Shown here: positions 1 through 64,000 of the stretch, piece by piece
Layout of the letters: each line of letters opens with the position of its first letter
Numbering within the stretch: position 1 is the stretch's first letter
NCBI RefSeq assembly: GCF_020510425.1
Contig: NZ_JAHBAH010000001.1
Coordinates: forward strand, 186,001 to 250,000
Direction of reading: 5' to 3'
DNA: 64,000 nt
From: Quatrionicoccus australiensis
GTDB taxonomy: Bacteria > Pseudomonadota > Gammaproteobacteria > Burkholderiales > Rhodocyclaceae
Notes under the pieces: model-generated
Databases searched by the model: none
Told to the model about the DNA's origin: nothing
The model's input: the letters and a program-made list of their open reading frames with translations, nothing else
Position numbers and translations under genes: made by a program

Positions 1-40
1 GACGTCCCCCCGTTTTCAGTAGCAGAGGGCTTTAGAGTCC
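1..40. repeat. Left terminal inverted repeat of the IS407-like element
   Basis: It begins GACGTCCCCCCG and ends CTTTAGAGTCC, matching the inverted right end with an irregular middle. It lies downstream of orfB, whose stop is at 16-18, so the transposase gene runs into the terminal repeat. Confidence 0.85.
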
Positions 41-879
41 GGGGGTAATTTACCTGATTTCTGGGTGAGTGATTTTGCATAGGCTGCGGGCGTCAAACCG
101 CCCAGGGATTTTTTCGGTCGCTCCTCGTTGTACTCGCGGCGCCAGCCTTCGATGACGACCTGGGCATGGCGCAGGCTGGTGAACCAGTGCTCATTCAGGC
201 ATTCATCCCGGAAACGCCCATTGAACGATTCGATATAGGCGTTCTGATTCGGCTTGCCTGGCTCAATGAGAAAGAGTTGGACGCCACGGGCATGCGCCCA
301 GGTCAGCATGGCCCGACTACAGAACTCCTTGCCGTTATCCGTCCGAATGGCCTTGGGCAAGCCTCGCGTCTTGGCCAACTGATCGAGCGTTCGGGTGAGT
401 TGCATGCCGCCGATTGCGCGTTCCGGAACAATCGCGACCGCTTCATGCGTCGCATCGTCGACAACGGTCAGGCTTTTGATGACTCGCCCTTCCGCCGTCC
501 GGTCGAACACGAAATCCATTGACCAGACCTGATTGGCGGCCGAAGGGCGCTCTAGTGGGTGACGATCCGACACCGGAATCTTCTTCCGCTTTCGCCTTCT
601 CACTTGCAGACCGGCCTCGGCGTAGAGCCGATCCACCCGCTTGTGATTCACCACCAGGCCGGCCTGCCGCAGCTTCAAGTAGATCATCCCGGCACCGTAG
701 CGCCGATGACGTTGGGCGAGCGTGACGATCTGCTCCTTCAAAGCAGCATTGCGATCCGCCGCCGGCTGGTAACGGAATGAACTCGGACTCATGCCAACGA
801 ACCGCAATGACTTTCGCTCGCTGAGCCCCTCGTCGATCAGGTAGCGCACCAGATCACGTCGTGACGGTGCGCTCACCAC
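16..879 (-). CDS. IS3-family transposase OrfB (DDE integrase catalytic domain)
   Basis: This 287-residue protein carries the rve/DDE integrase core of the IS407 group. Visible motifs are WSMDFVFD (first Asp), IRTDNGKEF (second Asp) and [25 protein letters not shown] sequence with the catalytic Glu. An HTH_21-type region precedes them. A GTG at 879 could start independent translation, but in this family the active transposase is an OrfAB fusion made by -1 slippage on the A6G run just upstream. Length and motifs match full-length relatives and no internal stop is seen. Confidence 0.95.
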
Positions 880-1142
880 TTTTTTCGCAGAGCTTCCTTA
901 GCGATCTCGTTTTCCAGCATCGTTTCGGCCAACAGCTTCTTCAAGCGCGTGTTTTCCGTTTCGAGCTCCTTGAGCCGCTTAGCGTCCGACACGCTCATTC
1001 CGCCAAACTTGCTGCGCCAGAGGTAGTAGCTTGCCTCTGAGAAGGCGTGCTTGCGGCACAACTCCGCTATCGGCATTCCTGCTTCTGCTTCCCGCAGGAA
1101 GCCAATGATCTGTTCTTCGGTGAATCGCTTCTTCATGTCCAA
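873..1142 (-). CDS. IS3-family transposase OrfA (helix-turn-helix, leucine zipper)
   Basis: This 89-residue protein opens with the IS407-type motif [20 protein letters not shown]_8/IS911-type helix-turn-helix follows, then a leucine-rich coiled coil ([17 protein letters not shown]) that lets OrfA and OrfAB multimerise. It ends ALRKKW-stop at the slippery site and overlaps orfB by 7 bases. The start is the ATG at 1142; an in-frame ATG two codons later (1136) is an alternative. Confidence 0.94.
879..885 (-). other. Programmed -1 frameshift heptamer (A AAA AAG) of the IS
   Basis: Read on the minus strand, orfA runs CGA AAA AAG TGG TGA. The heptamer A AAA AAG in the zero frame is the classic IS3-family slippery sequence. 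Slippage by -1 joins orfA to the orfB frame (GTG GTG AGC GCA) to give the OrfAB transposase. Confidence 0.85.
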
Positions 1143-1162
1143 TCTCCTTGTCGTGGTGAATT

Positions 1163-1203
1163 GGACTCTAAAGTCAGGCGCTACTCAATTCCGGGGGGAC
1201 GTC
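1163..1203. repeat. Right terminal inverted repeat of the IS407-like element
   Basis: It begins GGACTCTAAAG and ends CGGGGGGACGTC, the inverted counterpart of bases 1-40. The orfA start lies about 20 bp inside it, as expected for a promoter-proximal IS end. Confidence 0.85.
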
Positions 1204-1237
1204 GGGTAAGCAACAAGATAGTTCAGAGCAAATCACA

Positions 1238-1280
1238 GCGGTCGACGCCGTAAAAACGCCCTTTTCCCCACGTCGACCGC
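1238..1280. repeat. GTCGAC-bounded dispersed element, full copy
   Basis: GCGGTCGACGCC, an A5 tract, three to four bases, a T4 tract and then CGTCGACCGC form an imperfect palindrome of about 43 bp. It lies between the IS and the small CXXC gene. The same architecture recurs at 10052, 21405, 32495 and elsewhere in this window. Confidence 0.7.
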
Positions 1281-1307
1281 CCAGCAAGGCCCAGCCTTAC
1301 CTGCTGC

Positions 1308-1613
1308 TCACTCTTCCCGAAACTCCCAACCATTTTCCGGCATCCGCAGGCGCAGACTCCCATCACCCGCATCAGCCAGCACTTCCAGCCCGGCGCAATC
1401 GAGGCTGAAGGCGACGTCGAAGCGTTGGCCGACGATGTAGCCGATCTCGATGCGGCCGGCGGCCGGGCGGATTTCCAGGCGGCCCTGGCAGTAGGGGCAG
1501 CGTGCGGCGAGGATGCCGAGGCCGGCGTCGGCGAGTTCGTCGCAGGCGTTGAGCAGGTCGAGGGCGGTCAGTTGGCCGCCGCAGAGCGGGCAGCCGGAAT
1601 GGCGATGGGACAT
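1308..1613 (-). CDS. Small double-CXXC (zinc-ribbon-like) protein, function unknown
   Basis: This 101-residue soluble protein has two cysteine pairs, CPLCGG near residue 8 and CPYCQG near residue 39. The spacing suits a zinc knuckle or rubredoxin-like fold. The C-terminal half is acidic and beta-rich, with no recognised domain. The gene lies 33 bp downstream of the EutR-type regulator on the same strand and is probably cotranscribed with it. I do not recognise the family; a link to ethanolamine metabolism is inferred from position only. Confidence 0.75.
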   Translation of the reverse strand: MSHRHSGCPLCGGQLTALDLLNACDELADAGLGILAARCPYCQGRLEIRPAAGRIEIGYIVGQRFDVAFSLDCAGLEVLADAGDGSLRLRMPENGWEFREE

Positions 1614-1646
1614 GGACGGGTTTCCGGTGCTTGGCTTCTGGCGGGC

Positions 1647-2615
1647 TCAGCTGCGCAGGGTTTCGGAGGGCAGTTCGCCGAACAGGCGGCGGTAGTCCTG
1701 GGCAAACTGGCTGAGGTGCGAGAAGCCCCAGTCGTAGGCGATGCAGGAGATCGGGCGCGCCGTGTTGGCGCGCAACTGCCGGCGCACTTCGTTGAGGCGC
1801 AGGCTGCGCACGTAGGCGAGCGGCGCCAGGCCGGTGGCGTCTTCGAAGCAGTTCTGCAGGGCGCGCCGGCTGATATGGAAGGCTTCGCACAGTTCGGCAA
1901 CGCTGGGCGGTGCGTCGGGCTGCTCGAGAACACGGCGGCGCACCTTGTCCACGACCTGCTGGTGCTGCAGGCGGGTGCGACTGAGCGGCGCCGGCTGCGA
2001 ATCCTGGCTGGTCAGCACGCCGGCCAGGGCTTCGAAAATGCGCCCCTGGAGGTCGTCGACCGCTGCGCTGTCGGCTTCGCTGCTGTTGGCGTCGGCGAGG
2101 ATGTTGGCCAGCTTGCGACAGAGGTGTTCCTTGCGCCCCGGCGCCAGGTCGCGCACGTCGCCCTGCTGCAGCAGGCGGTCGAGATCGAGATGGCAGGTGA
2201 CGTCGAGATGCCGGGCAAAACTTTCGCGATCGACGACGACGCCGAACAGGTCGAAATCCGGCGCGGTGAGCAGGTCAAACTCGGCGCCGCCATCGCGGAT
2301 GCAGACGGCGCGCGAGGAGAGCTGCTTGCCGCCCATCGCCATCAGGCCGTCAGCCATGTCGGGAATGCCGAACCACACCGAGTCGGGCCAGGCGGCGCAG
2401 GTCTGGCGCAATTGCTGGTTGGCGCGTTCGACGAAAACCTGGGTCTTGGGTAGCCACAGTTCGGTGACTTCGCCACTGAAACTGCCGGCCGAAAGCTGGT
2501 CGTAGCGCTGATCCCACTGCGACAGGTTACGCGCATGCTCGTCCGCATCGCGCGCCCGGATCTCGCGGCGCAGTGGCCGGGCAAAGGCCGGATGGGATGT
2601 GGTGAGTGCGCTCAT
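1647..2615 (-). CDS. eutR: AraC-family transcriptional regulator, EutR-like (ethanolamine operon)
   Basis: This 322-residue regulator has a C-terminal AraC/XylS DNA-binding domain with two helix-turn-helix units, roughly residues 220-320. Landmarks are SVAELCEAFHISRRALQNCFED and, in the second unit, ISCIAYDWGFSHLSQFAQDYR. The N-terminal region, about 200 residues, resembles the EutR sensor domain. EutR family members activate eut genes in response to ethanolamine plus B12. It is divergently placed 325 bp from the ethanolamine permease, which supports the assignment. Start at the ATG at 2615; the ribosome binding site is weak. Confidence 0.85.
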   Translation of the reverse strand: MSALTTSHPAFARPLRREIRARDADEHARNLSQWDQRYDQLSAGSFSGEVTELWLPKTQVFVERANQQLRQTCAAWPDSVWFGIPDMADGLMAMGGKQLSSRAVCIRDGGAEFDLLTAPDFDLFGVVVDRESFARHLDVTCHLDLDRLLQQGDVRDLAPGRKEHLCRKLANILADANSSEADSAAVDDLQGRIFEALAGVLTSQDSQPAPLSRTRLQHQQVVDKVRRRVLEQPDAPPSVAELCEAFHISRRALQNCFEDATGLAPLAYVRSLRLNEVRRQLRANTARPISCIAYDWGFSHLSQFAQDYRRLFGELPSETLRS

Positions 2616-2710
2616 GGTGGCTTTCGGCTGTTGCTGTCGCGCGATTCAATGCAAGGCTCGTACCATCCGGCGCAAATTGCCTATGCCGTTTTCGCGATTG
2701 GCGTCGGCAG

Positions 2711-2728
2711 CGGGCACGCCGCTTGCAG
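2711..2728 (+). promoter_or_regulatory. Candidate sigma-54 (-24/-12) promoter upstream of the eut genes
   Basis: GGGCACGCCGCTTGCAGG on the plus strand has GGCAC and TTGCA separated by five bases, close to the RpoN consensus. It lies about 210 bp upstream of the permease start, in the eutR-permease gap. RpoN control of eat-eutBC by the enhancer-binding protein EatR is known in Pseudomonas. No such activator is seen in this window, so a chance match is possible. Confidence 0.4.
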
Positions 2729-2828
2729 GTCATGACGGAAAAATAGGCAAAACCGGGCGCAATGCCGTCCGGCGTGGTGCATTTCCGGGTTTTCGGGCAC
2801 TGCTGCGGTGCAAAACGCATGGTTTTTT

Positions 2829-2860
2829 ACGGTCGACCGCCATTTGTGCCAATTTTTGAT
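2829..2860. repeat. GTCGAC-type element, half copy
   Basis: ACGGTCGACCGCC is followed by an AT-rich stretch with a T5 tract, but there is no second GTCGAC arm. It sits in the eutR-permease intergenic region, 80-110 bp from the permease start, and so could overlap regulatory sequence. Confidence 0.5.
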
Positions 2861-2939
2861 ATTGCGGTGCTGATTCTTGATATGTGTCGTCCCGCCGCCT
2901 GTTCGAAGATGCAGTCACCAACATTTTTCGGAGCACATC

Positions 2940-4328
2940 ATGACTACCCCTTCCCATTCGGCGCACGGCCTCTCGGCCAGCCTCGGCACCTGGCAACTGT
3001 GGGGCATTGCCGTCGGCCTGGTGATTTCCGGCGAGTATTTCGGCTGGAGTTTCGGCTGGGCGACGGCCGGCACCCTCGGTTTCCTGGTCACCACCATCAT
3101 GGTCGCCATCATGTACGGCACCTTCATTTTCAGCTTCACCGAGCTGACCGCCAGCATCCCGCACGCCGGCGGTCCCTTTGCCTACAGCTACCATGCCTTC
3201 GGCGCGACCGGCGGCTACCTGGCCGGGATGGCGACGCTGATCGAATTCATCTTCGCGCCGCCCGCCATCGCGCTCGCCATCGGCGCCTACCTCAACGTGC
3301 AGTTCCCGGCGCTCGATCCCAAGATCGCGGCGACCGGCGCCTACGTCGTGTTCATGGGCCTCAACATCGTCGGCGTGACCATTGCCGCGACCTTTGAGCT
3401 GTTCGTCACCATCCTCGCCATCTTTGAACTGCTCGTCTTCATGGGCGTCGTTGCCCCAGGCTTCTCGCTCGCCAACTTCACCGCCGGCGGCTGGAGCGGC
3501 GCCGACGAGTTCTCGCTCGCTTCGCTGACCGGCATCTTCGCCGCCATTCCGTTCGCCATCTGGTTCTTCCTCGCCATCGAAGGCGTTGCCATGGCTGCCG
3601 AGGAAGTGCGCGATCCGAAGCGTTCGATCCCGATCGCCTACACCGGCGGCATCCTCACGCTGGTCGTGCTGGCCATCGGCGTCATGGTCTTTGCCGGCGG
3701 CGTCGGCGACTGGACCAAGCTCGCCAACATCAACGATCCGCTGCCGCAGGCGATGAAGACCATCGTCGGCGAATCGAGCGGCTGGCTCCACATGCTGGTC
3801 TGGCTCGGCCTGTTCGGGCTGGTCGCTTCCTTCCACGGCATCATCCTCGGCTACTCGCGGCAGATCTATGCCCAGGCCCGCGCCGGCTACCTGCCGGGCT
3901 GGCTCGGCAAGATCCACCCGCGCTTCAAGACGCCGCACCGCGCCATCATCGCCGGCGGCCTGATCGGCATCGCCGCGATCTTCAGCGACGAGGTGCTGTC
4001 CTTCGGCGGCCAGAGCCTGACTGCCAACATCGTCACCATGTCGGTGTTCGGCGCCCTGCTCATGTACGCCCTGAGCATGGCCGCACTGTTCAAGCTGCGT
4101 GCCAGCGAACCGCGTCTCGCCCGTCCCTACAAGGTGCCGTTCTACCCGGTCTTCCCGGCCATCGCACTGGCCGGTTCCCTGGTCTGTCTGGGCACCGTGG
4201 CCTGGTTCAACCCGACCCTGGCCGGCCTCTTCGTGCTGATCCTGGCCATTGGCTACGGCTACTTCCGGATCACCCACGCCCAGCGCGCCGCCCTCCCTTT
4301 TGCTGAACTGGCTGCCGAAGCCGAATAA
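2940..4328 (+). CDS. eat: Ethanolamine permease (APC superfamily)
   Basis: This 462-residue integral membrane protein has about 12 hydrophobic segments. It shows typical ethanolamine-permease features such as GIAVGLVISGEYFGWSFGW near residue 20 and ELTASIPHAGGPFAYSYHAFG near residue 75. The family imports ethanolamine by proton- or amine-coupled transport across the inner membrane. The ATG at 2940 has GGAG about 7 bases upstream and opens the plus-strand set permease-eutB-eutC-porin. An upstream in-frame extension to 2877 has no ribosome binding site. The eutB gene follows after 21 bp. Confidence 0.93.
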   Translation: MTTPSHSAHGLSASLGTWQLWGIAVGLVISGEYFGWSFGWATAGTLGFLVTTIMVAIMYGTFIFSFTELTASIPHAGGPFAYSYHAFGATGGYLAGMATLIEFIFAPPAIALAIGAYLNVQFPALDPKIAATGAYVVFMGLNIVGVTIAATFELFVTILAIFELLVFMGVVAPGFSLANFTAGGWSGADEFSLASLTGIFAAIPFAIWFFLAIEGVAMAAEEVRDPKRSIPIAYTGGILTLVVLAIGVMVFAGGVGDWTKLANINDPLPQAMKTIVGESSGWLHMLVWLGLFGLVASFHGIILGYSRQIYAQARAGYLPGWLGKIHPRFKTPHRAIIAGGLIGIAAIFSDEVLSFGGQSLTANIVTMSVFGALLMYALSMAALFKLRASEPRLARPYKVPFYPVFPAIALAGSLVCLGTVAWFNPTLAGLFVLILAIGYGYFRITHAQRAALPFAELAAEAE

Positions 4329-4349
4329 GCGAACGCCAGGAAACGCATC

Positions 4350-5744
4350 ATGATCCACGCCTGCACCCTCGGCCTGCACCGCCATGTCTTCCCCGACCTC
4401 AAGGCGGTGCTGGCCAAGGCCAGTCCGGCCCGCTCCGGCGACATGCTGGCCGGCGTCGCCGCCGCCAGCGAGGAGGAACGGATGGCGGCGCGCCTCGTGC
4501 TCGCCGACATCCCGCTCGCCCACTTCCTCAACGAGGCGGTGATTCCCTACGAAGACGACGAAGTCACCCGCATCATCATCGACAGCCACGTCGCCGGCGC
4601 CTTCCTGCCGGTGGCCGGTCTGACGGTCGGCGAGTTCCGCGACTGGCTGCTTTCCGACGCCGCTGACACGGCCAGCCTGGCGGCGCTGGCGCCCGGCCTG
4701 ACGCCGGAGATGGTGGCGGCGGTGAGCAAGCTGATGCGCAACCAGGACCTGATCCTGGTCGCCGCCAAGTGCTCGGTCGTCACCCGTTTCCGCAACACCC
4801 TCGGCCTGCCCGGCCGGCTTGCGGTACGCCTGCAACCCAACCACCCGACCGACGATCCGCGCGGCATCACCGCCTCGATGCTCGACGGCCTTCTCTACGG
4901 CGCCGGCGACGCGGTGATCGGCATCAACCCGGCGACCGACAGCCTGCCGGCGATCACCGCCCTGCTCCGCCTGATCGACGATTTCCGCGAGCAGTACGCG
5001 GTGCCGACGCAAAGCTGCATCCTGACCCACGTCACCAATACGCTGCGTGCCATCGACCAGGGCGCGCCGGTCGATCTGGTCTTCCAGTCGATAGGCGGCA
5101 GCGAGGGCGTCAACAGCAGTTTCGGCGTGTCCGCGGCGCTGCTCGACGAGGCCAATGCGGCGGCGCGCGAACTCGGGCGCGGCACGCTCGGCAACAACGT
5201 GATGTATTTCGAAACCGGCCAGGGCAGCGCGCTGTCGGCCAACGCCCACCACGGCGTAGACCAGCAGACCATAGAGGCGCGCGCCTACGGCCTGGCGCGG
5301 CGTTACCAGCCGCTCTTGGTCAATACCGTGGTCGGCTTCATCGGCCCGGAATATCTCTACGACGGCAAGCAGATCATCCGCGCCGGCCTCGAGGACCATT
5401 TTTGCGGCAAATTGCTCGGCCTGCCGATGGGCTGCGACATTTGCTACACCAACCATGCCGAAGCCGACCAGGACGACATGGACACCCTGCTCACGTTGCT
5501 CGGCGTCGCCGGCATCAATTTCATCATCGGCGTGCCCGGCGCCGACGACATCATGCTCAATTACCAGAGCACCTCCTTCCACGACGCGCTCTACCTGCGC
5601 CGCGTGCTCGACCGCCGCCGTGCGCCGGAATTCGAGGAATGGCTGGAGAAGATGCGCATCACCGACTACCGCGGCGAACTGCTCGCCCAAAGCAGCCAGT
5701 ACCCGCTGCTCGGGCTGGCCGAAAGCATCCAGGAGGCGCCATGA
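4350..5744 (+). CDS. eutB: Ethanolamine ammonia-lyase large subunit (adenosylcobalamin-dependent)
   Basis: This 464-residue protein matches the full length of EutB, the catalytic TIM-barrel subunit that converts ethanolamine to acetaldehyde and ammonia using adenosylcobalamin. Characteristic stretches are GDAVIGINPATDS, LDLVFQSIGGSEG-like sequence (here VDLVFQSIGGSEG), YFETGQGSALSA and GLPMGCDICYTNHAEAD. CAGGAAAC precedes the ATG. The stop overlaps the eutC start (ATGA), giving translational coupling. No shell-protein genes are nearby, so this is a cytosolic, microcompartment-free pathway like that of pseudomonads. Confidence 0.97.
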   Translation: MIHACTLGLHRHVFPDLKAVLAKASPARSGDMLAGVAAASEEERMAARLVLADIPLAHFLNEAVIPYEDDEVTRIIIDSHVAGAFLPVAGLTVGEFRDWLLSDAADTASLAALAPGLTPEMVAAVSKLMRNQDLILVAAKCSVVTRFRNTLGLPGRLAVRLQPNHPTDDPRGITASMLDGLLYGAGDAVIGINPATDSLPAITALLRLIDDFREQYAVPTQSCILTHVTNTLRAIDQGAPVDLVFQSIGGSEGVNSSFGVSAALLDEANAAARELGRGTLGNNVMYFETGQGSALSANAHHGVDQQTIEARAYGLARRYQPLLVNTVVGFIGPEYLYDGKQIIRAGLEDHFCGKLLGLPMGCDICYTNHAEADQDDMDTLLTLLGVAGINFIIGVPGADDIMLNYQSTSFHDALYLRRVLDRRRAPEFEEWLEKMRITDYRGELLAQSSQYPLLGLAESIQEAP

Positions 5745-6595
5745 GCCAAAAACCGGCCATCCTGACGCCCGACCCCTGGCAGCAACTGCAAGGCCTGACG
5801 CGCGCCCGCGTCGCCCTCGGCCGCGCCGGCGTCAGCCTGCCGACGCGCGAGGTGCTGCGCTTCGGGACGGCACATGCCCAGGCGCGCGATGCGGTGCACA
5901 CGGCGCTCGACGTCGATCTGCTCGCCAGCGAATTGCAGGCCGACGGCTTCCGGACCCTCGCCGTACAAAGCCAGGCCGCCGACCGCGCCACTTACCTACG
6001 CCGCCCCGATTACGGGCGCCGACTCGCGCCAGCCTGTAGCGGTCGACTCGCCGAAAACGGCAAAAACCACTGGCCGGCCCGACCGCGGCTGGCCATCGTC
6101 GTCGCCGACGGCCTGTCCTCGCTGGCGACCAGCAGCCATACGCGGGCATTTCTCGCCGCCCTGCGCGCGCACATCCCTGACCTGAGCAGCCAGCCGCTGA
6201 TTATCGCCACCCAGGCGCGCGTCGCGCTCGGCGACGAGATCGGCCATCTGCTCGGCGCCGAGCAGGTCGTGGTCTTGATCGGCGAGCGGCCCGGCCTGTC
6301 GTCGCCGGACAGTCTCGGCCTCTACCTGAGCGCCGGGCCGCGCCCCGGCCTCAACGACGCACAGCGCAACTGCATCTCGAACGTCCGGCCGGAAGGCCTG
6401 CCCTACGCCGAGGCAGCACGCAAGCTCGCCTTCCTGATCGACGGCGCGCGCCGCCTTGGCCGCACCGGCGTCGATCTCAAGGACGACAGCGACGCGCCGG
6501 CGCTGGCCACTGCGGAAACCGGGCCGCGCCTCGCCGCGCCGGAAACCGCCCCACCTTTTTTTCCCACCTTGAACCTCCTGGAGATCCCTGCATGA
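5741..6595 (+). CDS. eutC: Ethanolamine ammonia-lyase small subunit
   Basis: This 284-residue protein contains the EutC cobalamin-binding core (DGFRTLAVQSQAADRATYLRRPD, LAIVVADGLSS, SNVRPEGL). It is the partner subunit of EutB. The ATG at 5741 follows AGGAGG and overlaps the eutB stop by 4 bp. Two oddities are visible. Residues about 97-112 (SGRLAENGKNHW) fall where relatives have variable sequence, and the underlying DNA carries a GGTCGAC/AAAA element motif. There is also a C-terminal extension of about 35 residues rich in Ala and Pro. The stop overlaps the next ATG. Confidence 0.95.
   Translation: MSQKPAILTPDPWQQLQGLTRARVALGRAGVSLPTREVLRFGTAHAQARDAVHTALDVDLLASELQADGFRTLAVQSQAADRATYLRRPDYGRRLAPACSGRLAENGKNHWPARPRLAIVVADGLSSLATSSHTRAFLAALRAHIPDLSSQPLIIATQARVALGDEIGHLLGAEQVVVLIGERPGLSSPDSLGLYLSAGPRPGLNDAQRNCISNVRPEGLPYAEAARKLAFLIDGARRLGRTGVDLKDDSDAPALATAETGPRLAAPETAPPFFPTLNLLEIPA
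6035..6075. repeat. Possible GTCGAC-type element inside eutC
   Basis: GCGGTCGACTCGCCGAAAA then CGGCAAAAACCACTGG lies in frame within eutC. It resembles one arm and the A-tract core of the dispersed element, and it coincides with a variable loop between the YLRRPD and LAIVVADG blocks. The second arm is missing, so it may be coincidence. Confidence 0.35.
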
Positions 6596-7446
6596 CATCC
6601 TCTTCCCGCAAGCTGCGCGCCGCCGTCCTGCTCGCCCTCACCGCGACCGCTATCGGCACTGCCGCCCCGGCCCTGGCCGACGGCGACGCCGCCTGGACCT
6701 TCCCGGTCAATGTCGGCGTCGTCAGCGACTACATCTTCCGCGGCCAGTCGCAGACCTGGGGCAAGCCCGCCCTGCAGGTCAGCGCCGAAGCCGATCACGC
6801 TTCCGGCGCCTACATCGGCGTCGCCGCTTCCAACGTTTCCGATCACTGGCTGCCCGGCGCCACTGTCGAGCTCGACATCTACGGCGGCTATCGCGGCAAG
6901 ATCGCCGACACCGTCGGCTACGACATCGGCCTGATCTACTACACCTATCCCGGCGCCAACTGGAGCGATTCGGTGTTCACCGGCTTCAATGCCAAGAACA
7001 GCCTGAACACGCTGGAAGCCTCGGTGGCGTTCAGCTACGAGTGGCTGACCTTCAAGACCGGCGCCACGCTGACCGAGTATTTCGGCTGGAGCACCAACAA
7101 CTCGCCGACCAATGGCGGTTTCTTCGGCGACGCCGCGGCCGGCGTCACCGGCAGCACGCGCTACTCGCCTTTCGTCGAACTCAATGCCGCCTATGAAGTG
7201 GCCGAAGGCTGGACGGTCAACGGCCAGCTCGGGCATCAAATGATCCGCCACTCGACCGGTCTCGACATCACCTACTTCAAGGCCGGCGTCAGCAAGGCCT
7301 TCGCCGACGGCTGGACGGTCGGCGCCTCCTACTCGGTGTCGAGCGAACCGAACGCCTACAAGAACTTCCTGAGCCTAGCCAACGGCACCTCGGCCTCCGA
7401 CATCGCCCGCGACAAGTTCTTCGTCAGCGTGAACAAGGCCTTCTGA
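6592..7446 (+). CDS. TorF-family putative outer-membrane porin
   Basis: This 284-residue protein has a cleavable signal peptide (cleavage near AAPALA-DG, residue 29). A beta-barrel sequence follows, with alternating aromatic strands and a C-terminal Phe, as outer-membrane proteins have. The opening VGVVSDYIFRGQSQT is the hallmark of the Gcw_chp/TorF family. It overlaps the eutC stop by 4 bp, so it is translated with the ethanolamine genes and is likely an outer-membrane entry route for ethanolamine or a related amine. That substrate is inference. A strong terminator follows. Confidence 0.9.
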   Translation: MTSSSRKLRAAVLLALTATAIGTAAPALADGDAAWTFPVNVGVVSDYIFRGQSQTWGKPALQVSAEADHASGAYIGVAASNVSDHWLPGATVELDIYGGYRGKIADTVGYDIGLIYYTYPGANWSDSVFTGFNAKNSLNTLEASVAFSYEWLTFKTGATLTEYFGWSTNNSPTNGGFFGDAAAGVTGSTRYSPFVELNAAYEVAEGWTVNGQLGHQMIRHSTGLDITYFKAGVSKAFADGWTVGASYSVSSEPNAYKNFLSLANGTSASDIARDKFFVSVNKAF

Positions 7447-7460
7447 GCCAGCAAATGCAA

Positions 7461-7495
7461 CGGGGCCGGGCTGTGATGCCCGGCCCCGCTTTTTT
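7461..7495 (+). terminator. Rho-independent terminator ending the eut operon
   Basis: GGGGCCGGGC, a 6-nt loop, GCCCGGCCCC, then GC and a T6 tract. The perfect 10-bp GC stem starts 15 bp after the porin stop. Confidence 0.93.
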
Positions 7496-7520
7496 GTCTT
7501 GTCCGGCGCCGCGTGCCGGC

Positions 7521-8525
7521 TCAGGCACAGACCTGCAAACTGGCACTGCGTTGCCGCTTGGCGGCATACATTCTCTGGTCGGCGACTTCCAGGAGTTGTT
7601 CGATTTCCAGACCGTCGACCGTGCTGATCGCCGAACCGATGCTGCCGCGCAATTCGTATTCCTTGTCCTCGAACGCAAAGCGCGCCTGAATTTCGCTGTC
7701 GATGCGCTGCACGGCCGTATCGACATCCCTGGGTTGTTCGACCGCGGTCAGCAGTACGCCGAACTCGTCGCCCCCCAGACGCGCCACGGTGTCGGAACTG
7801 CGCGTTCCCTCCCTGATGCGGTTGGCGAACTCGATGATCACGGCGTCACCAACCCGGTGACCATGCGTATCGTTGATCTGTTTCAGGCCATCCATATCGA
7901 TGATCAGCACCCCGATCGGGCGATTATCACGCTCGCTCTGCAACACGGTGCTGCGCAGCCTATCCATGAACAGGGCACGATTGGCCAGACCGGTCATGCT
8001 GTCGTGGGTGGCCTGGTGGAACAACTCGTCGATGTCGTAGCGCACCGAGTTGTACATCGCAGCCGCGATGACCTCCGACAACATGCCGAGCAGGACCACG
8101 CCAGCTGACGAAAACCTGTTTGGCTGCGCCGCCATCGCCTTCAGGACACCGACCGTGACGCCCTTGTGCTGCAGAGGCATGACCAGCATCGAGCGCAGAC
8201 CGACCAGGCGACAGGCGGCCCGGTCGACGCGGGGATCGGCCTCGGAATCGGGACAATTGAGAATTTCGCCGGAGCGCACACACAAGCCGGACAGGCTGCC
8301 GTCTATCTTCAGGCGCAGGCCGATCTGCTCCTTGGCGATGCCGGCCGTGGCGCGGTAGACCATCTCATCGCCTTCGGCGAGTTCAACGGCCGCCCCGTCT
8401 GCGCTGATCAGGGAAAGAACCTGTTCAACGACAAATCCCATGATGTCACCCAGGCCCAGCCCGAGCCTGGCAATCTCGGTCTGAATCCGAATGACCTGCA
8501 TCAGTTGATCCGTGGATGGTGGCAT
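7521..8525 (-). CDS. GAF-GGDEF diguanylate cyclase
   Basis: This protein of about 334 residues has an N-terminal GAF sensor domain (about residues 25-165) and a C-terminal GGDEF domain. The active-site motif is intact (RLGGDEFGVLL), and an RxxD inhibitory site (RSSD) stands five residues before it. It should therefore make cyclic-di-GMP with product feedback. No membrane segment is present. The ATG at 8525 has AGCAGG at good spacing; ATG 8531 is an alternative, and the ORF is open to 8678 without a better start. It converges on the eut operon, and the terminator at 7461 separates the two. Confidence 0.92.
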   Translation of the reverse strand: MPPSTDQLMQVIRIQTEIARLGLGLGDIMGFVVEQVLSLISADGAAVELAEGDEMVYRATAGIAKEQIGLRLKIDGSLSGLCVRSGEILNCPDSEADPRVDRAACRLVGLRSMLVMPLQHKGVTVGVLKAMAAQPNRFSSAGVVLLGMLSEVIAAAMYNSVRYDIDELFHQATHDSMTGLANRALFMDRLRSTVLQSERDNRPIGVLIIDMDGLKQINDTHGHRVGDAVIIEFANRIREGTRSSDTVARLGGDEFGVLLTAVEQPRDVDTAVQRIDSEIQARFAFEDKEYELRGSIGSAISTVDGLEIEQLLEVADQRMYAAKRQRSASLQVCA

Positions 8526-8634
8526 TTCCATACCTGCTGGCTTAGAGACAATCGGGTATTCTGGCGCAGAATATATTACGAAAGCAATATACTGCGTATC
8601 GCGGAGCGAATTACCGAAAACCAGGCAGGAAAGG

Positions 8635-9942
8635 CTACTTTTCCGGCTCTTCCGCCGGAATGATCCGGACCAGCACAATGCGCGGCCCGGTCATCTTTTT
8701 CACCACGGCATCGAACTGCGGGAAGGAGATGCGCTGGCCTTCCTCGGGCAGATCGCCGAGTTGCTGCAGGATCAGACCGCCAACCGAATCGACGCCGGCT
8801 TCGTCGATGTCGATGCCGAGTGCGCGTTCCAGCGTGAAGATGGGCAGGCTGCCCTTGCCGATCAGCGAACCATCGTCGAGCTTGGACCACTCGTTGTGGG
8901 TCTGCCGGAACTCGTCGCGAATCTCGCCGACCAGCGCGCCGAGCAGGTTGTCGAGCGTGATGAAGCCGATCGGATGGCCGTCGCCGTAGGCGACCACGGC
9001 GAAATGCGGCGCGCCCTGGCGGAAGCGGCGGAACAGCTCGGTCGCCGACAGGTTGGGCGAAACGATCATCACCGGCCGCACCAGCTTGTCGAGCGAGGCG
9101 AGGTCCGGGTCCTTGCGCAGCGCGATGAAAATGTCCTTCAAATGGATGACGCCCTTGGCCTGCCCGTCGTCGGCGAGATAGGGATAGCGGCTGAAGCGGT
9201 GCAGTACGATGCGCTCCAGACTGAGTTCGATATCGTCGCTGGCCGACAGCGGAATGGCTTCGTTGAACGGGCGCATCAGGTCGGCGACGTTGAGATCGCG
9301 GAAATCGAGGGCCTGGGCGAGAACCCGCCATTCGTCGCCGGCAAAGTCGGCATCGGCGCGCGAGGCGCGCAGGATGAGCTTGAGTTCCTCGGCCGAGTAA
9401 TGGCTGTCATGACCGGCCTGCACGTCGAGGTGCACCTTGCGCAGCACCCAGTTGGCGCTGTGGTTGAGCACCCAGATCGCCGGATACATCGCCCAGTAGA
9501 AGGCGTAAAGGCCGGGCGCCGTCCACAGGCCGACTTTCTCGGTGATGCGGATCGCCATCGATTTCGGGGCCAGTTCGCCGACCACGATGTGCAGGTAGGA
9601 AATGATGAAGAAGGCGACCGCGAAGGCGATGCCGTGGATCAGCTCCTCGCTCGTCATGCCGAGCGCGCCGAGGAAAGGCCGCAGCAGGTCGGCAAAGGCC
9701 GGTTCGCCGACCCAGCCGAGACCGAGCGAGGCGAGCGTGATGCCGAGCTGGCAGGCCGACAGGTAGGCTTCGAGATCCTGGTGCACTTTGGCAAGGATGC
9801 GACCCCGCCAACCGTAAGTCTTGGCAATCGCCTTGACCCGGCTCGGCCGCAGCTTGACCAGGCCAAACTCTGCCGCCACGAAAAAACCGTTCAGAACAAC
9901 GAGAACGAGCGCAACCACAACCAGCAAAAAGCTACTACCCAT
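8635..9942 (-). CDS. CNNM/CBS/CorC-domain membrane protein (HlyC/CorC family)
   Basis: This protein of about 435 residues has an N-terminal DUF21/CNNM membrane domain (four hydrophobic segments, opening SSFLLVVVALVLVVLNGFFV). A CBS pair follows (LMRPFNEAIPLSASDD and PVMIVSPNLSATELF), and a C-terminal CorC_HlyC domain ends near RIVLVRI. Members are linked to magnesium/cobalt efflux or polyamine export (PaeA/YtfL). The ATG at 9942 begins directly before the first membrane helix. A GTG at 9969 with AAGGAAAG upstream is an alternative start. The gene is probably monocistronic. Confidence 0.9.
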   Translation of the reverse strand: MGSSFLLVVVALVLVVLNGFFVAAEFGLVKLRPSRVKAIAKTYGWRGRILAKVHQDLEAYLSACQLGITLASLGLGWVGEPAFADLLRPFLGALGMTSEELIHGIAFAVAFFIISYLHIVVGELAPKSMAIRITEKVGLWTAPGLYAFYWAMYPAIWVLNHSANWVLRKVHLDVQAGHDSHYSAEELKLILRASRADADFAGDEWRVLAQALDFRDLNVADLMRPFNEAIPLSASDDIELSLERIVLHRFSRYPYLADDGQAKGVIHLKDIFIALRKDPDLASLDKLVRPVMIVSPNLSATELFRRFRQGAPHFAVVAYGDGHPIGFITLDNLLGALVGEIRDEFRQTHNEWSKLDDGSLIGKGSLPIFTLERALGIDIDEAGVDSVGGLILQQLGDLPEEGQRISFPQFDAVVKKMTGPRIVLVRIIPAEEPEK

Positions 9943-10029
9943 AACGCGGACACGGGATGTGCCCTGCACCTTTCCTTGAATTCGAGTGGCGTAATAGTAC
10001 CGGAGCCGGGCCGGTTTCCATCAGCCAGC

Positions 10030-10051
10030 GCCGGGGATGCCCCGGCTTTTT
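10030..10051 (+). terminator. Terminator-like hairpin, plus-strand orientation
   Basis: GCCGGGG-ATG-CCCCGGC is followed by T5. The T-tract lies on the plus strand although both flanking genes are on the minus strand, and it abuts the GTCGAC element at 10052. It may belong to the repeat or stop antisense transcription. Confidence 0.45.
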
Positions 10052-10094
10052 ACGGTCGACGCCGGAAAAACAGGCATTTTCCGACGTCGACCGC
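10052..10094. repeat. GTCGAC-bounded dispersed element, full copy
   Basis: ACGGTCGACGCCGG, an A5 tract, CAGGCA, a T4 tract, then CCGACGTCGACCGC. It lies 7 bp downstream of the msrAB-type gene. It is one of the two best-formed copies, with both arms and the A/T core present. Confidence 0.75.
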
Positions 10095-10101
10095 TGGGCG
10101 G

Positions 10102-11445
<1,344 letters not shown>

Positions 11446-11601
11446 TGCTTGCCTTTCGCTGGCGGAGAAAGCCGGCCGGCAAGTTCGCCGGCGCGCCGCC
11501 CTTCGCCTGTGGTGGACGGCCTGATTGCTCAGTGGTTCCCTTTAGTCGCCGGCGCGGGCGGATTTCTTACAGGCGGATCACGATTTATTGCTGGTCATGC
11601 A

Positions 11602-11697
11602 AACCCCTCCCCGGCCCTCCCCTTGTCAGGGGAGGGAGGCCAAGCTGACGCTGGAAGCGCTGACGCCTCCCCTGACAAGGGGAGGTTGGGAGGGGTT
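11602..11697. repeat. 96-bp inverted-repeat element (AACCCCTCCC type)
   Basis: The left arm AACCCCTCCCC...CCTCCCCTTGTCAGGGGAGG and the right arm CCTCCCCTGACAAGGGGAGG...GGGAGGGGTT are near-perfect inverted copies around a short centre. Each arm is itself a hairpin. It occupies the noncoding gap 11446-11919, where I see no gene. It is non-autonomous and MITE- or REP-like. Confidence 0.75.
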
Positions 11698-11919
11698 AAA
11701 GGCCCGGCGAAGCGGTACCGGTGCACAGATATGTGATCATTCAAAGATCGTGGGCTGCTTCTTGGAACCGACCGAAAATACCCGAAAATCCGCTGTTCAC
11801 CATGAAGTACACCGGCCCTCAGGATCTCCGCGCGCACGCGGCCTGCAGCAGACCGCTGACCGCGTCGCAAAGTTGTAGTAGCCTTGCGCCCCCTTTCGAC
11901 GTCGAACCTGGCCCTGATC

Positions 11920-12696
11920 ATGACGCGTGAATTGCACCGCGCCACCTTCAACCGCTCTGCCCTCGTCCGCGTCCTGTCCGACACCCTCCCCAATGTCGCC
12001 GAGCCGAAATACGACTTCGGCGAACGCCTCGGGCAATGGCTGGACTTCTCGGATGCGCTGACGCTGTTTTCGGTCCTCAATCACGAGGCCGGCGGCAACA
12101 CGTCCGCGCCGTCCGCCAATGCCGACCTGGCAGGCCAGCTGGCGCGGGTGCGCGGCAACCTGAGCGCTTCGATCCAGAACGATGGCGTGTTCAACCCCGC
12201 GCCATCCGACAGCCCGGTCCGCATTCCCTTTCCGACGCCGCTGCCGAATGCGACTGCCGACAGCGCCGCCGACTTCTCGCCCTACCACCGCTACTACCTC
12301 GCCCACCAGCGCGACATGAACGCCGCGATCACGGCGCTGCGCGCCAATGCCCGCAAGGCGCTGGCCGCTCAGTCGGCAGCCGGACGAAAACTCGCCGACC
12401 TCGACGCCACCTTCGAAAAAATCCTCGCCGTCCGCGAGCGCAACCTGCTGAGCAACATACCCATCCTGCTCGGCAAACGCTTCGATCAGCGCTACGCCGA
12501 ACACCGTGCCGCCCTGGCCGATGGCCAAACCGATGATCCTGCTGACTGGACGCAGGCCGGCAGCTGGCTCGACGCCTTCTGCCACGATGCCCAGACCATG
12601 CTGCTCGCCGAACTGGAACTGCGCCTCAAACCGGCCGCCGGCCTGATTGCCGCCGCCGGCAGCGCGAGTGAATCTATGGAAACAAAGCCCCAATGA
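11920..12696 (+). CDS. DUF3348 family protein, first gene of a motor-like operon
   Basis: This 258-residue soluble protein with no signal peptide matches the DUF3348 proteins of beta- and gammaproteobacteria, which begin with a RxxLVRxLSD-type motif (here RSALVRVLSDTLPN). It contains SPYHRYYLAHQRDMNAAI in the middle and a helical C-terminus. The function is unknown. The stop codon overlaps the DUF802 start (ATGA), so the two are translationally coupled. The ATG at 11920 is preferred over a TTG at 11884; neither has a strong ribosome binding site. It probably acts as a cytosolic partner of the membrane complex encoded next. Confidence 0.85.
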   Translation: MTRELHRATFNRSALVRVLSDTLPNVAEPKYDFGERLGQWLDFSDALTLFSVLNHEAGGNTSAPSANADLAGQLARVRGNLSASIQNDGVFNPAPSDSPVRIPFPTPLPNATADSAADFSPYHRYYLAHQRDMNAAITALRANARKALAAQSAAGRKLADLDATFEKILAVRERNLLSNIPILLGKRFDQRYAEHRAALADGQTDDPADWTQAGSWLDAFCHDAQTMLLAELELRLKPAAGLIAAAGSASESMETKPQ

Positions 12697-15170
12697 ACCG
12701 CAATCTCAGTCTCTCCGCCTTCTTCCTTGGCCTGTTTGCCGTCGTCTGGGTCGCCATCGGCTACATCGGCGGCCACGCCCTGGCTTTCACCGTCTCCTGC
12801 GTCATCGCCGCGGTCTACGTCGCCGGCGCGCTCGAAATGCGCCGCTTCCACGCCAACACCGAGGCGCTGGCCCAGGCGCTGCGCAGCATCCCGGACGACC
12901 TCGGTCACCTCGGCGAATGGCTGCAACAGGTACCGGCCGCGTTGCAGAACGCCGTGCGCCTGCGCATCGAAGGCGAACGCGTCGCCCTGCCCGGCCCGGG
13001 CATCACGCCCTACCTGGTCGGCCTGCTCGTGTTGCTCGGCATGCTCGGCACCTTCCTCGGCATGGTCGTCACGCTGAACGGCGCCGTGCTGGCGCTGGAA
13101 AGCACCACCGACCTGGGCACCATCCGCGCCGCGCTTGCCGCGCCGGTCAAGGGCCTCGGGGTCGCCTTCGGCACCTCGGTCGCCGGCGTCGCGACCTCGG
13201 CCATGCTCGGCCTGATTTCGGCGCTGTGCCGGCGCGAGCGCCTGCAGGTCGGGCAACTGCTCGACAGCCGCATCGCCGGCGTACTGCGCGATTTCTCGCT
13301 CAGCTACCAGCGCCAGGAAACCTTCAAGGCCCTGCAGGCCCAAGCGCAGGCGCTGCCCGAACTGGTCGGCAAGCTCGACACGATGATGAACCGCATGGCC
13401 GAACAGAGCCGCCAACTCGGCGAACAACTGCTCGCCGGGCAGCAGAGCTTCCATGCCGAAGCCAAGGGCCTGTACAACGATCTCGCCCAGTCGGTCGACC
13501 GCTCGCTCAAGGCCAGTTTGCAGGACAGCGCGACGGTTGCGGCGCAGACCATTCAGCCCGTCGTCACCGCCACCATGACGAGCATCGCCGACCAGACGCG
13601 CGGCCTGCACGACAAGCTGTTCGGCACCGTCGAACGCCAGCTCGACGGCATCACCGGCCAGTTCGCGCAAACCGTGAGCACGGTCAGCGACACCTGGACG
13701 CAAGCCCTGACCCGCCACGAACAGGCGACCGATGCGCAGCAACAGCAACAACAGGCCGCGCTCAACGCCTACGCCGAAACCTTCGAACAACGCTCGGCCG
13801 CGCTGCTCGCCTCGCTCGAAAGCACCCAGGGCAAACTGCAGGCCGACGCCGCGCAACAGCACGCCGCGCTCGCCGCCAGCAGCGCCGCCAGCCAGCAGCA
13901 ACTGGCCGCGACGCTGGCCAGCCAGTTCGACGGCGTCACCACCCGCCTCGACCAGGCCGTCAGCCAGGTGGCCGCAACCTGGCAAGGCGCGCTGGCCCAG
14001 CACAGCAACAGCAGCGACACCCTCAACCAGCAGTTGCAGACCACGCTGGGCGCCTTTGCCGACACCTTCGGCGAGCGTTCGCAGGCGCTGCTCGACTCGG
14101 TAGACGGCACGCATGCCGGGCTGCGCAGCGAACTCGCCGCCAGCCACGCCGCCTTCGCGCAAACGACGCAGGATCAGCAAACGGCGCTCAGCCAGCAGGT
14201 CGCCAGCCAGCTCGATGGCATCGCCCAGCGTTTCGACGGCGCCGTGCAGACGGTGTCCGCCACCTGGAGCGGCGCGCTGGCCAAGCACGAACAGGCCAGC
14301 GAGCGTCTGACGCAGGCCCTCGACCAGACGCAAAGCAGCCTCGCCGCCACCTTCGCCGAGCGCAGTGCCGCGCTGCTCGCCGAGATGCGCGCCACCCAGG
14401 CCGCCTGGCAGAACGAATGGGCCAGCGGTGAACAGGCCCGCCAGGCCGGTTTTGCCGACACGCTTACGGCGATGGCCGGCAAGCTCGAAGCGCACTGGCA
14501 GCAGGCCGGCCAGGCGACGCTGGCGCAGCAGGAACAGATCACCGGCACGCTCGGCACGACGGCGCGCGAACTGGTCGCCACGCACCAGCGCCAGGCCGAG
14601 ACGACCATCGCCGAAGTCACGCGCCTGATGCAGACCGCCGCAGAGGCGCCCAAAGCCGCCGCCGAAGTGATCGGTCAGCTGCGTCACGAACTGTCGGCCA
14701 GCATGGCGCGCGACAACAGCCTGCTCGAAGAACGCAGCCGCATCATGGAAACCCTGGGCGCCCTGCTCGACGCCATCAACCACGCCTCGACCGAGCAGCG
14801 CAGCGCCATCGACGCGCTGGTCGCGTCTTCTGCCGAACTGCTCGAACGCGCCGGCAGCCAGTTCGCCGCCAAGGTTGAAAGCGAAGCCGGCAAGCTGGTT
14901 GATATCGGCAGCAGCATCACCGGTGGCGCCCTCGAAGTCGCCAGCCTGGGCGAGGCTTTCGGCCACGCCGTGCAACTGTTCAGCGAATCGAACGACAAGA
15001 TGCTGACGGCGCTGCAACGCATCGAAGGCGGCCTTGCCAAATCGCTGACGCGCAGCGACGAACAGCTTGCCTACTACGTCGCGCAGGCGCGCGAAATCAT
15101 CGACCTCAGCATCATGTCGCAGAAGAAGATGGTCGACGACCTGCAACGCGCCACAGGTAGCGAGGCCTGA
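12693..15170 (+). CDS. DUF802 protein: MotA/ExbB/ZorA-like channel subunit with long repeated coiled-coil tail
   Basis: The 825-residue protein has four membrane segments: residues about 6-26, 29-46, 107-130 and 152-176. The last pair (LVGLLVLLGMLGTFLGMVV and PVKGLGVAFGTSVAGVATSA) has the layout of the proton-channel helices of MotA, ExbB, TolQ and ZorA. The remaining 640 residues are cytoplasmic, Ala/Gln/Glu-rich helix. Three tandem units of exactly 95 residues begin at 316, 411 and 506, each opening Q-(L/F)-D-G-(I/V) and continuing to xxTW-x-x-AL. DUF802 covers this region in Pfam. With the OmpA protein downstream it would form a stator-like complex with an intracellular tail, as in Zorya ZorA. 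No experimental function is known to me. Confidence 0.85.
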   Translation: MNRNLSLSAFFLGLFAVVWVAIGYIGGHALAFTVSCVIAAVYVAGALEMRRFHANTEALAQALRSIPDDLGHLGEWLQQVPAALQNAVRLRIEGERVALPGPGITPYLVGLLVLLGMLGTFLGMVVTLNGAVLALESTTDLGTIRAALAAPVKGLGVAFGTSVAGVATSAMLGLISALCRRERLQVGQLLDSRIAGVLRDFSLSYQRQETFKALQAQAQALPELVGKLDTMMNRMAEQSRQLGEQLLAGQQSFHAEAKGLYNDLAQSVDRSLKASLQDSATVAAQTIQPVVTATMTSIADQTRGLHDKLFGTVERQLDGITGQFAQTVSTVSDTWTQALTRHEQATDAQQQQQQAALNAYAETFEQRSAALLASLESTQGKLQADAAQQHAALAASSAASQQQLAATLASQFDGVTTRLDQAVSQVAATWQGALAQHSNSSDTLNQQLQTTLGAFADTFGERSQALLDSVDGTHAGLRSELAASHAAFAQTTQDQQTALSQQVASQLDGIAQRFDGAVQTVSATWSGALAKHEQASERLTQALDQTQSSLAATFAERSAALLAEMRATQAAWQNEWASGEQARQAGFADTLTAMAGKLEAHWQQAGQATLAQQEQITGTLGTTARELVATHQRQAETTIAEVTRLMQTAAEAPKAAAEVIGQLRHELSASMARDNSLLEERSRIMETLGALLDAINHASTEQRSAIDALVASSAELLERAGSQFAAKVESEAGKLVDIGSSITGGALEVASLGEAFGHAVQLFSESNDKMLTALQRIEGGLAKSLTRSDEQLAYYVAQAREIIDLSIMSQKKMVDDLQRATGSEA

Positions 15171-15172
15171 GC

Positions 15173-15817
15173 ATGGAAGACATCGACGCCGGCGGCGAAC
15201 ACGCGACACCGGTCTGGGCCGTCTTCGGCGACCTGATGGCCGGCCTGCTCGGCGCCTTCGTGCTGATCCTGGTCGGCGTGCTCGGCGTGCAGCTCGAACT
15301 GGTGAGCAGCCTCGAAGCCGAGATCCAGAAGCGGCAGCAGGAGGAACAGCGCCGCGAAGCCCTCGAAAAAGCCCTGGCCGGCCCGCTCGCCTCCGGCCGC
15401 GTGACGCTCAACAACGGCAAAATCGGGATCAGCGGCAACGTGCTCTTCGCGCTCAATTCCGACCAGTTGCAGCCGGAAGGCAAGCAGTTGCTGAAGAGCC
15501 TGTCCGAACCGATCGCCGCCTACCTCGGCGCCAGCGAGCAGATGCTGATGGTCAGCGGCTTTACCGACGACACGCCGGTGCGCGGCAGCAACCGCCAGTT
15601 CGCCGACAACTGGGAACTCTCGGCCCAGCGCGCGCTGACCGTGACGCGCACGCTGATCGAGGACGGCGTGCCGTCCTCGTCGGTCTTCGCTGCCGCCTTC
15701 GGGTCGCAGCAGCCGGTCGCCGCCAACAGCGATGCCGACGGCCGTGCCCGCAACCGCCGCGTCGAAATGGCGCCGGTGCCCAAGTCACGCACCAACGGCA
15801 AGGAAGGCAATGGCTGA
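15173..15817 (+). CDS. MotB/ZorB-like OmpA-domain protein
   Basis: This 214-residue protein has a short N-terminus and one membrane helix (about 21-40). The helix is preceded by FGD, whose Asp20 occupies the position of the proton-carrying Asp in MotB and ZorB. A short coiled coil follows (45-65), then an OmpA-like peptidoglycan-binding domain (about 85-205, with VSGFTDDTPV and RARNRRVEM). It starts 2 bp after the DUF802 stop and overlaps the next gene by 8 bp. It is the expected peptidoglycan-anchored partner of the four-helix subunit. Confidence 0.9.
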   Translation: MEDIDAGGEHATPVWAVFGDLMAGLLGAFVLILVGVLGVQLELVSSLEAEIQKRQQEEQRREALEKALAGPLASGRVTLNNGKIGISGNVLFALNSDQLQPEGKQLLKSLSEPIAAYLGASEQMLMVSGFTDDTPVRGSNRQFADNWELSAQRALTVTRTLIEDGVPSSSVFAAAFGSQQPVAANSDADGRARNRRVEMAPVPKSRTNGKEGNG

Positions 15818-16547
15818 AACGGGCGAGCTCGCCGCGCAAGGCGCCCCGGACGAAATGGCCGCCACGGCGGCGTCGACCGCCCTGCCGCCCGAACTCGAAG
15901 CGCTGCGCGCCAGCGGCGCCGCCGCCCGCGATCCCGTCCGCTTTGCCTATCTCGTCGCCCTCGCCCGGCGCGCCGCGACGCAGCCGGAAGCCATCCGTCT
16001 CTCGCTCAACGCCAGAATCAGCACCGCCGCCAGCGAACTCGCCGCCCGCCCGGCGCTCGCGCCAGCCAAAGCCGGGCCGAAAGACAGCGCCAGCCCGCTC
16101 GCCGAATTGCTCGCCTACATCAGCCAGCACGCGCATGCGCAGACGGGCACAAAACCAGCCGCATCGGGCGCCCCACCGGTCAACCGCAATTTTGAGCACG
16201 ATTCCAAAAGCGTCTCAGCCAGCCGCAACCGGCAAGGCCCGGAGCTCAAGTCGGTCGCCTATTTCCGCAACGAGTGGTCCAAGCTCAGCACCGAACAGCA
16301 ACTGACCCAAACACTCGCCCAGGCCCCGGAAAATGCCGGTCCGATGAACTCGCAGCACCTCGTCCTGCGCAGCCTCGAACGCATGCGCGACATCGCGCCG
16401 GACTACCTGCAAGGCTTCATGTCCTACATCGACACGCTGATCTGGCTGGACCACGCCGACCCGACCAAACCCGTGCCCACCCGCGCAGCGGCTGGCGAGG
16501 GAGAAAAGAAGACACGCAGCACAAAGCGCAGCGCAGCCAGCCGCTGA
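15810..16547 (+). CDS. DUF2894 family protein
   Basis: This 245-residue soluble protein is the fourth member of the operon and overlaps the OmpA gene by 8 bp. AAGGAAGGC precedes the ATG. The N-terminal half is Ala-rich (DPVRFAYLVALARRA). The C-terminal half carries the conserved DUF2894 block (SVAYFRNEWSKLSTEQQL and PMNSQHLVLRSLERMRD). The tail is basic. The function is unknown; conserved linkage suggests a cytoplasmic accessory of the motor-like complex. An upstream in-frame extension to 15732 would lie wholly within the OmpA gene. Confidence 0.85.
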   Translation: MAETGELAAQGAPDEMAATAASTALPPELEALRASGAAARDPVRFAYLVALARRAATQPEAIRLSLNARISTAASELAARPALAPAKAGPKDSASPLAELLAYISQHAHAQTGTKPAASGAPPVNRNFEHDSKSVSASRNRQGPELKSVAYFRNEWSKLSTEQQLTQTLAQAPENAGPMNSQHLVLRSLERMRDIAPDYLQGFMSYIDTLIWLDHADPTKPVPTRAAAGEGEKKTRSTKRSAASR

Positions 16548-16628
16548 TTTGCCATCGCCCAGCCAAATTGGCCGTATCGCGACAGGTATAATCCCGCATT
16601 GACCACCTATTTCCGGGCTTCCATCCCC

Positions 16629-17099
16629 ATGGATATTGATTACAGCAACAACCCCTTGCACGGCCTTGGCTTGAAGCAGATGCTGACCGAGATCGTCGAC
16701 TACTACGGTTTCGAAATCCTCTACGCCTATCTGAATATCAACTGCTTCAAAAGCAATCCCGGCATCGAATCCAGCGTCAAGTTCCTGAAAAAGACCGATT
16801 GGGCGCGCCAGAAAGTCGAAGCCTTCTATCTCTACAAATTCAAGAGCCTGCCGCGCGCCTCGGACGAACAGTTCGAACTGCCGCCGCGCGACCGCATCAT
16901 TCCGCCAGACCAGACCCCGGGCGAACCGGCCGAACTGAGCCTGGAAGATGCAGAACGCCTGCGCGAAAAACGCGCCAGAAAAGCGGCAGAACACGACGCC
17001 GGCACGGCCCGCCGCAGCAGCCCGGAGAAGCGCAAATCGAATTACGCGCAGCCCGCGGTTTCTTCTGATACGGATCCCTGGGCGAAGTGGCGGAAATAG
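16629..17099 (+). CDS. VF530-family DNA-binding protein with basic C-terminal tail
   Basis: Residues 1-75 form the compact VF530/DUF2132 domain ([21 protein letters not shown] and [18 protein letters not shown]), a family noted as DNA-binding. About 80 further residues form a Pro-, Arg- and Lys-rich tail ending DPWAKWRK, longer than the usual family size. The ATG at 16629 begins exactly at the domain; an upstream ATG-less extension is not needed. It lies 80 bp after the DUF2894 gene on the same strand, and cotranscription is possible but not shown. It is the last high-GC gene before the AT-richer islet. Confidence 0.85.
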
Positions 17100-17233
17100 A
17101 TCCGGGATTCGAAGATTTCTAGGTAGGGTCCTCCAAAATGGCCATCATCGAATCAATCGGTTATTTCGAATTGGTATTTTCCGAACATCAACATATGGAC
17201 CGACGGGTCGGTTGAATAACGTTGGATACCACC

Positions 17234-17776
17234 ATGAGCTCCATTGATTCAATTGAAGTTCAGTTTGGCCTTGCGCATGACTGCATTCGTGCTTGTGTAT
17301 TCGCAGATCACATCGCCAGAACAAAACCACAAGCAGAGGCTTGGCTCAGCATTTGCGACATGTGCTATTCCGATGCTGTTATGGCGTGGAATTCGCTGTT
17401 TGGGGCGAACTCCCAGAGTTCGCACTGGAAAAAAATGGCAGAAATACTTCCGATCCCTAGCGGTTCTAACTTGAAGCCATTTGGGTTGTCCATCATCCTC
17501 GATTACATTAGGGTGACAGAGGACCAGTGGAAGCAATATCACCAGGATCTGGTTAGTTTTCGGAACAATCGACTTGCTCACTTTCGAACCGAAATTTCTT
17601 CTGTAGACGTACCCAACATTACATGGGCTCTCCACTCCGCCTGCTTATACAGAGAGTGGTTGATCCAGCTTCTCAAAGCGCAGCAGCATCAAGGGAAGAA
17701 CATCAAGGTGACGGAAACGACACAAGAAGAAATGCTCGCCACGTTCCGGAGGCAGATATCTGAGGTGTGCAAGTGA
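17234..17776 (+). CDS. Hypothetical HEPN-like protein
   Basis: This 180-residue helical protein is AT-richer than its neighbours. Residues near 115 read SFRNNRLAHFRTE. RNNRLAH fits the Rx4-6H catalytic motif with a polar residue after Arg that defines HEPN ribonucleases, and it falls between predicted helices as in AbiU2- and AbiV-type proteins. The rest has no family I recognise. The start ATG at 17234 is preferred to a TTG at 17222, and the ribosome binding site is weak. It stands alone between intergenic stretches of 130 and 360 bp. The HEPN call rests on one motif. Confidence 0.6.
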   Translation: MSSIDSIEVQFGLAHDCIRACVFADHIARTKPQAEAWLSICDMCYSDAVMAWNSLFGANSQSSHWKKMAEILPIPSGSNLKPFGLSIILDYIRVTEDQWKQYHQDLVSFRNNRLAHFRTEISSVDVPNITWALHSACLYREWLIQLLKAQQHQGKNIKVTETTQEEMLATFRRQISEVCK

Positions 17777-17837
17777 TGCCCTCTTCCATCAAGCGGACAG
17801 TCAATCGCCTGCGCCAAGTGTCTACCGCTTGTGTCAA

Positions 17838-17984
17838 AAATAAAAGGGACCAGGCTCAAATTATTCCAGGGGTAGGCCAGCGAGGGGGGAACCGAGGTGA
17901 CGGGGCATGAAGGACTGCCTATCAAGTTAAATCGGGCCTGGCCCATTTAATTACCTTTAATTAAGCCTGGCCCCTTTAATTAAA
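17838..17984. repeat. REP-like cluster, three copies of an AT-flanked GGGxCCAGGC motif
   Basis: One copy near 17838-17865 (TAAAAGGGACCAGGCTC) and two inverted copies near 17926-17953 and 17956-17984 (AAGCCTGGCCCCTTTAATTA and a close variant). Similar motifs flank REP-associated transposase elements in many proteobacteria. No transposase gene is here. It occupies the gap between the HEPN-like and HNH genes. Confidence 0.55.
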
Positions 17985-18139
17985 AAACCGACCAACCAAT
18001 ATCGCCATTGCGTATTCAGACAGCCTACTGAAGAATACTCACAGTGAATTAAGCGACAAACTCCAAACCCTACACATTCCGAGCACAGGAATGCATATTG
18101 GATACACGGGTTAAATAGCCATTGGGAACGCCGAAAAAT

Positions 18140-19054
18140 ATGAGCGAAAAAAAACATCCCCTAGAATCCGTTCGGCCCGATGTGGCAACAGTATTAGATA
18201 ATGTCACATGCCCATACTGCGGCGAGGACTTGACCGTTTCAAGTCACAACACGGAGCACGTAGTTGGCCGACTATTTGTTCCAAAAGGCAAGCTTAACCA
18301 AAGTTGGAATCTGATTCTCAACTCTTGTGTTAAATGCAACACAATCAAGTCAAGTTTAGAAGATGACATTTCATCAATCACCATGCAGCCCAATAACGCA
18401 GGATCCTTCGCAATAGATGATGAAAAATTAAAAGCGGAGGCACAGCGAAAACTAAAAAGTATAAGTCGGCGCAGTAAAAAAGAAGTCAGATTGAGCCATG
18501 AAACCATTGAATTTACAGCCGGAAGTAAGTTTGATTTACATCTATCTGGCAATTTTATTGCCCCTCCACAAATAGACGACCATAGAGTTTACGAGCTTGC
18601 GCGTTTTCAGCTTGGCGGCCTATTTTATTTTCTCACATACAACCCGGAGTCTAGAAAAGGTGGTTATTGGACAGGGGGCTTTCACCCCCTTCATTACACG
18701 ATTCGCGATGACTGGGGAAACGAGTTGATTGTGGCATTTATGCACGCAGTTAAAACATGGGAACTACGCCTTGTGGCAGAAATCGCAGATGGCTTCTTCA
18801 AAGTTGCAATCCGTCGTTTTGCTGCAGGGGACTGCTGGTCATGGGCTCTTGAATGGAACCACAACTATCGGCTCGTTGGCTTTTTTGGTGATCGCAAGTA
18901 CGCTGAGGATATGGTTAGAACATTTCCGCCGCTAAATACCCGTAGGATTGCCGAGAACCACTCTGACTACGTTGCAATACGAAAGCATAAAAAATTGGAC
19001 AAAGATCAAGACATATTATTCTCTGACAGCACCACATACCCCCCAAAGAATTGA
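18140..19054 (+). CDS. HNH endonuclease-domain protein
   Basis: This 304-residue protein with clearly lower GC carries an N-terminal HNH nuclease module: CPYCGEDL (first Cys pair, near residue 25), NTEHVVGRLFVP (His-containing core) and LILNSCVKCNTIKS (second Cys pair). The C-terminal 200 residues are of unknown fold and rich in aromatics. The ATG at 18140 is chosen over a TTG at 18122; there is no strong ribosome binding site. Composition unlike the neighbours and its position beside a HEPN-like gene and a toxin-antitoxin pair suggest acquired defence or mobile DNA. The target is unknown. Confidence 0.8.
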   Translation: MSEKKHPLESVRPDVATVLDNVTCPYCGEDLTVSSHNTEHVVGRLFVPKGKLNQSWNLILNSCVKCNTIKSSLEDDISSITMQPNNAGSFAIDDEKLKAEAQRKLKSISRRSKKEVRLSHETIEFTAGSKFDLHLSGNFIAPPQIDDHRVYELARFQLGGLFYFLTYNPESRKGGYWTGGFHPLHYTIRDDWGNELIVAFMHAVKTWELRLVAEIADGFFKVAIRRFAAGDCWSWALEWNHNYRLVGFFGDRKYAEDMVRTFPPLNTRRIAENHSDYVAIRKHKKLDKDQDILFSDSTTYPPKN

Positions 19055-19091
19055 TTCGAATACAAAGAGAATCAAAGGGGCACCAGAGACA

Positions 19092-19490
19092 CTATTCCCC
19101 TGCAGCCAAATCCGCCACAGCGTAGTTCAACTGGCGTTGATGTTTGACGGCGAGTAGCACCGCTTCCGTCTCGGCATGCGCATAGAGCACGATATGTTGG
19201 CCGACGACATACTCCCGCAGGTAGGGCAATCCCGCTTGTTCGGCCAAGTTCAGGACTGTCTCCGATTTCAGCCGGGCTTGCGCTGATTTCGCCATCAGAA
19301 ACCTGGCCGGTCGTCCGCCGGCTGGTGACCATGCCAGCACAGCGATCATCTCCCGCAGATCGGCTTTCAACCTGGCGAACCGGGAATCGGCGGTATCCGC
19401 GTCCTGAGTCTGGAAGAATTGATGAATGCTTTCCAGATTGGCCAGAAAGTTGGGCGTTGCCTCGACTTTGGCATTGTTCGGCAGCGCCAT
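19092..19490 (-). CDS. RelE/ParE-type toxin of a type II toxin-antitoxin system
   Basis: This 132-residue protein has the RelE/ParE superfamily layout: N-terminal helices (NFLANLESIHQFF), a central strand with GRPARFLM, and a C-terminal sheet with LPYLREYVVGQHIVLYAH ending in a hydrophobic strand. It starts 3 bp after the antitoxin stop, the usual antitoxin-first order. Whether it acts as an mRNA interferase or a gyrase poison cannot be decided here. Confidence 0.8.
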   Translation of the reverse strand: MALPNNAKVEATPNFLANLESIHQFFQTQDADTADSRFARLKADLREMIAVLAWSPAGGRPARFLMAKSAQARLKSETVLNLAEQAGLPYLREYVVGQHIVLYAHAETEAVLLAVKHQRQLNYAVADLAAGE

Positions 19491-19493
19491 GCT

Positions 19494-19769
19494 TCAGGCC
19501 AGGGCTTTCAGAAGTTCGGCATTCGACACGCGCTGACCGGCCAACACCTCGCGCAGGCCGGTTTCCGCCTCGGACAGCAGCACCAGGTTGGCGTGTTCCG
19601 CTTCCAGCGCATGGTAGTAATCCAGCTTTTTGGCGTCGACGATGGCGACATAGGCGGTGCCGTTCTTGGTCAGCAGCTTTTCCGCGCCGGCGACGACTTC
19701 ATCGGACAATTCAGTCAGGCGTGCGCGGGCTTCGCTGATCGGAACGACATCCTGGGCGCTGAAAGTCAT
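19494..19769 (-). CDS. Phd/YefM-type antitoxin
   Basis: This 91-residue protein opens with the Phd/YefM DNA-binding element (VVPISEARARLTELSDEV) and continues KLLTKNGTAYVAIVDAKK. The C-terminal helix should bind and neutralise the toxin. AAGGAATCAA precedes the ATG, and a perfect palindrome lies 12 bp upstream of the start, the expected autoregulatory site. Confidence 0.85.
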   Translation of the reverse strand: MTFSAQDVVPISEARARLTELSDEVVAGAEKLLTKNGTAYVAIVDAKKLDYYHALEAEHANLVLLSEAETGLREVLAGQRVSNAELLKALA

Positions 19770-19780
19770 GATTTGATTCC

Positions 19781-19796
19781 TTAACGAATACGTTAA
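19781..19796 (-). promoter_or_regulatory. Palindromic operator of the toxin-antitoxin pair
   Basis: TTAACG-AATA-CGTTAA is a perfect 6-bp inverted repeat with a 4-bp spacer directly upstream of the antitoxin ribosome binding site. Phd-type antitoxins repress their own promoter through such palindromes. Confidence 0.65.
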
Positions 19797-20105
19797 CGTC
19801 TAGTGTAGCAGACCCGCCGGGATCGCTTTTGTTGCGGCTTTTGTTGCGGCTTTCGTTTTCGGTCATTCCACCGGTCAACCGGAAAATTTGGCCAAAAATC
19901 GAAAAACGTTTTCGCCTGGCTACGGCCGAAACGCAACGAACAACTTGGCAAACATCAGGCGACCCACCAACGCACTTCCCCGGTGCCGGCAATGCACCGC
20001 CGGCGTGCCCGTACCGCCCCCGCTTGCCTCCTGAGCGGCACTTTCACGCATGGAACAAACATTGCGTGACTCGCAGCGAACACAGGAAACCACCGGGAGA
20101 ACAGC

Positions 20106-20306
20106 ATGACTTGCCGACTCAACGAAGAAACCATGTTCTGGCTGCGCCTTGCCGCTTTTGCCCATTTGTCCGAACAAGTGCTGTGCACCGGCGCTTCTCT
20201 GGCCGATGCCGAGGAACTGCTGTTTGGCTGGCGCCTGCCGGGTGACTTGCCGTCGCGTTTCGCCTGCCTGACCGGCGGTGTGGCGAATGCGACAAACCCT
20301 GCTTGA
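20106..20306 (+). CDS. Small hypothetical protein (66 aa)
   Basis: A possible gene with a good GGGAGA ribosome binding site 7 bases before the ATG. The 66-residue product is acidic to neutral (FWLRLAAFAHLSEQVLCTG, DAEELLFGWRLPGD) with no membrane segment and no family I know. It converges on nrdB with 54 bp between them. The flanking stretch 19800-20105 shows no other gene. Support is only the ribosome binding site and a plausible composition. Confidence 0.45.
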   Translation: MTCRLNEETMFWLRLAAFAHLSEQVLCTGASLADAEELLFGWRLPGDLPSRFACLTGGVANATNPA

Positions 20307-20315
20307 GGCCGCCCG

Positions 20316-20352
20316 GCGGATTCAGTCGGCGAGCTGCGCCGCCGAATCCGGC
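20316..20352. terminator. Hairpin in the convergent gap at the nrdB 3' end
   Basis: GGATTC and GAATCC bracket an imperfect GC stem (TCGGCG with CGCCG). There is no T-tract on either strand, so it would be a weak or Rho-assisted terminator at best. Confidence 0.3.
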
Positions 20353-20360
20353 CGGACGGC

Positions 20361-21512
20361 TCAATCCCAGGCCAGCGCCCCACCCGTCTGGTATTCGGTG
20401 ACGCGCGTCTCGAAGAAGTTTTTCTCCTTCCTCAGATTGGCCTGCTCGTCCAGCCAGGGCAGCACGTTTTCGGCGCCGGGGAAAGGTTCCTCGACACCCA
20501 CCTGCCGCGCCCGCCGGTTGGCGACGAAGCGGAATTGCTGGACGTGCAGGTCGGCGTTGTAGCCGAGAATCGGTTCGCGCAGGATGTAGCCGGCGTAGGC
20601 ACGCTCGGCGGCTTCGGCTTCGTCCCAGAGCGTACGCAGGGCCTGCGGGTCGAGTTCCAGGTTTTCTTCCTTGAGCAGTTCGCGCACGACGCGGATGCCG
20701 AAGGCGCAGTGCAGCACCTCGTCGCGCATGATGTATTGCAACTGCTCGGCGGTGCCCTTCATCAGGCCGCGCCGCTGCAGCGCGAAGATCGGCGTGAAAC
20801 CGTTGTAGAACCAGCAGCCTTCGAAGATCACCGCGAAGAAGAAATAGGACAGCGCGAATTCGTGCAGGTTGGCGCGGTCGGTGAGGTCGAAGTCGGCGCG
20901 AATGACGCGCTCCAGCCGCCGATTGGCCAGTGCGATCTTGCCGTGGATTTCGGGCACGACGCGGTAGCGGTTGTAGATTTCCTGCTGGTCGAGGCCGATG
21001 CTTTCGATGCAGTGCTGGTAGGTCCAGGTGTGCAGCGCTTCTTCATAGACCTGGCGGGCCTGGTAGATCTGCAGTTCGGGCGCGCTCATCTTCTCCATCA
21101 CCGCCAGGCCGATGTTGCGCATGGCAAGGATGTCGGAGGTGGTCAGGTAGGCGAGCACGTTCTCGAAGACGTGGCGCTCGGCCGGGCTGAGCTTGTGGTG
21201 GTAGTCGTGCACGTCCTGCGCCATGCCGATTTCGAGCGGTGTCCAGTGGTTGCGGTTGGCCTTGAGGAAGAACTCCCAGGCCCACGGGTACTTGAACGGC
21301 GCTAGCTGGTTGATGTCGGCCTTGCCATTGACGATGCGCTTGTCCGCCGCGTTGACCGGCGCCAGGGCCGGCGTGCCGACTTGATCAGGAATGGCCGGCG
21401 CCACGCGGTCGACCGCGGTTTTTGCGGCATTTTCAAGGTTGACCGCCGGGCTTTGCGGGGCGGCGGGTTGCGACGGGGTGTCCCAGTCGTCGAAGCGGAA
21501 GGCGGCATTCAT
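20361..21512 (-). CDS. nrdB: Ribonucleotide reductase class I beta subunit
   Basis: This 383-residue protein is the radical-generating subunit. Metal ligands are visible in DVHDYHHKLSPAERH, EEALHTWTY (Glu, His and the tyrosyl-radical Tyr at +4 from His), FFAVIFEGC and RDEVLHCAF. The start is the ATG at 21512 with GAGG upstream; the longer open frame to 21698 lies in the neighbour. The first 75 residues are a Pro- and Ala-rich extension not found in E. coli NrdB, and their DNA holds a GTCGAC-type element. It is the last gene of the riboswitch-led unit. Confidence 0.95.
   Translation of the reverse strand: MNAAFRFDDWDTPSQPAAPQSPAVNLENAAKTAVDRVAPAIPDQVGTPALAPVNAADKRIVNGKADINQLAPFKYPWAWEFFLKANRNHWTPLEIGMAQDVHDYHHKLSPAERHVFENVLAYLTTSDILAMRNIGLAVMEKMSAPELQIYQARQVYEEALHTWTYQHCIESIGLDQQEIYNRYRVVPEIHGKIALANRRLERVIRADFDLTDRANLHEFALSYFFFAVIFEGCWFYNGFTPIFALQRRGLMKGTAEQLQYIMRDEVLHCAFGIRVVRELLKEENLELDPQALRTLWDEAEAAERAYAGYILREPILGYNADLHVQQFRFVANRRARQVGVEEPFPGAENVLPWLDEQANLRKEKNFFETRVTEYQTGGALAWD
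21405..21447. repeat. GTCGAC-bounded element inside the nrdB N-terminal extension
   Basis: GCGGTCGACCGCGG, T5, GCGGCA, T4, CAAGG, TTGACCGCC. Both arms and the A/T core of the intergenic copies are kept, with one arm mutated from GTCGAC to GTTGAC. It is translated within the linker that precedes the nrdB catalytic domain (VNLENAAKTAVDRV). Confidence 0.6.
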
Positions 21513-21531
21513 GATGGTTTGAACCTCGGTG

Positions 21532-23142
21532 TCAGTCGGTGCGAACGGCCCGGAAGCGCTGACGGCGATTCCAGTCCACGTAGAAGATGCCGCCCTCGGC
21601 GGCGGTGAAGCTGTGCAGGCGCTTGCCCTTGAGCGAGACGGCACTCTGCCCCAGCGAGAAATCGAGTTCCGGCTCGCGGCCGCCGCGATTGACGGCAATC
21701 AGCGGCAGGCCGGTTTCACGCGAGCGCTTTTCCCAGACGTCGCCCGGCCCCATGCCCTCGACCGGAGGCCAGTTGGCCGGCGAGAGCAGGATTTGCGCAC
21801 CGCGCGCCGCGAGCTGGGCAGCCGCGTCGGGACGCCAGGCGTCGGCGCAGATCAGCGTGCCGACGGCGATGCCATCGACCATGAAGGGCGTGCCTTCCGT
21901 GCCGGCCAGCGACCAGGCTTCGGCCTGGCCGACCGGGCGCTGCTTGCGGTAGGCGCCGAGAATGCGCCCGCTGCGGTCAATGGCGGCGACGCTGTTGTGG
22001 AGCTTGCCGGTCTGCGCATCGCGCTCGGCGAAACCGACGAAGAGCGCGACGCCGTTGTCACGCGCGATGGCGGCCAGGCTGCTGATCCAGGCATCGGGGA
22101 AAGGCGCGATCCAGTCGGTGCCGACGCGCTTGGCGAAGTTGTAGCCGGTTTCGGCCAGTTCCGGCGTCACCACCCAGTCGGCGCCGTGGCGCACGGCGGC
22201 GCGGATGCCGGCTTCGATGCGCATCCGGTTGCCGGCAATGTCGCCCGGCACGGGATCGAGATGCAGCAAGGCGAGACGCAGATCGCCGGCGGCTTTCGCC
22301 GGGCCGGCCGCGGCGTCGCCGAAGCGCTTGCTGCCGGGCAGGAAATAGCCGTTCTGCTTGCCGAGCGCCTCGACCACCGCCGCGTAGGTCGCCTTGCCGA
22401 TCAGCTCGCCGATGCGGCTGTGACCGCCGGTGTAGGTGGCGCGCGGCGCCGCCGTGCCGGAAACGACGATGATGCTGTCGGTGCCGGTGCCAGTCGCCTG
22501 CACGTCCTTGGTGTAGCTGCTCGGCACCTTGAGGTCTTCGAGCGCCGCCGTCTTGCCCTCGGTGATGGTGATCAGGGCGCGGGCCAGCGCCGCGTCGCTG
22601 AGTTCGATGTTGGCCAGAACCATGATGTTGATGGTGCCGGCAGGTTCCTCTCCTTCGATGTAGGCGCCGGCATCGACGCCGGTGCGGATGGCGTTGCTCT
22701 TCGCCCCGGCCGTGGCCAGCACGGTCACCGTCAGCGGGCCGTGCCGGCGCGTGACGACGGCGAGATTGTCCATGTCGGCCGCTGTGGACATCTCGGCGAC
22801 GGCGGCCGGCGGCAGTTGCAGACGACCCGCCGTCGCGGCGCGCCTTTCTTCGCTATAGCGCTTGCCGTCGGCGCCGAGCTTCATCCAGAGCAGCGGATGC
22901 GCCGCCTGGTTGAGCGCAGCGCGCGCCGTGAGCGGGCCATCGCTGGTCGACAAGGCACGCCGTTCGCCAGCAAAGCGCACGACCAGGGTCTTTTCCCAGA
23001 GGCCGTCGCGCTCGCTACGGTCGACCTGCGCCGTGGCACCGATTTCGGCCGGCAAATCGAGGTCGACCGCCAGGGCGATGGCAGGCAGCGCCAGCAACAG
23101 GGCCAGCGCCGGACGCAGGCAGGAAGCGAAGAAGGATTTCAT
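21532..23142 (-). CDS. Secreted CbiZ (adenosylcobinamide amidohydrolase)-nitrilase fusion
   Basis: This 536-residue two-domain protein has an N-terminal signal peptide (residues 1-25, AIALA-V). Residues about 35-265 match CbiZ (STSDGPLTARAALNQA, RTGVDAGAYIEGEEPAGTINI, YTGGHSRIGELIGKA), the enzyme that cuts adenosylcobinamide to adenosylcobyric acid in B12 salvage. Residues about 285-530 are a carbon-nitrogen hydrolase with the Glu-Lys-Cys triad at about E328 (TPELAETGY), K400 (AYRKQ) and C432 (TLICADAWRPD). It sits between nrdA and nrdB, 20 bp from nrdB, under a cobalamin riboswitch. A periplasmic CbiZ would be unusual. The joint substrate is unknown; two-step amide cleavage of corrinoid side chains is a guess. 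Confidence 0.85.
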   Translation of the reverse strand: MKSFFASCLRPALALLLALPAIALAVDLDLPAEIGATAQVDRSERDGLWEKTLVVRFAGERRALSTSDGPLTARAALNQAAHPLLWMKLGADGKRYSEERRAATAGRLQLPPAAVAEMSTAADMDNLAVVTRRHGPLTVTVLATAGAKSNAIRTGVDAGAYIEGEEPAGTINIMVLANIELSDAALARALITITEGKTAALEDLKVPSSYTKDVQATGTGTDSIIVVSGTAAPRATYTGGHSRIGELIGKATYAAVVEALGKQNGYFLPGSKRFGDAAAGPAKAAGDLRLALLHLDPVPGDIAGNRMRIEAGIRAAVRHGADWVVTPELAETGYNFAKRVGTDWIAPFPDAWISSLAAIARDNGVALFVGFAERDAQTGKLHNSVAAIDRSGRILGAYRKQRPVGQAEAWSLAGTEGTPFMVDGIAVGTLICADAWRPDAAAQLAARGAQILLSPANWPPVEGMGPGDVWEKRSRETGLPLIAVNRGGREPELDFSLGQSAVSLKGKRLHSFTAAEGGIFYVDWNRRQRFRAVRTD

Positions 23143-23194
23143 CGAAATGTCTCGTGATACGGAAAGGCGGCAAGCTTAACCCGGCCGGCAACGC

Positions 23195-23364
23195 ACCCCC
23201 TCCTCTTCAAGGGGGTGGAGGCGGGGTTTGGCAGAGCACTGCTCTGCCCCGCCGGAACGGGCTGGCTGTGCAAAGCCAGCCCTCCGACAGGGGGGATGGG
23301 TCTCGCCGAGCAGACGCAATGCGACCCATCCCCCTCCCTGCCTCCCCCTTGAAGGGGGAGGAGT
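23195..23364. repeat. Multi-hairpin inverted-repeat element between nrdA and the CbiZ gene
   Basis: About 170 bp with nested inverted repeats: an outer pair (CCTCTTCAAGGGGG and CCCCCTTGAAGGGGG), GGCAGAGCA/TGCTCTGCC, GGCTGGCTTT-like/AAAGCCAGCC, and GGGGGATGGGTC/GACCCATCCCCC. It fills the 240-bp gap inside the operon and would fold strongly in the transcript, so it may lower or process downstream mRNA. Confidence 0.7.
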
Positions 23365-23383
23365 TTCGCGGCCGGACTTTTCG

Positions 23384-26155
23384 TCACTGACACGCCTCAC
23401 AAGTCGGATCATCGATCGCACAGAACTTAGGCGCCTCTTCCTGCACCACGGAGTCGTCGCGCCCGCCCGCCTTCTCGGCCTGGCTGGCGCCGAGCGTGCG
23501 CAGGTAGTAGGTGGTTTTCAGGCCGCGCGTCCAGGCCAGCTTGTAGATCTCATCGAGTTTCTTGCCGGAAGGCAGCGCCAGATAGAGGTTCAGCGATTGC
23601 GCCTGGTCGATCCATTTCTGCCGGCGCGCTGCCGCTTCGATCAGCCACACCGGGTCGATCTCGAAGGCCGTCGCGTAGCGGGCCTTGAGTTCGTCCGGCA
23701 CGCGCTCGATGCGGGCCAGCGAGCCGTCGAAATACTTGAGGTCGGCGACCATCACTTCGTCCCACAGATCGAGCGCTTTCAGGTCGCGAACCAGCGCGTC
23801 ATTCACCACGGTGAACTCGCCGGAGAGGTTGGATTTGACGTAGATGTTCTGGTAGGTCGGCTCGATGCTGGCCGAGACGCCGACGATATTGGAGATGGTC
23901 GCGGTCGGCGCAATCGCCACGCAGTTGGAATTGCGCATGCCGTAACGGGCGATGCGTTCCTTGAGCGCGTTCCAGTCGAGACTGGATTCCCGATTTACCT
24001 CGAGATAGCCGCCCCGCCCTGCCTCCAGCAGCCGGATCGAATCAAGCGGCAAAATGCCCTGGTCCCACAGGCTGCCGGTGAAGCTCGAATAACGGCCACG
24101 CTCGCGGGCCAGTTCGCTCGATGCCGAGTAGGCGTGGTAGCAGACGGCTTCCATGGTCTGGTCGGCGAACTCCACCGCAGCGGTCGACGCGTAAGGCAGG
24201 CCGATTTCGTACAGGCAATCGGCAAAACCCATGATGCCGAGGCCGACCGGGCGATGCCGCAGGTTGGCGTTGCGCGCCTTGGGCGTCGCGTAGAAGTTGA
24301 TGTCGACCACGTTGTCGAGCATGCGCAGCGCGGTGTTGATCGTGCGCGCCAGTTTGGCCTGGTCGAGTTGGCCGTCCTTCAGATGCGCCAGCAGATTGAC
24401 CGAACCGAGATTGCAGACGGCAGTTTCCGAGTCGGACGTGTTCAGCGTGATCTCGGTACACAGATTCGAGCTATGCACGACACCGACGTGCTGCTGCGGC
24501 GAGCGCAGGTTGCAGGCATCCTTGAAGGTGATCCACGGATGGCCGGTTTCGAAGAGCATGGTCAGCATCTTGCGCCACAGTTGGACAGCGGGGATTCTCT
24601 TGTGCAGCTTGAGTTGACCGCTGGCCGCCTGCGCTTCGTAGCCGAGGTAGGCGACCTCGAATTCGGCGCCGCACAATTCGTGCAGATCGGGCACGTCGAC
24701 CGGCGAGAACAGCGTCCACTCGGCATTTTCCATGACCCGCCGCATGAACAGATCGGGAATCCAGTTGGCGGTGTTCATGTCGTGCGTGCGGCGGCGCTCG
24801 TCGCCGGTGTTCTTGCGCAGATCGAGGAATTCCTCGATGTCGAGGTGCCAGGTCTCGAGATAGGCACAGACCGCGCCCTTGCGCTTGCCGCCCTGGTTCA
24901 CGGCGACCGCCGTGTCGTTGACCACTTTCAGGAAGGGAATCACGCCCTGGCTCTGGCCGTTGGTGCCCTTGATCCGGCTGCCCAGCGAACGCACCGGCGT
25001 CCAGTCGTTGCCGAGGCCGCCGGCGTACTTCTGCAGCAGGGCGTTTTCCTTGATCGATTGATAGATGCCTTCGAGATCGTCGGCCACCGTCGTCAGGTAG
25101 CACGACGACAGTTGCGAATGCAGCGTCCCGCTGTTGAACAGCGTCGGCGTCGAGCACATGAAATCGAAACTCGAAATCAGGTCGTAGAACTCGATGGCGC
25201 GCGCTTCGCGGTCGATTTCGTTGAGCGCCAGGCCCATCGCGACACGCATGAAGAAAATCTGCGGCAACTCGATGCGCCGCCCTTCGATGTGCAGGAAGTA
25301 ACGGTCGTACAGCGTCTGCAGGCCGAGGTAGCCGAACTGCAGGTCGCGCTCGGGTTTCAGCGCGGCAGCAAGGCGCGGCAGATCGTAGGTGGCAAGGCGC
25401 GGATCGAGCAGTTCGGCGGCGATGCCCTGCTTGATGAAAACGGGCAGATATTCGCCGTTGACCGCTGCGAGTTCGTCCAGCGTCACCGGCCGGCCGAGCA
25501 CTTCGCGGCCCAGGCTGGCCAGCAGCAGGCGGGCGGTAACCTGGTTGTAGGCCGGCTCGCGCTCGATCAAGGTGCGCGCGGCAAGGATCAGCGCCTGGTA
25601 AACGTCGGCCAGCGGCACGCCGTCGTAGAGATTCTTCAGGGCGCTGTCGAAGATGGCCCGGGCCGAAACCACGTCACCCAGACCGGCACAGGCGGCTTCG
25701 CAATTCTTCAGCAACAAGGAGCGGTCGAGCGGCTTGCGCACGCCGTCGTCGAGCACATGCAGTTCGGCAACGCTGACCTCCTCGAGCTGGCTGGCCGCCC
25801 GCTCGGCGGCGCGGCGTTCGCGGTAGAGCACGTAAGCGCGCGCCACGTCGTGTTCGCCGGCGCGCATCAGCGCCAGTTCGACCTGGTCCTGGATGTCCTC
25901 GATATGCACCGTGCCGCCGTCCGGCGAGCGCCGGGTCAGCGAATTGACCACCGTCTGGGTCAGGCGGGCGACCAGTTCGCGGATGCGCGAGGACACCGAA
26001 CTCTGGCTGCCTTCGACGGCGAGAAAAGCCTTGCTCAGCGCAACGGCGATCTTGTCGGGATCGAAGGCGACGAGCGCGCCGTTGCGGCGGATGACCTGCA
26101 GGGCAGCTACCGCGAACTGGTTAGCGGCAGAGAGAGACTGGACATTGGATTGCAA
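23384..26155 (-). CDS. nrdA: Ribonucleotide reductase class I alpha subunit
   Basis: This 923-residue protein is the catalytic subunit reducing ribonucleoside diphosphates. An N-terminal ATP-cone lies at about residues 13-105 (RRNGALVAFDPDKI). The barrel has the active-site Cys residues in SQLSSCYLTT, NLCTEITLN and ETAVCNLGSVNL, the radical-path Tyr pair in KTTYYLRT, and the C-terminal redox pair DPTCEACQ. It is longer than E. coli NrdA (761). The start is a TTG at 26155 with GGAGAA 6 bases upstream; the ORF is open to 26254 without a comparable ribosome binding site. It lies 180 bp downstream of a cobalamin riboswitch. Confidence 0.95.
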   Translation of the reverse strand: MQSNVQSLSAANQFAVAALQVIRRNGALVAFDPDKIAVALSKAFLAVEGSQSSVSSRIRELVARLTQTVVNSLTRRSPDGGTVHIEDIQDQVELALMRAGEHDVARAYVLYRERRAAERAASQLEEVSVAELHVLDDGVRKPLDRSLLLKNCEAACAGLGDVVSARAIFDSALKNLYDGVPLADVYQALILAARTLIEREPAYNQVTARLLLASLGREVLGRPVTLDELAAVNGEYLPVFIKQGIAAELLDPRLATYDLPRLAAALKPERDLQFGYLGLQTLYDRYFLHIEGRRIELPQIFFMRVAMGLALNEIDREARAIEFYDLISSFDFMCSTPTLFNSGTLHSQLSSCYLTTVADDLEGIYQSIKENALLQKYAGGLGNDWTPVRSLGSRIKGTNGQSQGVIPFLKVVNDTAVAVNQGGKRKGAVCAYLETWHLDIEEFLDLRKNTGDERRRTHDMNTANWIPDLFMRRVMENAEWTLFSPVDVPDLHELCGAEFEVAYLGYEAQAASGQLKLHKRIPAVQLWRKMLTMLFETGHPWITFKDACNLRSPQQHVGVVHSSNLCTEITLNTSDSETAVCNLGSVNLLAHLKDGQLDQAKLARTINTALRMLDNVVDINFYATPKARNANLRHRPVGLGIMGFADCLYEIGLPYASTAAVEFADQTMEAVCYHAYSASSELARERGRYSSFTGSLWDQGILPLDSIRLLEAGRGGYLEVNRESSLDWNALKERIARYGMRNSNCVAIAPTATISNIVGVSASIEPTYQNIYVKSNLSGEFTVVNDALVRDLKALDLWDEVMVADLKYFDGSLARIERVPDELKARYATAFEIDPVWLIEAAARRQKWIDQAQSLNLYLALPSGKKLDEIYKLAWTRGLKTTYYLRTLGASQAEKAGGRDDSVVQEEAPKFCAIDDPTCEACQ

Positions 26156-26331
26156 GGCGATTCTCCGTATCGGGGGGCGGAGAACCGAGTGCGCGGACCG
26201 TTGGCGCAGGCCGACCGGTGCAACGGGAAGCATCCCGACCACGGCTCGACACAACGGACAAACGGCAAGAGACCACGCAAAAACCTCTCGTCAGGGACAC
26301 CCCGCCCCAAAATCATGAAAAAGGACACATT

Positions 26332-26516
26332 GAGGCAGGTCTCCTGGCTCTCGGCTCAGCGCGTTTCACCTGCCTTCCCGGACGCATCCAGTGGCATGAG
26401 TTGGCAAACTCGGTGGCGAAACGCTCGCCGATTACAGTTGCGGGGGCAGCCCCGGGATACAGGTCGAAGACCTGGCACCGGATTCCCTTTCAATCCCCTT
26501 GCGGGGAACCTTCAAT
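26332..26516 (-). ncRNA. Cobalamin (B12) riboswitch upstream of nrdA
   Basis: On the minus strand the conserved blocks appear in order: GGTTCCCC, AGGGAATCCGGTGCC, the B12-box region GGGGCTGCCCCCGCAACTGT, GCCACTGGATGCG, GGGAAGGCAGG and AGCCAGGAGACCTGCC. The first gene downstream is nrdA. In other bacteria B12 riboswitches repress class I reductase genes when a B12-dependent class II enzyme can take over. The element also covers the CbiZ-nitrilase gene downstream. About 180 nt separate its end from the nrdA start, with no clear terminator, so control may be translational. Confidence 0.95.
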
Positions 26517-26616
26517 GGACGGCAGTCTAAAGGGGGCGCGATGATGACGTCAAGCAAAAAACACTACATGCAGTAGATTTAGCCGAACTGGCTACTAAAT
26601 ACAGTAAAAACCCGGG

Positions 26617-26634
26617 GTTGACGTAAACGTCAAC
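26617..26634. promoter_or_regulatory. Palindrome GTTGACGT-AA-ACGTCAAC upstream of the thioesterase gene
   Basis: A perfect 8-bp inverted repeat with a 2-bp spacer, 50 bp upstream of the thioesterase start, overlapping a TTGACG that could serve as a -35. Palindromes built on ACGT are typical sites of acyl-CoA-related regulators in proteobacteria (PsrA-, FadR- or LiuR-like). The regulator is not in the window. Confidence 0.55.
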
Positions 26635-26683
26635 GGCACTCTAAAGTGAGTCCGGCCCAAGACCAACAAAACGGAGACAAACC

Positions 26684-27127
26684 ATGGCGCACATTGCCAA
26701 CCCCGACTTCAAGGCGAGCGTCGCCGCCAGCTTTGCCAAGCAAAACGCGATGCAGCTGATTCGCGCCAGCCTGCCGCTGATCGAACACGGCCGCACGGAA
26801 ATCCACATCCCGCACTGGGCTGGCGTCGAGCAGCAGCACGGCTTCGTCCATGGCGGCGTGGTCGGCATGATTGCCGACTCGGCAGCGGGCTACGCGGCGA
26901 TGACCGTGGTACCGGCCAGCGCCTCGGTACTGACCGTCGAATACAAGATGAACCTGGTCGCCCCCGCCGATGGCGAAACCCTCATCGCCCGCGGCGAAGT
27001 GCTCCGGCCGGGACGCACGCTGATCGTCACCAAGGCCGAGGTCTATGCCTGCAAGGACGGCAAGGAAACGCTGTGCGCCATCATGCAGCAGACGATCATG
27101 GTGATGCACGGCAAGAGCGAGAAGTAA
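26684..27127 (+). CDS. PaaI-family hotdog thioesterase
   Basis: This 147-residue single hotdog-domain protein has the helix motif HGGVVGMIADSAAGYAA preceded by a beta strand, and VEYKMNLVAPADGETL later. PaaI-type enzymes hydrolyse acyl- or aryl-CoA thioesters. GGAG lies 9 bases before the ATG. A palindromic candidate operator lies upstream, which fits acyl-CoA-responsive control. The exact substrate is not visible. Confidence 0.9.
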   Translation: MAHIANPDFKASVAASFAKQNAMQLIRASLPLIEHGRTEIHIPHWAGVEQQHGFVHGGVVGMIADSAAGYAAMTVVPASASVLTVEYKMNLVAPADGETLIARGEVLRPGRTLIVTKAEVYACKDGKETLCAIMQQTIMVMHGKSEK

Positions 27128-27189
27128 GCGACGGCGGGCTGGCCCGTTCTGGCGGTATCATCGCAACCTGTCCCGATTTCCGCCCCGCC

Positions 27190-28569
27190 ATGCACCGCAA
27201 ACCCCTCGCCTTCGTCGACCTCGAAACCACCGGTGCCACCGCCGCCTTTGACCGCATCACCGAAATCGGCATCGTCGAGGTCGATGCCGACGGTTCTGTG
27301 CGTGAGTGGCAGCAGCTGGTCAATCCGGGCGTATCGATTTCGCCCTTCATCGAGCAGTTGACCGGGATCAGCAATGCGATGGTGGCGACGGCACCGCCGT
27401 TCGAGGAAGTCGCTGCCGAAGCGCTGCAACGTCTGCAGGGGCGGCTGTTCATCGCGCACAACGCGCGTTTCGACTATGGCTTCCTGAAAACCGAGTTCAA
27501 GCGCCTAGGCATCGATTTCCGCGCTTCCGTGCTGTGCACCGTCAAGCTGTCGCGCGCCTTGTACCCGGAGCACAAGCGGCACAATCTCGATTCGCTGATC
27601 GAGCGCCACGGCCTGCAGGCGGCGGCACGCCACCGGGCGCTGGCCGATGCGCAGCTGATCCACCAATTCTGGCAAAAAATCCAGGTCGACCGCAGCGGCG
27701 AGGCGCTGACTGCCGCGCTCGACGCGCAGAACGCCTACCCCAGCCTGCCGCCGCATCTCGACGCCGCGATCCTCGACGAACTGCCGGAAACCCCCGGCGT
27801 CTACCTGTTCTACGGCGAAAACAACCTGCCGCTCTACATCGGCAAGGCCAAGGACATTCGCCAGCGCGTGCTGTCGCATTTCGCCGCCGACCACAAGTCG
27901 GCCAAGGAAACGGCCATTGCGCAGCAGGTTCGGCGCATCGACTGGATGGAAACCGCCGGCGAGATCGGCGCCCTGCTCAAGGAAGCCGCCCTGGTCAAGG
28001 AAATGCAGCCCGGCCTCAACCGCCAGCTGCGCAAGAACGACGAGGTGTGCACCTGGACGCTGATCGACGAAGGCGAAGGCTGGCTGCGCCCGGAACTCCG
28101 CTCGGCGCGCGAGATCGAGTTCAATCTGCACACGTCGAGCTACGGCCTGTTCAAGACGAAAAAAGAGGCGCGCGACGTGCTGCGCACGCTGGCCGAATCG
28201 CACAACCTGTGCGACACCCTGCTCGGCCTGGAAAAGGGCATTCCCGGCAAACCCTGTTTCGGCCAGCAGATCCGGCGCTGCAAGGGGGCCTGCGTCGGCA
28301 GCGAGCCGCTCGCCAAACACAGCATGCGTCTGGTCGGCGCCCTGACCGGACTGAAACTGCTCGCCTGGCCTTACGCCGGCCCGGCCCTGATCCACGAGGG
28401 CGAAGAAGCCCACCTGATCGACGGCTGGCGCTACCTGGGCACGGTCAAGAGCGAGTCCGACATCGATGCCCTGCTCGCCGCGCCGCGCCCGGCTTTCGAG
28501 CGCGACACCTACAAGATCCTCGCCAAGTACGTCGGCAAGCTGAAGCCCTGCACCCGCCAGCCGCGTTAG
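27190..28569 (+). CDS. DnaQ-type exonuclease fused to a GIY-YIG (UvrC/Cho-like) nuclease domain
   Basis: This 459-residue protein has an N-terminal DEDDh 3'-5' exonuclease (FVDLETTG with D10 and E12, IAHNARFDYGFL, HRALADAQL, about residues 6-170). A GIY-YIG endonuclease domain follows (PGVYLFYGENNLPLYIGKAKDIRQRV, about 200-275), then a UvrC-like Cys region (GKPCFGQQIRRCKGACVG). The fusion is widespread in proteobacteria beside separate UvrC and is presumed to act in DNA repair. The start ATG at 27190 begins right at the exonuclease domain. It stands alone, 62 bp after the thioesterase gene. Confidence 0.9.
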   Translation: MHRKPLAFVDLETTGATAAFDRITEIGIVEVDADGSVREWQQLVNPGVSISPFIEQLTGISNAMVATAPPFEEVAAEALQRLQGRLFIAHNARFDYGFLKTEFKRLGIDFRASVLCTVKLSRALYPEHKRHNLDSLIERHGLQAAARHRALADAQLIHQFWQKIQVDRSGEALTAALDAQNAYPSLPPHLDAAILDELPETPGVYLFYGENNLPLYIGKAKDIRQRVLSHFAADHKSAKETAIAQQVRRIDWMETAGEIGALLKEAALVKEMQPGLNRQLRKNDEVCTWTLIDEGEGWLRPELRSAREIEFNLHTSSYGLFKTKKEARDVLRTLAESHNLCDTLLGLEKGIPGKPCFGQQIRRCKGACVGSEPLAKHSMRLVGALTGLKLLAWPYAGPALIHEGEEAHLIDGWRYLGTVKSESDIDALLAAPRPAFERDTYKILAKYVGKLKPCTRQPR

Positions 28570-28728
28570 TCGCAGAATCCCCGGCCAACGGCGCGCCAAA
28601 ACCATCTTCACCGTGTGGTATAAAGTTGTCGCAAGCATTTCACCGGCCTCCGGCCCTGGGCGAATGCGCAAAAACACCGGTCCTGAAACATCCTGCCAGG
28701 CGCAATCAAATCTGAATCATCCGGACGC

Positions 28729-31635
28729 ATGATCAATACCGTTTCCCGCCGCCTGTCGCTTTCGCTGGGCGCACTGATCCTGGTGCTGCTGGTCCTGCTG
28801 GCCGGCGCGGGCTTCATCGCCCTGCGCCTGGCAACCGAAAAAACCGTCTCGCTGACCTTGCAGCAACTGGCCGAGACGCATGCGCTGGCGCATCAGGAAA
28901 CCTTCCGCCAGGCCCAGACCAGCGTGCAGCGCCTGCACAAGGAACTGTTGCAGCGCCTTGATGCGCTGGATCCGGCGCAGAGCCGCAAGCGCTTCCACGA
29001 ACTCTTCGCGCGCAGTGCCGACGGCCTGTGGCGCCTGCGCCCGGAGCAAGTCGACACCGAACGGGCGCCGACGCTCTACCTGCAACAGGCCGGCGGCGAA
29101 CCGGACGACTCGGTACAGCGGCGCGCCGTGGCCAGCTACGAACTGTTCCGCGAACAGGGGCCGGCGCTGGTGCCGCCCTTCTTCTCGGTGTACATGGATT
29201 TCGTCGAAGTCGGCCTGATGGTCTATTCGCGCGGTATCGACTGGGGCGCCGCCGCGACGCCGCAGACCGACAATTTCAATTACCCGACGATGACCGGTGC
29301 ACGACCGGTCAACAACCGCGAACGCTCGCTTTTCTGGACCCCGGTTTATTTCGACGAACAGGCCGCCGCCTGGATGGTTTCGGCGATTCAGCCACTTGAC
29401 TGGCACGGCGAATGGGTCGGCACGGTCGGCCACGACATCACCGTCGACAGCCTGCTGGCAACGGCGCGACGGGCCGGCGCCAGCGACGAATACCACCTCA
29501 TCCTGAGCGCTGAGCAGCAGCTGATTGCGCATCCGCAGTTGTACGAACGCATCGCCGCCGCGCAGGGCCAGCTGGCGCTGTCCGGCTTGCACGATCCGCT
29601 GCTCGACCAGATCGACGCCTTGATCCACGGCACGCCGGCGAGCAGTGGCGTGCAACGCACACCGGATGGTTCGCACCTAGTCGCCTGGAGCCGCATCGAC
29701 GGCCCGGGCTGGTACTGGGTCAGCGTCCTGCCGCAGGCCAGGCTGAATGAACGCATGCTGCTCGGCATCGGCGTGCTGTTGCTGATCGGCGTGATCTTCG
29801 CAATCCCTGCCCTGTGGACCATGCGCAGCCTGATCCGGCGCATTGTCAGCCAGCCGCTGAAAAGCATTACCCGAGCGGTCGACGAACTGGGCAAGGGCAA
29901 AATGCCGCAGCCCATCGATCTCAAACAGGGCAACGAACTGGGCCGGCTCGCCCATGCTTTCGACAGCATGGTGGCCGAACTCGCCGTCCAGCGCGCCGAG
30001 CAGCTGCGCCACACGCACACCCTGGAAGAGCGCGTCGACCAGCGCACCGCTGAACTCGCCGAGGCCAAGCAGGCAGCGGAACGCGCCAACGAAGCGAAGA
30101 GCAGCTTCCTGGCCAACATGAGTCACGAAATCCGCACACCGATGAATGCCATCATCGGCCTGACGCATCTGCTGCGCCACGGCGCCAGCGCGCCCCAGGC
30201 CGACCGGCTGGGCAAGATCGACGAGGCCGGGCGCCACCTGCTGTCGATCATCAACGACATTCTCGACATTTCCAAGATCGAAGCCGGCAAGCTGCAACTC
30301 GAGCATGGCGACTTCGCGCTGCCGGCCCTACTCGACCAGGTCCGCTCGATGATTGCTGAAGCCGCCAGCGCCAAGGGCCTGAGCATCGAAATCGACACCG
30401 ACTCGGTTCCCGTCTGGCTCAAGGGCGACGCCATGCGCCTGCGCCAGGGACTGCTCAACTTCGCCAGCAATGCCGTCAAGTTCACCAATACCGGCAGCAT
30501 CAGACTCAGTGCCAGACTGCTCGGCAGCGAAGACCACGACTTGCTCGTCCGTTTTACCGTGAGCGATACCGGTATCGGCATTCCTGCCGACAAGCTGGCC
30601 TGTCTGTTCCAGCCCTTCGCCCAATCGGATGCCTCAACCACGCGCCAATACGGTGGCACCGGCCTGGGGCTGGTCATTACCCGTCGCCTGGCCGAACTGA
30701 TGGGCGGCGCAGCCGGTGCCGACAGCGTTCCCGGCGAGGGCAGCACCTTCTGGTTCACCGCCCGCCTGCAAGCCGGGCACGGGGTTCTCCCGGCCGCTGA
30801 AACAAAAGCCCGCAACGCCGAAGAGCAGTTGCGCGCACAGCATGGCGGCCAGCATCTCCTGCTCGCCGAAGACAATGCGATCAATCGCGAAGTGGCGCTC
30901 GAATTGCTGCATGGCGTCGGGCTTGCCGTCGATGTCGCAGAAGATGGAAGCAAGGCCCTGGCAATGGCCGGGCAGCAGCATTACGACCTGATCCTGATGG
31001 ACATCCAGATGCCCAATCTCGATGGCCTGTCGGCCACCCGGGCCATCCGCCAACTGCCGGGCTGGCAGAGCAAACCCATCCTGGCGATGACCGCCAACGC
31101 CTTTTCCGAAGACCAGGCGGGCTGCCTCGCAGCCGGCATGAATGATTTCATCGCCAAGCCGGTCGAGCCGGAATATCTCTATGCCTGCCTGTTGAAATGG
31201 TTGCCGCGGACAGCTTCAGCGGAAGCGCCAGTCAATGCGGCGCCCGCCCCGGCACCGGATGACCAGGCGAAACTGCTCGCCAGCCTGGAAGCCATTCCCG
31301 GCCTCGATGTCGCAACCGGCCTCAGCCTGATGCGCGGCAAGGCACAACGCTACCGGCATGTCGTGCAGATGTTTGTCGATCGGCATGCCGAAGCGGCCAC
31401 GCAACTGCAGGAACTGATCGAGACCGGCGAACTGGAGGCTGCCGAACGCCTCGCCCACACGCTCAAGGGCGCTGCCGGCAGCATTGGTGCCGTCAGCATC
31501 GCGCACCAGGCCACCGAACTCGACATCGCGCTGCGCCAGGGCGACCTGGCAACCGCTCGCCCCTGCCTGCCGCAACTGCTCGACGAATTGGCGGCCCTGT
31601 GCCGGGCGGTACTCGCCCTGCCGCCGGCCGAATAA
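28729..31635 (+). CDS. Hybrid sensor histidine kinase (Cache-HAMP-HisKA-HATPase-REC-HPt)
   Basis: This 968-residue inner-membrane kinase has TM1 at about 14-34, a periplasmic dCache-like sensor to about 340, TM2 at about 344-366 and HAMP. The HisKA domain has His466 in [11 protein letters not shown]. The HATPase carries [16 protein letters not shown] and GGTGLGL. The receiver has Asp758 (LILMDIQMP), and the C-terminal HPt has His910 ([10 protein letters not shown]). All phosphorelay residues are present. No output regulator lies next to it, so the HPt probably feeds a remote response regulator. The ligand is unknown. Confidence 0.93.
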
Positions 31636-31660
31636 ACAACCGGAACCAAGAGAAACCACC

Positions 31661-32128
31661 ATGCAACGTTTTGCTCCCCTGCTCCTCGCCGCCCTCGCCC
31701 TGCCCGCCAGTTTTGCCGCCACGGCAGAGGAAGTCGGCTGCATCACGACAACCTGGAAGCTGATCGGCGCCAATCACCGCGTCTGCATCTATGCCTTCGA
31801 CGATCCGGAAATTCCCGGCGTCACCTGCCATTTCAGCCAGGCCAAGACCGGCGGCATCAAGGGCAGCTTCGGGCTGGCCGAAGATCCGTCGCAGTTCTCG
31901 CTCGCCTGCCGCCAGATCGGCCCGATCAGCAAGCCGGCCAAGCTGCCGGAAGACAAGATTGTGTTCAGCGAGGACACCTCGCTGATGTTCAAGGAAACCT
32001 CCATCCATCGCAGCTTCGACGAGAAACGCAACGTGCTGGTCTATGTCGCGATCAGCCGCAAGCTGATCAACGGCGCGCCGGCCAACGCCATCTCGAGCGT
32101 GCCGATCCAGCCCTGGGGCGGCAAGTGA
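31661..32128 (+). CDS. creA: CreA family periplasmic protein
   Basis: This 155-residue protein has a signal peptide (cleavage near SFAATA-EE). The CreA body begins EEVGCITTTWKLIG and includes DDPEIPGVTCHFSQAKTGGIKG. CreA is conserved in proteobacteria but its role is unclear. It lies 25 bp after the hybrid kinase and overlaps the next gene by 4 bp, so the three genes 28729-32487 may be one transcript. Confidence 0.9.
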   Translation: MQRFAPLLLAALALPASFAATAEEVGCITTTWKLIGANHRVCIYAFDDPEIPGVTCHFSQAKTGGIKGSFGLAEDPSQFSLACRQIGPISKPAKLPEDKIVFSEDTSLMFKETSIHRSFDEKRNVLVYVAISRKLINGAPANAISSVPIQPWGGK

Positions 32129-32487
32129 CGAAGCGCAGCGTCTATCGCAAAATTGCGCCCTACATCACCAAGGATGGCTCGCAGATCCGCGAACTGCTGC
32201 ACCCCGACCAGCATGCCATCCGGCAGCAGAGCCTGGCCGAAGCCATCGTGCCGCCGGGCGCGACAACGCTGCTGCACCGGCATGCCGTGACCGAAGAGAT
32301 CTACCACGTGACGCAGGGCAGCGGCGAGATGACGCTGGCTGACGAGAAGTTCGCGATCGCCGTCGGCGACAGCATCGCCATCGCGCCGGGCACGCCGCAC
32401 TGCGTCAGAAATACCGGCAGCACGGCGCTGCACATCCTGTGCTGCTGCGCGCCGGCGTATTCGCACGCCGATACCGAGTTGCTTTAA
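32125..32487 (+). CDS. Single-domain cupin protein
   Basis: This 120-residue protein has the two cupin motifs: GATTLLHRHAVTEEIYHVTQGSGEM (metal-binding His-x-His and Glu) and GDSIAIAPGTPHCVRN (His). It is a mannose-6-phosphate-isomerase-like small cupin whose substrate cannot be read from sequence. The GTG start overlaps the creA stop (GTGA). A tandem pair of GTCGAC-type elements follows the stop. Confidence 0.88.
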   Translation: MTKRSVYRKIAPYITKDGSQIRELLHPDQHAIRQQSLAEAIVPPGATTLLHRHAVTEEIYHVTQGSGEMTLADEKFAIAVGDSIAIAPGTPHCVRNTGSTALHILCCCAPAYSHADTELL

Positions 32488-32494
32488 CTTCCCA

Positions 32495-32605
32495 ACGGTC
32501 GACCGGCAAAAAAGACGGTTTTTGCCGGGATACGCAAAACCCGACTAGGCCGCAGCGGTCGACTACCGGAAAAGACGGTTTTTGCCTTTTTCCCGGCGTC
32601 GACCG
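32495..32605. repeat. Two tandem GTCGAC-type elements in a convergent gap
   Basis: Copy one: ACGGTCGACCGGC, A6, GACGG, T5 and GCCGGG, without a right GTCGAC arm. Copy two: GCGGTCGACTACCGG, A4, GACGG, T5, then GCGTCGACCGT. Both share AAAAGACGGTTTTTGCC. They fill the space between the convergent cupin and hydrolase genes and could act as a bidirectional terminator. Confidence 0.7.
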
Positions 32606-33367
32606 TCAGCAGCGTGCGACGAAGGCGGTCAGCGCATCGAGCACCGCCGCTTCCTGATCGCGCTGCGGCGTGTGGCCGCAATTCGCCAGCTTGAGCAGTT
32701 GCGTGCCCGGCACCTGTTCGGCGATGGCGTCGATCTGGCGCAGCGTCGCGTATTCGTCGTCCTCGCCCTGGATGGCGAGCACCGGGCAGCGGATGCGCGG
32801 CAAATATTCCTCGATATTCCAGTCGCGAAACGGTGGCGACAGCCAGCAGTCGTTCCAGTCGCTGAACACGCGTTCGGTCTGCGCATGGTGGTAGCGCGCC
32901 AGTTTCTGCGGCAGGTCGGTGGTCTGCCAGGCGGTGCGCGCTTCGCGGATGCCGGCCAGGGTTTCTGCCTCGACGAACTCGTGCGGCGCCAGCACGGCGA
33001 TGCCGCGCGGCACCCCGGGGAAGGCGCCGGCAAAGATCAGCGCGATGCTGCCGCCGTCGCTGTGGCCGATCAGCAGCGGCCGGTCGATATTGAGTTCGGC
33101 GAGCAGCGCCGGTAGGGCTTCCTCAGCTTCGCGATGCATGTAGCGCGTGTTGCGCGGCTCGGCATAAGCCTGCGAGCCGCCGTAACCGGCGCGCGACCAG
33201 ACGACGACGCGGCAGCCGGTGGCGGCCGCCAGCTTTTCCGGGAAATGCCGCCACATCGCGACACAGCCGAGGCCTTCGTGCAGCAGCAGGAGTTCGGGGC
33301 GGCCGGCGACGGTCGCCGGGTAATCGCGGTATTCGAGGCGCAAGCCATTGACGACGAGATGTTTCAT
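32606..33367 (-). CDS. Alpha/beta hydrolase
   Basis: This 253-residue alpha/beta-fold hydrolase has an oxyanion region LLLHEGLGCVAMWRHFP, nucleophile elbow GHSDGG, acid GEDDEY and terminal His NCGHTPQRD. It lacks a signal peptide. The ATG at 33367 overlaps the stop of the upstream hydrolase (ATGA), so the two hydrolases are translated together. The substrate is unknown. Confidence 0.9.
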   Translation of the reverse strand: MKHLVVNGLRLEYRDYPATVAGRPELLLLHEGLGCVAMWRHFPEKLAAATGCRVVVWSRAGYGGSQAYAEPRNTRYMHREAEEALPALLAELNIDRPLLIGHSDGGSIALIFAGAFPGVPRGIAVLAPHEFVEAETLAGIREARTAWQTTDLPQKLARYHHAQTERVFSDWNDCWLSPPFRDWNIEEYLPRIRCPVLAIQGEDDEYATLRQIDAIAEQVPGTQLLKLANCGHTPQRDQEAAVLDALTAFVARC

Positions 33368-34218
33368 GCGGCGAGAAGAAAATTGCGGGCGATATCGATC
33401 TGCCCCTGGGTCAAAAACATCGGCGCGTGGCCGACACCGGGAATTTCGGCCAGTTCGGCACGTGGACCGCATTGGCCCATCTGCAGCCAGGTTTCGCGCG
33501 TCAGCAAGTCGGACTCGGCGCCGCGGATGGCCAGCGTCGGGCAGCGGATGGCCTGGTAGAGCGGCCAGAGATCGATGTCCTGCTCGCTGAAGGTGGCCTT
33601 GAACGGCGTTGCGATCTGCGGATCGTAGAGAAAGCCCCAGCGCCCGTCGGCACGCTGGCCGATGCTCGATTCGGTCAGGTGATGCCACTGCGCCTCATCG
33701 AGATTGCCGAACGGCGCGCTGATCAGGCGAACATAGGCCTGCGCCTCGCCGAAGGTCGCCCAGGTCGGGTCGAGACCGACGTAGGCGCCGATGCGCTTCA
33801 ATGAATCGACGGTGATCAGCGGCCCGACATCGTTGAGGATCAGGCGGCGGATCGGCGAGTTTTCCTGCGCCGCCAGCGCCATGCCGATCAGGCCGCCCAT
33901 CGAGGTGCCGAGCCAATGCACGCTGTCGACATTGAGGCGGGCAATCAGCGTCACCATGTCGGCGACGTATTGCGGCACGCCATAATGCGCCGGATCGCGC
34001 AGTCGACCGCTGCGCCCGCGCCCGACCACGTCGGGACAGACGACGCGGTAATGCGCCGACAGCGCGCGTGCCAGATCGTCGAAATCGCGGGCATTGCGGG
34101 TCAGGCCGTGCACGCAGACAAGGACGCGCGGATTGTCCGGCGCGCCCCACTCGGTATAAGCCATCCGGTGCAGGCCGGACGGACTGATGCATTGCACTGT
34201 CTTTTGCGTGAATTGCAT
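33364..34218 (-). CDS. Alpha/beta hydrolase
   Basis: This 284-residue protein has HG oxyanion sequence VCVHGLTRNARDFDDLA, nucleophile elbow GTSMGG and terminal His GVGHAPMF. AAGGAGACAAGC gives a near-ideal ribosome binding site for the ATG at 34218. It is distinct from its downstream neighbour and is not a recent duplicate, judging by the low similarity. It lies 25 bp from comEC on the same strand and may be cotranscribed with it. Confidence 0.9.
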   Translation of the reverse strand: MQFTQKTVQCISPSGLHRMAYTEWGAPDNPRVLVCVHGLTRNARDFDDLARALSAHYRVVCPDVVGRGRSGRLRDPAHYGVPQYVADMVTLIARLNVDSVHWLGTSMGGLIGMALAAQENSPIRRLILNDVGPLITVDSLKRIGAYVGLDPTWATFGEAQAYVRLISAPFGNLDEAQWHHLTESSIGQRADGRWGFLYDPQIATPFKATFSEQDIDLWPLYQAIRCPTLAIRGAESDLLTRETWLQMGQCGPRAELAEIPGVGHAPMFLTQGQIDIARNFLLAA

Positions 34219-34243
34219 GCTTGTCTCCTTCGCCGCCAATGTA

Positions 34244-36559
34244 TCACCGGCCGTACCAATAACGCTTGCGCTCGTCACGCCAGGCAGTGATTGCAATCTC
34301 CCCGGCCACCAGTTTGACCTGCACGGCACCGTCGCGATCGGTGCGCCACAGCCGCGTGCCACGCGCGGCGTAGCGCGCCAGCACCTCGGCCTTGGGATGA
34401 CCGAAGCGGTTGCGGTAGCCGACCGGAATGATCGCCTGCGGCGCCCCGACCGCGGCCAGGAAGGCCGGCGTCGACGAGGTTTTCGAGCCGTGGTGCGGCA
34501 TCAGCATGATCTCGGCGGCGAGCGCCGCCGGATCGCGCATCAGCAGTTCCGCTTCGTCGGCCGCCTCGATATCGGAAGTCAGCAACATCGCCCGGCCGCC
34601 GGCTTCGACGCGCAAGACGCAGGAAAGATGGTTGCTTTTGCTGTCGACCGCATAGGCCGCGGCCGCCGGATGCAGCACGGCAAAGGAAACGCCGTCCCAG
34701 ACCCAGCGCTGGCCGGCGACGCAGCGCGTGCCGGCGATTTCCGGCAGCGACGAGCGCACCTCGCCGACCGGCAGCGCCGCCAGCACCGAGCCGAGGCCGC
34801 CGGCGTGGTCGCTGTCGCGATGCGTCACCATCAACTGGTCGATACGGTTGATGCCGAGGCTGCGCAGGTAAGGCACGACGACGCGCTGGCCGGCATCGGC
34901 GTCGGCACCGTAGAGCGGGCCGGGGTCGTAGACCAGCACATGTTCACGGGTACGGATCACGCTGGCCAGGCCCTGCCCGACATCGAGCACGTCGATCCAG
35001 ACGCCGCCCGCCTCCGGCTGCGGCGCCGGCCAGAAGGCGGCCGGCATGAGCAACACCAGCCCCAAGCCGCGCCCGGCGACGCCGCGCGGCAGCAGGCAGA
35101 GCGCCACACCCAGCCCGGCCGCAGCGGCCGCCCACCAGGGTGGCGCCGGCGCCTGCCAGACCGGCCAGGTGGCGCACCAAAACAGGAATTGCATCAGCCA
35201 GCCGGTCAACCAGTGCGCGAAGGCCAAAACCGGCCACCACGGAATCAGCGCCGCAAACAGCACAAGCGGCGTCAGGACAAAACTGATCAGCGGCACGGCC
35301 AGCGCATTGGCCAGCGGCGAAACCAGCGAGAACTGCTGGAAGACGAGCAGCAGCACCGGCAGCGAAGCCAGCGTCGCGGCCCACTGCACCAGGCCCCAGT
35401 TGCGCAGTTGCCAGCGCCAGCCGCGCCCCGCGCCGACCGCCGCGGCGCCGATGTAGAACAGCGCGCCGACCGCGCCGAACGACAGCCAGAAACCAGCCGC
35501 CAGAACCGCCCAGGGATCGAATGCAAGCACGACCAGCAGCGCCAGCGCCAGGATCCGGCTCGGCGCCAGCAGGCGCCCGGAAAACATCGCCAGCGCCGCG
35601 ACCAGCAACATGTAGAAGGTGCGTTGCGCCGGCACCGCGAAACCGGCCAGTCCGGCATAGAACAGCGCCCCGAGACAGGCGGCGAGCACGCCGGCCTTTT
35701 GCGCCGGCAGGCGCAGCGCGAGCCGGGGAATGCGCCGCCAGACAGCGCTGAGCAGCCAGCCGAACAAGGCCGCGACCATGGTCACGTGCAAGCCCGAGAT
35801 CGACAGCGCATGCGTCACGCCGGCACGGTTGAACACCGTCCAGTAATCGCCGTCGATGGCGTTCTGGTCGCCCACCGCCAGCGCGATGAGAATGCCGGCC
35901 CACGGGTATTGTTCGGCCGGCAAGGTGCTGCGAAATGCCGTGCGGATCACGTCGCGCAAGCGCTCGATGGCGTAAGCCGGCCGCCAGACCATCGTCTCCA
36001 GACGCTTGGCCGGCGGCGGCCGGACATAACCGGTAGCGCGGATGTTGCGTTCGAGCAGCCAGGCCTCGTAGTCGAAGCCCTGCGGATTGGCATTGCCGTG
36101 CGGCCGCTTCAAACGCAGCGTCAAATGCCAGCGCTCACCCGGATGCAGCGCCGGTCGAGCCGTCTGCGTCGTGTCGCGCCCGGCATACCAGGACAACAGC
36201 ACGCGCCGCGGCACGACGGCGCCAGCGGTCAACGCCTGCTCGATGACAAATTCGCTGCGCGTACCGTAACTGAACTCCTGCGCCAGACCGGCGATCACGC
36301 CGATCACTTCGACATCCTCGCCTTCCCAGGCCGCACCCAGTTCGTCGGCGAGGCGAATCTCGGCCCGCCAGCCGGCCCAGGCAAATCCCAGCGCGCAGCA
36401 GCCGATAACGGCGAGCCCGCGGCTGATCCGGCCGCCCCGGCGCTGCTGCGGCCAGCACAGCAGTAAACCGGCCAGCGCCCAGAGCGGCCAGGCGGGCAGC
36501 GCCGGTTGCAACTGCAGGGCAAGGACTCCGGCGGCAAAAGCGAGGATATTGAGGCGCAT
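34244..36559 (-). CDS. comEC: DNA internalisation competence protein ComEC/Rec2
   Basis: This 771-residue membrane protein has an N-terminal DUF4131 region. The Competence domain follows (THALSISGLHVTMVAALFGW, AQRTFYMLLVAALAMF), and then a C-terminal metallo-beta-lactamase-like domain (DVGQGLASVIRT, THRDSDHAGGLGS, MPHHGSKTSSTPAF). ComEC forms the inner-membrane channel for single-stranded DNA uptake. All three blocks are intact, so the locus could be functional. The ATG at 36559 opens the first hydrophobic segment; the longer frame is antisense to the DUF2062 gene. Confidence 0.93.
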   Translation of the reverse strand: MRLNILAFAAGVLALQLQPALPAWPLWALAGLLLCWPQQRRGGRISRGLAVIGCCALGFAWAGWRAEIRLADELGAAWEGEDVEVIGVIAGLAQEFSYGTRSEFVIEQALTAGAVVPRRVLLSWYAGRDTTQTARPALHPGERWHLTLRLKRPHGNANPQGFDYEAWLLERNIRATGYVRPPPAKRLETMVWRPAYAIERLRDVIRTAFRSTLPAEQYPWAGILIALAVGDQNAIDGDYWTVFNRAGVTHALSISGLHVTMVAALFGWLLSAVWRRIPRLALRLPAQKAGVLAACLGALFYAGLAGFAVPAQRTFYMLLVAALAMFSGRLLAPSRILALALLVVLAFDPWAVLAAGFWLSFGAVGALFYIGAAAVGAGRGWRWQLRNWGLVQWAATLASLPVLLLVFQQFSLVSPLANALAVPLISFVLTPLVLFAALIPWWPVLAFAHWLTGWLMQFLFWCATWPVWQAPAPPWWAAAAAGLGVALCLLPRGVAGRGLGLVLLMPAAFWPAPQPEAGGVWIDVLDVGQGLASVIRTREHVLVYDPGPLYGADADAGQRVVVPYLRSLGINRIDQLMVTHRDSDHAGGLGSVLAALPVGEVRSSLPEIAGTRCVAGQRWVWDGVSFAVLHPAAAAYAVDSKSNHLSCVLRVEAGGRAMLLTSDIEAADEAELLMRDPAALAAEIMLMPHHGSKTSSTPAFLAAVGAPQAIIPVGYRNRFGHPKAEVLARYAARGTRLWRTDRDGAVQVKLVAGEIAITAWRDERKRYWYGR

Positions 36560-36578
36560 GCAAAAATGGCCCGCGGCA

Positions 36579-36630
36579 ACGGTCGACCGCCGCAGAATAG
36601 CCAAATTGCATAAAAATCGCCAGCCGGAAA
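36579..36630. repeat. GTCGAC-type element, half copy
   Basis: ACGGTCGACCGCCG is followed by AT-rich sequence with an A5 tract, in the gap between the divergent comEC and DUF2062 genes. There is no second arm. It lies in the shared promoter region. Confidence 0.45.
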
Positions 36631-36667
36631 ACTGCAGCAGAAATTGATTTGCCGGATAATGTCCGGC

Positions 36668-37201
36668 ATGCGCAAGCATCTGAAAAAATACCTGCCCGAC
36701 CCGTCGGCAATCAGCGAGAACCGCTGGCTGCGGCCGTTTCACGACTCGCTGCTGCACCCGCGCCTGTGGCACCTGAATCGCCATTCGGCGGCCGGCGCAG
36801 TCGCCGCCGGGCTGGCCTGCGGCCTGATCCCGGGCCCCTTCCAGATGCTCGGCGCGGCGCTCTGCGCCCTGCTCTTTCGGGTAAATCTGCCGCTGGCGAT
36901 GTTCGTGACGCTGTACACCAACCCGTTCACCATCGTGCCGCTCTACCTGCTGGCCTATGAACTCGGCCGGCTGGTCATTGGCGACGGCAGCCATTTCATT
37001 GCGCCGCCCGAATTTGCGCTCGGCCACCTGGCCGACTGGAGCCAGGCCATGCTGGGCTGGATGGCCGGCGTCGGCAAGCCGCTCGGTATCGGCCTGGTCG
37101 TGCTCGCCGCCAGCCTTGCCGTCCTTGGTTATTTCGCCGTCAAGCTGGCCTGGCGGCTTTACCTGGTCGCCGCCTGGCGGCGGCGCCAGCTCAGGTCCTG
37201 A
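36668..37201 (+). CDS. DUF2062 membrane protein
   Basis: This protein of about 177 residues has the DUF2062 pattern ([23 protein letters not shown] and [19 protein letters not shown]) and three hydrophobic segments. The function is unknown; homologues often sit near comEC or lol genes. Start ATG at 36668; ATG 36659 is possible. The 3' end overlaps the convergent chemoreceptor gene by 11 bp. Confidence 0.85.
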
Positions 37202-39206
37202 AGCGTTCGACTTCGCCGCTCAGGGTTTCGGCCAGCTGACGCAGCGAACCGGCGGTATCGGCGTTGCTCGACGCTGCCGAGTTGTTTTCTTCTGCCATCT
37301 GGGCAATGCGTTCGACATTGCGGGCAATTTCACTGCTCGCCGCCGACTGCTCGCGCAATGCCGTAGTGATCTCGGAAACCGAATCGACTACCTGGCGCGC
37401 CTGCGACTGCACCTGGCGGATCGCATCGCCGGCCGCCTGCGCCTGCTCGACGCCGTTCGCCACACGCTGCACGCCCAGCTTCATGCTGCCGACCGCAGTC
37501 GTCGTACCAGCCTGGATGGAATCGATCATGCCGGCAATTTCCTGCGTCGATTTGGCGGTCCGCTCAGCCAGCTTGCGCACTTCGTCGGCAACCACCGCGA
37601 AGCCGCGCCCGGACTCGCCGGCCCGCGCAGCTTCGATCGCCGCATTGAGCGCCAGCAGGTTGGTCTGGTCGGCAATTTCCTTGATCGTGCCGACAATGCT
37701 CGAAATCTGATGCGACTGATCGCCAAGCGCCTCGACGGCAACGGCCGACTGGTTGACGGTGGCGGCGATGCCTTCGATCTCGCTGACCACGTTCTGGACA
37801 ATCCGGTTGCCATTGGCCGCCACTTCGTCCGACTGGTTCGAGTAGGCCTGGGCATCCTGGGCATTCTTGGCAATGTGATCGACGCTGACCGTCATTTCCT
37901 CGACCGAGGCCGCCATGCTCGAAGCGGAATCGCTTTGCGCCAGCGTGCTGTCGGAAATCTGGTGGCTGGAGACGGCGAGATGATCGGCAGTATGCCGCAG
38001 TTGCTCGACATCGGCCTTGACCCGGCTGATCAGGGCGCGCAAGGCGCGCGCCATGTTGTTGAGGTCGTCGCCGGCGGCATGCAGTTCGTCCTGCCCGGCG
38101 GTCTCGAAATGCACGGTCAGATCGCCGTCGGCCAGGCGCTGGGCGCCGCGCGAAAAGATATTGACGCTGTTGATCACCGAGTAATAGGTCGCCACCGACA
38201 GGTAGGCAACGACGAACATGACGATCACCGCAAGCAGCGCATTCAGCCAGAGAATCTTGCGTGCTTCGGCGGCGCGTTGCTCGAGTTGCTTCTCGAACTG
38301 CGGCATCAGCACGTCGAACATCACCTTGTAGCCGAGATCGATGATCTGCGTCGTCTGGGCAAAATATTCCTGCGGCGGCGTCGCGTACTTTTCGCCGAGG
38401 ATGTCGTCGCGCACCAGCGCGAAGATCTTTTCCGCCCCATCCGAGAATTCCTTCGCCGGGCCGGCCAGATCGCTGCGCAGGGCGGGCGCGAAACGCATGA
38501 CCTTGTCCAGGTTGTTGTTCTGGGCACGCAGGGTGGCGGTCATCTGGGCGATCAGCGAAGCGACATCGACGCGCAGTTGCGGCGTGATTTCCTTCTTGCT
38601 CAGGATGCCGGTACCGCGCGCCCGGGTGATGCCGAGCGGTTCGAGCATGGCCGGCATCTTGCTGACCACGGTATCCATGAAATAGTAGGTATCCATCGCC
38701 GGGTCGAGCGTCAGCTCGGATTCATCGGCAATATCGACCATGAAGACCAGCGCCTTGTCGATCATCGCCGAGTGGCGCTTGATGTTTTCCGGCGGTGTCC
38801 AACCCAGGCCCTGCGTGCGGATGTTTTCCCAGTCGTCGCGGATCGACTTCCACTGTGCCGTGGCGCGCAAGCTCGGCGACAACTCGGCATCGGCGGCAGC
38901 CAGCGCCTCGACGACGTCCTTTTCCTTGCCGGCGCGCTTGTCCTTCATCGCGTCGTTGCCGTTGAGCACGCCCGAAGACAGGCCGCGGTGCTGCTGCATG
39001 AACTGCACCAGGCGATTCATCGGCTTGAGCATGTGCAGGCCGGCGATTTCCTTCTCCGCCGTTTTGATATCGCGATCGAGCGTCACGAACACCGTGAGCA
39101 GCAGGACGACGATCACCGTCGAGCCGGCCAGCCCGAGCAGCATGAATTTGAAGGGATAGCGGAAACGGTTCATCAGCGCGATGGCGGGCGTGAACAGTGC
39201 TTGCAT
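37191..39206 (-). CDS. Methyl-accepting chemotaxis protein
   Basis: This 671-residue receptor has TM1 at about 18-42, a helical periplasmic sensor with [16 protein letters not shown] (similar to nitrate/nitrite-sensing NIT-type domains), and TM2 near residue 320. HAMP follows, then a signalling domain with the hairpin tip [33 protein letters not shown] precedes the ATG. It ends within the DUF2062 gene on the opposite strand. The ligand is unknown; the NIT-like call is tentative. Confidence 0.92.
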
Positions 39207-39262
39207 GATCTTTCCTCTCGTTGGATTTTTATTTATTTTGAATACGAAAACTATGGCACAGA

Positions 39263-39940
39263 TCAATCCACCAGCAAACCGTCATTCAACTGCAGCACCC
39301 GGTCGGCTCGCGCCGCCAGGCGGGTGTCGTGCGTCACCATGACCAGGCTCGACTGCTGCTGACGCACCCTCTCCAGCAGCAGTTCGAACACGACACCGGC
39401 CGTTTGACTGTCGAGATTGCCGGTTGGTTCATCGGCGAGCAAACACGAAGGTTCGCTGACCAGCGCGCGGGCGATCGCGGCGCGTTGCCGCTCGCCGCCG
39501 GAAAGCTCGCCGGGCCGGTGTTCCAGGCGATGGCCGAGGCCTACCGCGGCCAGCGTTGCCGCGGCCCGGGCGAGCGCTTCGGCGCGCGGCGTGCGGCGGA
39601 TCAGCAGCGGCATGGCAACGTTTTCCAGCGCCGAGAACTCGGCCAGCAGATGGTGGAACTGATACACGAAACCGAGATGCCGGTTGCGCCAGTCGCCGCG
39701 GTCGACCTCGCCGAGGGCCGAGAAATCGCGCCCCATCAGCGTCACCGCGCCCTGGCTCGGCGTATCCAGCCCGCCCAGCAGGTGCAGCAATGTGCTCTTG
39801 CCGGAGCCGGAAGCGCCGACGATGGCCACCGTCTCGCCCGGCATGATCGCCAGGTCAATGCCGGACAACACGGCGACGTCGAGGCCGCCGCCCTTGAATA
39901 CCTTGCTCAGGCCGCTTGCCTGCAGGATCGGATCACTCAT
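39263..39940 (-). CDS. lolD: Lipoprotein-releasing ABC transporter ATPase
   Basis: This 225-residue ATPase has Walker [10 protein letters not shown], signature LSGGERQ, Walker [13 protein letters not shown] and the switch His in VTHDTRLA. The sequence [11 protein letters not shown] (here [20 protein letters not shown]) is typical of LolD. It powers release of outer-membrane lipoproteins to LolA. It overlaps the end of the permease gene by 8 bp. Confidence 0.95.
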
Positions 39941-41180
39941 AGCGCAGGGCCTCCGCCGGATTGACGCGCGAGGCGCGCCAGCTGGGATAAAGGGTGGCCA
40001 GCAGCGCCAGCACGAAGGAAATCATGGTCACGCCCCAGACATCGCCCCATTGCAGTTCGGACGGCAGGTCGGAGATGTAATAAACCTCCTTGGACAGGAA
40101 ATGCACGCCGAGCATGCGCTCGATGAAAGGCACGACGACATCGATGTTGAGCGCCAGCGCGACACCGCCGACAACGCCCAGCCCCAGCCCGATGAAGCCG
40201 ACCAGCGCGCCCTGCACGACGAAGATGCCCATGATCGACAGCGGCCGCGCGCCGAGCGTGCGCAGGATGGCGATGTCGGCCTGCTTGTCGGTGACCGCCA
40301 TGACCAGCGTCGAAACGAGATTGAAGGCGGCAACGGCAACGATCAGCGACAGGATGATGAACATCATGTTCTTCTCGATCGCCACGGCGCGGAAGAAATT
40401 GGCGTGGCTCTTGGTCCAGTCGTGCAGATAGGCATCGGCATCGATGAAGCGGACCAGCTCGCGCGCGATGCGCGGCGCCTGGAAGAGATCGTCCACCTTG
40501 AGGCGCACGCCGGTGACGCAGTCGCCCATCTGATACAGGGTCTGCGCATCCTGCAGGTTGATCAGGGCAAGGCCGGAGTCGTATTCATACATGCCGACCT
40601 CGAAGATGCCGACCACCTTGAACGACTTCAGGCGCGGGATCACGCCGGCCGGCGTCACCGTGCCCTGCGGCGCGATCAGCGTCACCTTGTCGCCGGTAAA
40701 GACGCGCAGCGAACGCGCCAGGTCGGCACCAAGCACGACGCCGAACTCGCCCGGCTTGAGGTCATCCAGACTGCCGCTCTTGATTGTCTTGCGGAAGTCG
40801 GCGACGCGGTCTTCCTGATCGGGCAGGATGCCGCGCACCAGCGCGCCCTTGACGCCGTTATCGACGGTGAACATCGCCTGCGACTGCACGAAGGGTGCCG
40901 CGGCGCGCACTTCCGGATGCTGCATCGCCTGCGCCGCGATCGCCGGCCAGTTTTCCAGCTGGTCGTTGATGCCCTGGATCTGGATGTGCGAGGCAACCCC
41001 GAGGATGCGCGTGCGCAATTCCTTCTGGAAGCCGTTCATCACCGAGAGCACGACGATCAGCGCCGCGACGCCGAGCCCGATGCCGAGCATGGAAATCAAT
41101 GAAATGAAGGAGATAAAGTGATTGCGACGTTTGGCCCGCGTGTAACGCAGACCGATCAGCAGTTCATAAGGCAGGGCCAT
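39933..41180 (-). CDS. lolC: Lipoprotein-releasing system permease LolC/LolE
   Basis: This 415-residue membrane protein has the LolCE signature near the start ([39 protein letters not shown]). A periplasmic MacB-like core follows, then three C-terminal membrane segments. Only one permease gene is present with lolD, so the complex may use two copies of this protein (LolF type), as in many betaproteobacteria. Start ATG at 41180; the ribosome binding site is weak. Confidence 0.93.
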
Positions 41181-41254
41181 GTGGCGTTCGGAGTGAGGCA
41201 AAGTCGCTATGGTACACTCAAGCGCTTTCCCGCCGCCTGTCTGCCTGGATTACC

Positions 41255-42283
41255 GTGCATCTGACCCTGCTTGTCCCCGAACTGATCTGGCCCGAACCGG
41301 CCGACCAATTCACCCTCGGCAAGCTCGCCGCCCCCGGCTGCGAATGGCTGCTCGGCCACGCCAGCCTGAACCGCCGGCCGCGTCGCCCCTTCGAGAATGT
41401 CCTCGCCGCCCATTGCGGCCTCGCCGACGCCCCGTTCGGCGCCCTGCGCCTGCTCGGCGAAGGTTCTGCTGCGGCCGGCGAAGGCCACTGGCTGTGCGCC
41501 GATCCGGTGCATCTGCGCTTTCACCATGAACGCATCGTGCTTGCCGATGCCGGCGCCTTCGATCTTGAAATGGACGAAGCCGCCGCCATCATCGCTGCCC
41601 TCAATAGCGAATTTGCCGACATCGGCGAATTCCACAGCCACGACGCACGCCGCTGGTATCTGCGCCTGCACCAGGCGGTCGACCACCCGGTGGCGCCGCT
41701 TTCCGCGATGGCCGGCCGCCGCGTCGATGGCGAACTGAACGGCAGCGCCCTGCCCCTGACCCGCTGGCTCAACGAAGTGCAGATGTTCCTGCACGGCCAC
41801 CCGGTCAACAGCCGCCGCGAACGCACCGGCCAGCCGGCGATCAACAGCCTGTGGCTGTGGGGCGGCGGCTGCCTGCCGCAACATGCGCCGGCCGCCTTCA
41901 CCGGTATCTGGAGCGACAACCCGCTCGCCGCCGGCCTGGCGCAAATCAGCAAAACACCGCTCGCGCCGCGCCCGGCGACGCTGGCCGAATTCCTGCCGCA
42001 AGCCGGCGAACGGCCGCTGGTCGTGCTCGACCAACTGCTGCCGCGCGTCCTCTACGAAGATGGCGAAGGCTGGCGCACGGCCTTCACCGCCCTCGAAAAC
42101 GACTGGTTCGCGCCGCTCAGAAAAGCCCTCGGTGGCAAGGTCGACCGCCTGACGTTGATCGCGCCCTGCGTCTATGGCGAACTGCACTACGAAATCGCCG
42201 GCGGTGAACGCTGGAAATTCTGGAAAAAGGCCCAGCCGCTGATGTCCACCGCCGAACAACTCGCCAAGCAGGCCCAGGCATGA
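41255..42283 (+). CDS. RpfE-like conserved protein (COG4255 type)
   Basis: This 342-residue protein of betaproteobacteria is commonly found directly upstream of recJ and sometimes annotated as RpfE-type or as phosphoglycerate mutase. Features are LGEGSAAAGEGHWLCADPVHLR, ADAGAFDLEMDEAAAI and NSLWLWGGGCLP. No catalytic motif of true phosphoglycerate mutases is evident. It starts with GTG. The stop overlaps the recJ start by 4 bp (ATGA). Confidence 0.8.
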   Translation: MHLTLLVPELIWPEPADQFTLGKLAAPGCEWLLGHASLNRRPRRPFENVLAAHCGLADAPFGALRLLGEGSAAAGEGHWLCADPVHLRFHHERIVLADAGAFDLEMDEAAAIIAALNSEFADIGEFHSHDARRWYLRLHQAVDHPVAPLSAMAGRRVDGELNGSALPLTRWLNEVQMFLHGHPVNSRRERTGQPAINSLWLWGGGCLPQHAPAAFTGIWSDNPLAAGLAQISKTPLAPRPATLAEFLPQAGERPLVVLDQLLPRVLYEDGEGWRTAFTALENDWFAPLRKALGGKVDRLTLIAPCVYGELHYEIAGGERWKFWKKAQPLMSTAEQLAKQAQA

Positions 42284-43968
42284 CCAAGCTCGTCACCCGC
42301 TCCAGCCCGCCGCGCACCGCCTGGCAACTCGAACAGCAAGGCCTGCACCCGCTGCTCGCCCGCCTCTACGCGGCACGCGGCATCAAGGACAAGGCGGAAC
42401 TCGACTACGAGCTGAAATCGCTGCTGCCGCCGGCTTCGCTGACGCACGCCACGGACGCCGCGCACATCCTCGCCGACGCCATCGAGGCCGAGGCCAAGCT
42501 GCTGATCATCGGCGACTACGACTGCGACGGCGCCACGGCGACGGCGGTCGGCATGCGCGCCCTGAAGATGCTCGGTGCCGATGTCGATTTCCTGCTGCCC
42601 GACCGCTTCAAGCTCGGCTACGGTCTGTCACCGGAAATCGTCGACGTCGCCGCCGAACAGTCGCCCGACCTGATCATCACCGTGGACAACGGCATCGCCA
42701 GCATCGCTGGCGTCGACCGGGCGCGCGAACACGGCATCGCGACGCTGATCACCGACCACCATTTGCCGGCAGAAACCCTGCCCGCCGCCGACTGCATCGT
42801 CAACCCGAACCAGCCGGGCTGCGATTTCCCGTCGAAATGCATCGCCGGCGTCGGCGTCATGTTCTACGTGATGCTCGCCCTGCGTGCCGAATTGCGCGAA
42901 CGCGGTTTCTTCGCCGACCGGCCGGAACCCAATTTCGCCAGCCTGCTCGATCTCGTCGCGCTCGGCACCGTCGCCGACGTGGTGAAACTCGACCGCAACA
43001 ACCGCATCCTGGTCAGCCAGGGTTTAAAGCGCATGCGCGCCGGCCAGTTGCAGGCCGGCCTCGCGGCGCTGTTCAAGGCGGCCGGCCGTGACCCGAAAAA
43101 GGCGACGGCGATGGACCTCGGTTTCATCCTCGGGCCGCGCCTGAATGCCGCCGGCCGCCTCGCCGACATGCGCCTGGGCGTTGAATGCCTGCTCACCGAC
43201 GACGCCAGCCGTGCCCTGCAGATCGCGCAGGAACTCGACGCGCTCAATCGCGAACGCCGCGAGATCGAATCCGGCATGCAGGAACAGGCGATGATCCTGC
43301 TCGAATCGCTCGACGCCAGCGACGCTGCGCCCGGCATCGCGATGTTCGACGAAACCTGGCACGAAGGCGTGGTCGGCATTCTCGCCTCGCGCATCAAGGA
43401 CAAGCTGCACCGCCCGGTATTCGCCTTCGCGCCCGGCGAAGGCGGCATCATCAAGGGCTCGGGCCGCTCGATTCCCGGCCTGCACCTGCGCGACGCGCTC
43501 GACCTGGTCGCCAAGCGCGCCCCCGGCCTGCTGATTCGCTTCGGCGGGCATGCGATGGCGGCCGGCGCAACGGTACACGCCGAAAATTTCGAACAATTCC
43601 GCGATCTCTTCGCGCAAGTGGCCGGCGAACTGCTCTCACCCGCCGACCTGACCCGCACCATCGAAACCGACGGCACGCTCGAAGGTGGCTACTACTCGCT
43701 CGACATCGCCCGCCTGCTGGAAAACGAGATATGGGGCCAGGGCTTCCCGGCACCGCTGTTCATGGACGAGTTCGAGGTCGAGCAGCAGCGCGTGCTCAAG
43801 GAAAAGCACCTCAAGCTGCGCCTGCGCAAGGGCAACACGCGCATCGACGGCATCCAGTTCAATTTCAGCAAGCAGCCCGGCAGCACCACCCGCCTCGCCT
43901 ATCGCCTGAGCATCAACGAATACATGGGCGTCGAAACGACGCAGCTGATGGTCGAGCATCTGGAATAA
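42280..43968 (+). CDS. recJ: Single-stranded-DNA-specific exonuclease RecJ
   Basis: This 562-residue protein is of the DHH family. The metal-binding motifs are GDYDCDGATATAVG, TVDNGIAS, ITDHHLPAE and NPNQPGCDFP. The DHHA1 domain (SIPGLHLRDALD and GGHAMAAGAT) and the C-terminal OB-like domain follow. RecJ degrades 5' ends of single-stranded DNA in recombination and repair. It is coupled to the RpfE-like gene; the EamA transporter follows 3 bp later. Confidence 0.96.
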   Translation: MTKLVTRSSPPRTAWQLEQQGLHPLLARLYAARGIKDKAELDYELKSLLPPASLTHATDAAHILADAIEAEAKLLIIGDYDCDGATATAVGMRALKMLGADVDFLLPDRFKLGYGLSPEIVDVAAEQSPDLIITVDNGIASIAGVDRAREHGIATLITDHHLPAETLPAADCIVNPNQPGCDFPSKCIAGVGVMFYVMLALRAELRERGFFADRPEPNFASLLDLVALGTVADVVKLDRNNRILVSQGLKRMRAGQLQAGLAALFKAAGRDPKKATAMDLGFILGPRLNAAGRLADMRLGVECLLTDDASRALQIAQELDALNRERREIESGMQEQAMILLESLDASDAAPGIAMFDETWHEGVVGILASRIKDKLHRPVFAFAPGEGGIIKGSGRSIPGLHLRDALDLVAKRAPGLLIRFGGHAMAAGATVHAENFEQFRDLFAQVAGELLSPADLTRTIETDGTLEGGYYSLDIARLLENEIWGQGFPAPLFMDEFEVEQQRVLKEKHLKLRLRKGNTRIDGIQFNFSKQPGSTTRLAYRLSINEYMGVETTQLMVEHLE

Positions 43969-43971
43969 GCC

Positions 43972-44877
43972 GTGCCCTACCTGATTGTCGTCACCGTCCT
44001 CTGGGCGTTCTCGTTCAGCCTGATCGGCGTTTACCTGGCCGGCCAGGTGGACAGCGATTTCGCCGTGCTGGTGCGCGTTGCCATCGCCGCCGCCATCTTC
44101 GTGCCGCTGCTGCGCTGGCGTGGCCTGCCGCAGCGCCTGATCGGCGGCCTCTGGCTGGCCGGCGCGCTGCAGTTCGGCGTCACCTATCTCTGCCTTTATC
44201 GCAGTTTTGCCGTGTTGACCGTACCCGAAGTGCTGCTGTTCACGGTGCTGACGCCGATCTACGTCACCCTGCTCGACGACGCGCTGGCCCGCCGCTTCAA
44301 TGCCTGGGCGCTGCTCGCGGCCGGCGTCGCGGTCGGCGGTGGCATCCTGATCCGCTTCCAGCCGCTGACCGGCGACTACCTGCTCGGCTTCGTCCTGCTG
44401 CAGATCGCCAACGCCGCCTTCGCCGCCGGCCAGGTGCTGTGCCGCCAGTTGCTCGCCCGCTACCCGACCGAAGAAGCATTGCACCGCCTGTTCGGCCACT
44501 TCTTTCTCGGCGCGATGCTGCTCGCCGTGCCGTCCTTCCTGATTTTCGGCAATCCGGCGCGTTTACCGCAGAGCGCCATCCAGTGGGGCGTGCTCGCCTG
44601 GATGGGCGTGTTCGCGACGGCGCTCGGCATGTTCTGGTGGGTCAAGGGCAGCACCAAGGTCGACGCCGGCACGCTCGCCATCATGAACGAACTGCACGTC
44701 CCGGCCGGCCTGCTGGTCAATGTGCTGATCTGGAACCGCGACGCCGACCTGCCGCGCCTCGCGGCCGGCGGCGGCGTCATCCTGCTTTCGCTGGGGCTGA
44801 ACCGGCTCGGCCGAAAACCTGGGAAAAAGCCGCCTGAAATCCCCGAAAAGCTTGCCCGGCAAGCCGCCGCGCGGTAA
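43972..44877 (+). CDS. EamA/DMT-family transporter
   Basis: This 301-residue protein has about ten hydrophobic segments in two EamA repeats (VTVLWAFSFSLIGVYLAG, and GVLAWMGVFATALGMFWWVKG in the second half). It resembles carboxylate/amino-acid/amine exporters of the DMT superfamily; the substrate is not readable. It begins with GTG 3 bp after the recJ stop. The C-terminal tail is basic. Confidence 0.88.
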   Translation: MPYLIVVTVLWAFSFSLIGVYLAGQVDSDFAVLVRVAIAAAIFVPLLRWRGLPQRLIGGLWLAGALQFGVTYLCLYRSFAVLTVPEVLLFTVLTPIYVTLLDDALARRFNAWALLAAGVAVGGGILIRFQPLTGDYLLGFVLLQIANAAFAAGQVLCRQLLARYPTEEALHRLFGHFFLGAMLLAVPSFLIFGNPARLPQSAIQWGVLAWMGVFATALGMFWWVKGSTKVDAGTLAIMNELHVPAGLLVNVLIWNRDADLPRLAAGGGVILLSLGLNRLGRKPGKKPPEIPEKLARQAAAR

Positions 44878-44910
44878 GTTGGCGGCCTCAACCCAACCGC
44901 TGGAGAAAAC

Positions 44911-45315
44911 ATGAACCTGCTGCACAAAATCGCCCTGAGCGCCCTCGTTGCCGTGAGCAGCGCCGCCTACGCCGGCGCCCCGGAACACACGCCGTCCGGC
45001 CTGATCTACGAATCGCTCAAGGACGGCAGCGGCCAGCAGGCGACGCCGGCCGCCACCGTGCAGGTGCATTACCGTGGCACGCTGGCCAACGGCACCGAAT
45101 TCGACAGTTCCTACAAGCGCGGCGAACCGGCCAGCTTCCCGCTCAGCCGCGTCATCCCGTGCTGGACCGAAGGCGTCTCCAAGATGCGCGAAGGCGGCAA
45201 GGCCAAGCTGATCTGCCCGCCCGAAATCGCCTACGGCTCGCGCGGCGCCGGCGGCGCCGTCCCGCCCAACGCAACGCTGACCTTCGAGGTGGAATTGCTC
45301 AAAGTCACCCGCTAA
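44911..45315 (+). CDS. FKBP-type peptidyl-prolyl isomerase, exported
   Basis: This 134-residue protein has a signal peptide (cleavage near AAYA-GA). A single FKBP domain follows, with VQVHYRGTLANGTEFDSS and KAKLICPPEIAYGSRGAGG, where the active-site aromatic and Asp residues fall. It would assist proline isomerisation in the periplasm. A perfect hairpin follows the stop. Confidence 0.92.
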   Translation: MNLLHKIALSALVAVSSAAYAGAPEHTPSGLIYESLKDGSGQQATPAATVQVHYRGTLANGTEFDSSYKRGEPASFPLSRVIPCWTEGVSKMREGGKAKLICPPEIAYGSRGAGGAVPPNATLTFEVELLKVTR

Positions 45316-45326
45316 AGCGGCGCCAG

Positions 45327-45396
45327 GCGGTCGACGCCTGGAAAGACATGAAAATGGCGCAGCTTGCTGCGCCATTTTCATTGTCGGTCGAGACCG
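45327..45396. repeat. GTCGAC-type element enclosing a perfect hairpin
   Basis: The left arm GCGGTCGACGCC and right arm GTCGGTCGAGACCGG flank a 30-bp perfect palindrome. The arms are in the usual place, but the core has been replaced or extended by the hairpin. Confidence 0.55.
45350..45379. terminator. Bidirectional terminator hairpin
   Basis: GAAAATGGCGCAGC-TT-GCTGCGCCATTTTC is a perfect 14-bp inverted repeat between two convergent genes (FKBP isomerase and methyltransferase). The A4/T4 ends supply a short U-tract on both strands. Confidence 0.75.
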
Positions 45397-45441
45397 GAAA
45401 CCCAGCCGCCCTATCCGGTGCCGGCAAGCACCGGCAGTCCG

Positions 45442-46221
45442 CTAGACGAAGCTGATATTGACCCGCTGCTGCCCCTGCACGACACGCGCCGCCGGCAGCA
45501 ACTGGTGCGGCACATCGACAAAGGCGATGTCCGAATTGGTTATCACGTGATCGATCAACTGCTCGATCATGCTGCCGCGACGAACCAGGATCAGATCCGA
45601 CCAGTCGGTATTGGTCAGTGCCACCGGCACGAAATTGCTGCGCTTGATAAAACTGGTCACCGCTTCCAGCACCCCGAGATTCTGGCGGGTACCGAGCAGG
45701 CTGTGGCAGCAATCGTTCAGCACCATGCAGCCTTCATCGGCCACCAGGTCCTGATAAGTCATCAGATCGTGCAGGATGTACTCGTACTGGTGATTGGCAT
45801 CGATGTAGATCAGCTCGAATTTCTCGACACCGGTTTCCGGCTGGATACGCTTCAATGCGCCAGCCGTATCGGAGCGGATGAAATGGATATTGGGCAGCCC
45901 CACGAAGCGGGCCTGACACTCCTCGAACAACCGGTCATAGGTCGCCTGTTCGTGCATTGAGCCGCCGTAATAGGAAGCGTACTTGTCCAGCGAATCGACC
46001 CATGCCGGCAACTCGGGAAACGGACAGTAGGCCTCGGCAGCCGACATGCTCCAGCTATCGACCAGCACCAGAAGCTCCGGTGCAAGAACCTTGTGCATGT
46101 GCAACGCATTCTCGCCCCGCAGAACGCCCAGCTCCATGACTTTGGGCTTGATGTTCTGGGCATAGAACACCCGCTCCAGCACTTGATAAAAATTGTAGCG
46201 ATTGGCGTGACAGACCTTCAT
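45442..46221 (-). CDS. Class I SAM-dependent methyltransferase (Methyltransf_24-like)
   Basis: This 259-residue protein has the SAM-binding opening KVMELGVLRGENALHM, followed by LLVLVDSWSM and FELIYIDANHQYEYILHDL, the layout of the Methyltransf_24 family found with sugar or small-molecule substrates. AGGGGGATGAA directly precedes the ATG at 46221. The longer upstream frame is not used. No neighbours indicate the substrate. Confidence 0.85.
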   Translation of the reverse strand: MKVCHANRYNFYQVLERVFYAQNIKPKVMELGVLRGENALHMHKVLAPELLVLVDSWSMSAAEAYCPFPELPAWVDSLDKYASYYGGSMHEQATYDRLFEECQARFVGLPNIHFIRSDTAGALKRIQPETGVEKFELIYIDANHQYEYILHDLMTYQDLVADEGCMVLNDCCHSLLGTRQNLGVLEAVTSFIKRSNFVPVALTNTDWSDLILVRRGSMIEQLIDHVITNSDIAFVDVPHQLLPAARVVQGQQRVNISFV

Positions 46222-46518
46222 TTCATCCCCCTGAAGCCCACTGGCGTGATCAATATTGGCCGTAATCCTACAGCCTTTTCCGGGCCGACTGCCGCAGCGC
46301 GACAAATCGCAAAGCATTGACCGAGCACAGACAGGGGACTCATGCGCCGCCACACCGAACGGGTTGCGGGTTGGGCGCAAGCTGCCATTGAGCAATACAG
46401 GAAAGAAAACGCCTGCCGTGCTGATTTGCAACCAAAGACTTCAACGGCCAAAAATCGCATCAGCACTGCTTGCTACCGACCGAAAATCACTTGCCCGATT
46501 TCAGGAAAAGGGCACCCC

Positions 46519-46660
46519 ATGCGCAACAGCAACATCCGCGTTCTTGCCCCCCCTTCGCTCGATCTCTCCGCCTGCTCCGGCATGTCGGCCCAGGACCAGA
46601 ACACCGCCATCGGGGCCGGTGTTGGCGAGGTAATCGGGCACGAAATCAAGAAACAGGAAA
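46519..46660 (+). pseudogene. Remnant of a glycine-zipper outer-membrane lipoprotein gene
   Basis: An ATG at 46519 opens a frame with a degenerate lipobox (LDLSACSG) and SAQDQNTAIGAGVGEVIGHEIKKQ. Glycine-zipper lipoproteins typically read ACSxMSxxDQNTAIGAGxGA, followed by a long Gly-rich stretch and GHEVGKN. Here the first and last blocks are joined, as if the zipper had been deleted, and the hydrophobic signal core is missing. The rest of 46222-46950 shows no intact gene. It is in frame with the FIST gene but separated from it by low-complexity sequence. Confidence 0.45.
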
Positions 46661-46950
46661 ATTCGCCCGGCGCATGCAGAACGGGAAAAAACCGCACTTC
46701 TCGCGTGCAGGCAAACAAGGTGGCACCGCGCCAAGCGGCATCAACAACCCGCGAACCGGCACCACCAAACCAAGCGGCGCCATCGTCATGGCGAACAGAA
46801 ACGGCGTATAAACAAGCGACCGAAGGCGGCGCCCCAAATTCACTGATTCCAGGCGGTCGACCGCTGGCGCGCCAACAAAAGCTGGACAAAGCCGGCGGGG
46901 ATCGGATAATCGGCAAAAAAGCAGGCCGTTACGGCCGGGAGACAATGATC

Positions 46951-48102
46951 ATGGATAGTCGCAATTCCATCCGCACGGCCCACAGTTGCGCCACCGATCC
47001 ACAACAGGCGGCAAGCGAACTCCACGCCGCACTCAGCCAGCCGGACATGGCGCTGGTCGTCTTTTTCTGCTCCAGCAACTACGACCTCGAGCGCCTGGCC
47101 GAAGCTCTGAACCGCCTGTTTGCCGGTGTCCGCGTCATCGGCTGCACCACCGCCGGCGAAATCGGGCCGGCCGGCTATCGTGACCACAGCCTGTCCGGCT
47201 TCAGCTTTTCCGCTACTGGCGGCAAGGCGGTCTCCGGCCTGCTGCCCGATCTGCAGAATTTCACCAACGCCCGCGGCCAGGCCTTCACTCAGGACCTGAC
47301 GCAGCAACTGGAAGAACTGACCGCACACGACCACCAGGCAAACACCTTTGCCTTCCTGATGATCGACGGCCTCTCGATTCGCGAGGAGCCGGTCGTGCAT
47401 ACGCTGCAATCGGCCCTGCGCGGCATCCCGCTGTGCGGCGGTTCGGCCGGCGACGATCTCAAGTTTGTCCACACCTGGGTTTTTCACGACGGCGCCTTCC
47501 ATACCGACAGCGCCGTGCTGCTTCTGCTCAGCACGCCACTCCCCTTCCGGATGTTCAAGACACAGCACTTCATCAGCGACCAGGAAAGACTGGTCGTCAC
47601 CGAAGCCGACGCCGAGCACCGCATCGTCAAGGAGATCAACGGCCTGCCGGCGGCCGACGAATACGCCCGCATCCTCGGCATCAAACACGCCGAGCTCGAT
47701 GCCGCCCACTTTGCGGCGACTCCGGTCGTCGTCGTGATTGATGGTACCGACTATGTGCGCTCGATCCAGCAAGCCAACCCGGATGGCAGCCTGCGCTTTT
47801 ATTGCGCCATCGAGGAGGGGCTGATCCTGCGCGTCGCGCGCGGTGCCGACCTGCTCGCCAACCTGGTCGAAGCCTTCGACGGCATCCGCAAGGAAATCGG
47901 CCCCCCCTTGCTGACCCTGGGCTGCGACTGCATCCTGCGCAACCAGGAAATCACCCAGAAAAACCTCAAGGAAAAAGCCGGTGCCGAATTCATGCGCAAT
48001 AACGCGGTCGGCTTCAGCACCTACGGCGAGCAATACGGCAGCGTACACGTCAACCAGACCTTTACCGGCATCGCCATCGGCTCGCCGGACTGGAAAAAAT
48101 AA
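46951..48102 (+). CDS. FIST domain sensory protein
   Basis: This 383-residue cytosolic protein has FIST_N (VIGCTTAGEIGPAGY, GLLPDLQNF) and FIST_C (TLGCDCILRNQEITQKN) domains, thought to bind amino acids or other small ligands. GGGAG 9 bases upstream supports the ATG at 46951 (ATG 46945 is too close). The stop shares a base with the start of the histidine kinase gene (TAATG), so the pair is a two-gene sensory unit in which FIST probably modulates the kinase. Confidence 0.9.
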   Translation: MDSRNSIRTAHSCATDPQQAASELHAALSQPDMALVVFFCSSNYDLERLAEALNRLFAGVRVIGCTTAGEIGPAGYRDHSLSGFSFSATGGKAVSGLLPDLQNFTNARGQAFTQDLTQQLEELTAHDHQANTFAFLMIDGLSIREEPVVHTLQSALRGIPLCGGSAGDDLKFVHTWVFHDGAFHTDSAVLLLLSTPLPFRMFKTQHFISDQERLVVTEADAEHRIVKEINGLPAADEYARILGIKHAELDAAHFAATPVVVVIDGTDYVRSIQQANPDGSLRFYCAIEEGLILRVARGADLLANLVEAFDGIRKEIGPPLLTLGCDCILRNQEITQKNLKEKAGAEFMRNNAVGFSTYGEQYGSVHVNQTFTGIAIGSPDWKK

Positions 48103-49217
48103 TGTCTGAGCCGAGCAGCCCGCCGGAAATATCCGCCCTGCAGGGCGAAATCGTCCGCCTCAACAAGATCATCACCGCCCTGATGAATCGGGCGGAACGC
48201 GACATGAGCGCCCGGGCCTCCGACTTCGGCATGTTCCAGACCGCCGTCACCCTCGAAAAACAGGTCCGGGAACGCACGCACGAACTGGAAGAAGCCCTGC
48301 GTGAAAACGAGAATATCAACCACGCCCTGCAACGCGAAAAGGAAGAGCAGCGGACACTGATTCACCGTCTCGAAGAAGCCCACAACCAACTCCTGCAATC
48401 GGAAAAGCTCGCCTCGATCGGCCAGCTGGCGGCCGGGGTCGCCCATGAAATCAACAACCCGATCGGGTTCGTCAATTCCAACCTGGGCACCCTGCAAGGC
48501 TACGTCGGCAAACTACTCAAGTTGCTCGACGACATGCAGGCCGGCATCGCCCCCCTGCTCGCCGAGCAGCCGCAGACCCGCGCCGCTCTCCAGGAAATCT
48601 GCCGCCAGGCCGATCTCGACTTCATCCGCGACGACATCCCCAGCCTGATCAGCGAATCGATCGACGGCACCGCCCGCGTCCGCAAGATCGTCCAGGACCT
48701 GCGCGACTTCTCGCGCACCGGCGATGACAGCTACGAATGGACCGATCTGCACGCCGGCCTGGAAAGCACCCTGAACGTCGTCTGGAACGAGATCAAGTAC
48801 AAGGCCGAAGTAATCCGCGCCTACGGCACCCTGCCCCGGGTACGCTGCCGCTCGTCGCAGATCAACCAGGTCTTCATGAACCTGCTGGTCAATGCCGCCC
48901 AGGCCATCGCCCAGCGCGGCACCATCACGCTGACTAGCGGCTGCACCGCCGAAGAAGCCTGGATCGCCGTCAGCGACAGCGGCTGCGGCATGGCGCCGGA
49001 AATCCAGGCCAGGATATTCGACCCCTTCTTCACCACCAAGCCGGTCGGCAAGGGAACCGGGCTCGGCCTGTCGCTTTCCTACGGCATCATCGAAAAACAC
49101 GGCGGCCGGATCAAGGTGGACAGCGAACCCGGAAAGGGCAGCACCTTCACCCTCTTCCTGCCCTGTAGCCCGGATGCCCCGGACACGGAAGAAACCAACG
49201 CTGCCGCAGGCGGCTAA
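48102..49217 (+). CDS. Cytosolic sensor histidine kinase
   Basis: This 371-residue protein has no membrane segment. A coiled coil (about 45-105) leads to HisKA with His115 in GVAHEINNP. The HATPase has LLVNAAQAI, DSGCGMAP and GKGTGLGLSLSYGI. The H-box resembles kinases of the NtrB/PAS-less 4HK group. There is no response regulator nearby. Coupling to the FIST gene suggests FIST supplies the sensor input. Confidence 0.92.
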   Translation: MSEPSSPPEISALQGEIVRLNKIITALMNRAERDMSARASDFGMFQTAVTLEKQVRERTHELEEALRENENINHALQREKEEQRTLIHRLEEAHNQLLQSEKLASIGQLAAGVAHEINNPIGFVNSNLGTLQGYVGKLLKLLDDMQAGIAPLLAEQPQTRAALQEICRQADLDFIRDDIPSLISESIDGTARVRKIVQDLRDFSRTGDDSYEWTDLHAGLESTLNVVWNEIKYKAEVIRAYGTLPRVRCRSSQINQVFMNLLVNAAQAIAQRGTITLTSGCTAEEAWIAVSDSGCGMAPEIQARIFDPFFTTKPVGKGTGLGLSLSYGIIEKHGGRIKVDSEPGKGSTFTLFLPCSPDAPDTEETNAAAGG

Positions 49218-49236
49218 GGCCCTTTCGGCAGCCGCC

Positions 49237-49854
49237 TCACTTCTCCGACCAGGCCAGATTCGCCCCCAGCCCGACAAAGGCGGCGGCAAAACCGCGCCGC
49301 AGCCAGGCCTGCACGCGCGGCGACTCGATCACCGCATGGCGGAAGGCATGCGCCAGCAAGCCGTAGGCGACGAACACGACAAAGGTCATCGCCATGAAAA
49401 CGCCGCTCAGCGCGAACAACTGCAGCAAGGGCCGCGCCGCGCCCGGCGCCACGAATTGTGGCAGGAAGGCGAGGAAGAAAATGGTCAGCTTGGGATTGAG
49501 GATATTGAGCAGGAAAGCCTTGATCACCACGGCCGACGCCGAACTGCGCGCCACCTGCCCCGCCTCGACGGCAAACGCCGAACGGTCGCGCCAGGTCGCC
49601 CAGGCGACATAGAACAAATAAGCCACGCCGGCATATTTCAGCGCCTGGAAAGCCAGCGCGCTGCTGTGCAGCAGCGCCGCCAGCCCGAGCACCGTCGCCA
49701 GCAGATGCGGCACGATCCCGAGCGTACAACCCAAGGCCGCAAACAGACCCGCCCGCCGCCCGGCGACGAGGCCGGTGGAGACGGTGTAGATGACGCCGGT
49801 GCCGGGGATGAGGACGACGATCAGGGAGGTAATCAAAAATTCGAGGCTGATCAT
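49237..49854 (-). CDS. LysE/RhtB-family amino-acid exporter
   Basis: This 205-residue protein has about six membrane segments and the family signature near the start (LIVVLIPGTGVIYTVSTGLVAGRRAG) and LLNILNPKLTIFFLAFLPQFV. It probably exports amino acids such as homoserine or threonine. Start ATG at 49854 at the first helix; the upstream extension to 49944 has no better start. It is convergent with the kinase gene, 19 bp away. Confidence 0.9.
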   Translation of the reverse strand: MISLEFLITSLIVVLIPGTGVIYTVSTGLVAGRRAGLFAALGCTLGIVPHLLATVLGLAALLHSSALAFQALKYAGVAYLFYVAWATWRDRSAFAVEAGQVARSSASAVVIKAFLLNILNPKLTIFFLAFLPQFVAPGAARPLLQLFALSGVFMAMTFVVFVAYGLLAHAFRHAVIESPRVQAWLRRGFAAAFVGLGANLAWSEK

Positions 49855-49962
49855 GATCAAGGAGACGAAGTGGGTAAAAAGCCAGTTATCCAGTCGTATT
49901 CCGCCGGGAAGCGAATTGATCCATCTCCATGCAACAACCCCCACACCGGCGAAATCCCCGAC

Positions 49963-50965
49963 TCAGTACATCACTCCCGCCGGCGGCGTAAACGAATCCA
50001 GCGCATTGAGGTAGGCCGCCCGTGCGAAGGCGCTCGGGTCGGGCAGGTTTTGCTGGCTCATCGAGCCTTTGAGTTGCGCAACCGACGCGTATTCGCCCTT
50101 TTCCATCCAGCGAGAGATGCCGTCGAGCACTTCCATCAGCGCCGGCGGGCCGCCGACGAGCAGGGCGCTGGCCATGTGTACGACGTCGGCGCCGGCGAGC
50201 AGCATTTTCAGGGCGTCGTCTGCCGTGTGCACGCCGCCGCTGGCGGCCAGGCTCAGTTTGCTGCGGCCGCGCAGGATGGCGATCCAGCGCATGGTGAGCA
50301 GGGTGTCGGCCGAGGTCGAAAGCTGCACACGGTCGACCACTTTCAAAGTGGCTAAATCAATGTCGGGCTGGAAGAAGCGGTTGAACAGCGAGATGCCGGC
50401 AGCGCCGGCCTGCTCGGCGCGGCGCACGAAGTTGGGCAGCGACGAAAAGAAGGGCGACAGCTTCATGCTGACCGGGATGCCGACCTGATCCTTCAATTCC
50501 TGGAGCAGGCCGAGATAGCGTTCTTCGAGCGCATCGCCCGGGATTTCCGGGTCGCCCGGCATGTACCAGGCGTTGAGTTCGAGCGCGTCGGCGCCGGCCG
50601 CCTGCATTTCCTGGCCGAGTTCGACCCAGCCGTTGAGCGAGGAGCCGTTGAGGCTGGCAACCACCGGGATTTCCAGGCGCGCCTTGAGTTGCGTGATCTG
50701 CTCGAGATAGGTGTCGAGCTTGCTGACGTAGTCGTGGCGGCCCGGCAGGTGGCCGGCCGATTCGCCGAAGGCGTCGGGCGTGATCAGGAAGCGGTCGATC
50801 ATGCGCTCGTCGTTGCGCACGTCTTCCTCGAACAGCGAGTGCATGACGATGGCCGCGGCGCCGGCATCCTCGAGGTGCAGGATGGGATCGATCTGGCGAC
50901 TGAGCGGCGTCGAGGAAGGAACCAGCGGATTCTTGAGCTTGAGCCCGAGGTAGGTGGTGGACAAA

Positions 50966-50973
<8 letters not shown>
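49963..50973 (-). CDS. Dihydroorotate dehydrogenase-like protein (PFOR-associated)
   Basis: This 336-residue FMN-type TIM barrel has motifs such as NPLVPSSTPLSR, VVASLNGSS, ELNAWYMPGD, PVSMKLSPFF and AASGGVHTADDALKMLLAGADVV. It belongs to a DHOD-like group that occurs beside pyruvate:ferredoxin oxidoreductase genes. It overlaps the 3' end of nifJ by 8 bp, with AGGGAGAG as ribosome binding site, so the two are coupled. It may not be the pyrimidine-pathway enzyme; a redox role with NifJ is inferred. Confidence 0.88.
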
Positions 50974-54592
<3,619 letters not shown>

Positions 54593-54797
54593 GATCTGAT
54601 CCTGGTGGTTCGACTACGCCCACTCGAAAGCTGGCAGCCGGAAAACGCCCCGGGCCAGCCCGGAAACGCCGGATGCTGCAATGCAGCACTTGCATTCTAC
54701 GCCCGAAAACGCAGGCGTGTCCGCCCGCTTCGATGACGCCGGGAACTAAAATAACGGCATGTGTTCCATCAAGAAAATCCCGCCGGGAGAAATCACC

Positions 54798-55568
54798 ATG
54801 CCACTGCCGAGCCGCCCGCAAGCCGTCCTGATCGATCTGGCCGGCGTTCTGCATATCGACGAGCAGGCGATTCCCGGCGCCGTCGAAGCCTTGCAGCGAC
54901 TGCGCGCCAGCGGCCTGGCGCTGCGCTTTTTGACCAATACAACGCGCTCGCCGCGCCGACGCATCGTCGCCAACCTGCAACAGATGGGCTTCGCCATCGC
55001 ACCGGAGGAAGTGCAGACGGCCGTGCACGCAACCCGCCATCTGGTCGAGCAACGCGGCCTGCGTCCGCATTACCTGATACATCCCGATATCGCCGACGAA
55101 ATCGGCGCCAGCCACGCCGACCCCGATGCCGTGGTGCTCGGCGATGCCGGCGAGCATTTCACCTATGCCGCGCTGAACACGGCATTTCGTCTGCTGATGC
55201 AGGGTCGACCGCTGATCGTCATGGCGCGCAACCGCTATTTCAAGGAAAAGGACGGCCTGACGCTGGACATGGGCGCCTACGTCGCCGGCCTGGAATACAG
55301 CAGCGGCGTCAAGGCGGAAGTGGTCGGCAAGCCGGCGGCACCGTTCTTTTTATCGGCGTTGGCCGAGCTCGGCGTCGCGCCGGAAAATGCCGTACTGATC
55401 GGCGACGACCTCAGCGACGACATCGGCGGCGCGCAGGCCGCCGGCATTCCCGGCCTGCTGGTGCGCACCGGCAAGTTCCGGCCGGGCGACGAGGCGCATC
55501 CGGAAATCAGGCCGGCCGCAACGGTCGACGACTTTGCGGCGGCCGTTTCCCGGCTGCTCGATCGCTAA
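54798..55568 (+). CDS. HAD-IIA family phosphatase (LHPP/HDHD2-like)
   Basis: This 256-residue protein has motif I VLIDLAGVLH (nucleophile Asp, with Ala where DxD phosphatases have the second Asp), TNTTRSPR (motif II), VGKPAAPFF (Lys) and GDDLSDDIGGAQAAG (motif IV). It resembles eukaryotic LHPP, which has Ser at the same place. GGGAG supports the ATG at 54798. The altered motif I may weaken classical phosphatase chemistry. The substrate is unknown. Confidence 0.88.
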   Translation: MPLPSRPQAVLIDLAGVLHIDEQAIPGAVEALQRLRASGLALRFLTNTTRSPRRRIVANLQQMGFAIAPEEVQTAVHATRHLVEQRGLRPHYLIHPDIADEIGASHADPDAVVLGDAGEHFTYAALNTAFRLLMQGRPLIVMARNRYFKEKDGLTLDMGAYVAGLEYSSGVKAEVVGKPAAPFFLSALAELGVAPENAVLIGDDLSDDIGGAQAAGIPGLLVRTGKFRPGDEAHPEIRPAATVDDFAAAVSRLLDR

Positions 55569-55574
55569 GCCGTG

Positions 55575-57710
55575 CTAGCGGGCCGTCAGCAAAAATTCGG
55601 CGGCGGCACCGGCCGACAGCGGCCGCGCGAACAGGTAACCTTGGAACTCCTCGCAACCCAGCGCATTGAGCACGGCAAGTTGCGACGGCTTCTCGACGCC
55701 TTCGGCAACGACACGCAGGTTCAGGCTGTGCGCCAGCGAGACGATGGCACGCGTGATCGCGGTGGCTTCGGCACCGGTGTCGCATTCCATGACGAAGGAA
55801 CGATCGACCTTGAGAATGTCGATCGGGAAGCGCTTCAGGTAGGCGAGCGAGGAGTAGCCGGTACCAAAGTCGTCGATCGCGATGATGACGCCCATCGCCT
55901 TCAGTTCGTGCAGCACGGCGAGCGCCCGCTGCACGTCGCCCATCAGCATGCCTTCGGTGATTTCCAGTTCGAGATTGGCCGGCGGCAGGCCGGCTTCGTC
56001 GAGCACCGAACGGACCAGCGCCGCCAGATCATTTTCGCGGAACAGGCTGGGCGAGATATTGACCGCCACATGCAGATCACGATATCCCGCCGCCCGCCAG
56101 CCGGCCGCTTCGTGACAGGCCTGGCGCATGACGAACCAGGTCAGTTGCGAAATCAAACCGGTTTCCTCGGCAAGCGGGATGAACTTGACCGGCGAAACAC
56201 TGCCGAATTCCTCGCTGTCCCAGCGCACCAGCGCCTCGAAACCGAAGGCGCGGCCGCGCGCATCGACCTTGGGCTGATAGACGACGTACAGTTCTTCCTG
56301 CTCGACCGCACGGCGCAAGGCCGAGTCGAGCGCCAGGCGATCGCGCGCTGCGGCATTCAGTGATTCGGTGTAGAACTGGAACTGCCCCTTGCCCAGTTGC
56401 TTGGCGTGGTGCATCGCCGCGTCGGCATGGCGGAGCAACGCTTCGAGATCCTCGCCGTCGTCCGGATAGACGCTGACGCCGATGCTGCAATTGACGCGCA
56501 CTTCATGGCCGTCGAGCATGATCGGCTCGGCGACGGCCTCCTGAATGCGGTGCAGGATCTGCAGCGTGTCGCTGAGGCCGCCGTAATCGCCGAGGATGAG
56601 CACGAACTCGTCGCCGCCATAACGCGCCACGGTATCCGATTCGCGCAGGCAGGCCTTGAGCCGCTTGGCAGCTTCGACCAGCAATTCGTCGCCGGCGCCG
56701 TGACCGAGGCTGTCGTTCACAAACTTGAAGTTGTCGAGATCGACGAAGGCCAGCGTGCCGTGCGTGCCCTTGCGCTGCGCCAGACGCAGCAACTGCTGCA
56801 GGCGGTCCTGCAACAGATTGCGGTTGGGCAGGCCGGTCAGCGGATCGTGCGTTGCCTGGTATTCGAGTTGCTGCCGATAGTTGTGCTGCGCCGTGACATC
56901 CTCGACCGTGCCTTCGTAATAGAGCGCCTCACCTTCCGGGCTATACACGACGTGGGCGTTCTCGGAAATCCAGATGCGGCTGCCGTCGCGGCAATAGACC
57001 TCGGATTCGAAATCGGTGACGCGCCCGGTATCGCGGATGCGCTGCTTGAATTCCTCGCGCCGGCCGGGTGCGACGTAGAGCCGGGTGGCAATGTCGGACA
57101 GCCCGGCGATCAGGGTGGCGGGCGTTTCATAGCCGTAAAGACGGGCCAGCGCCAGGTTGGCGGCCAGGTAATGACCGTCGATCGAGGTCTGGAACATGCC
57201 GATCACCGAGTCTTCGAAGATGCTGCGATAGCGCAGCTCGGCATCGGCCAGCTGGCGCTGGCTGAGCAATTGCTCGGTGATGTCCTCGATGAAACCTTCG
57301 ACCACGCGCCGTCCCTGCTCGTCGAGCACGACGGAGCCGCGTTCAAGCACCCATATTTCCCGGCCGTCGCGGTGCAGCAGGCGGTATTGCAGGCGATAGC
57401 GACCGCTCCCGTTCATCGCCGCAACGATCACCTGGCGGACGCGCGCCCGGTCATCCGGATGGGTAATCATCTCGAGCGAGACGACCTTGTTGTTCTCGAG
57501 CTCGTCAGGGCAGTAACCGGTCAGCTCGCGGCTGGCATCGCTGACAAAGTGCAGGGTCCATTGTTCGTCGACCGCGCAGCGAAAGACCATGCCCTCGAGA
57601 TTGTGCACCAGCACCTGCAACACACGTTCACTGTCGATGTCGCTCCATGCGGAGTCACGACGTTTGCGAAGGACAGGGAGAAAACCAGGAGAAGGCACGA
57701 TATCTTTCAC
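55575..57710 (-). CDS. PAS-PAS-GGDEF-EAL cyclic-di-GMP protein
   Basis: This protein of about 711 residues has two PAS/PAC units (RFVSDASRELTGYCPDEL-like and YRSIFEDSVIGMFQTS). Next comes GGDEF with an intact RYGGDEFVLIL, then EAL with EALVRWDSEEFG (ALVRW in place of ExLxR-type sequence), ITEGMLM, IDDFGTGYSSLAYLKRFP and VAEGVE. Metal-binding residues look present, so both synthesis and breakdown are possible. The start is uncertain: GTG 57710 and GTG 57698 are both poor. The frame stays open to 58040 through a GTCGAC element, which I consider noncoding. Confidence 0.88.
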   Translation of the reverse strand: MKDIVPSPGFLPVLRKRRDSAWSDIDSERVLQVLVHNLEGMVFRCAVDEQWTLHFVSDASRELTGYCPDELENNKVVSLEMITHPDDRARVRQVIVAAMNGSGRYRLQYRLLHRDGREIWVLERGSVVLDEQGRRVVEGFIEDITEQLLSQRQLADAELRYRSIFEDSVIGMFQTSIDGHYLAANLALARLYGYETPATLIAGLSDIATRLYVAPGRREEFKQRIRDTGRVTDFESEVYCRDGSRIWISENAHVVYSPEGEALYYEGTVEDVTAQHNYRQQLEYQATHDPLTGLPNRNLLQDRLQQLLRLAQRKGTHGTLAFVDLDNFKFVNDSLGHGAGDELLVEAAKRLKACLRESDTVARYGGDEFVLILGDYGGLSDTLQILHRIQEAVAEPIMLDGHEVRVNCSIGVSVYPDDGEDLEALLRHADAAMHHAKQLGKGQFQFYTESLNAAARDRLALDSALRRAVEQEELYVVYQPKVDARGRAFGFEALVRWDSEEFGSVSPVKFIPLAEETGLISQLTWFVMRQACHEAAGWRAAGYRDLHVAVNISPSLFRENDLAALVRSVLDEAGLPPANLELEITEGMLMGDVQRALAVLHELKAMGVIIAIDDFGTGYSSLAYLKRFPIDILKVDRSFVMECDTGAEATAITRAIVSLAHSLNLRVVAEGVEKPSQLAVLNALGCEEFQGYLFARPLSAGAAAEFLLTAR

Positions 57711-58210
57711 GAAAGGATAAGTTTGATCAGGAACCGTTCTCACAGAGCAAAAACCCTGCCCGCCACAAATTTGGCACTTTTGAAGTTTTCTATCGGTCGA
57801 CCGCCAAAAACAACGGCTTTTCACCCCGGCACGCACCATGACAGCGCAGGTAGCGCCAGCCTGGTGCATGACAGAGTCCTGCCTACCCCAAAACCGGGAA
57901 CACCCCCTCCATCCCTCCGACATACGGACCGGCAATAAAGTTGCCCTCTTTGCGAAACCTGCCCTCCAAGAGACGTCGACCACTGGCGCGACAGCCACGA
58001 GATCACACCGCCGCGCCAAGCTGAACAGCCGCTGCCGCACGCCTTCAGGCCCGCACCGGAACGGCCGCAGCGGATGCCTCCGCCCGGCCCGACACTGGCC
58101 AGCCGACGGCCCGGACAGGCGCGACCGGGCGCGTCAGACGCACAATCCGGTCGGAAAGCAGTCGCCTGCCAGCTATAATCACGCCTTTGCAATGCACTGG
58201 AACTGGTCAC
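57711..58210. other. Intergenic stretch between the c-di-GMP gene and prfB
   Basis: No gene is supported here. It contains the GTCGAC-type element at 57793 and divergent regulatory space for the c-di-GMP protein (minus) and prfB (plus). Open frames here have atypical composition and no ribosome binding sites. Confidence 0.6.
57793..57825. repeat. GTCGAC-type element, half copy
   Basis: TCGGTCGACCGCC, A5, CAACGGC, T4, CACC. One arm and the A/T core are present without a right GTCGAC arm. It lies upstream of the c-di-GMP gene. Confidence 0.55.
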
Positions 58211-59315
58211 ATGGAAGCCGAACACATCAACAGCATCTCCAACAAGCTCGAGGATCTGGCGCAGCGCGCCGCCGAGCTTCGGAGGTATCTTTGACTACGA
58301 TCAGAAACGCGAACGCCTGACCCTTCTCACGCAAGAGATGGAAGATCCCAAGATTTGGGATGACGCCAAGCGCGCCCAGGAACTGGGCAAGGAAAAGAAA
58401 ACCCTGGAAAACATCGTGCTGGTGCTCGAAGAAGTCGACGCCGGCATCAACGATGGGCGCGAACTGTTCGACATGGGCAAGGAAGACGGCGACGAAGACA
58501 CCCTGCTCTCCGTCGAGGCCGACAACGCCGGCCTGGAAGCCAAGGTCGCCGCCCTCGAATTCCGCCGCATGTTCAACAACCCGTCCGACCCGATGCCCTG
58601 CTTCCTGGAAATCCAGGCCGGCGCCGGCGGCACGGAAGCCCAGGACTGGGCCTCGATGCTGTTGCGCATGTACCTGAAATACGGCGAAAAGAAGGGCTTC
58701 ACCGTTGAGGTCATGGAAGAGTCGGAAGGCGACGTTGCCGGCCTGAAGAGCGCCACCGTCAAATTCACCGGCGATTACGCCTACGGCACGCTGCGCACCG
58801 AGACCGGCATTCACCGCCTGGTCCGCAAGTCGCCGTTCGACTCCGCCGCGCGCCGCCACACCAGCTTCACCTCGGTGTTCGTGTTCCCGGAAGTCGATGA
58901 CTCGATCGAGATCAACATCAACCCGGCCGACGTGCGTACCGACACCTACCGCGCTTCCGGCGCCGGCGGTCAGCACATCAACAAGACCGACTCCGCCGTG
59001 CGTCTGACGCACGTCCCGACCGGCATCGTCGTGCAGTGCCAGAACGACCGTTCGCAGCACCGCAACCGCGACGAAGCCTGGCAGATGCTGCGCGCCCGCA
59101 TCTACGAGTTCGAACTGCGCAAGCAGCAAGCCGAACAGCAGAAGCTCGAAGACGCCAAGTCCGACATCGGCTGGGGCCACCAGATCCGTTCCTACGTGCT
59201 CGACCAGAGCCGTATCAAGGATCTGCGCACCAACCACGAAACCGGCAATACCCAGGGCGTACTCGACGGCGACCTCGATCCGTTCATCGAGGCCAGCCTC
59301 AAGCAAGGCGTGTGA
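58211..59315 (+). CDS. prfB: Peptide chain release factor 2, with programmed +1 frameshift
   Basis: The first frame from the ATG at 58211 stops at TGA 58292-58294 after 27 codons. Shifting +1 there continues in frame to 59315, giving about 367 residues. RF2 landmarks are all present: the SPF tripeptide for UGA/UAA recognition ([11 protein letters not shown]) and the GGQ peptidyl-hydrolysis motif ([15 protein letters not shown]). RF2 controls its own level because low RF2 favours the shift at the UGA. A simple ORF finder starts too late, at 58338. Confidence 0.97.
58281..58294 (+). promoter_or_regulatory. prfB +1 frameshift signal
   Basis: GGAGG, TAT, CTT TGA, then C. An internal Shine-Dalgarno three bases before the CTT-TGA shift site, followed by C, is the conserved RF2 autoregulatory arrangement. 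Confidence 0.96.
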
Positions 59316-59644
59316 CGCCACAACCCAACCTGTTCGCCGGATTGCCGGCCGCTCCCGTAGCGGCCGAGCAATTCGCCGAACTGCTTGCCCTCCCCGATCT
59401 GCGCATCGAGCGCATTGTTTCCACCGGCCAGTGCAGCCCACCGGATTTCTGGTACGACCAGGCCGAGGGCGAATGGGTGGTCGTGCTCGAAGGTGAAGCA
59501 AAACTGCGCTTTGCCGACGAAGCCGAAGCCCGCCATCTGCAGGCCGGCGACTACGTCAATATCGCGCCACACCGCCGGCATCGCGTCGACTGGACGCCCG
59601 CCGGGCGCACTACCGTCTGGCTCGCCGTTTTCTACCGCGCCTGA
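59312..59644 (+). CDS. Small cupin-domain protein
   Basis: This 110-residue protein is a cupin of the phosphoribosylaminoimidazole-like small type: [23 protein letters not shown] and [17 protein letters not shown]. It starts with GTG overlapping the prfB stop by 4 bp and is thus coupled to prfB. The function is unknown; the conserved His residues suggest metal binding. Confidence 0.85.
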
Positions 59645-59648
59645 AAGA

Positions 59649-60149
59649 CTAGCGCTCCGCGCGCCATTCGGCGTACCACTCGGTCAGCGGACGCCGCTCA
59701 CCAAGGCCGGCCAGACTCTGATCCACCGCATCATGATTGCCCCAGACGACATCGGACAAGGCGCCAGCATCGACCTGCGCCTCGATTTGCGTGCAATAGA
59801 CGCCCTTGTCGCGCTGCACGTAGAAGCCGTAGGTGCGACAGGCTACCGGGCGCTGCGCATAGACCGGGCAGGCGCCGCTTGCCCGGTCAAGCAGCGGACA
59901 GGTCAGCGGCCGCGCCGTCTGGCTGGCGAGGACTGCCATGGCGGCGTCAATCTGCTGCAGATGCTGCGGCGTCAGCCCGGCCAGGCCCTGGCGTAGCAGA
60001 TACCACTCGGCGGCATGCAGTTGCGGGATTTCGGCGAGGCGCTGGCAACAGCCGTCGCAGCCCTTGCCGCACAGCCAGTCGGGCCGGTTCTCGCGGATGC
60101 TGGCGACGCGGCGGTCGACCTCGGCGTGCAGCCGGAAAAGCGCTGCCAA
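59649..60149 (-). CDS. YkgJ-family cysteine cluster protein
   Basis: This 166-residue protein has the Cys pattern CGKGCDGCCQ near residue 27 and CPLLDRASGACPVYAQRPVACRTYGF, the YkgJ/CxxCxxCC family thought to bind zinc or an iron-sulfur cluster. It uses a TTG start with GGAA upstream, one base after the stop of the secreted gene on the same strand. The function is unknown. Confidence 0.85.
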   Translation of the reverse strand: MAALFRLHAEVDRRVASIRENRPDWLCGKGCDGCCQRLAEIPQLHAAEWYLLRQGLAGLTPQHLQQIDAAMAVLASQTARPLTCPLLDRASGACPVYAQRPVACRTYGFYVQRDKGVYCTQIEAQVDAGALSDVVWGNHDAVDQSLAGLGERRPLTEWYAEWRAER

Positions 60150-60150
60150 G

Positions 60151-60504
60151 CTATTTCCGGATCGGCTGGTTGCGCCCGGAAAACTGGTCGCTCAGGCGCA
60201 TCACCCCTTCGCTGATATTGCTGTCCCGGTTTTCCTTGCAATACTGGCTGATCTTGGCGTCGATCGTGCCGCTGGAAATGGTGGACACCTGCTGGTTCGG
60301 CAAGGCGTAATTGTGGCCGGTCAAAAAGCCGCGCAGCCAGGAAATGTAGGCATTGCGTTGATCGGGATCGTCCTTGGACTTGATCCAGGTGGCGCAGGAC
60401 ATGTCGTCGAAGCCGAGAATATTCGTTGCTGCCGTTGCCGACATGCCAAAACACAGCGCGGCGCAGGCCGCAGCGGTCAACCCGGCAATTTTTCGTATTT
60501 TCAT
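60151..60504 (-). CDS. Small secreted protein, HdeA/Rap1a-like, unknown function
   Basis: This 117-residue protein has a signal peptide (cleavage near SATAA-TN). The mature part has Cys in DDMSCATWIK and QYCKEN, which could form one disulfide, and the motif NAYISWLRGFLTGHN. This recalls small HdeA- or Rap1a/Tai-type periplasmic proteins but is not a firm match. A GGGATGG ribosome binding site precedes the ATG at 60504. It is probably cotranscribed with the YkgJ-family gene. Confidence 0.75.
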   Translation of the reverse strand: MKIRKIAGLTAAACAALCFGMSATAATNILGFDDMSCATWIKSKDDPDQRNAYISWLRGFLTGHNYALPNQQVSTISSGTIDAKISQYCKENRDSNISEGVMRLSDQFSGRNQPIRK

Positions 60505-60520
60505 CTGACCATCCCTGTTC

Positions 60521-61459
60521 TCAGGCCGCCAGTATATGCCCCGCCGTGCGTACCGCAATGCCGACGCAAGCGCCGAGCGCGGCCGGTTTCCAGACCGCGG
60601 CAATGCGCGGCCCGGCCGAGATCAGCACCGCCACACCGGGCAGATCGAAGGGCGAAATCAGGAAGCCGGCACTGGCATTGAGCAGTTCGACGCTGATCTG
60701 GCCGGCTTTGCGCATGTCGTCCATGACGCCCATCATCGCCGTACCGCCGGCGATGTACTTGGTCAGGGTCGGCAGGATCAGCGCACTGTCGATCGAAAGC
60801 GCCGTCAGCATGGGCGCCAGCAGGTGGGTCAGGCCGTCGATGGCGCCGGAAACACGCAGCGCGGTGACGATGACCAGCGACAGCACCAGCATCGGAATCG
60901 CCCCGGTCGCCAGCCTGAAGGCTTCGGCGCCGGCCCGGTTGATCACGTCGAGAATGCCCTTGGCACTCTCCGCCACCGGATGCGCCAGATGCTCGTCGAG
61001 CTTGCCCTCGACACCCGACAGCGAGCGCCCGAACAGGTAATAGGTCGCCGCCGCCGCGGCCAGGCCGCCGATCAGGGAATAGATCAAGGTCAGCGCGAGA
61101 TCAAGGCCCATGGTCATCATCGGCAGCGCCGCATTGGCCTGCGACATCGCGAAGACCATGGCCAGCGTCGCCGCGATATGGCGATCCGACGCACCGCGCT
61201 GCTCCATCATGGTCAGCGTCGCCATCGGCGCGGCGAAGCTGACGAAATTGATCTGCAAGGCTGCAAAAACGCCCAGTCCGGTCAGCCCGAACGGCTTGAG
61301 CAAGGGCGCCAGGCGGGCAACCACCCAGTCCAGCACACCGCGCGCTTCGAGCAGACGCATCAGCGAGAGCATGACAACCATGACCGGCAGCAACACGAAG
61401 AGCGACAGCTCGACGGCCGAACGGCCAGCCTTGAGGATGATTTCGATGAGGATTTCCAT
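60521..61459 (-). CDS. Nucleoside-recognition (Gate) domain membrane protein
   Basis: This 312-residue protein has about eight hydrophobic segments and two Gate-type repeats (VSFAAPMATLTMM in the first, LPTLTKYIAGGTAMMGVMDD in the second), as in SpmA/SpmB-like and YjiG-type proteins. The role is probably transport-related but unknown. It lies 17 bp upstream of the secreted gene on the same strand. The ribosome binding site is weak. Confidence 0.85.
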   Translation of the reverse strand: MEILIEIILKAGRSAVELSLFVLLPVMVVMLSLMRLLEARGVLDWVVARLAPLLKPFGLTGLGVFAALQINFVSFAAPMATLTMMEQRGASDRHIAATLAMVFAMSQANAALPMMTMGLDLALTLIYSLIGGLAAAAATYYLFGRSLSGVEGKLDEHLAHPVAESAKGILDVINRAGAEAFRLATGAIPMLVLSLVIVTALRVSGAIDGLTHLLAPMLTALSIDSALILPTLTKYIAGGTAMMGVMDDMRKAGQISVELLNASAGFLISPFDLPGVAVLISAGPRIAAVWKPAALGACVGIAVRTAGHILAA

Positions 61460-61610
61460 AGGGCGGGATTATTGCACTGCTGCCCGGCGTGAAGGGTATT
61501 GGCGATTTCCCTTGTAGCGCAGTGACTCGATGTTTACGCTCGATTTATCGCTTATTGAAGTTGCCGAACCCCGCCACCGAAGAGACGCGCCAAGGATTCT
61601 TAGCGCAACA

Positions 61611-61637
61611 AAAAACGGGGCATTTTGCCCCGTTTTT
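61611..61637 (-). terminator. Terminator of the 58-residue gene
   Basis: AAAAACGGGGC, ATTTT, GCCCCGTTTTT is a perfect 11-bp inverted repeat, with a U-tract on both strands. It lies 25 bp beyond the stop of the small gene at 61662. A GTCGACCGC half element (61640-61650) touches it. Confidence 0.85.
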
Positions 61638-61661
61638 GCTGGTCGACCGCTACAAAGCGGA

Positions 61662-61838
61662 TCAGGCAGCCTTGGCGGCGTGCATTTCCTCGACCTGCTC
61701 GTGTTCCCATTCCTTGATGGTATCGGAGACGAGACGCGCCTTTTCATGCGCATCGGGCTGGTGGTGCTGCTCTTCGACAAAATGCTCGAGCGCCTCGTGA
61801 ATGGCCTCGGCCTTGCTGGCGGCGTGGGTATGCGGCAT
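61662..61838 (-). CDS. Small His/Glu-rich protein (58 aa), unknown
   Basis: This 58-residue soluble, highly charged helix begins MPHTHAASKAEAIHEALEHF and continues EEQHHQPDAHEKARLV. GGAG 8 bases before the ATG and a dedicated terminator argue that it is real. The His density could bind metal. No family is recognised. It is expressed separately from the phasin upstream, because a terminator lies between them. Confidence 0.75.
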   Translation of the reverse strand: MPHTHAASKAEAIHEALEHFVEEQHHQPDAHEKARLVSDTIKEWEHEQVEEMHAAKAA

Positions 61839-61862
61839 CGCGAAAACTCCAATCAAAAAGTA

Positions 61863-61890
61863 AAAAAGCCCTTGTTACCAAGGGCTTTTT
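61863..61890 (-). terminator. Terminator of the phasin gene
   Basis: AAAAAGCCCTTG, TTAC, CAAGGGCTTTTT is a perfect 12-bp stem 46 bp after the phasin stop, with U-tracts on both strands. Confidence 0.92.
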
Positions 61891-61935
61891 GTCAGAAACC
61901 GCAGACTGGCTCCGGCTTCATCGATTCATGCTGGC

Positions 61936-62490
61936 TTAGGCAGCCTTCTTGCCGGCAGCCTTCGGGGCGGCAACAGCAGCAGCCTTGATGGTGGCGGAAG
62001 TGGCAGCGGCAACGCTGGCTTCGGCAACTTCAGCAGCTTGCTTGGCAACCTTGTTCAGGCCTTCGTAAGCTTCGTTGGCCGACTTGATGGCGGTCTTGAC
62101 GGCAGCAACGGCAACTTCGGAACCAGCCGGGGCAGCAGCCAGGGCCTTTTCGACCAGGCCGGAAACCTTGGCGCTGGTGTCGGCAACGTGAACTTCCACT
62201 TCCTTGGCGATCTTGTCCTTGGTTTCGGAAGCGATCGAGATCACGTTACGCGAGTACTCGAGGCCCTTCTCGATGGACGGGGTGGAGAGTTCCTTGTGCA
62301 GGCTGACGAAGGATTGAACATCCTTGGCGCCGAGCAGGCTTTCGATGTTGGACAGCGAAACTTCGAACATGGAACGGGCAGCGGCCAGGTTCAACAGGGC
62401 CAGACGCTCGATGCCATCAAAAGCGGTGTTGGCGAAGAACAGGGCAAAGTTGAAACCGGACTTGGCGAAATCTTGGGGCTTGGTGAACAT
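61936..62490 (-). CDS. phaP: Phasin (polyhydroxyalkanoate granule protein)
   Basis: This 184-residue protein has the Phasin_2 pattern (FNFALFFANTAFDGIERLALLNL and SIEKGLEYSRNVISIASETKDKI). The Ala- and Lys-rich tail ends AAGKKAA. Phasins coat PHA granules and control their size. GGAG precedes the ATG at 62490. A TTGC-type inverted repeat upstream is a candidate PhaR site. It has its own terminator, consistent with a strongly expressed single gene. Confidence 0.93.
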   Translation of the reverse strand: MFTKPQDFAKSGFNFALFFANTAFDGIERLALLNLAAARSMFEVSLSNIESLLGAKDVQSFVSLHKELSTPSIEKGLEYSRNVISIASETKDKIAKEVEVHVADTSAKVSGLVEKALAAAPAGSEVAVAAVKTAIKSANEAYEGLNKVAKQAAEVAEASVAAATSATIKAAAVAAPKAAGKKAA

Positions 62491-62537
62491 GGTTGAATCT
62501 CCGTAGGGTTGGGATGCGTCTGGCGGGTCAGCTTATT

Positions 62538-62551
62538 TTGCTGCGCCGCAA
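62538..62551 (-). promoter_or_regulatory. Candidate PhaR operator upstream of phaP
   Basis: TTGCTGCGCCGCAA is a near-perfect inverted repeat 48 bp upstream of the phasin start. PhaR repressors of phasin genes bind TGC-rich palindromes and are released by PHA granules. No phaR gene is in the window. Confidence 0.45.
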
Positions 62552-62792
62552 CATGACTCCATTGTAGCCACAGAGAATCACCTGTCAACAACTTTTGTGC
62601 ACTGCACCATTAACAATGAAAATATTCGGATCAACTAACAAGTAGAAGACGCACCGGGCAATACCGGAACGACGCAGCGACGCCGCAACACGCAGAACAA
62701 ACCAGGAGGAAATGGTAGGGTTGTGGAGCCACATCCAATCGATCGAGCAAACACAGATCGGGAAGCCGAATCCCATTTTTGCCCCATGAAAA

Positions 62793-62820
62793 ACAAAAAA
62801 GCCAATCCGGAGATTGGCTT
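62793..62820 (-). terminator. Terminator belonging to the interrupted tRNA-Arg
   Basis: AAGCCAATC, CGGA, GATTGGCTT with an A6 run on the left, which is a U-tract on the minus strand. It lies 15 bp beyond the CCA end of the tRNA fragment, where the terminator of a minus-strand tRNA would be. Confidence 0.85.
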
Positions 62821-62835
62821 GATTGATTAGTTTTT

Positions 62836-62880
62836 TGGTGCGCCCGGAGCGATTCGAACGCCCGACCCCTTGGTTCGTAG
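62836..62880 (-). other. 3' fragment of tRNA-Arg(ACG), attachment-site remnant
   Basis: The minus-strand sequence runs CTACGAACCAAG (anticodon loop with ACG and 3' anticodon stem), the T-arm GGGCGTTCGAATCGCTC, the acceptor strand CGGGCGC and ACCA. The 5' half of the tRNA is absent; unrelated AT-rich sequence follows from 62881. Such 45-bp tRNA 3' ends are left as att sites when an element integrates at a tRNA. By this geometry the element extends to the right and the intact tRNA lies beyond its far end. Confidence 0.85.
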
Positions 62881-63067
62881 TTGATCAGTCGCTTATAACC
62901 TATTGTTTTTATTAGAGCCACAGTGCCGCCCGATTCCCCATTTGGCACAGTATTAGCCAGTCATTTTCCCCTGAGTCCCCAAAAAGTCCCCACGACAAAC
63001 GTCTCAGTTCGGCCAAATACCGACGTTCGTCGAGCTCTCCCTAAGCAGTAGGTTTCCTCATCGCAAC

Positions 63068-63433
63068 TTAGTTAGCCCTCAACGACAAACAGGTTACGAC
63101 TGGCAGCGGATGCCAGCGATTGCGTGCAAGTCGCTTTGCAATTTTCTGCTTAAGCCTATCAGGCGATGGTGCAGGCTGGCATTTGTGCCGACCGTGGTTG
63201 CAATATGCACATGCTGCAACGATGTTCGCAGCGGTATCCTTACCCCCGTCTTGTCTGGCAACAAGATGCTCCGCTGTGCACTGGAATCGTTTGGCATTTG
63301 CCGAACTAATTCCGTGATGACGAGCAAAGGAGTCGGGATCTGATTCCCACATCAGAAATCCACAGTAATGGCAGCGGTGCTTTTGGCGTTCGAAGGCCTG
63401 ATGACGGAGCGCGGAAAGATAAGATTTGGCCAT
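63068..63433 (-). CDS. HNH endonuclease
   Basis: This 121-residue protein has the HNH module CHYCGFLMW, FQCTAEHLVARQDGGKDTAAN and VAACAYCNHGRHK, with both Cys pairs and the catalytic His. AAGGGG lies 6 bases before the ATG at 63433. It is the only gene I can support right of the tRNA fragment and probably belongs to the integrated element. The length matches small stand-alone HNH nucleases. The target is unknown. Confidence 0.85.
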   Translation of the reverse strand: MAKSYLSALRHQAFERQKHRCHYCGFLMWESDPDSFARHHGISSANAKRFQCTAEHLVARQDGGKDTAANIVAACAYCNHGRHKCQPAPSPDRLKQKIAKRLARNRWHPLPVVTCLSLRAN

Positions 63434-64000
63434 ACGGGCCCCTTGTAAAGTTCAAAAGGAGATTCCCGTTACGCCTGATTGGCTACCCGCGGGTACTAGC
63501 CGATTTAGCTCGGACTAGCACAACATGCGAACATGAATTTGTTACGCAGTAGAATAATCGTAGACGATTTTCATTGAATCCTGCAAGGCTTGAGAACTTG
63601 ATAAACGTGTTGAAGGGGGAGTAACGCTCCGCCTATCGGCGGCGCGCCCCTGAACTTCGACGTTCCTAAGTGTCCGCTTGCCCAACTGGCCTATGTCCGC
63701 AAAGGGCACGCTCCGGTCAGGTCGATTTTCAGAAAGCAGCCATAGCCACGTGATGGCCGGTACCAGGTGATGCAACTGACTCAAGTCGGCCACAAGCAGC
63801 CCTTCGGGTCAGCGCCGGAAAACCGCCACTCGTACCCGCCATCCCTACCTTGAAAATAATCCACAGGTGTCCGGTACATTGGAGCCGCTATACTGAACGC
63901 ATAGACGCCAAGCAACTGGCAGTTAGTTGTCGGACAAAGACCGTCGAATCCCGCGTTATCAATATTAATTTTTATATTCCCCCCAGCTTCCGTGTAAACG
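63434..64000. other. No supported gene; probable element DNA
   Basis: Open frames here, such as the one at 63542-63793, have no ribosome binding site and no recognisable domain. A small CCGCC/GGCGG hairpin lies near 63630. The composition is AT-richer than the chromosome and the stretch continues past the window end. No integrase is visible in this part. Confidence 0.5.

Follow-up and report, generated by a model that had tools for sequence, protein, structure and literature searches.

In the window, by which we mean the whole 64,000-nt stretch of DNA analyzed, a minus-strand unit runs from a cobalamin riboswitch through nrdA and a gene for a fused CbiZ and nitrilase protein to nrdB (Table 1). 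The nrdA/fusion and fusion/nrdB gaps are 241 and 19 nt long, respectively. The original prediction, made from the letters alone, had described this riboswitch and gene order, and the Rfam, Pfam, and NCBIfam matches and the recurrence of the order in the genus confirmed the description. The riboswitch boundary given there was too short; the Rfam match begins 12 nt farther upstream. This match is full-length (model positions 1-189; gathering score, 31.5) and is the only Rfam match at the gathering threshold within the window. The probable start codon of nrdA is the TTG at 26155, which is preceded by GGAGAATCGCC. RNA is predicted to start near 26517 from a promoter match, of which the region has two against 0.7 by chance.

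Table 1. Features of the unit (positions in the window)
Feature	Position	Strand	Evidence
nrdB, class I ribonucleotide reductase small subunit	20361..21512	-	PF00268, NF005550 above cut-off
CbiZ + nitrilase (CN_hydrolase) fusion, 536 aa, apparently exported	21532..23142	-	PF01955, PF00795, orthologue alignment
Nitrilase-type amidase domain, Glu328-Lys400-Cys432	21574..22278	-	PF00795, residues 289-523
CbiZ domain (adenosylcobinamide amidohydrolase family)	22375..22977	-	PF01955, residues 56-256
Putative signal peptide of fusion	23065..23142	-	Read by eye
Palindromic repeat element, nrdA/fusion gap	23196..23363	-	Fold z = -7.9, repeated core
nrdA, class I ribonucleotide reductase large subunit	23384..26155	-	PF02867, PF00317, PF03477, NF005544 above cut-off
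Hairpin over nrdA ribosome-binding site, CGGTTCTCCG / CGGAGAATCG	26158..26187	-	Leader alignment
GGGGCGGGG element, probable L13 / competing strand of expression platform	26300..26308	-	Conserved in leaders
Cobalamin riboswitch aptamer RF00174	26317..26528	-	107.8 bits, E 4.8e-26
Sigma-70-like promoter match TTGACG-18-TAGACT	26524..26553	-	Consensus scan, 9/12, weak

Results

The gene for NrdJ, the class II, B12-dependent reductase for which the original prediction proposed to search the rest of the genome, was found (987-aa frame; 600 bits against a cut-off of 399.95). It is also present in 71 of the 76 genomes of the genus sample, including all 51 of high quality. The unit thus combines a cobalamin riboswitch just upstream of nrdA with NrdJ in the same genome, as in B12-riboswitch-controlled class I reductase operons.

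The L5 stretch of the aptamer, GCTGCCCCCGCAAC, is identical in 30/30 nrdA leaders, and the GGGGCGGGG element has the form GGG(G/A)CGGGG in 29 of them. The computed duplex energy of this element is -19.4 kcal/mol with the 5' arm and loop of the ribosome-binding site (RBS) hairpin and -11.9 to -14.9 kcal/mol with L5. In the alignment (26 distinct rows), 94.2% of the cells of the hairpin are paired; none of 500 shuffles was as high, and slid versions reached 28-51%. Three pairs changed on both sides, a number reached by 44 of 500 shuffles, and 222 of 500 shuffles were as high in further pair types; these two covariation measures do not stand out. Judged from the alignment, the leader hairpin is conserved, with some covariation. 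By computed complementarity alone, the hairpin and the competing GGGGCGGGG make up a candidate expression platform. A scan of the minus strand found no terminator-like match between the aptamer and nrdA. Because of this result, and because a conserved element covers the RBS, we rejected a transcription terminator in the leader and preferred a translational platform; the leader is probably a translational switch. Since the hairpin lies over the RBS of nrdA, the switch would act only indirectly on the fusion, which lies 3 kb farther downstream. Low B12 had been expected to switch on both the reductase and the CbiZ gene. The linkage of the riboswitch to nrdA stands; however, the control of the CbiZ gene does not stand as first worded, because the hairpin covers the start of nrdA alone.

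The fusion carries both domains in a single open reading frame. The PF01955 match (163.4 bits; cut-off, 27) extends over profile positions 1-191 of 191, and the PF00795 (CN_hydrolase) match scores 94.7 bits. The catalytic triad of the nitrilase superfamily is Glu-Lys-Cys, and E328, K400, and C432 are invariant in 17/17 aligned rows. The model of CbiS, a fusion of CbiZ and alpha-ribazole phosphatase (NF038002), did not match over its full length; its score was 76.4 bits against a cut-off of 250, from the CbiZ part only. A search of solved structures with the fusion matched nitrilase-type amidases to the C-terminal domain and found no structure for the CbiZ domain. The closest structures to the nitrilase domain were NAD synthetase, nitrilase / beta-ureidopropionase, and amidases, from which its substrate is not settled. 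A fimbrial-subunit match in the CbiZ region (E 0.17) was taken as chance, and an AlphaFold2 model was set aside (mean pLDDT, 58; most of residues 121-250 below 40; 17 similar sequences). The N terminus reads by eye as a Sec-type signal peptide, and the 17 aligned orthologues have leaders that look similar by eye.

The genus sample comprised 76 genomes, with matching records named Azonexus/Dechloromonas. nrdA is present in 34, and the riboswitch lies directly upstream of it on the same strand, as predicted, in all 32 with an examinable 5' end (30/30 fetched nrdA loci, and G017 and G071 by coordinates); the contigs of the other two, G006 and G075, do not include this end. Thirteen genomes, including that of the window, have the fusion in the nrdA|nrdB gap (10 on a single contig and 3 over split contigs, where it adjoins at least one of the two genes). 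The order is therefore not due to chance. Other occupants of the gap are a BtuF-like protein (11 genomes), nrdD-nrdG (3), and a TonB-receptor set (TonB-ExbB-CobN-type; 3); nrdB immediately follows nrdA, with no cargo, in 10/34. In the riboswitch-headed nrdA operons of the genus, to which this survey applies, cargo in the readable gaps consists of reductase or corrinoid/tetrapyrrole-uptake-type genes only; contents were read, after a codon-position GC filter, from forward frames no shorter than 120 aa, so that small genes would be missed. Contig breaks lie inside the gap in G009 and G028, and the gap is not visible in G094. The gene order that suggested a coupling of ribonucleotide reductase to corrinoid salvage recurs, but the putative coupling is not restricted to the CbiZ gene as originally proposed, because in other genomes the same slot is occupied by uptake-type genes and by a class III reductase. 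The arrangement is carried by named Azonexus isolates (L114, L117, L118, and L159).

What the BtuF-like protein and the TonB/CobN set bind is uncertain. The BtuF-like protein had no Pfam match and one weak NCBIfam match. Profile comparison matched it weakly to proteins that bind iron, heme, or B12; the best of its structural relatives in this comparison bind iron and heme. Homologues of about 40% identity lie between btuD and cobO in L122, L124, L178, and L179. The insert of G086 encodes a TonB receptor, which scored higher for heme than for B12 (both below the cut-off), a CobN-family protein with a leader, a PepSY membrane protein, and the CbiZ-nitrilase. The MotA/ExbB-like and DUF2149 proteins of the insert resemble other parts of the Hmu heme system. 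The receptor and the CobN-family protein are themselves like HmuR and the de-chelatase HmuS of that system, as described in excerpts of PMC12583661, to which the G086 set adds the CbiZ-nitrilase and the PepSY protein behind a cobalamin riboswitch.

Outside the nrdA|nrdB gap, the fusion directly follows cobO in a B12-uptake operon in at least 21 other genomes (21 of the 23 non-nrd loci examined, the others being those of G034 [L042] and G089 [L201, nitrilase half only]). The CbiZ domain is thus associated with B12 uptake and salvage genes through the adjoining cobO. Among the 13 nrd-type genomes, cobO was found in 12, none of which has the fusion beside it. A riboswitch lies upstream of the operon with the fusion in 6 of 8 uptake-type loci scanned, and the other two contigs start within the operon. 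At the G034 locus, we detected no nrdA, nrdB, or riboswitch.

Among 399 genomes sampled evenly across the order, a search at a cut-off of 1e-35 found the fusion in four, all of this genus; a contig scan added records named Zoogloea, Propionivibrio, and Accumulibacter. A riboswitch accompanies the fusion at only one of five Zoogloea loci and in Propionivibrio; none was found at the Accumulibacter fusion locus. In a tree of 36 fusions (10/13 nrd-type, 20/21 cobO-type and record L151, G034, and four Zoogloea; L025, L139 Propionivibrio, L142 Accumulibacter, and partial loci were left out), the nrd-type (100/98) and cobO-type (100/98) sequences fall on opposite sides, with Zoogloea on the cobO side. 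Because the root is a midpoint, this tree does not separate a move from the uptake operon to nrd from the reverse or from separate acquisition. As to direction, the position of the fusion next to B12 genes outside the genus does no more than favor a move from uptake operon to nrd.

Discussion

We consider it probable, although well short of certain, that the unit is a B12-shortage operon. When adenosylcobalamin is ample, the aptamer would be bound, and loop L5 (CCCCC) would pair with GGGGCGGGG (L13). The RBS hairpin would then stay closed, nrdA would not be translated, the downstream part of a putative single transcript may be lost by polarity, and NrdJ would supply deoxynucleotides. When B12 falls, GGGGCGGGG is predicted to pair instead with CTCCGCCCC in the hairpin, thereby opening the RBS, and NrdA, the apparently exported CbiZ-nitrilase, and NrdB would be made. 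NrdAB would bypass the B12-dependent reductase. The CbiZ-nitrilase, with some part for its nitrilase domain, may cleave cobinamide or foreign cobamides that arrive from outside, leading towards cobyric acid; after uptake of this acid, CbiB, CobS, and CobT would rebuild it until B12 rises and the operon is shut off. The rebuilding families are present in the genome (CobD_CbiB, CobS, CobT-type, CobQ/CbiA, and CobO). In the genus, the riboswitch-controlled nrdA|nrdB gap would be a repeated landing place for such genes.

Known systems provide precedents for parts of this explanation. Streptomyces nrdABS, described by Borovok et al. (2006) as cited in PMC4991794, likewise has a cobalamin riboswitch on a class I reductase operon, NrdJ in the organism, and a third operon gene. 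However, according to that citation, control is transcriptional and the third gene, which follows nrdB, encodes an AraC-like regulator, whereas the present unit has a corrinoid-type gene separating nrdA from nrdB and an apparently translational platform. The L5-L13 kissing loop is described in excerpts of PMC10653944 for the corrinoid riboswitches of E. coli btuB and Priestia megaterium metE, which share a C-rich L5, a G-rich partner past the aptamer, and, in the btuB type, an RBS hairpin. In contrast, the present switch precedes nrdA, and its G-rich element has complementarity to the RBS hairpin as well.

Several points count against our explanation, among them the fusion loci at which no riboswitch was detected (in G034 and outside the genus), the two covariation measures that do not stand out, and the uncertain ligands of the other cargo proteins. 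Two further points concern the enzyme. The characterized CbiZ reaction, hydrolysis of the aminopropanol amide of the corrinoid, takes place inside the cell; a periplasmic location is not the known setting of this family. The genome also has nucleotide-loop and ring-synthesis genes for B12 and probably makes its own. Therefore, CbiZ would supplement synthesis, and the claim that a salvage enzyme restores B12 by itself was not upheld. Rhodobacter sphaeroides CbiZ is a cobinamide / pseudocobalamin amidohydrolase according to excerpts of PMC7733943 and PMC3541065, in which the substrates of characterized CbiZ enzymes are adenosylated cobinamide or pseudocobalamin. The present protein is like it in matching PF01955 over the full length and in its association with B12 transporter genes; however, it differs in its signal-peptide-like leader and in the nitrilase domain at its C terminus. 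The family and the B12-gene association agree with the salvage enzyme originally proposed, but we can only infer the salvage step, because the fusion looks exported in contrast to the setting of the characterized enzymes.

Another explanation, which we regard as unlikely although it survives best among the rivals, is that the nrdA|nrdB gap is merely a tolerant site behind a B12 riboswitch; its cargo would need B12-repressed expression and gain nothing from co-production with the reductase. Nothing requires a linkage to the reductase, because the fusion stays in the uptake operon in at least 21 genomes, and nrdA and nrdB adjoin in 10. The same fusion behind other B12 riboswitches (6/8 uptake-type loci scanned), the cargo that differs among genomes, and its absence from 10 of 34 are consistent with a tolerant site. 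However, cargo in these riboswitch-headed operons is limited to reductase or corrinoid/tetrapyrrole-uptake types, and in the Pelobacter MAG record L148, CbiZ with a leader follows a different reductase, in the row riboswitch, nrdD, nrdG, CbiZ, riboswitch, and btuB.

It is improbable that the fusion escapes riboswitch control here, with the palindrome stopping or processing the message and an internal promoter driving the fusion and nrdB. The palindrome fills most of the nrdA-fusion gap, and its structure is very stable (none of 200 shuffles of 23142-23390 folded as well); moreover, the leader hairpin covers the start of nrdA only. However, a consensus scan, limited to sigma-70-type promoters, found no terminator-like or promoter-like match in the gap, and no T-run was read after the stem, so the palindrome is not a standard terminator. 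The element looks like a lineage-specific insertion because the gap of the nearest relative, G063, is only about 73 nt, approximately 168 nt shorter, and nrdB would also be uncoupled from nrdA. With its core at three places in the genome and this difference in gap length, we rejected the palindrome as a part of the system. It could attenuate read-through from nrdA to the fusion, which counts against our explanation. More improbable still, the exported fusion may degrade corrinoids instead of salvaging them, stripping side chains and perhaps the metal together with the CobN-like protein that adjoins it in some relatives, either to obtain cobalt or to remove unusable analogues. CbiZ lies near ExbB-like and CobN-family proteins in G086/L120, L130, L139, L150, and L157, the first four of which also have TonB receptors, and the CobN-like HmuS is a heme de-chelatase in excerpts of PMC12583661, but no CobN-type set lies beside the fusion in the window or at most loci of the genus, and its position after cobO in 21 genomes fits rebuilding.

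The original prediction is partly supported, with the operon for B12 shortage as our preferred explanation. We tentatively extend it, with more doubt than confidence, to modular B12-shortage islands. In these islands, one switch would command both a replacement reductase (class I and, in places, class III) and periplasmic corrinoid processing, where the exported CbiZ-nitrilase, joined in some lineages by a CobN-like protein and dedicated TonB machinery, may dismantle scavenged cobamides before uptake and rebuilding.

Riboswitch-controlled nrdAB was already known. Searches of open-licence papers returned neither the cargo slot nor the CbiZ-nitrilase. If our explanation is correct, bypass of B12 and acquisition of B12 would be tied to one RNA sensor. 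It also makes a concrete prediction for an uncharacterized group of CbiZ proteins with leader peptides in records of several phyla, and the presence of the arrangement in named Azonexus isolates makes these claims directly testable. The recurring nrdA|nrdB slot may serve as a natural experiment in the recruitment of genes into a riboswitch regulon.

Results

A B12 riboswitch had been proposed to head an nrdA-fusion-nrdB unit, and this is a true and meaningful arrangement: an RF00174 match is followed by three open frames in that order, with gaps of 241 nt between nrdA and the fusion gene and 19 nt between the fusion gene and nrdB. The N-terminus of the CbiZ-nitrilase fusion, judged by eye, looks like a Sec signal peptide, as do those of 17 aligned orthologous rows, which show no variation at E328, K400, and C432, the Glu-Lys-Cys residues of the nitrilase. 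When the whole fusion was searched against its own genome, the sole other match was a nitrilase domain; a very divergent second CbiZ could escape this search.

Features of the riboswitch-headed operon in the window
Feature	Position	Strand	Remark
Cobalamin riboswitch	26317-26528	-	RF00174, 107.8 bits
nrdA	23384-26155	-	first gene after the riboswitch
CbiZ domain + nitrilase domain fusion, 536-aa open frame	21532-23142	-	second gene
nrdB	20361-21512	-	third gene

A long palindromic repeat (23196-23363, z = -7.9), the core of which occurs at 3 places in the genome, lies between nrdA and the fusion gene; in G063, the nearest relative, this gap is shorter by approximately 168 nt. A ParE-like toxin and Phd/YefM-type antitoxin pair is encoded just 3' of nrdB (19092-19769).

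The source genome (4.3 Mb, two contigs, rated 100% complete) contains nrdJ elsewhere, as a 987-aa frame, in agreement with the original prediction, as well as 8 cobalamin riboswitches. Since Pfam families of loop assembly, amidation, adenosylation, and uptake were matched (CobD_CbiB, CobS, DBI_PRT, GATase_3/CbiA, CobA_CobO_BtuR, FecCD, a TonB receptor, and a periplasmic binding protein), and genes for ring synthesis and cobalt transport were identified by reading, the organism very probably makes B12.

Among 76 genomes of the genus (Azonexus/Dechloromonas, going by the names of isolates among the matching records), nrdA was present in 34 (E <= 1e-100) and nrdB in the same 34, while nrdJ was present in 71, including all 51 with at least 90% completeness and at most 5% contamination. 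RF00174 was located just 5' of nrdA on the same strand in 30 of the 30 fetched nrdA loci, and in G017 and G071 this was judged from coordinates; G006 and G075, in which the 5' end of nrdA is off the contig, are outside the count. Thus, the class I reductase is an accessory set in this genus and is behind a B12 switch wherever its upstream region is visible.

The fusion was matched in 39 of the 76 genomes (E <= 1e-40). A survey of gene order in relatives supported the arrangement, with the nrdA|nrdB gap being home to the fusion in 13 genomes. Ten have it on one contig (G000, G063, G016, G008, G031, G022, G010, G067, G062, and G086); the fusion of G006 is split between a contig with nrdA and another with nrdB, and those of G071 and G028 are joined to nrdB, with nrdA on a different contig. 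The fusion was directly 3' of cobO in 21 fetched loci, with btuD in 18 and cbiA in 12 within 1.5-kb flanks. A riboswitch was found 5' of the operon in 6 of the 8 such loci scanned, and in the remaining two, L043 and L050, the contig starts within the operon. The remaining five genomes are G088, which is of this cobO type by coordinates; G094, which probably is, via record L143; G034, in which the fusion, with no nrdA, nrdB, or detected riboswitch at its locus, is beside an exonuclease gene 74% identical to one flanking the window operon; G089, with a leader peptide and the nitrilase half only; and G091, with fragments. This G089 nitrilase (L201, 4200-5100) is 74% identical to the C-terminal half of the fusion, and the frame upstream reads like argC.

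cobO was found in 12 of the 13 genomes with the fusion between nrdA and nrdB (not in G071); in none was the fusion beside it, and cbiA came next after cobO in six. A tree separates the two types of fusion protein (both 100/98), and the direction of the move is not fixed. The B12-uptake operon's cobalamin riboswitch has a 6S RNA within approximately 1 kb in six loci (L044, L045, L046, L047, L048, and L049).

In the 34 nrdA genomes, nrdB came straight after nrdA in 10. The slot between them otherwise held the fusion alone (6), the fusion and a BtuF-like protein (5, two over split contigs), the BtuF-like protein alone (6), nrdD-nrdG (3; G029, G085, and G088), or a TonB-receptor set (3), and was not visible in one (G094). 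G075, a bin with 7% contamination, has an extra nrdD-nrdG-nrdB piece. The BtuF-like protein had no Pfam match, and proteins that bind iron, heme, or B12 were matched only weakly by profile; in uptake operons, however, homologues with approximately 40% identity are encoded in the interval from btuD to cobO. The set in G086 comprises a TonB receptor with ExbB-like, DUF2149, CobN-family, fusion, and PepSY proteins. In G009, nrdB is on another contig, preceded by CobN-family and PepSY pieces, and the fusion is elsewhere; G028 has a receptor after nrdA and the fusion before nrdB on another contig. The G086 receptor scored higher for heme than for B12, both below the cut-off, so this set may be heme-related.

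An alignment of 30 nrdA leaders contained two conserved blocks. GGG(G/A)CGGGG was present 6-10 nt 3' of the aptamer in 29 leaders, and a pattern search detected a hairpin over the GGAG 5' of the start codon in 28, the two misses being L068, whose loop has one C more, and L072, which is different. In the hairpin (28 sequences, 26 distinct), 94.2% of cells were paired, against 28-51% in slid versions. None of 500 shuffles reached its pairing or its covariation score, 44 had as many pairs changed on both sides (3), and 222 reached its number of further pair types (7), with the relatedness of the sequences limiting what these shuffles prove. The clearest change, at columns 12/33, replaces UA by GC and is seen in five sequences. 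The aptamer loop L5 stretch GCTGCCCCCGCAAC was identical in 30 of 30 aptamers. In duplex calculations, GGGGCGGGG could pair with L5 at -11.9 to -14.9 kcal/mol, depending on the length given, and with CTCCGCCCC of the hairpin at -19.4 kcal/mol.

Discussion

In the published model, a kissing loop between L5 and L13 favours a ribosome-binding-site hairpin (as described in parts of PMC10653944 and PMC9600662). The nrdA leader fits this model, with GGGGCGGGG able to pair with either L5 or the ribosome-binding-site hairpin. The target of the switch is then probably the translation of nrdA, and genes 3-5 kb downstream would have to be affected through polarity or message loss.

A scan of genome contigs for the fusion returned 49 loci, the last being a weak nitrilase match. 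Outside the genus, the records with the fusion bear the names Zoogloea, Propionivibrio, and Accumulibacter; a riboswitch was present in Propionivibrio (L139) and, among the five Zoogloea loci scanned, in L128 only, and a scan of the Accumulibacter locus L142 for a cobalamin riboswitch found none. Nine loci matched the CbiZ part only, in records named Gammaproteobacteria, Pelobacter, Nitrospirae, Zoogloeaceae, Deltaproteobacteria, Syntrophaceae (two), Holophagaceae, and Thermodesulfobacteriota. Leader peptides were read in L148, L150, and L154 only, a cobalamin riboswitch was found in six (L147, L148, L149, L152, L153, and L155), and btuF-, btuC-, and btuD-like genes were just 3' in three (L148, L152, and L153).

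L148, from a Pelobacter MAG, carries at 3743-12553 a riboswitch, nrdD, nrdG, CbiZ with a leader (its frame begins 22 nt after nrdG), a second riboswitch, and btuB, btuF, btuC, and btuD, the btu names being assigned partly by reading. This is a second pairing of a reductase with CbiZ, the independence of which is not sure: its NrdD shares 73% identity with the G088 protein, so the locus may stem from transfer or misbinning.

CbiZ, with or without the nitrilase, is also encoded near ExbB-like and CobN-family proteins in L182 (3400-11951), L130 (2068-9771), L139 (6575-15593; behind cobalamin riboswitches), L150 (4401-14301), and L157 (7001-13006). TonB receptors are present in all of these loci except L157, and DUF2149 is shown in L182. 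These loci resemble the Hmu heme system.

PMC4991794 describes a B12 riboswitch 5' of nrdABS in Streptomyces. According to PMC7733943 and PMC3541065, CbiZ acts on cobinamide or pseudocobalamin, cleaving the aminopropanol amide, and transporters are encoded near some homologues. Searches of the open-licence literature found no paper that joins CbiZ with a nitrilase or Azonexus with a riboswitch. The two papers that mention Dechloromonas with cobalamin and ribonucleotide reductase have other subjects, judging by title and abstract, and no title among the best matches concerned an exported CbiZ.

On comparative evidence, B12-dependent co-control of nrdA, the fusion gene, and nrdB is likely. The same comparison widens this co-control to a recurrent slot for genes of the B12-acquisition type.
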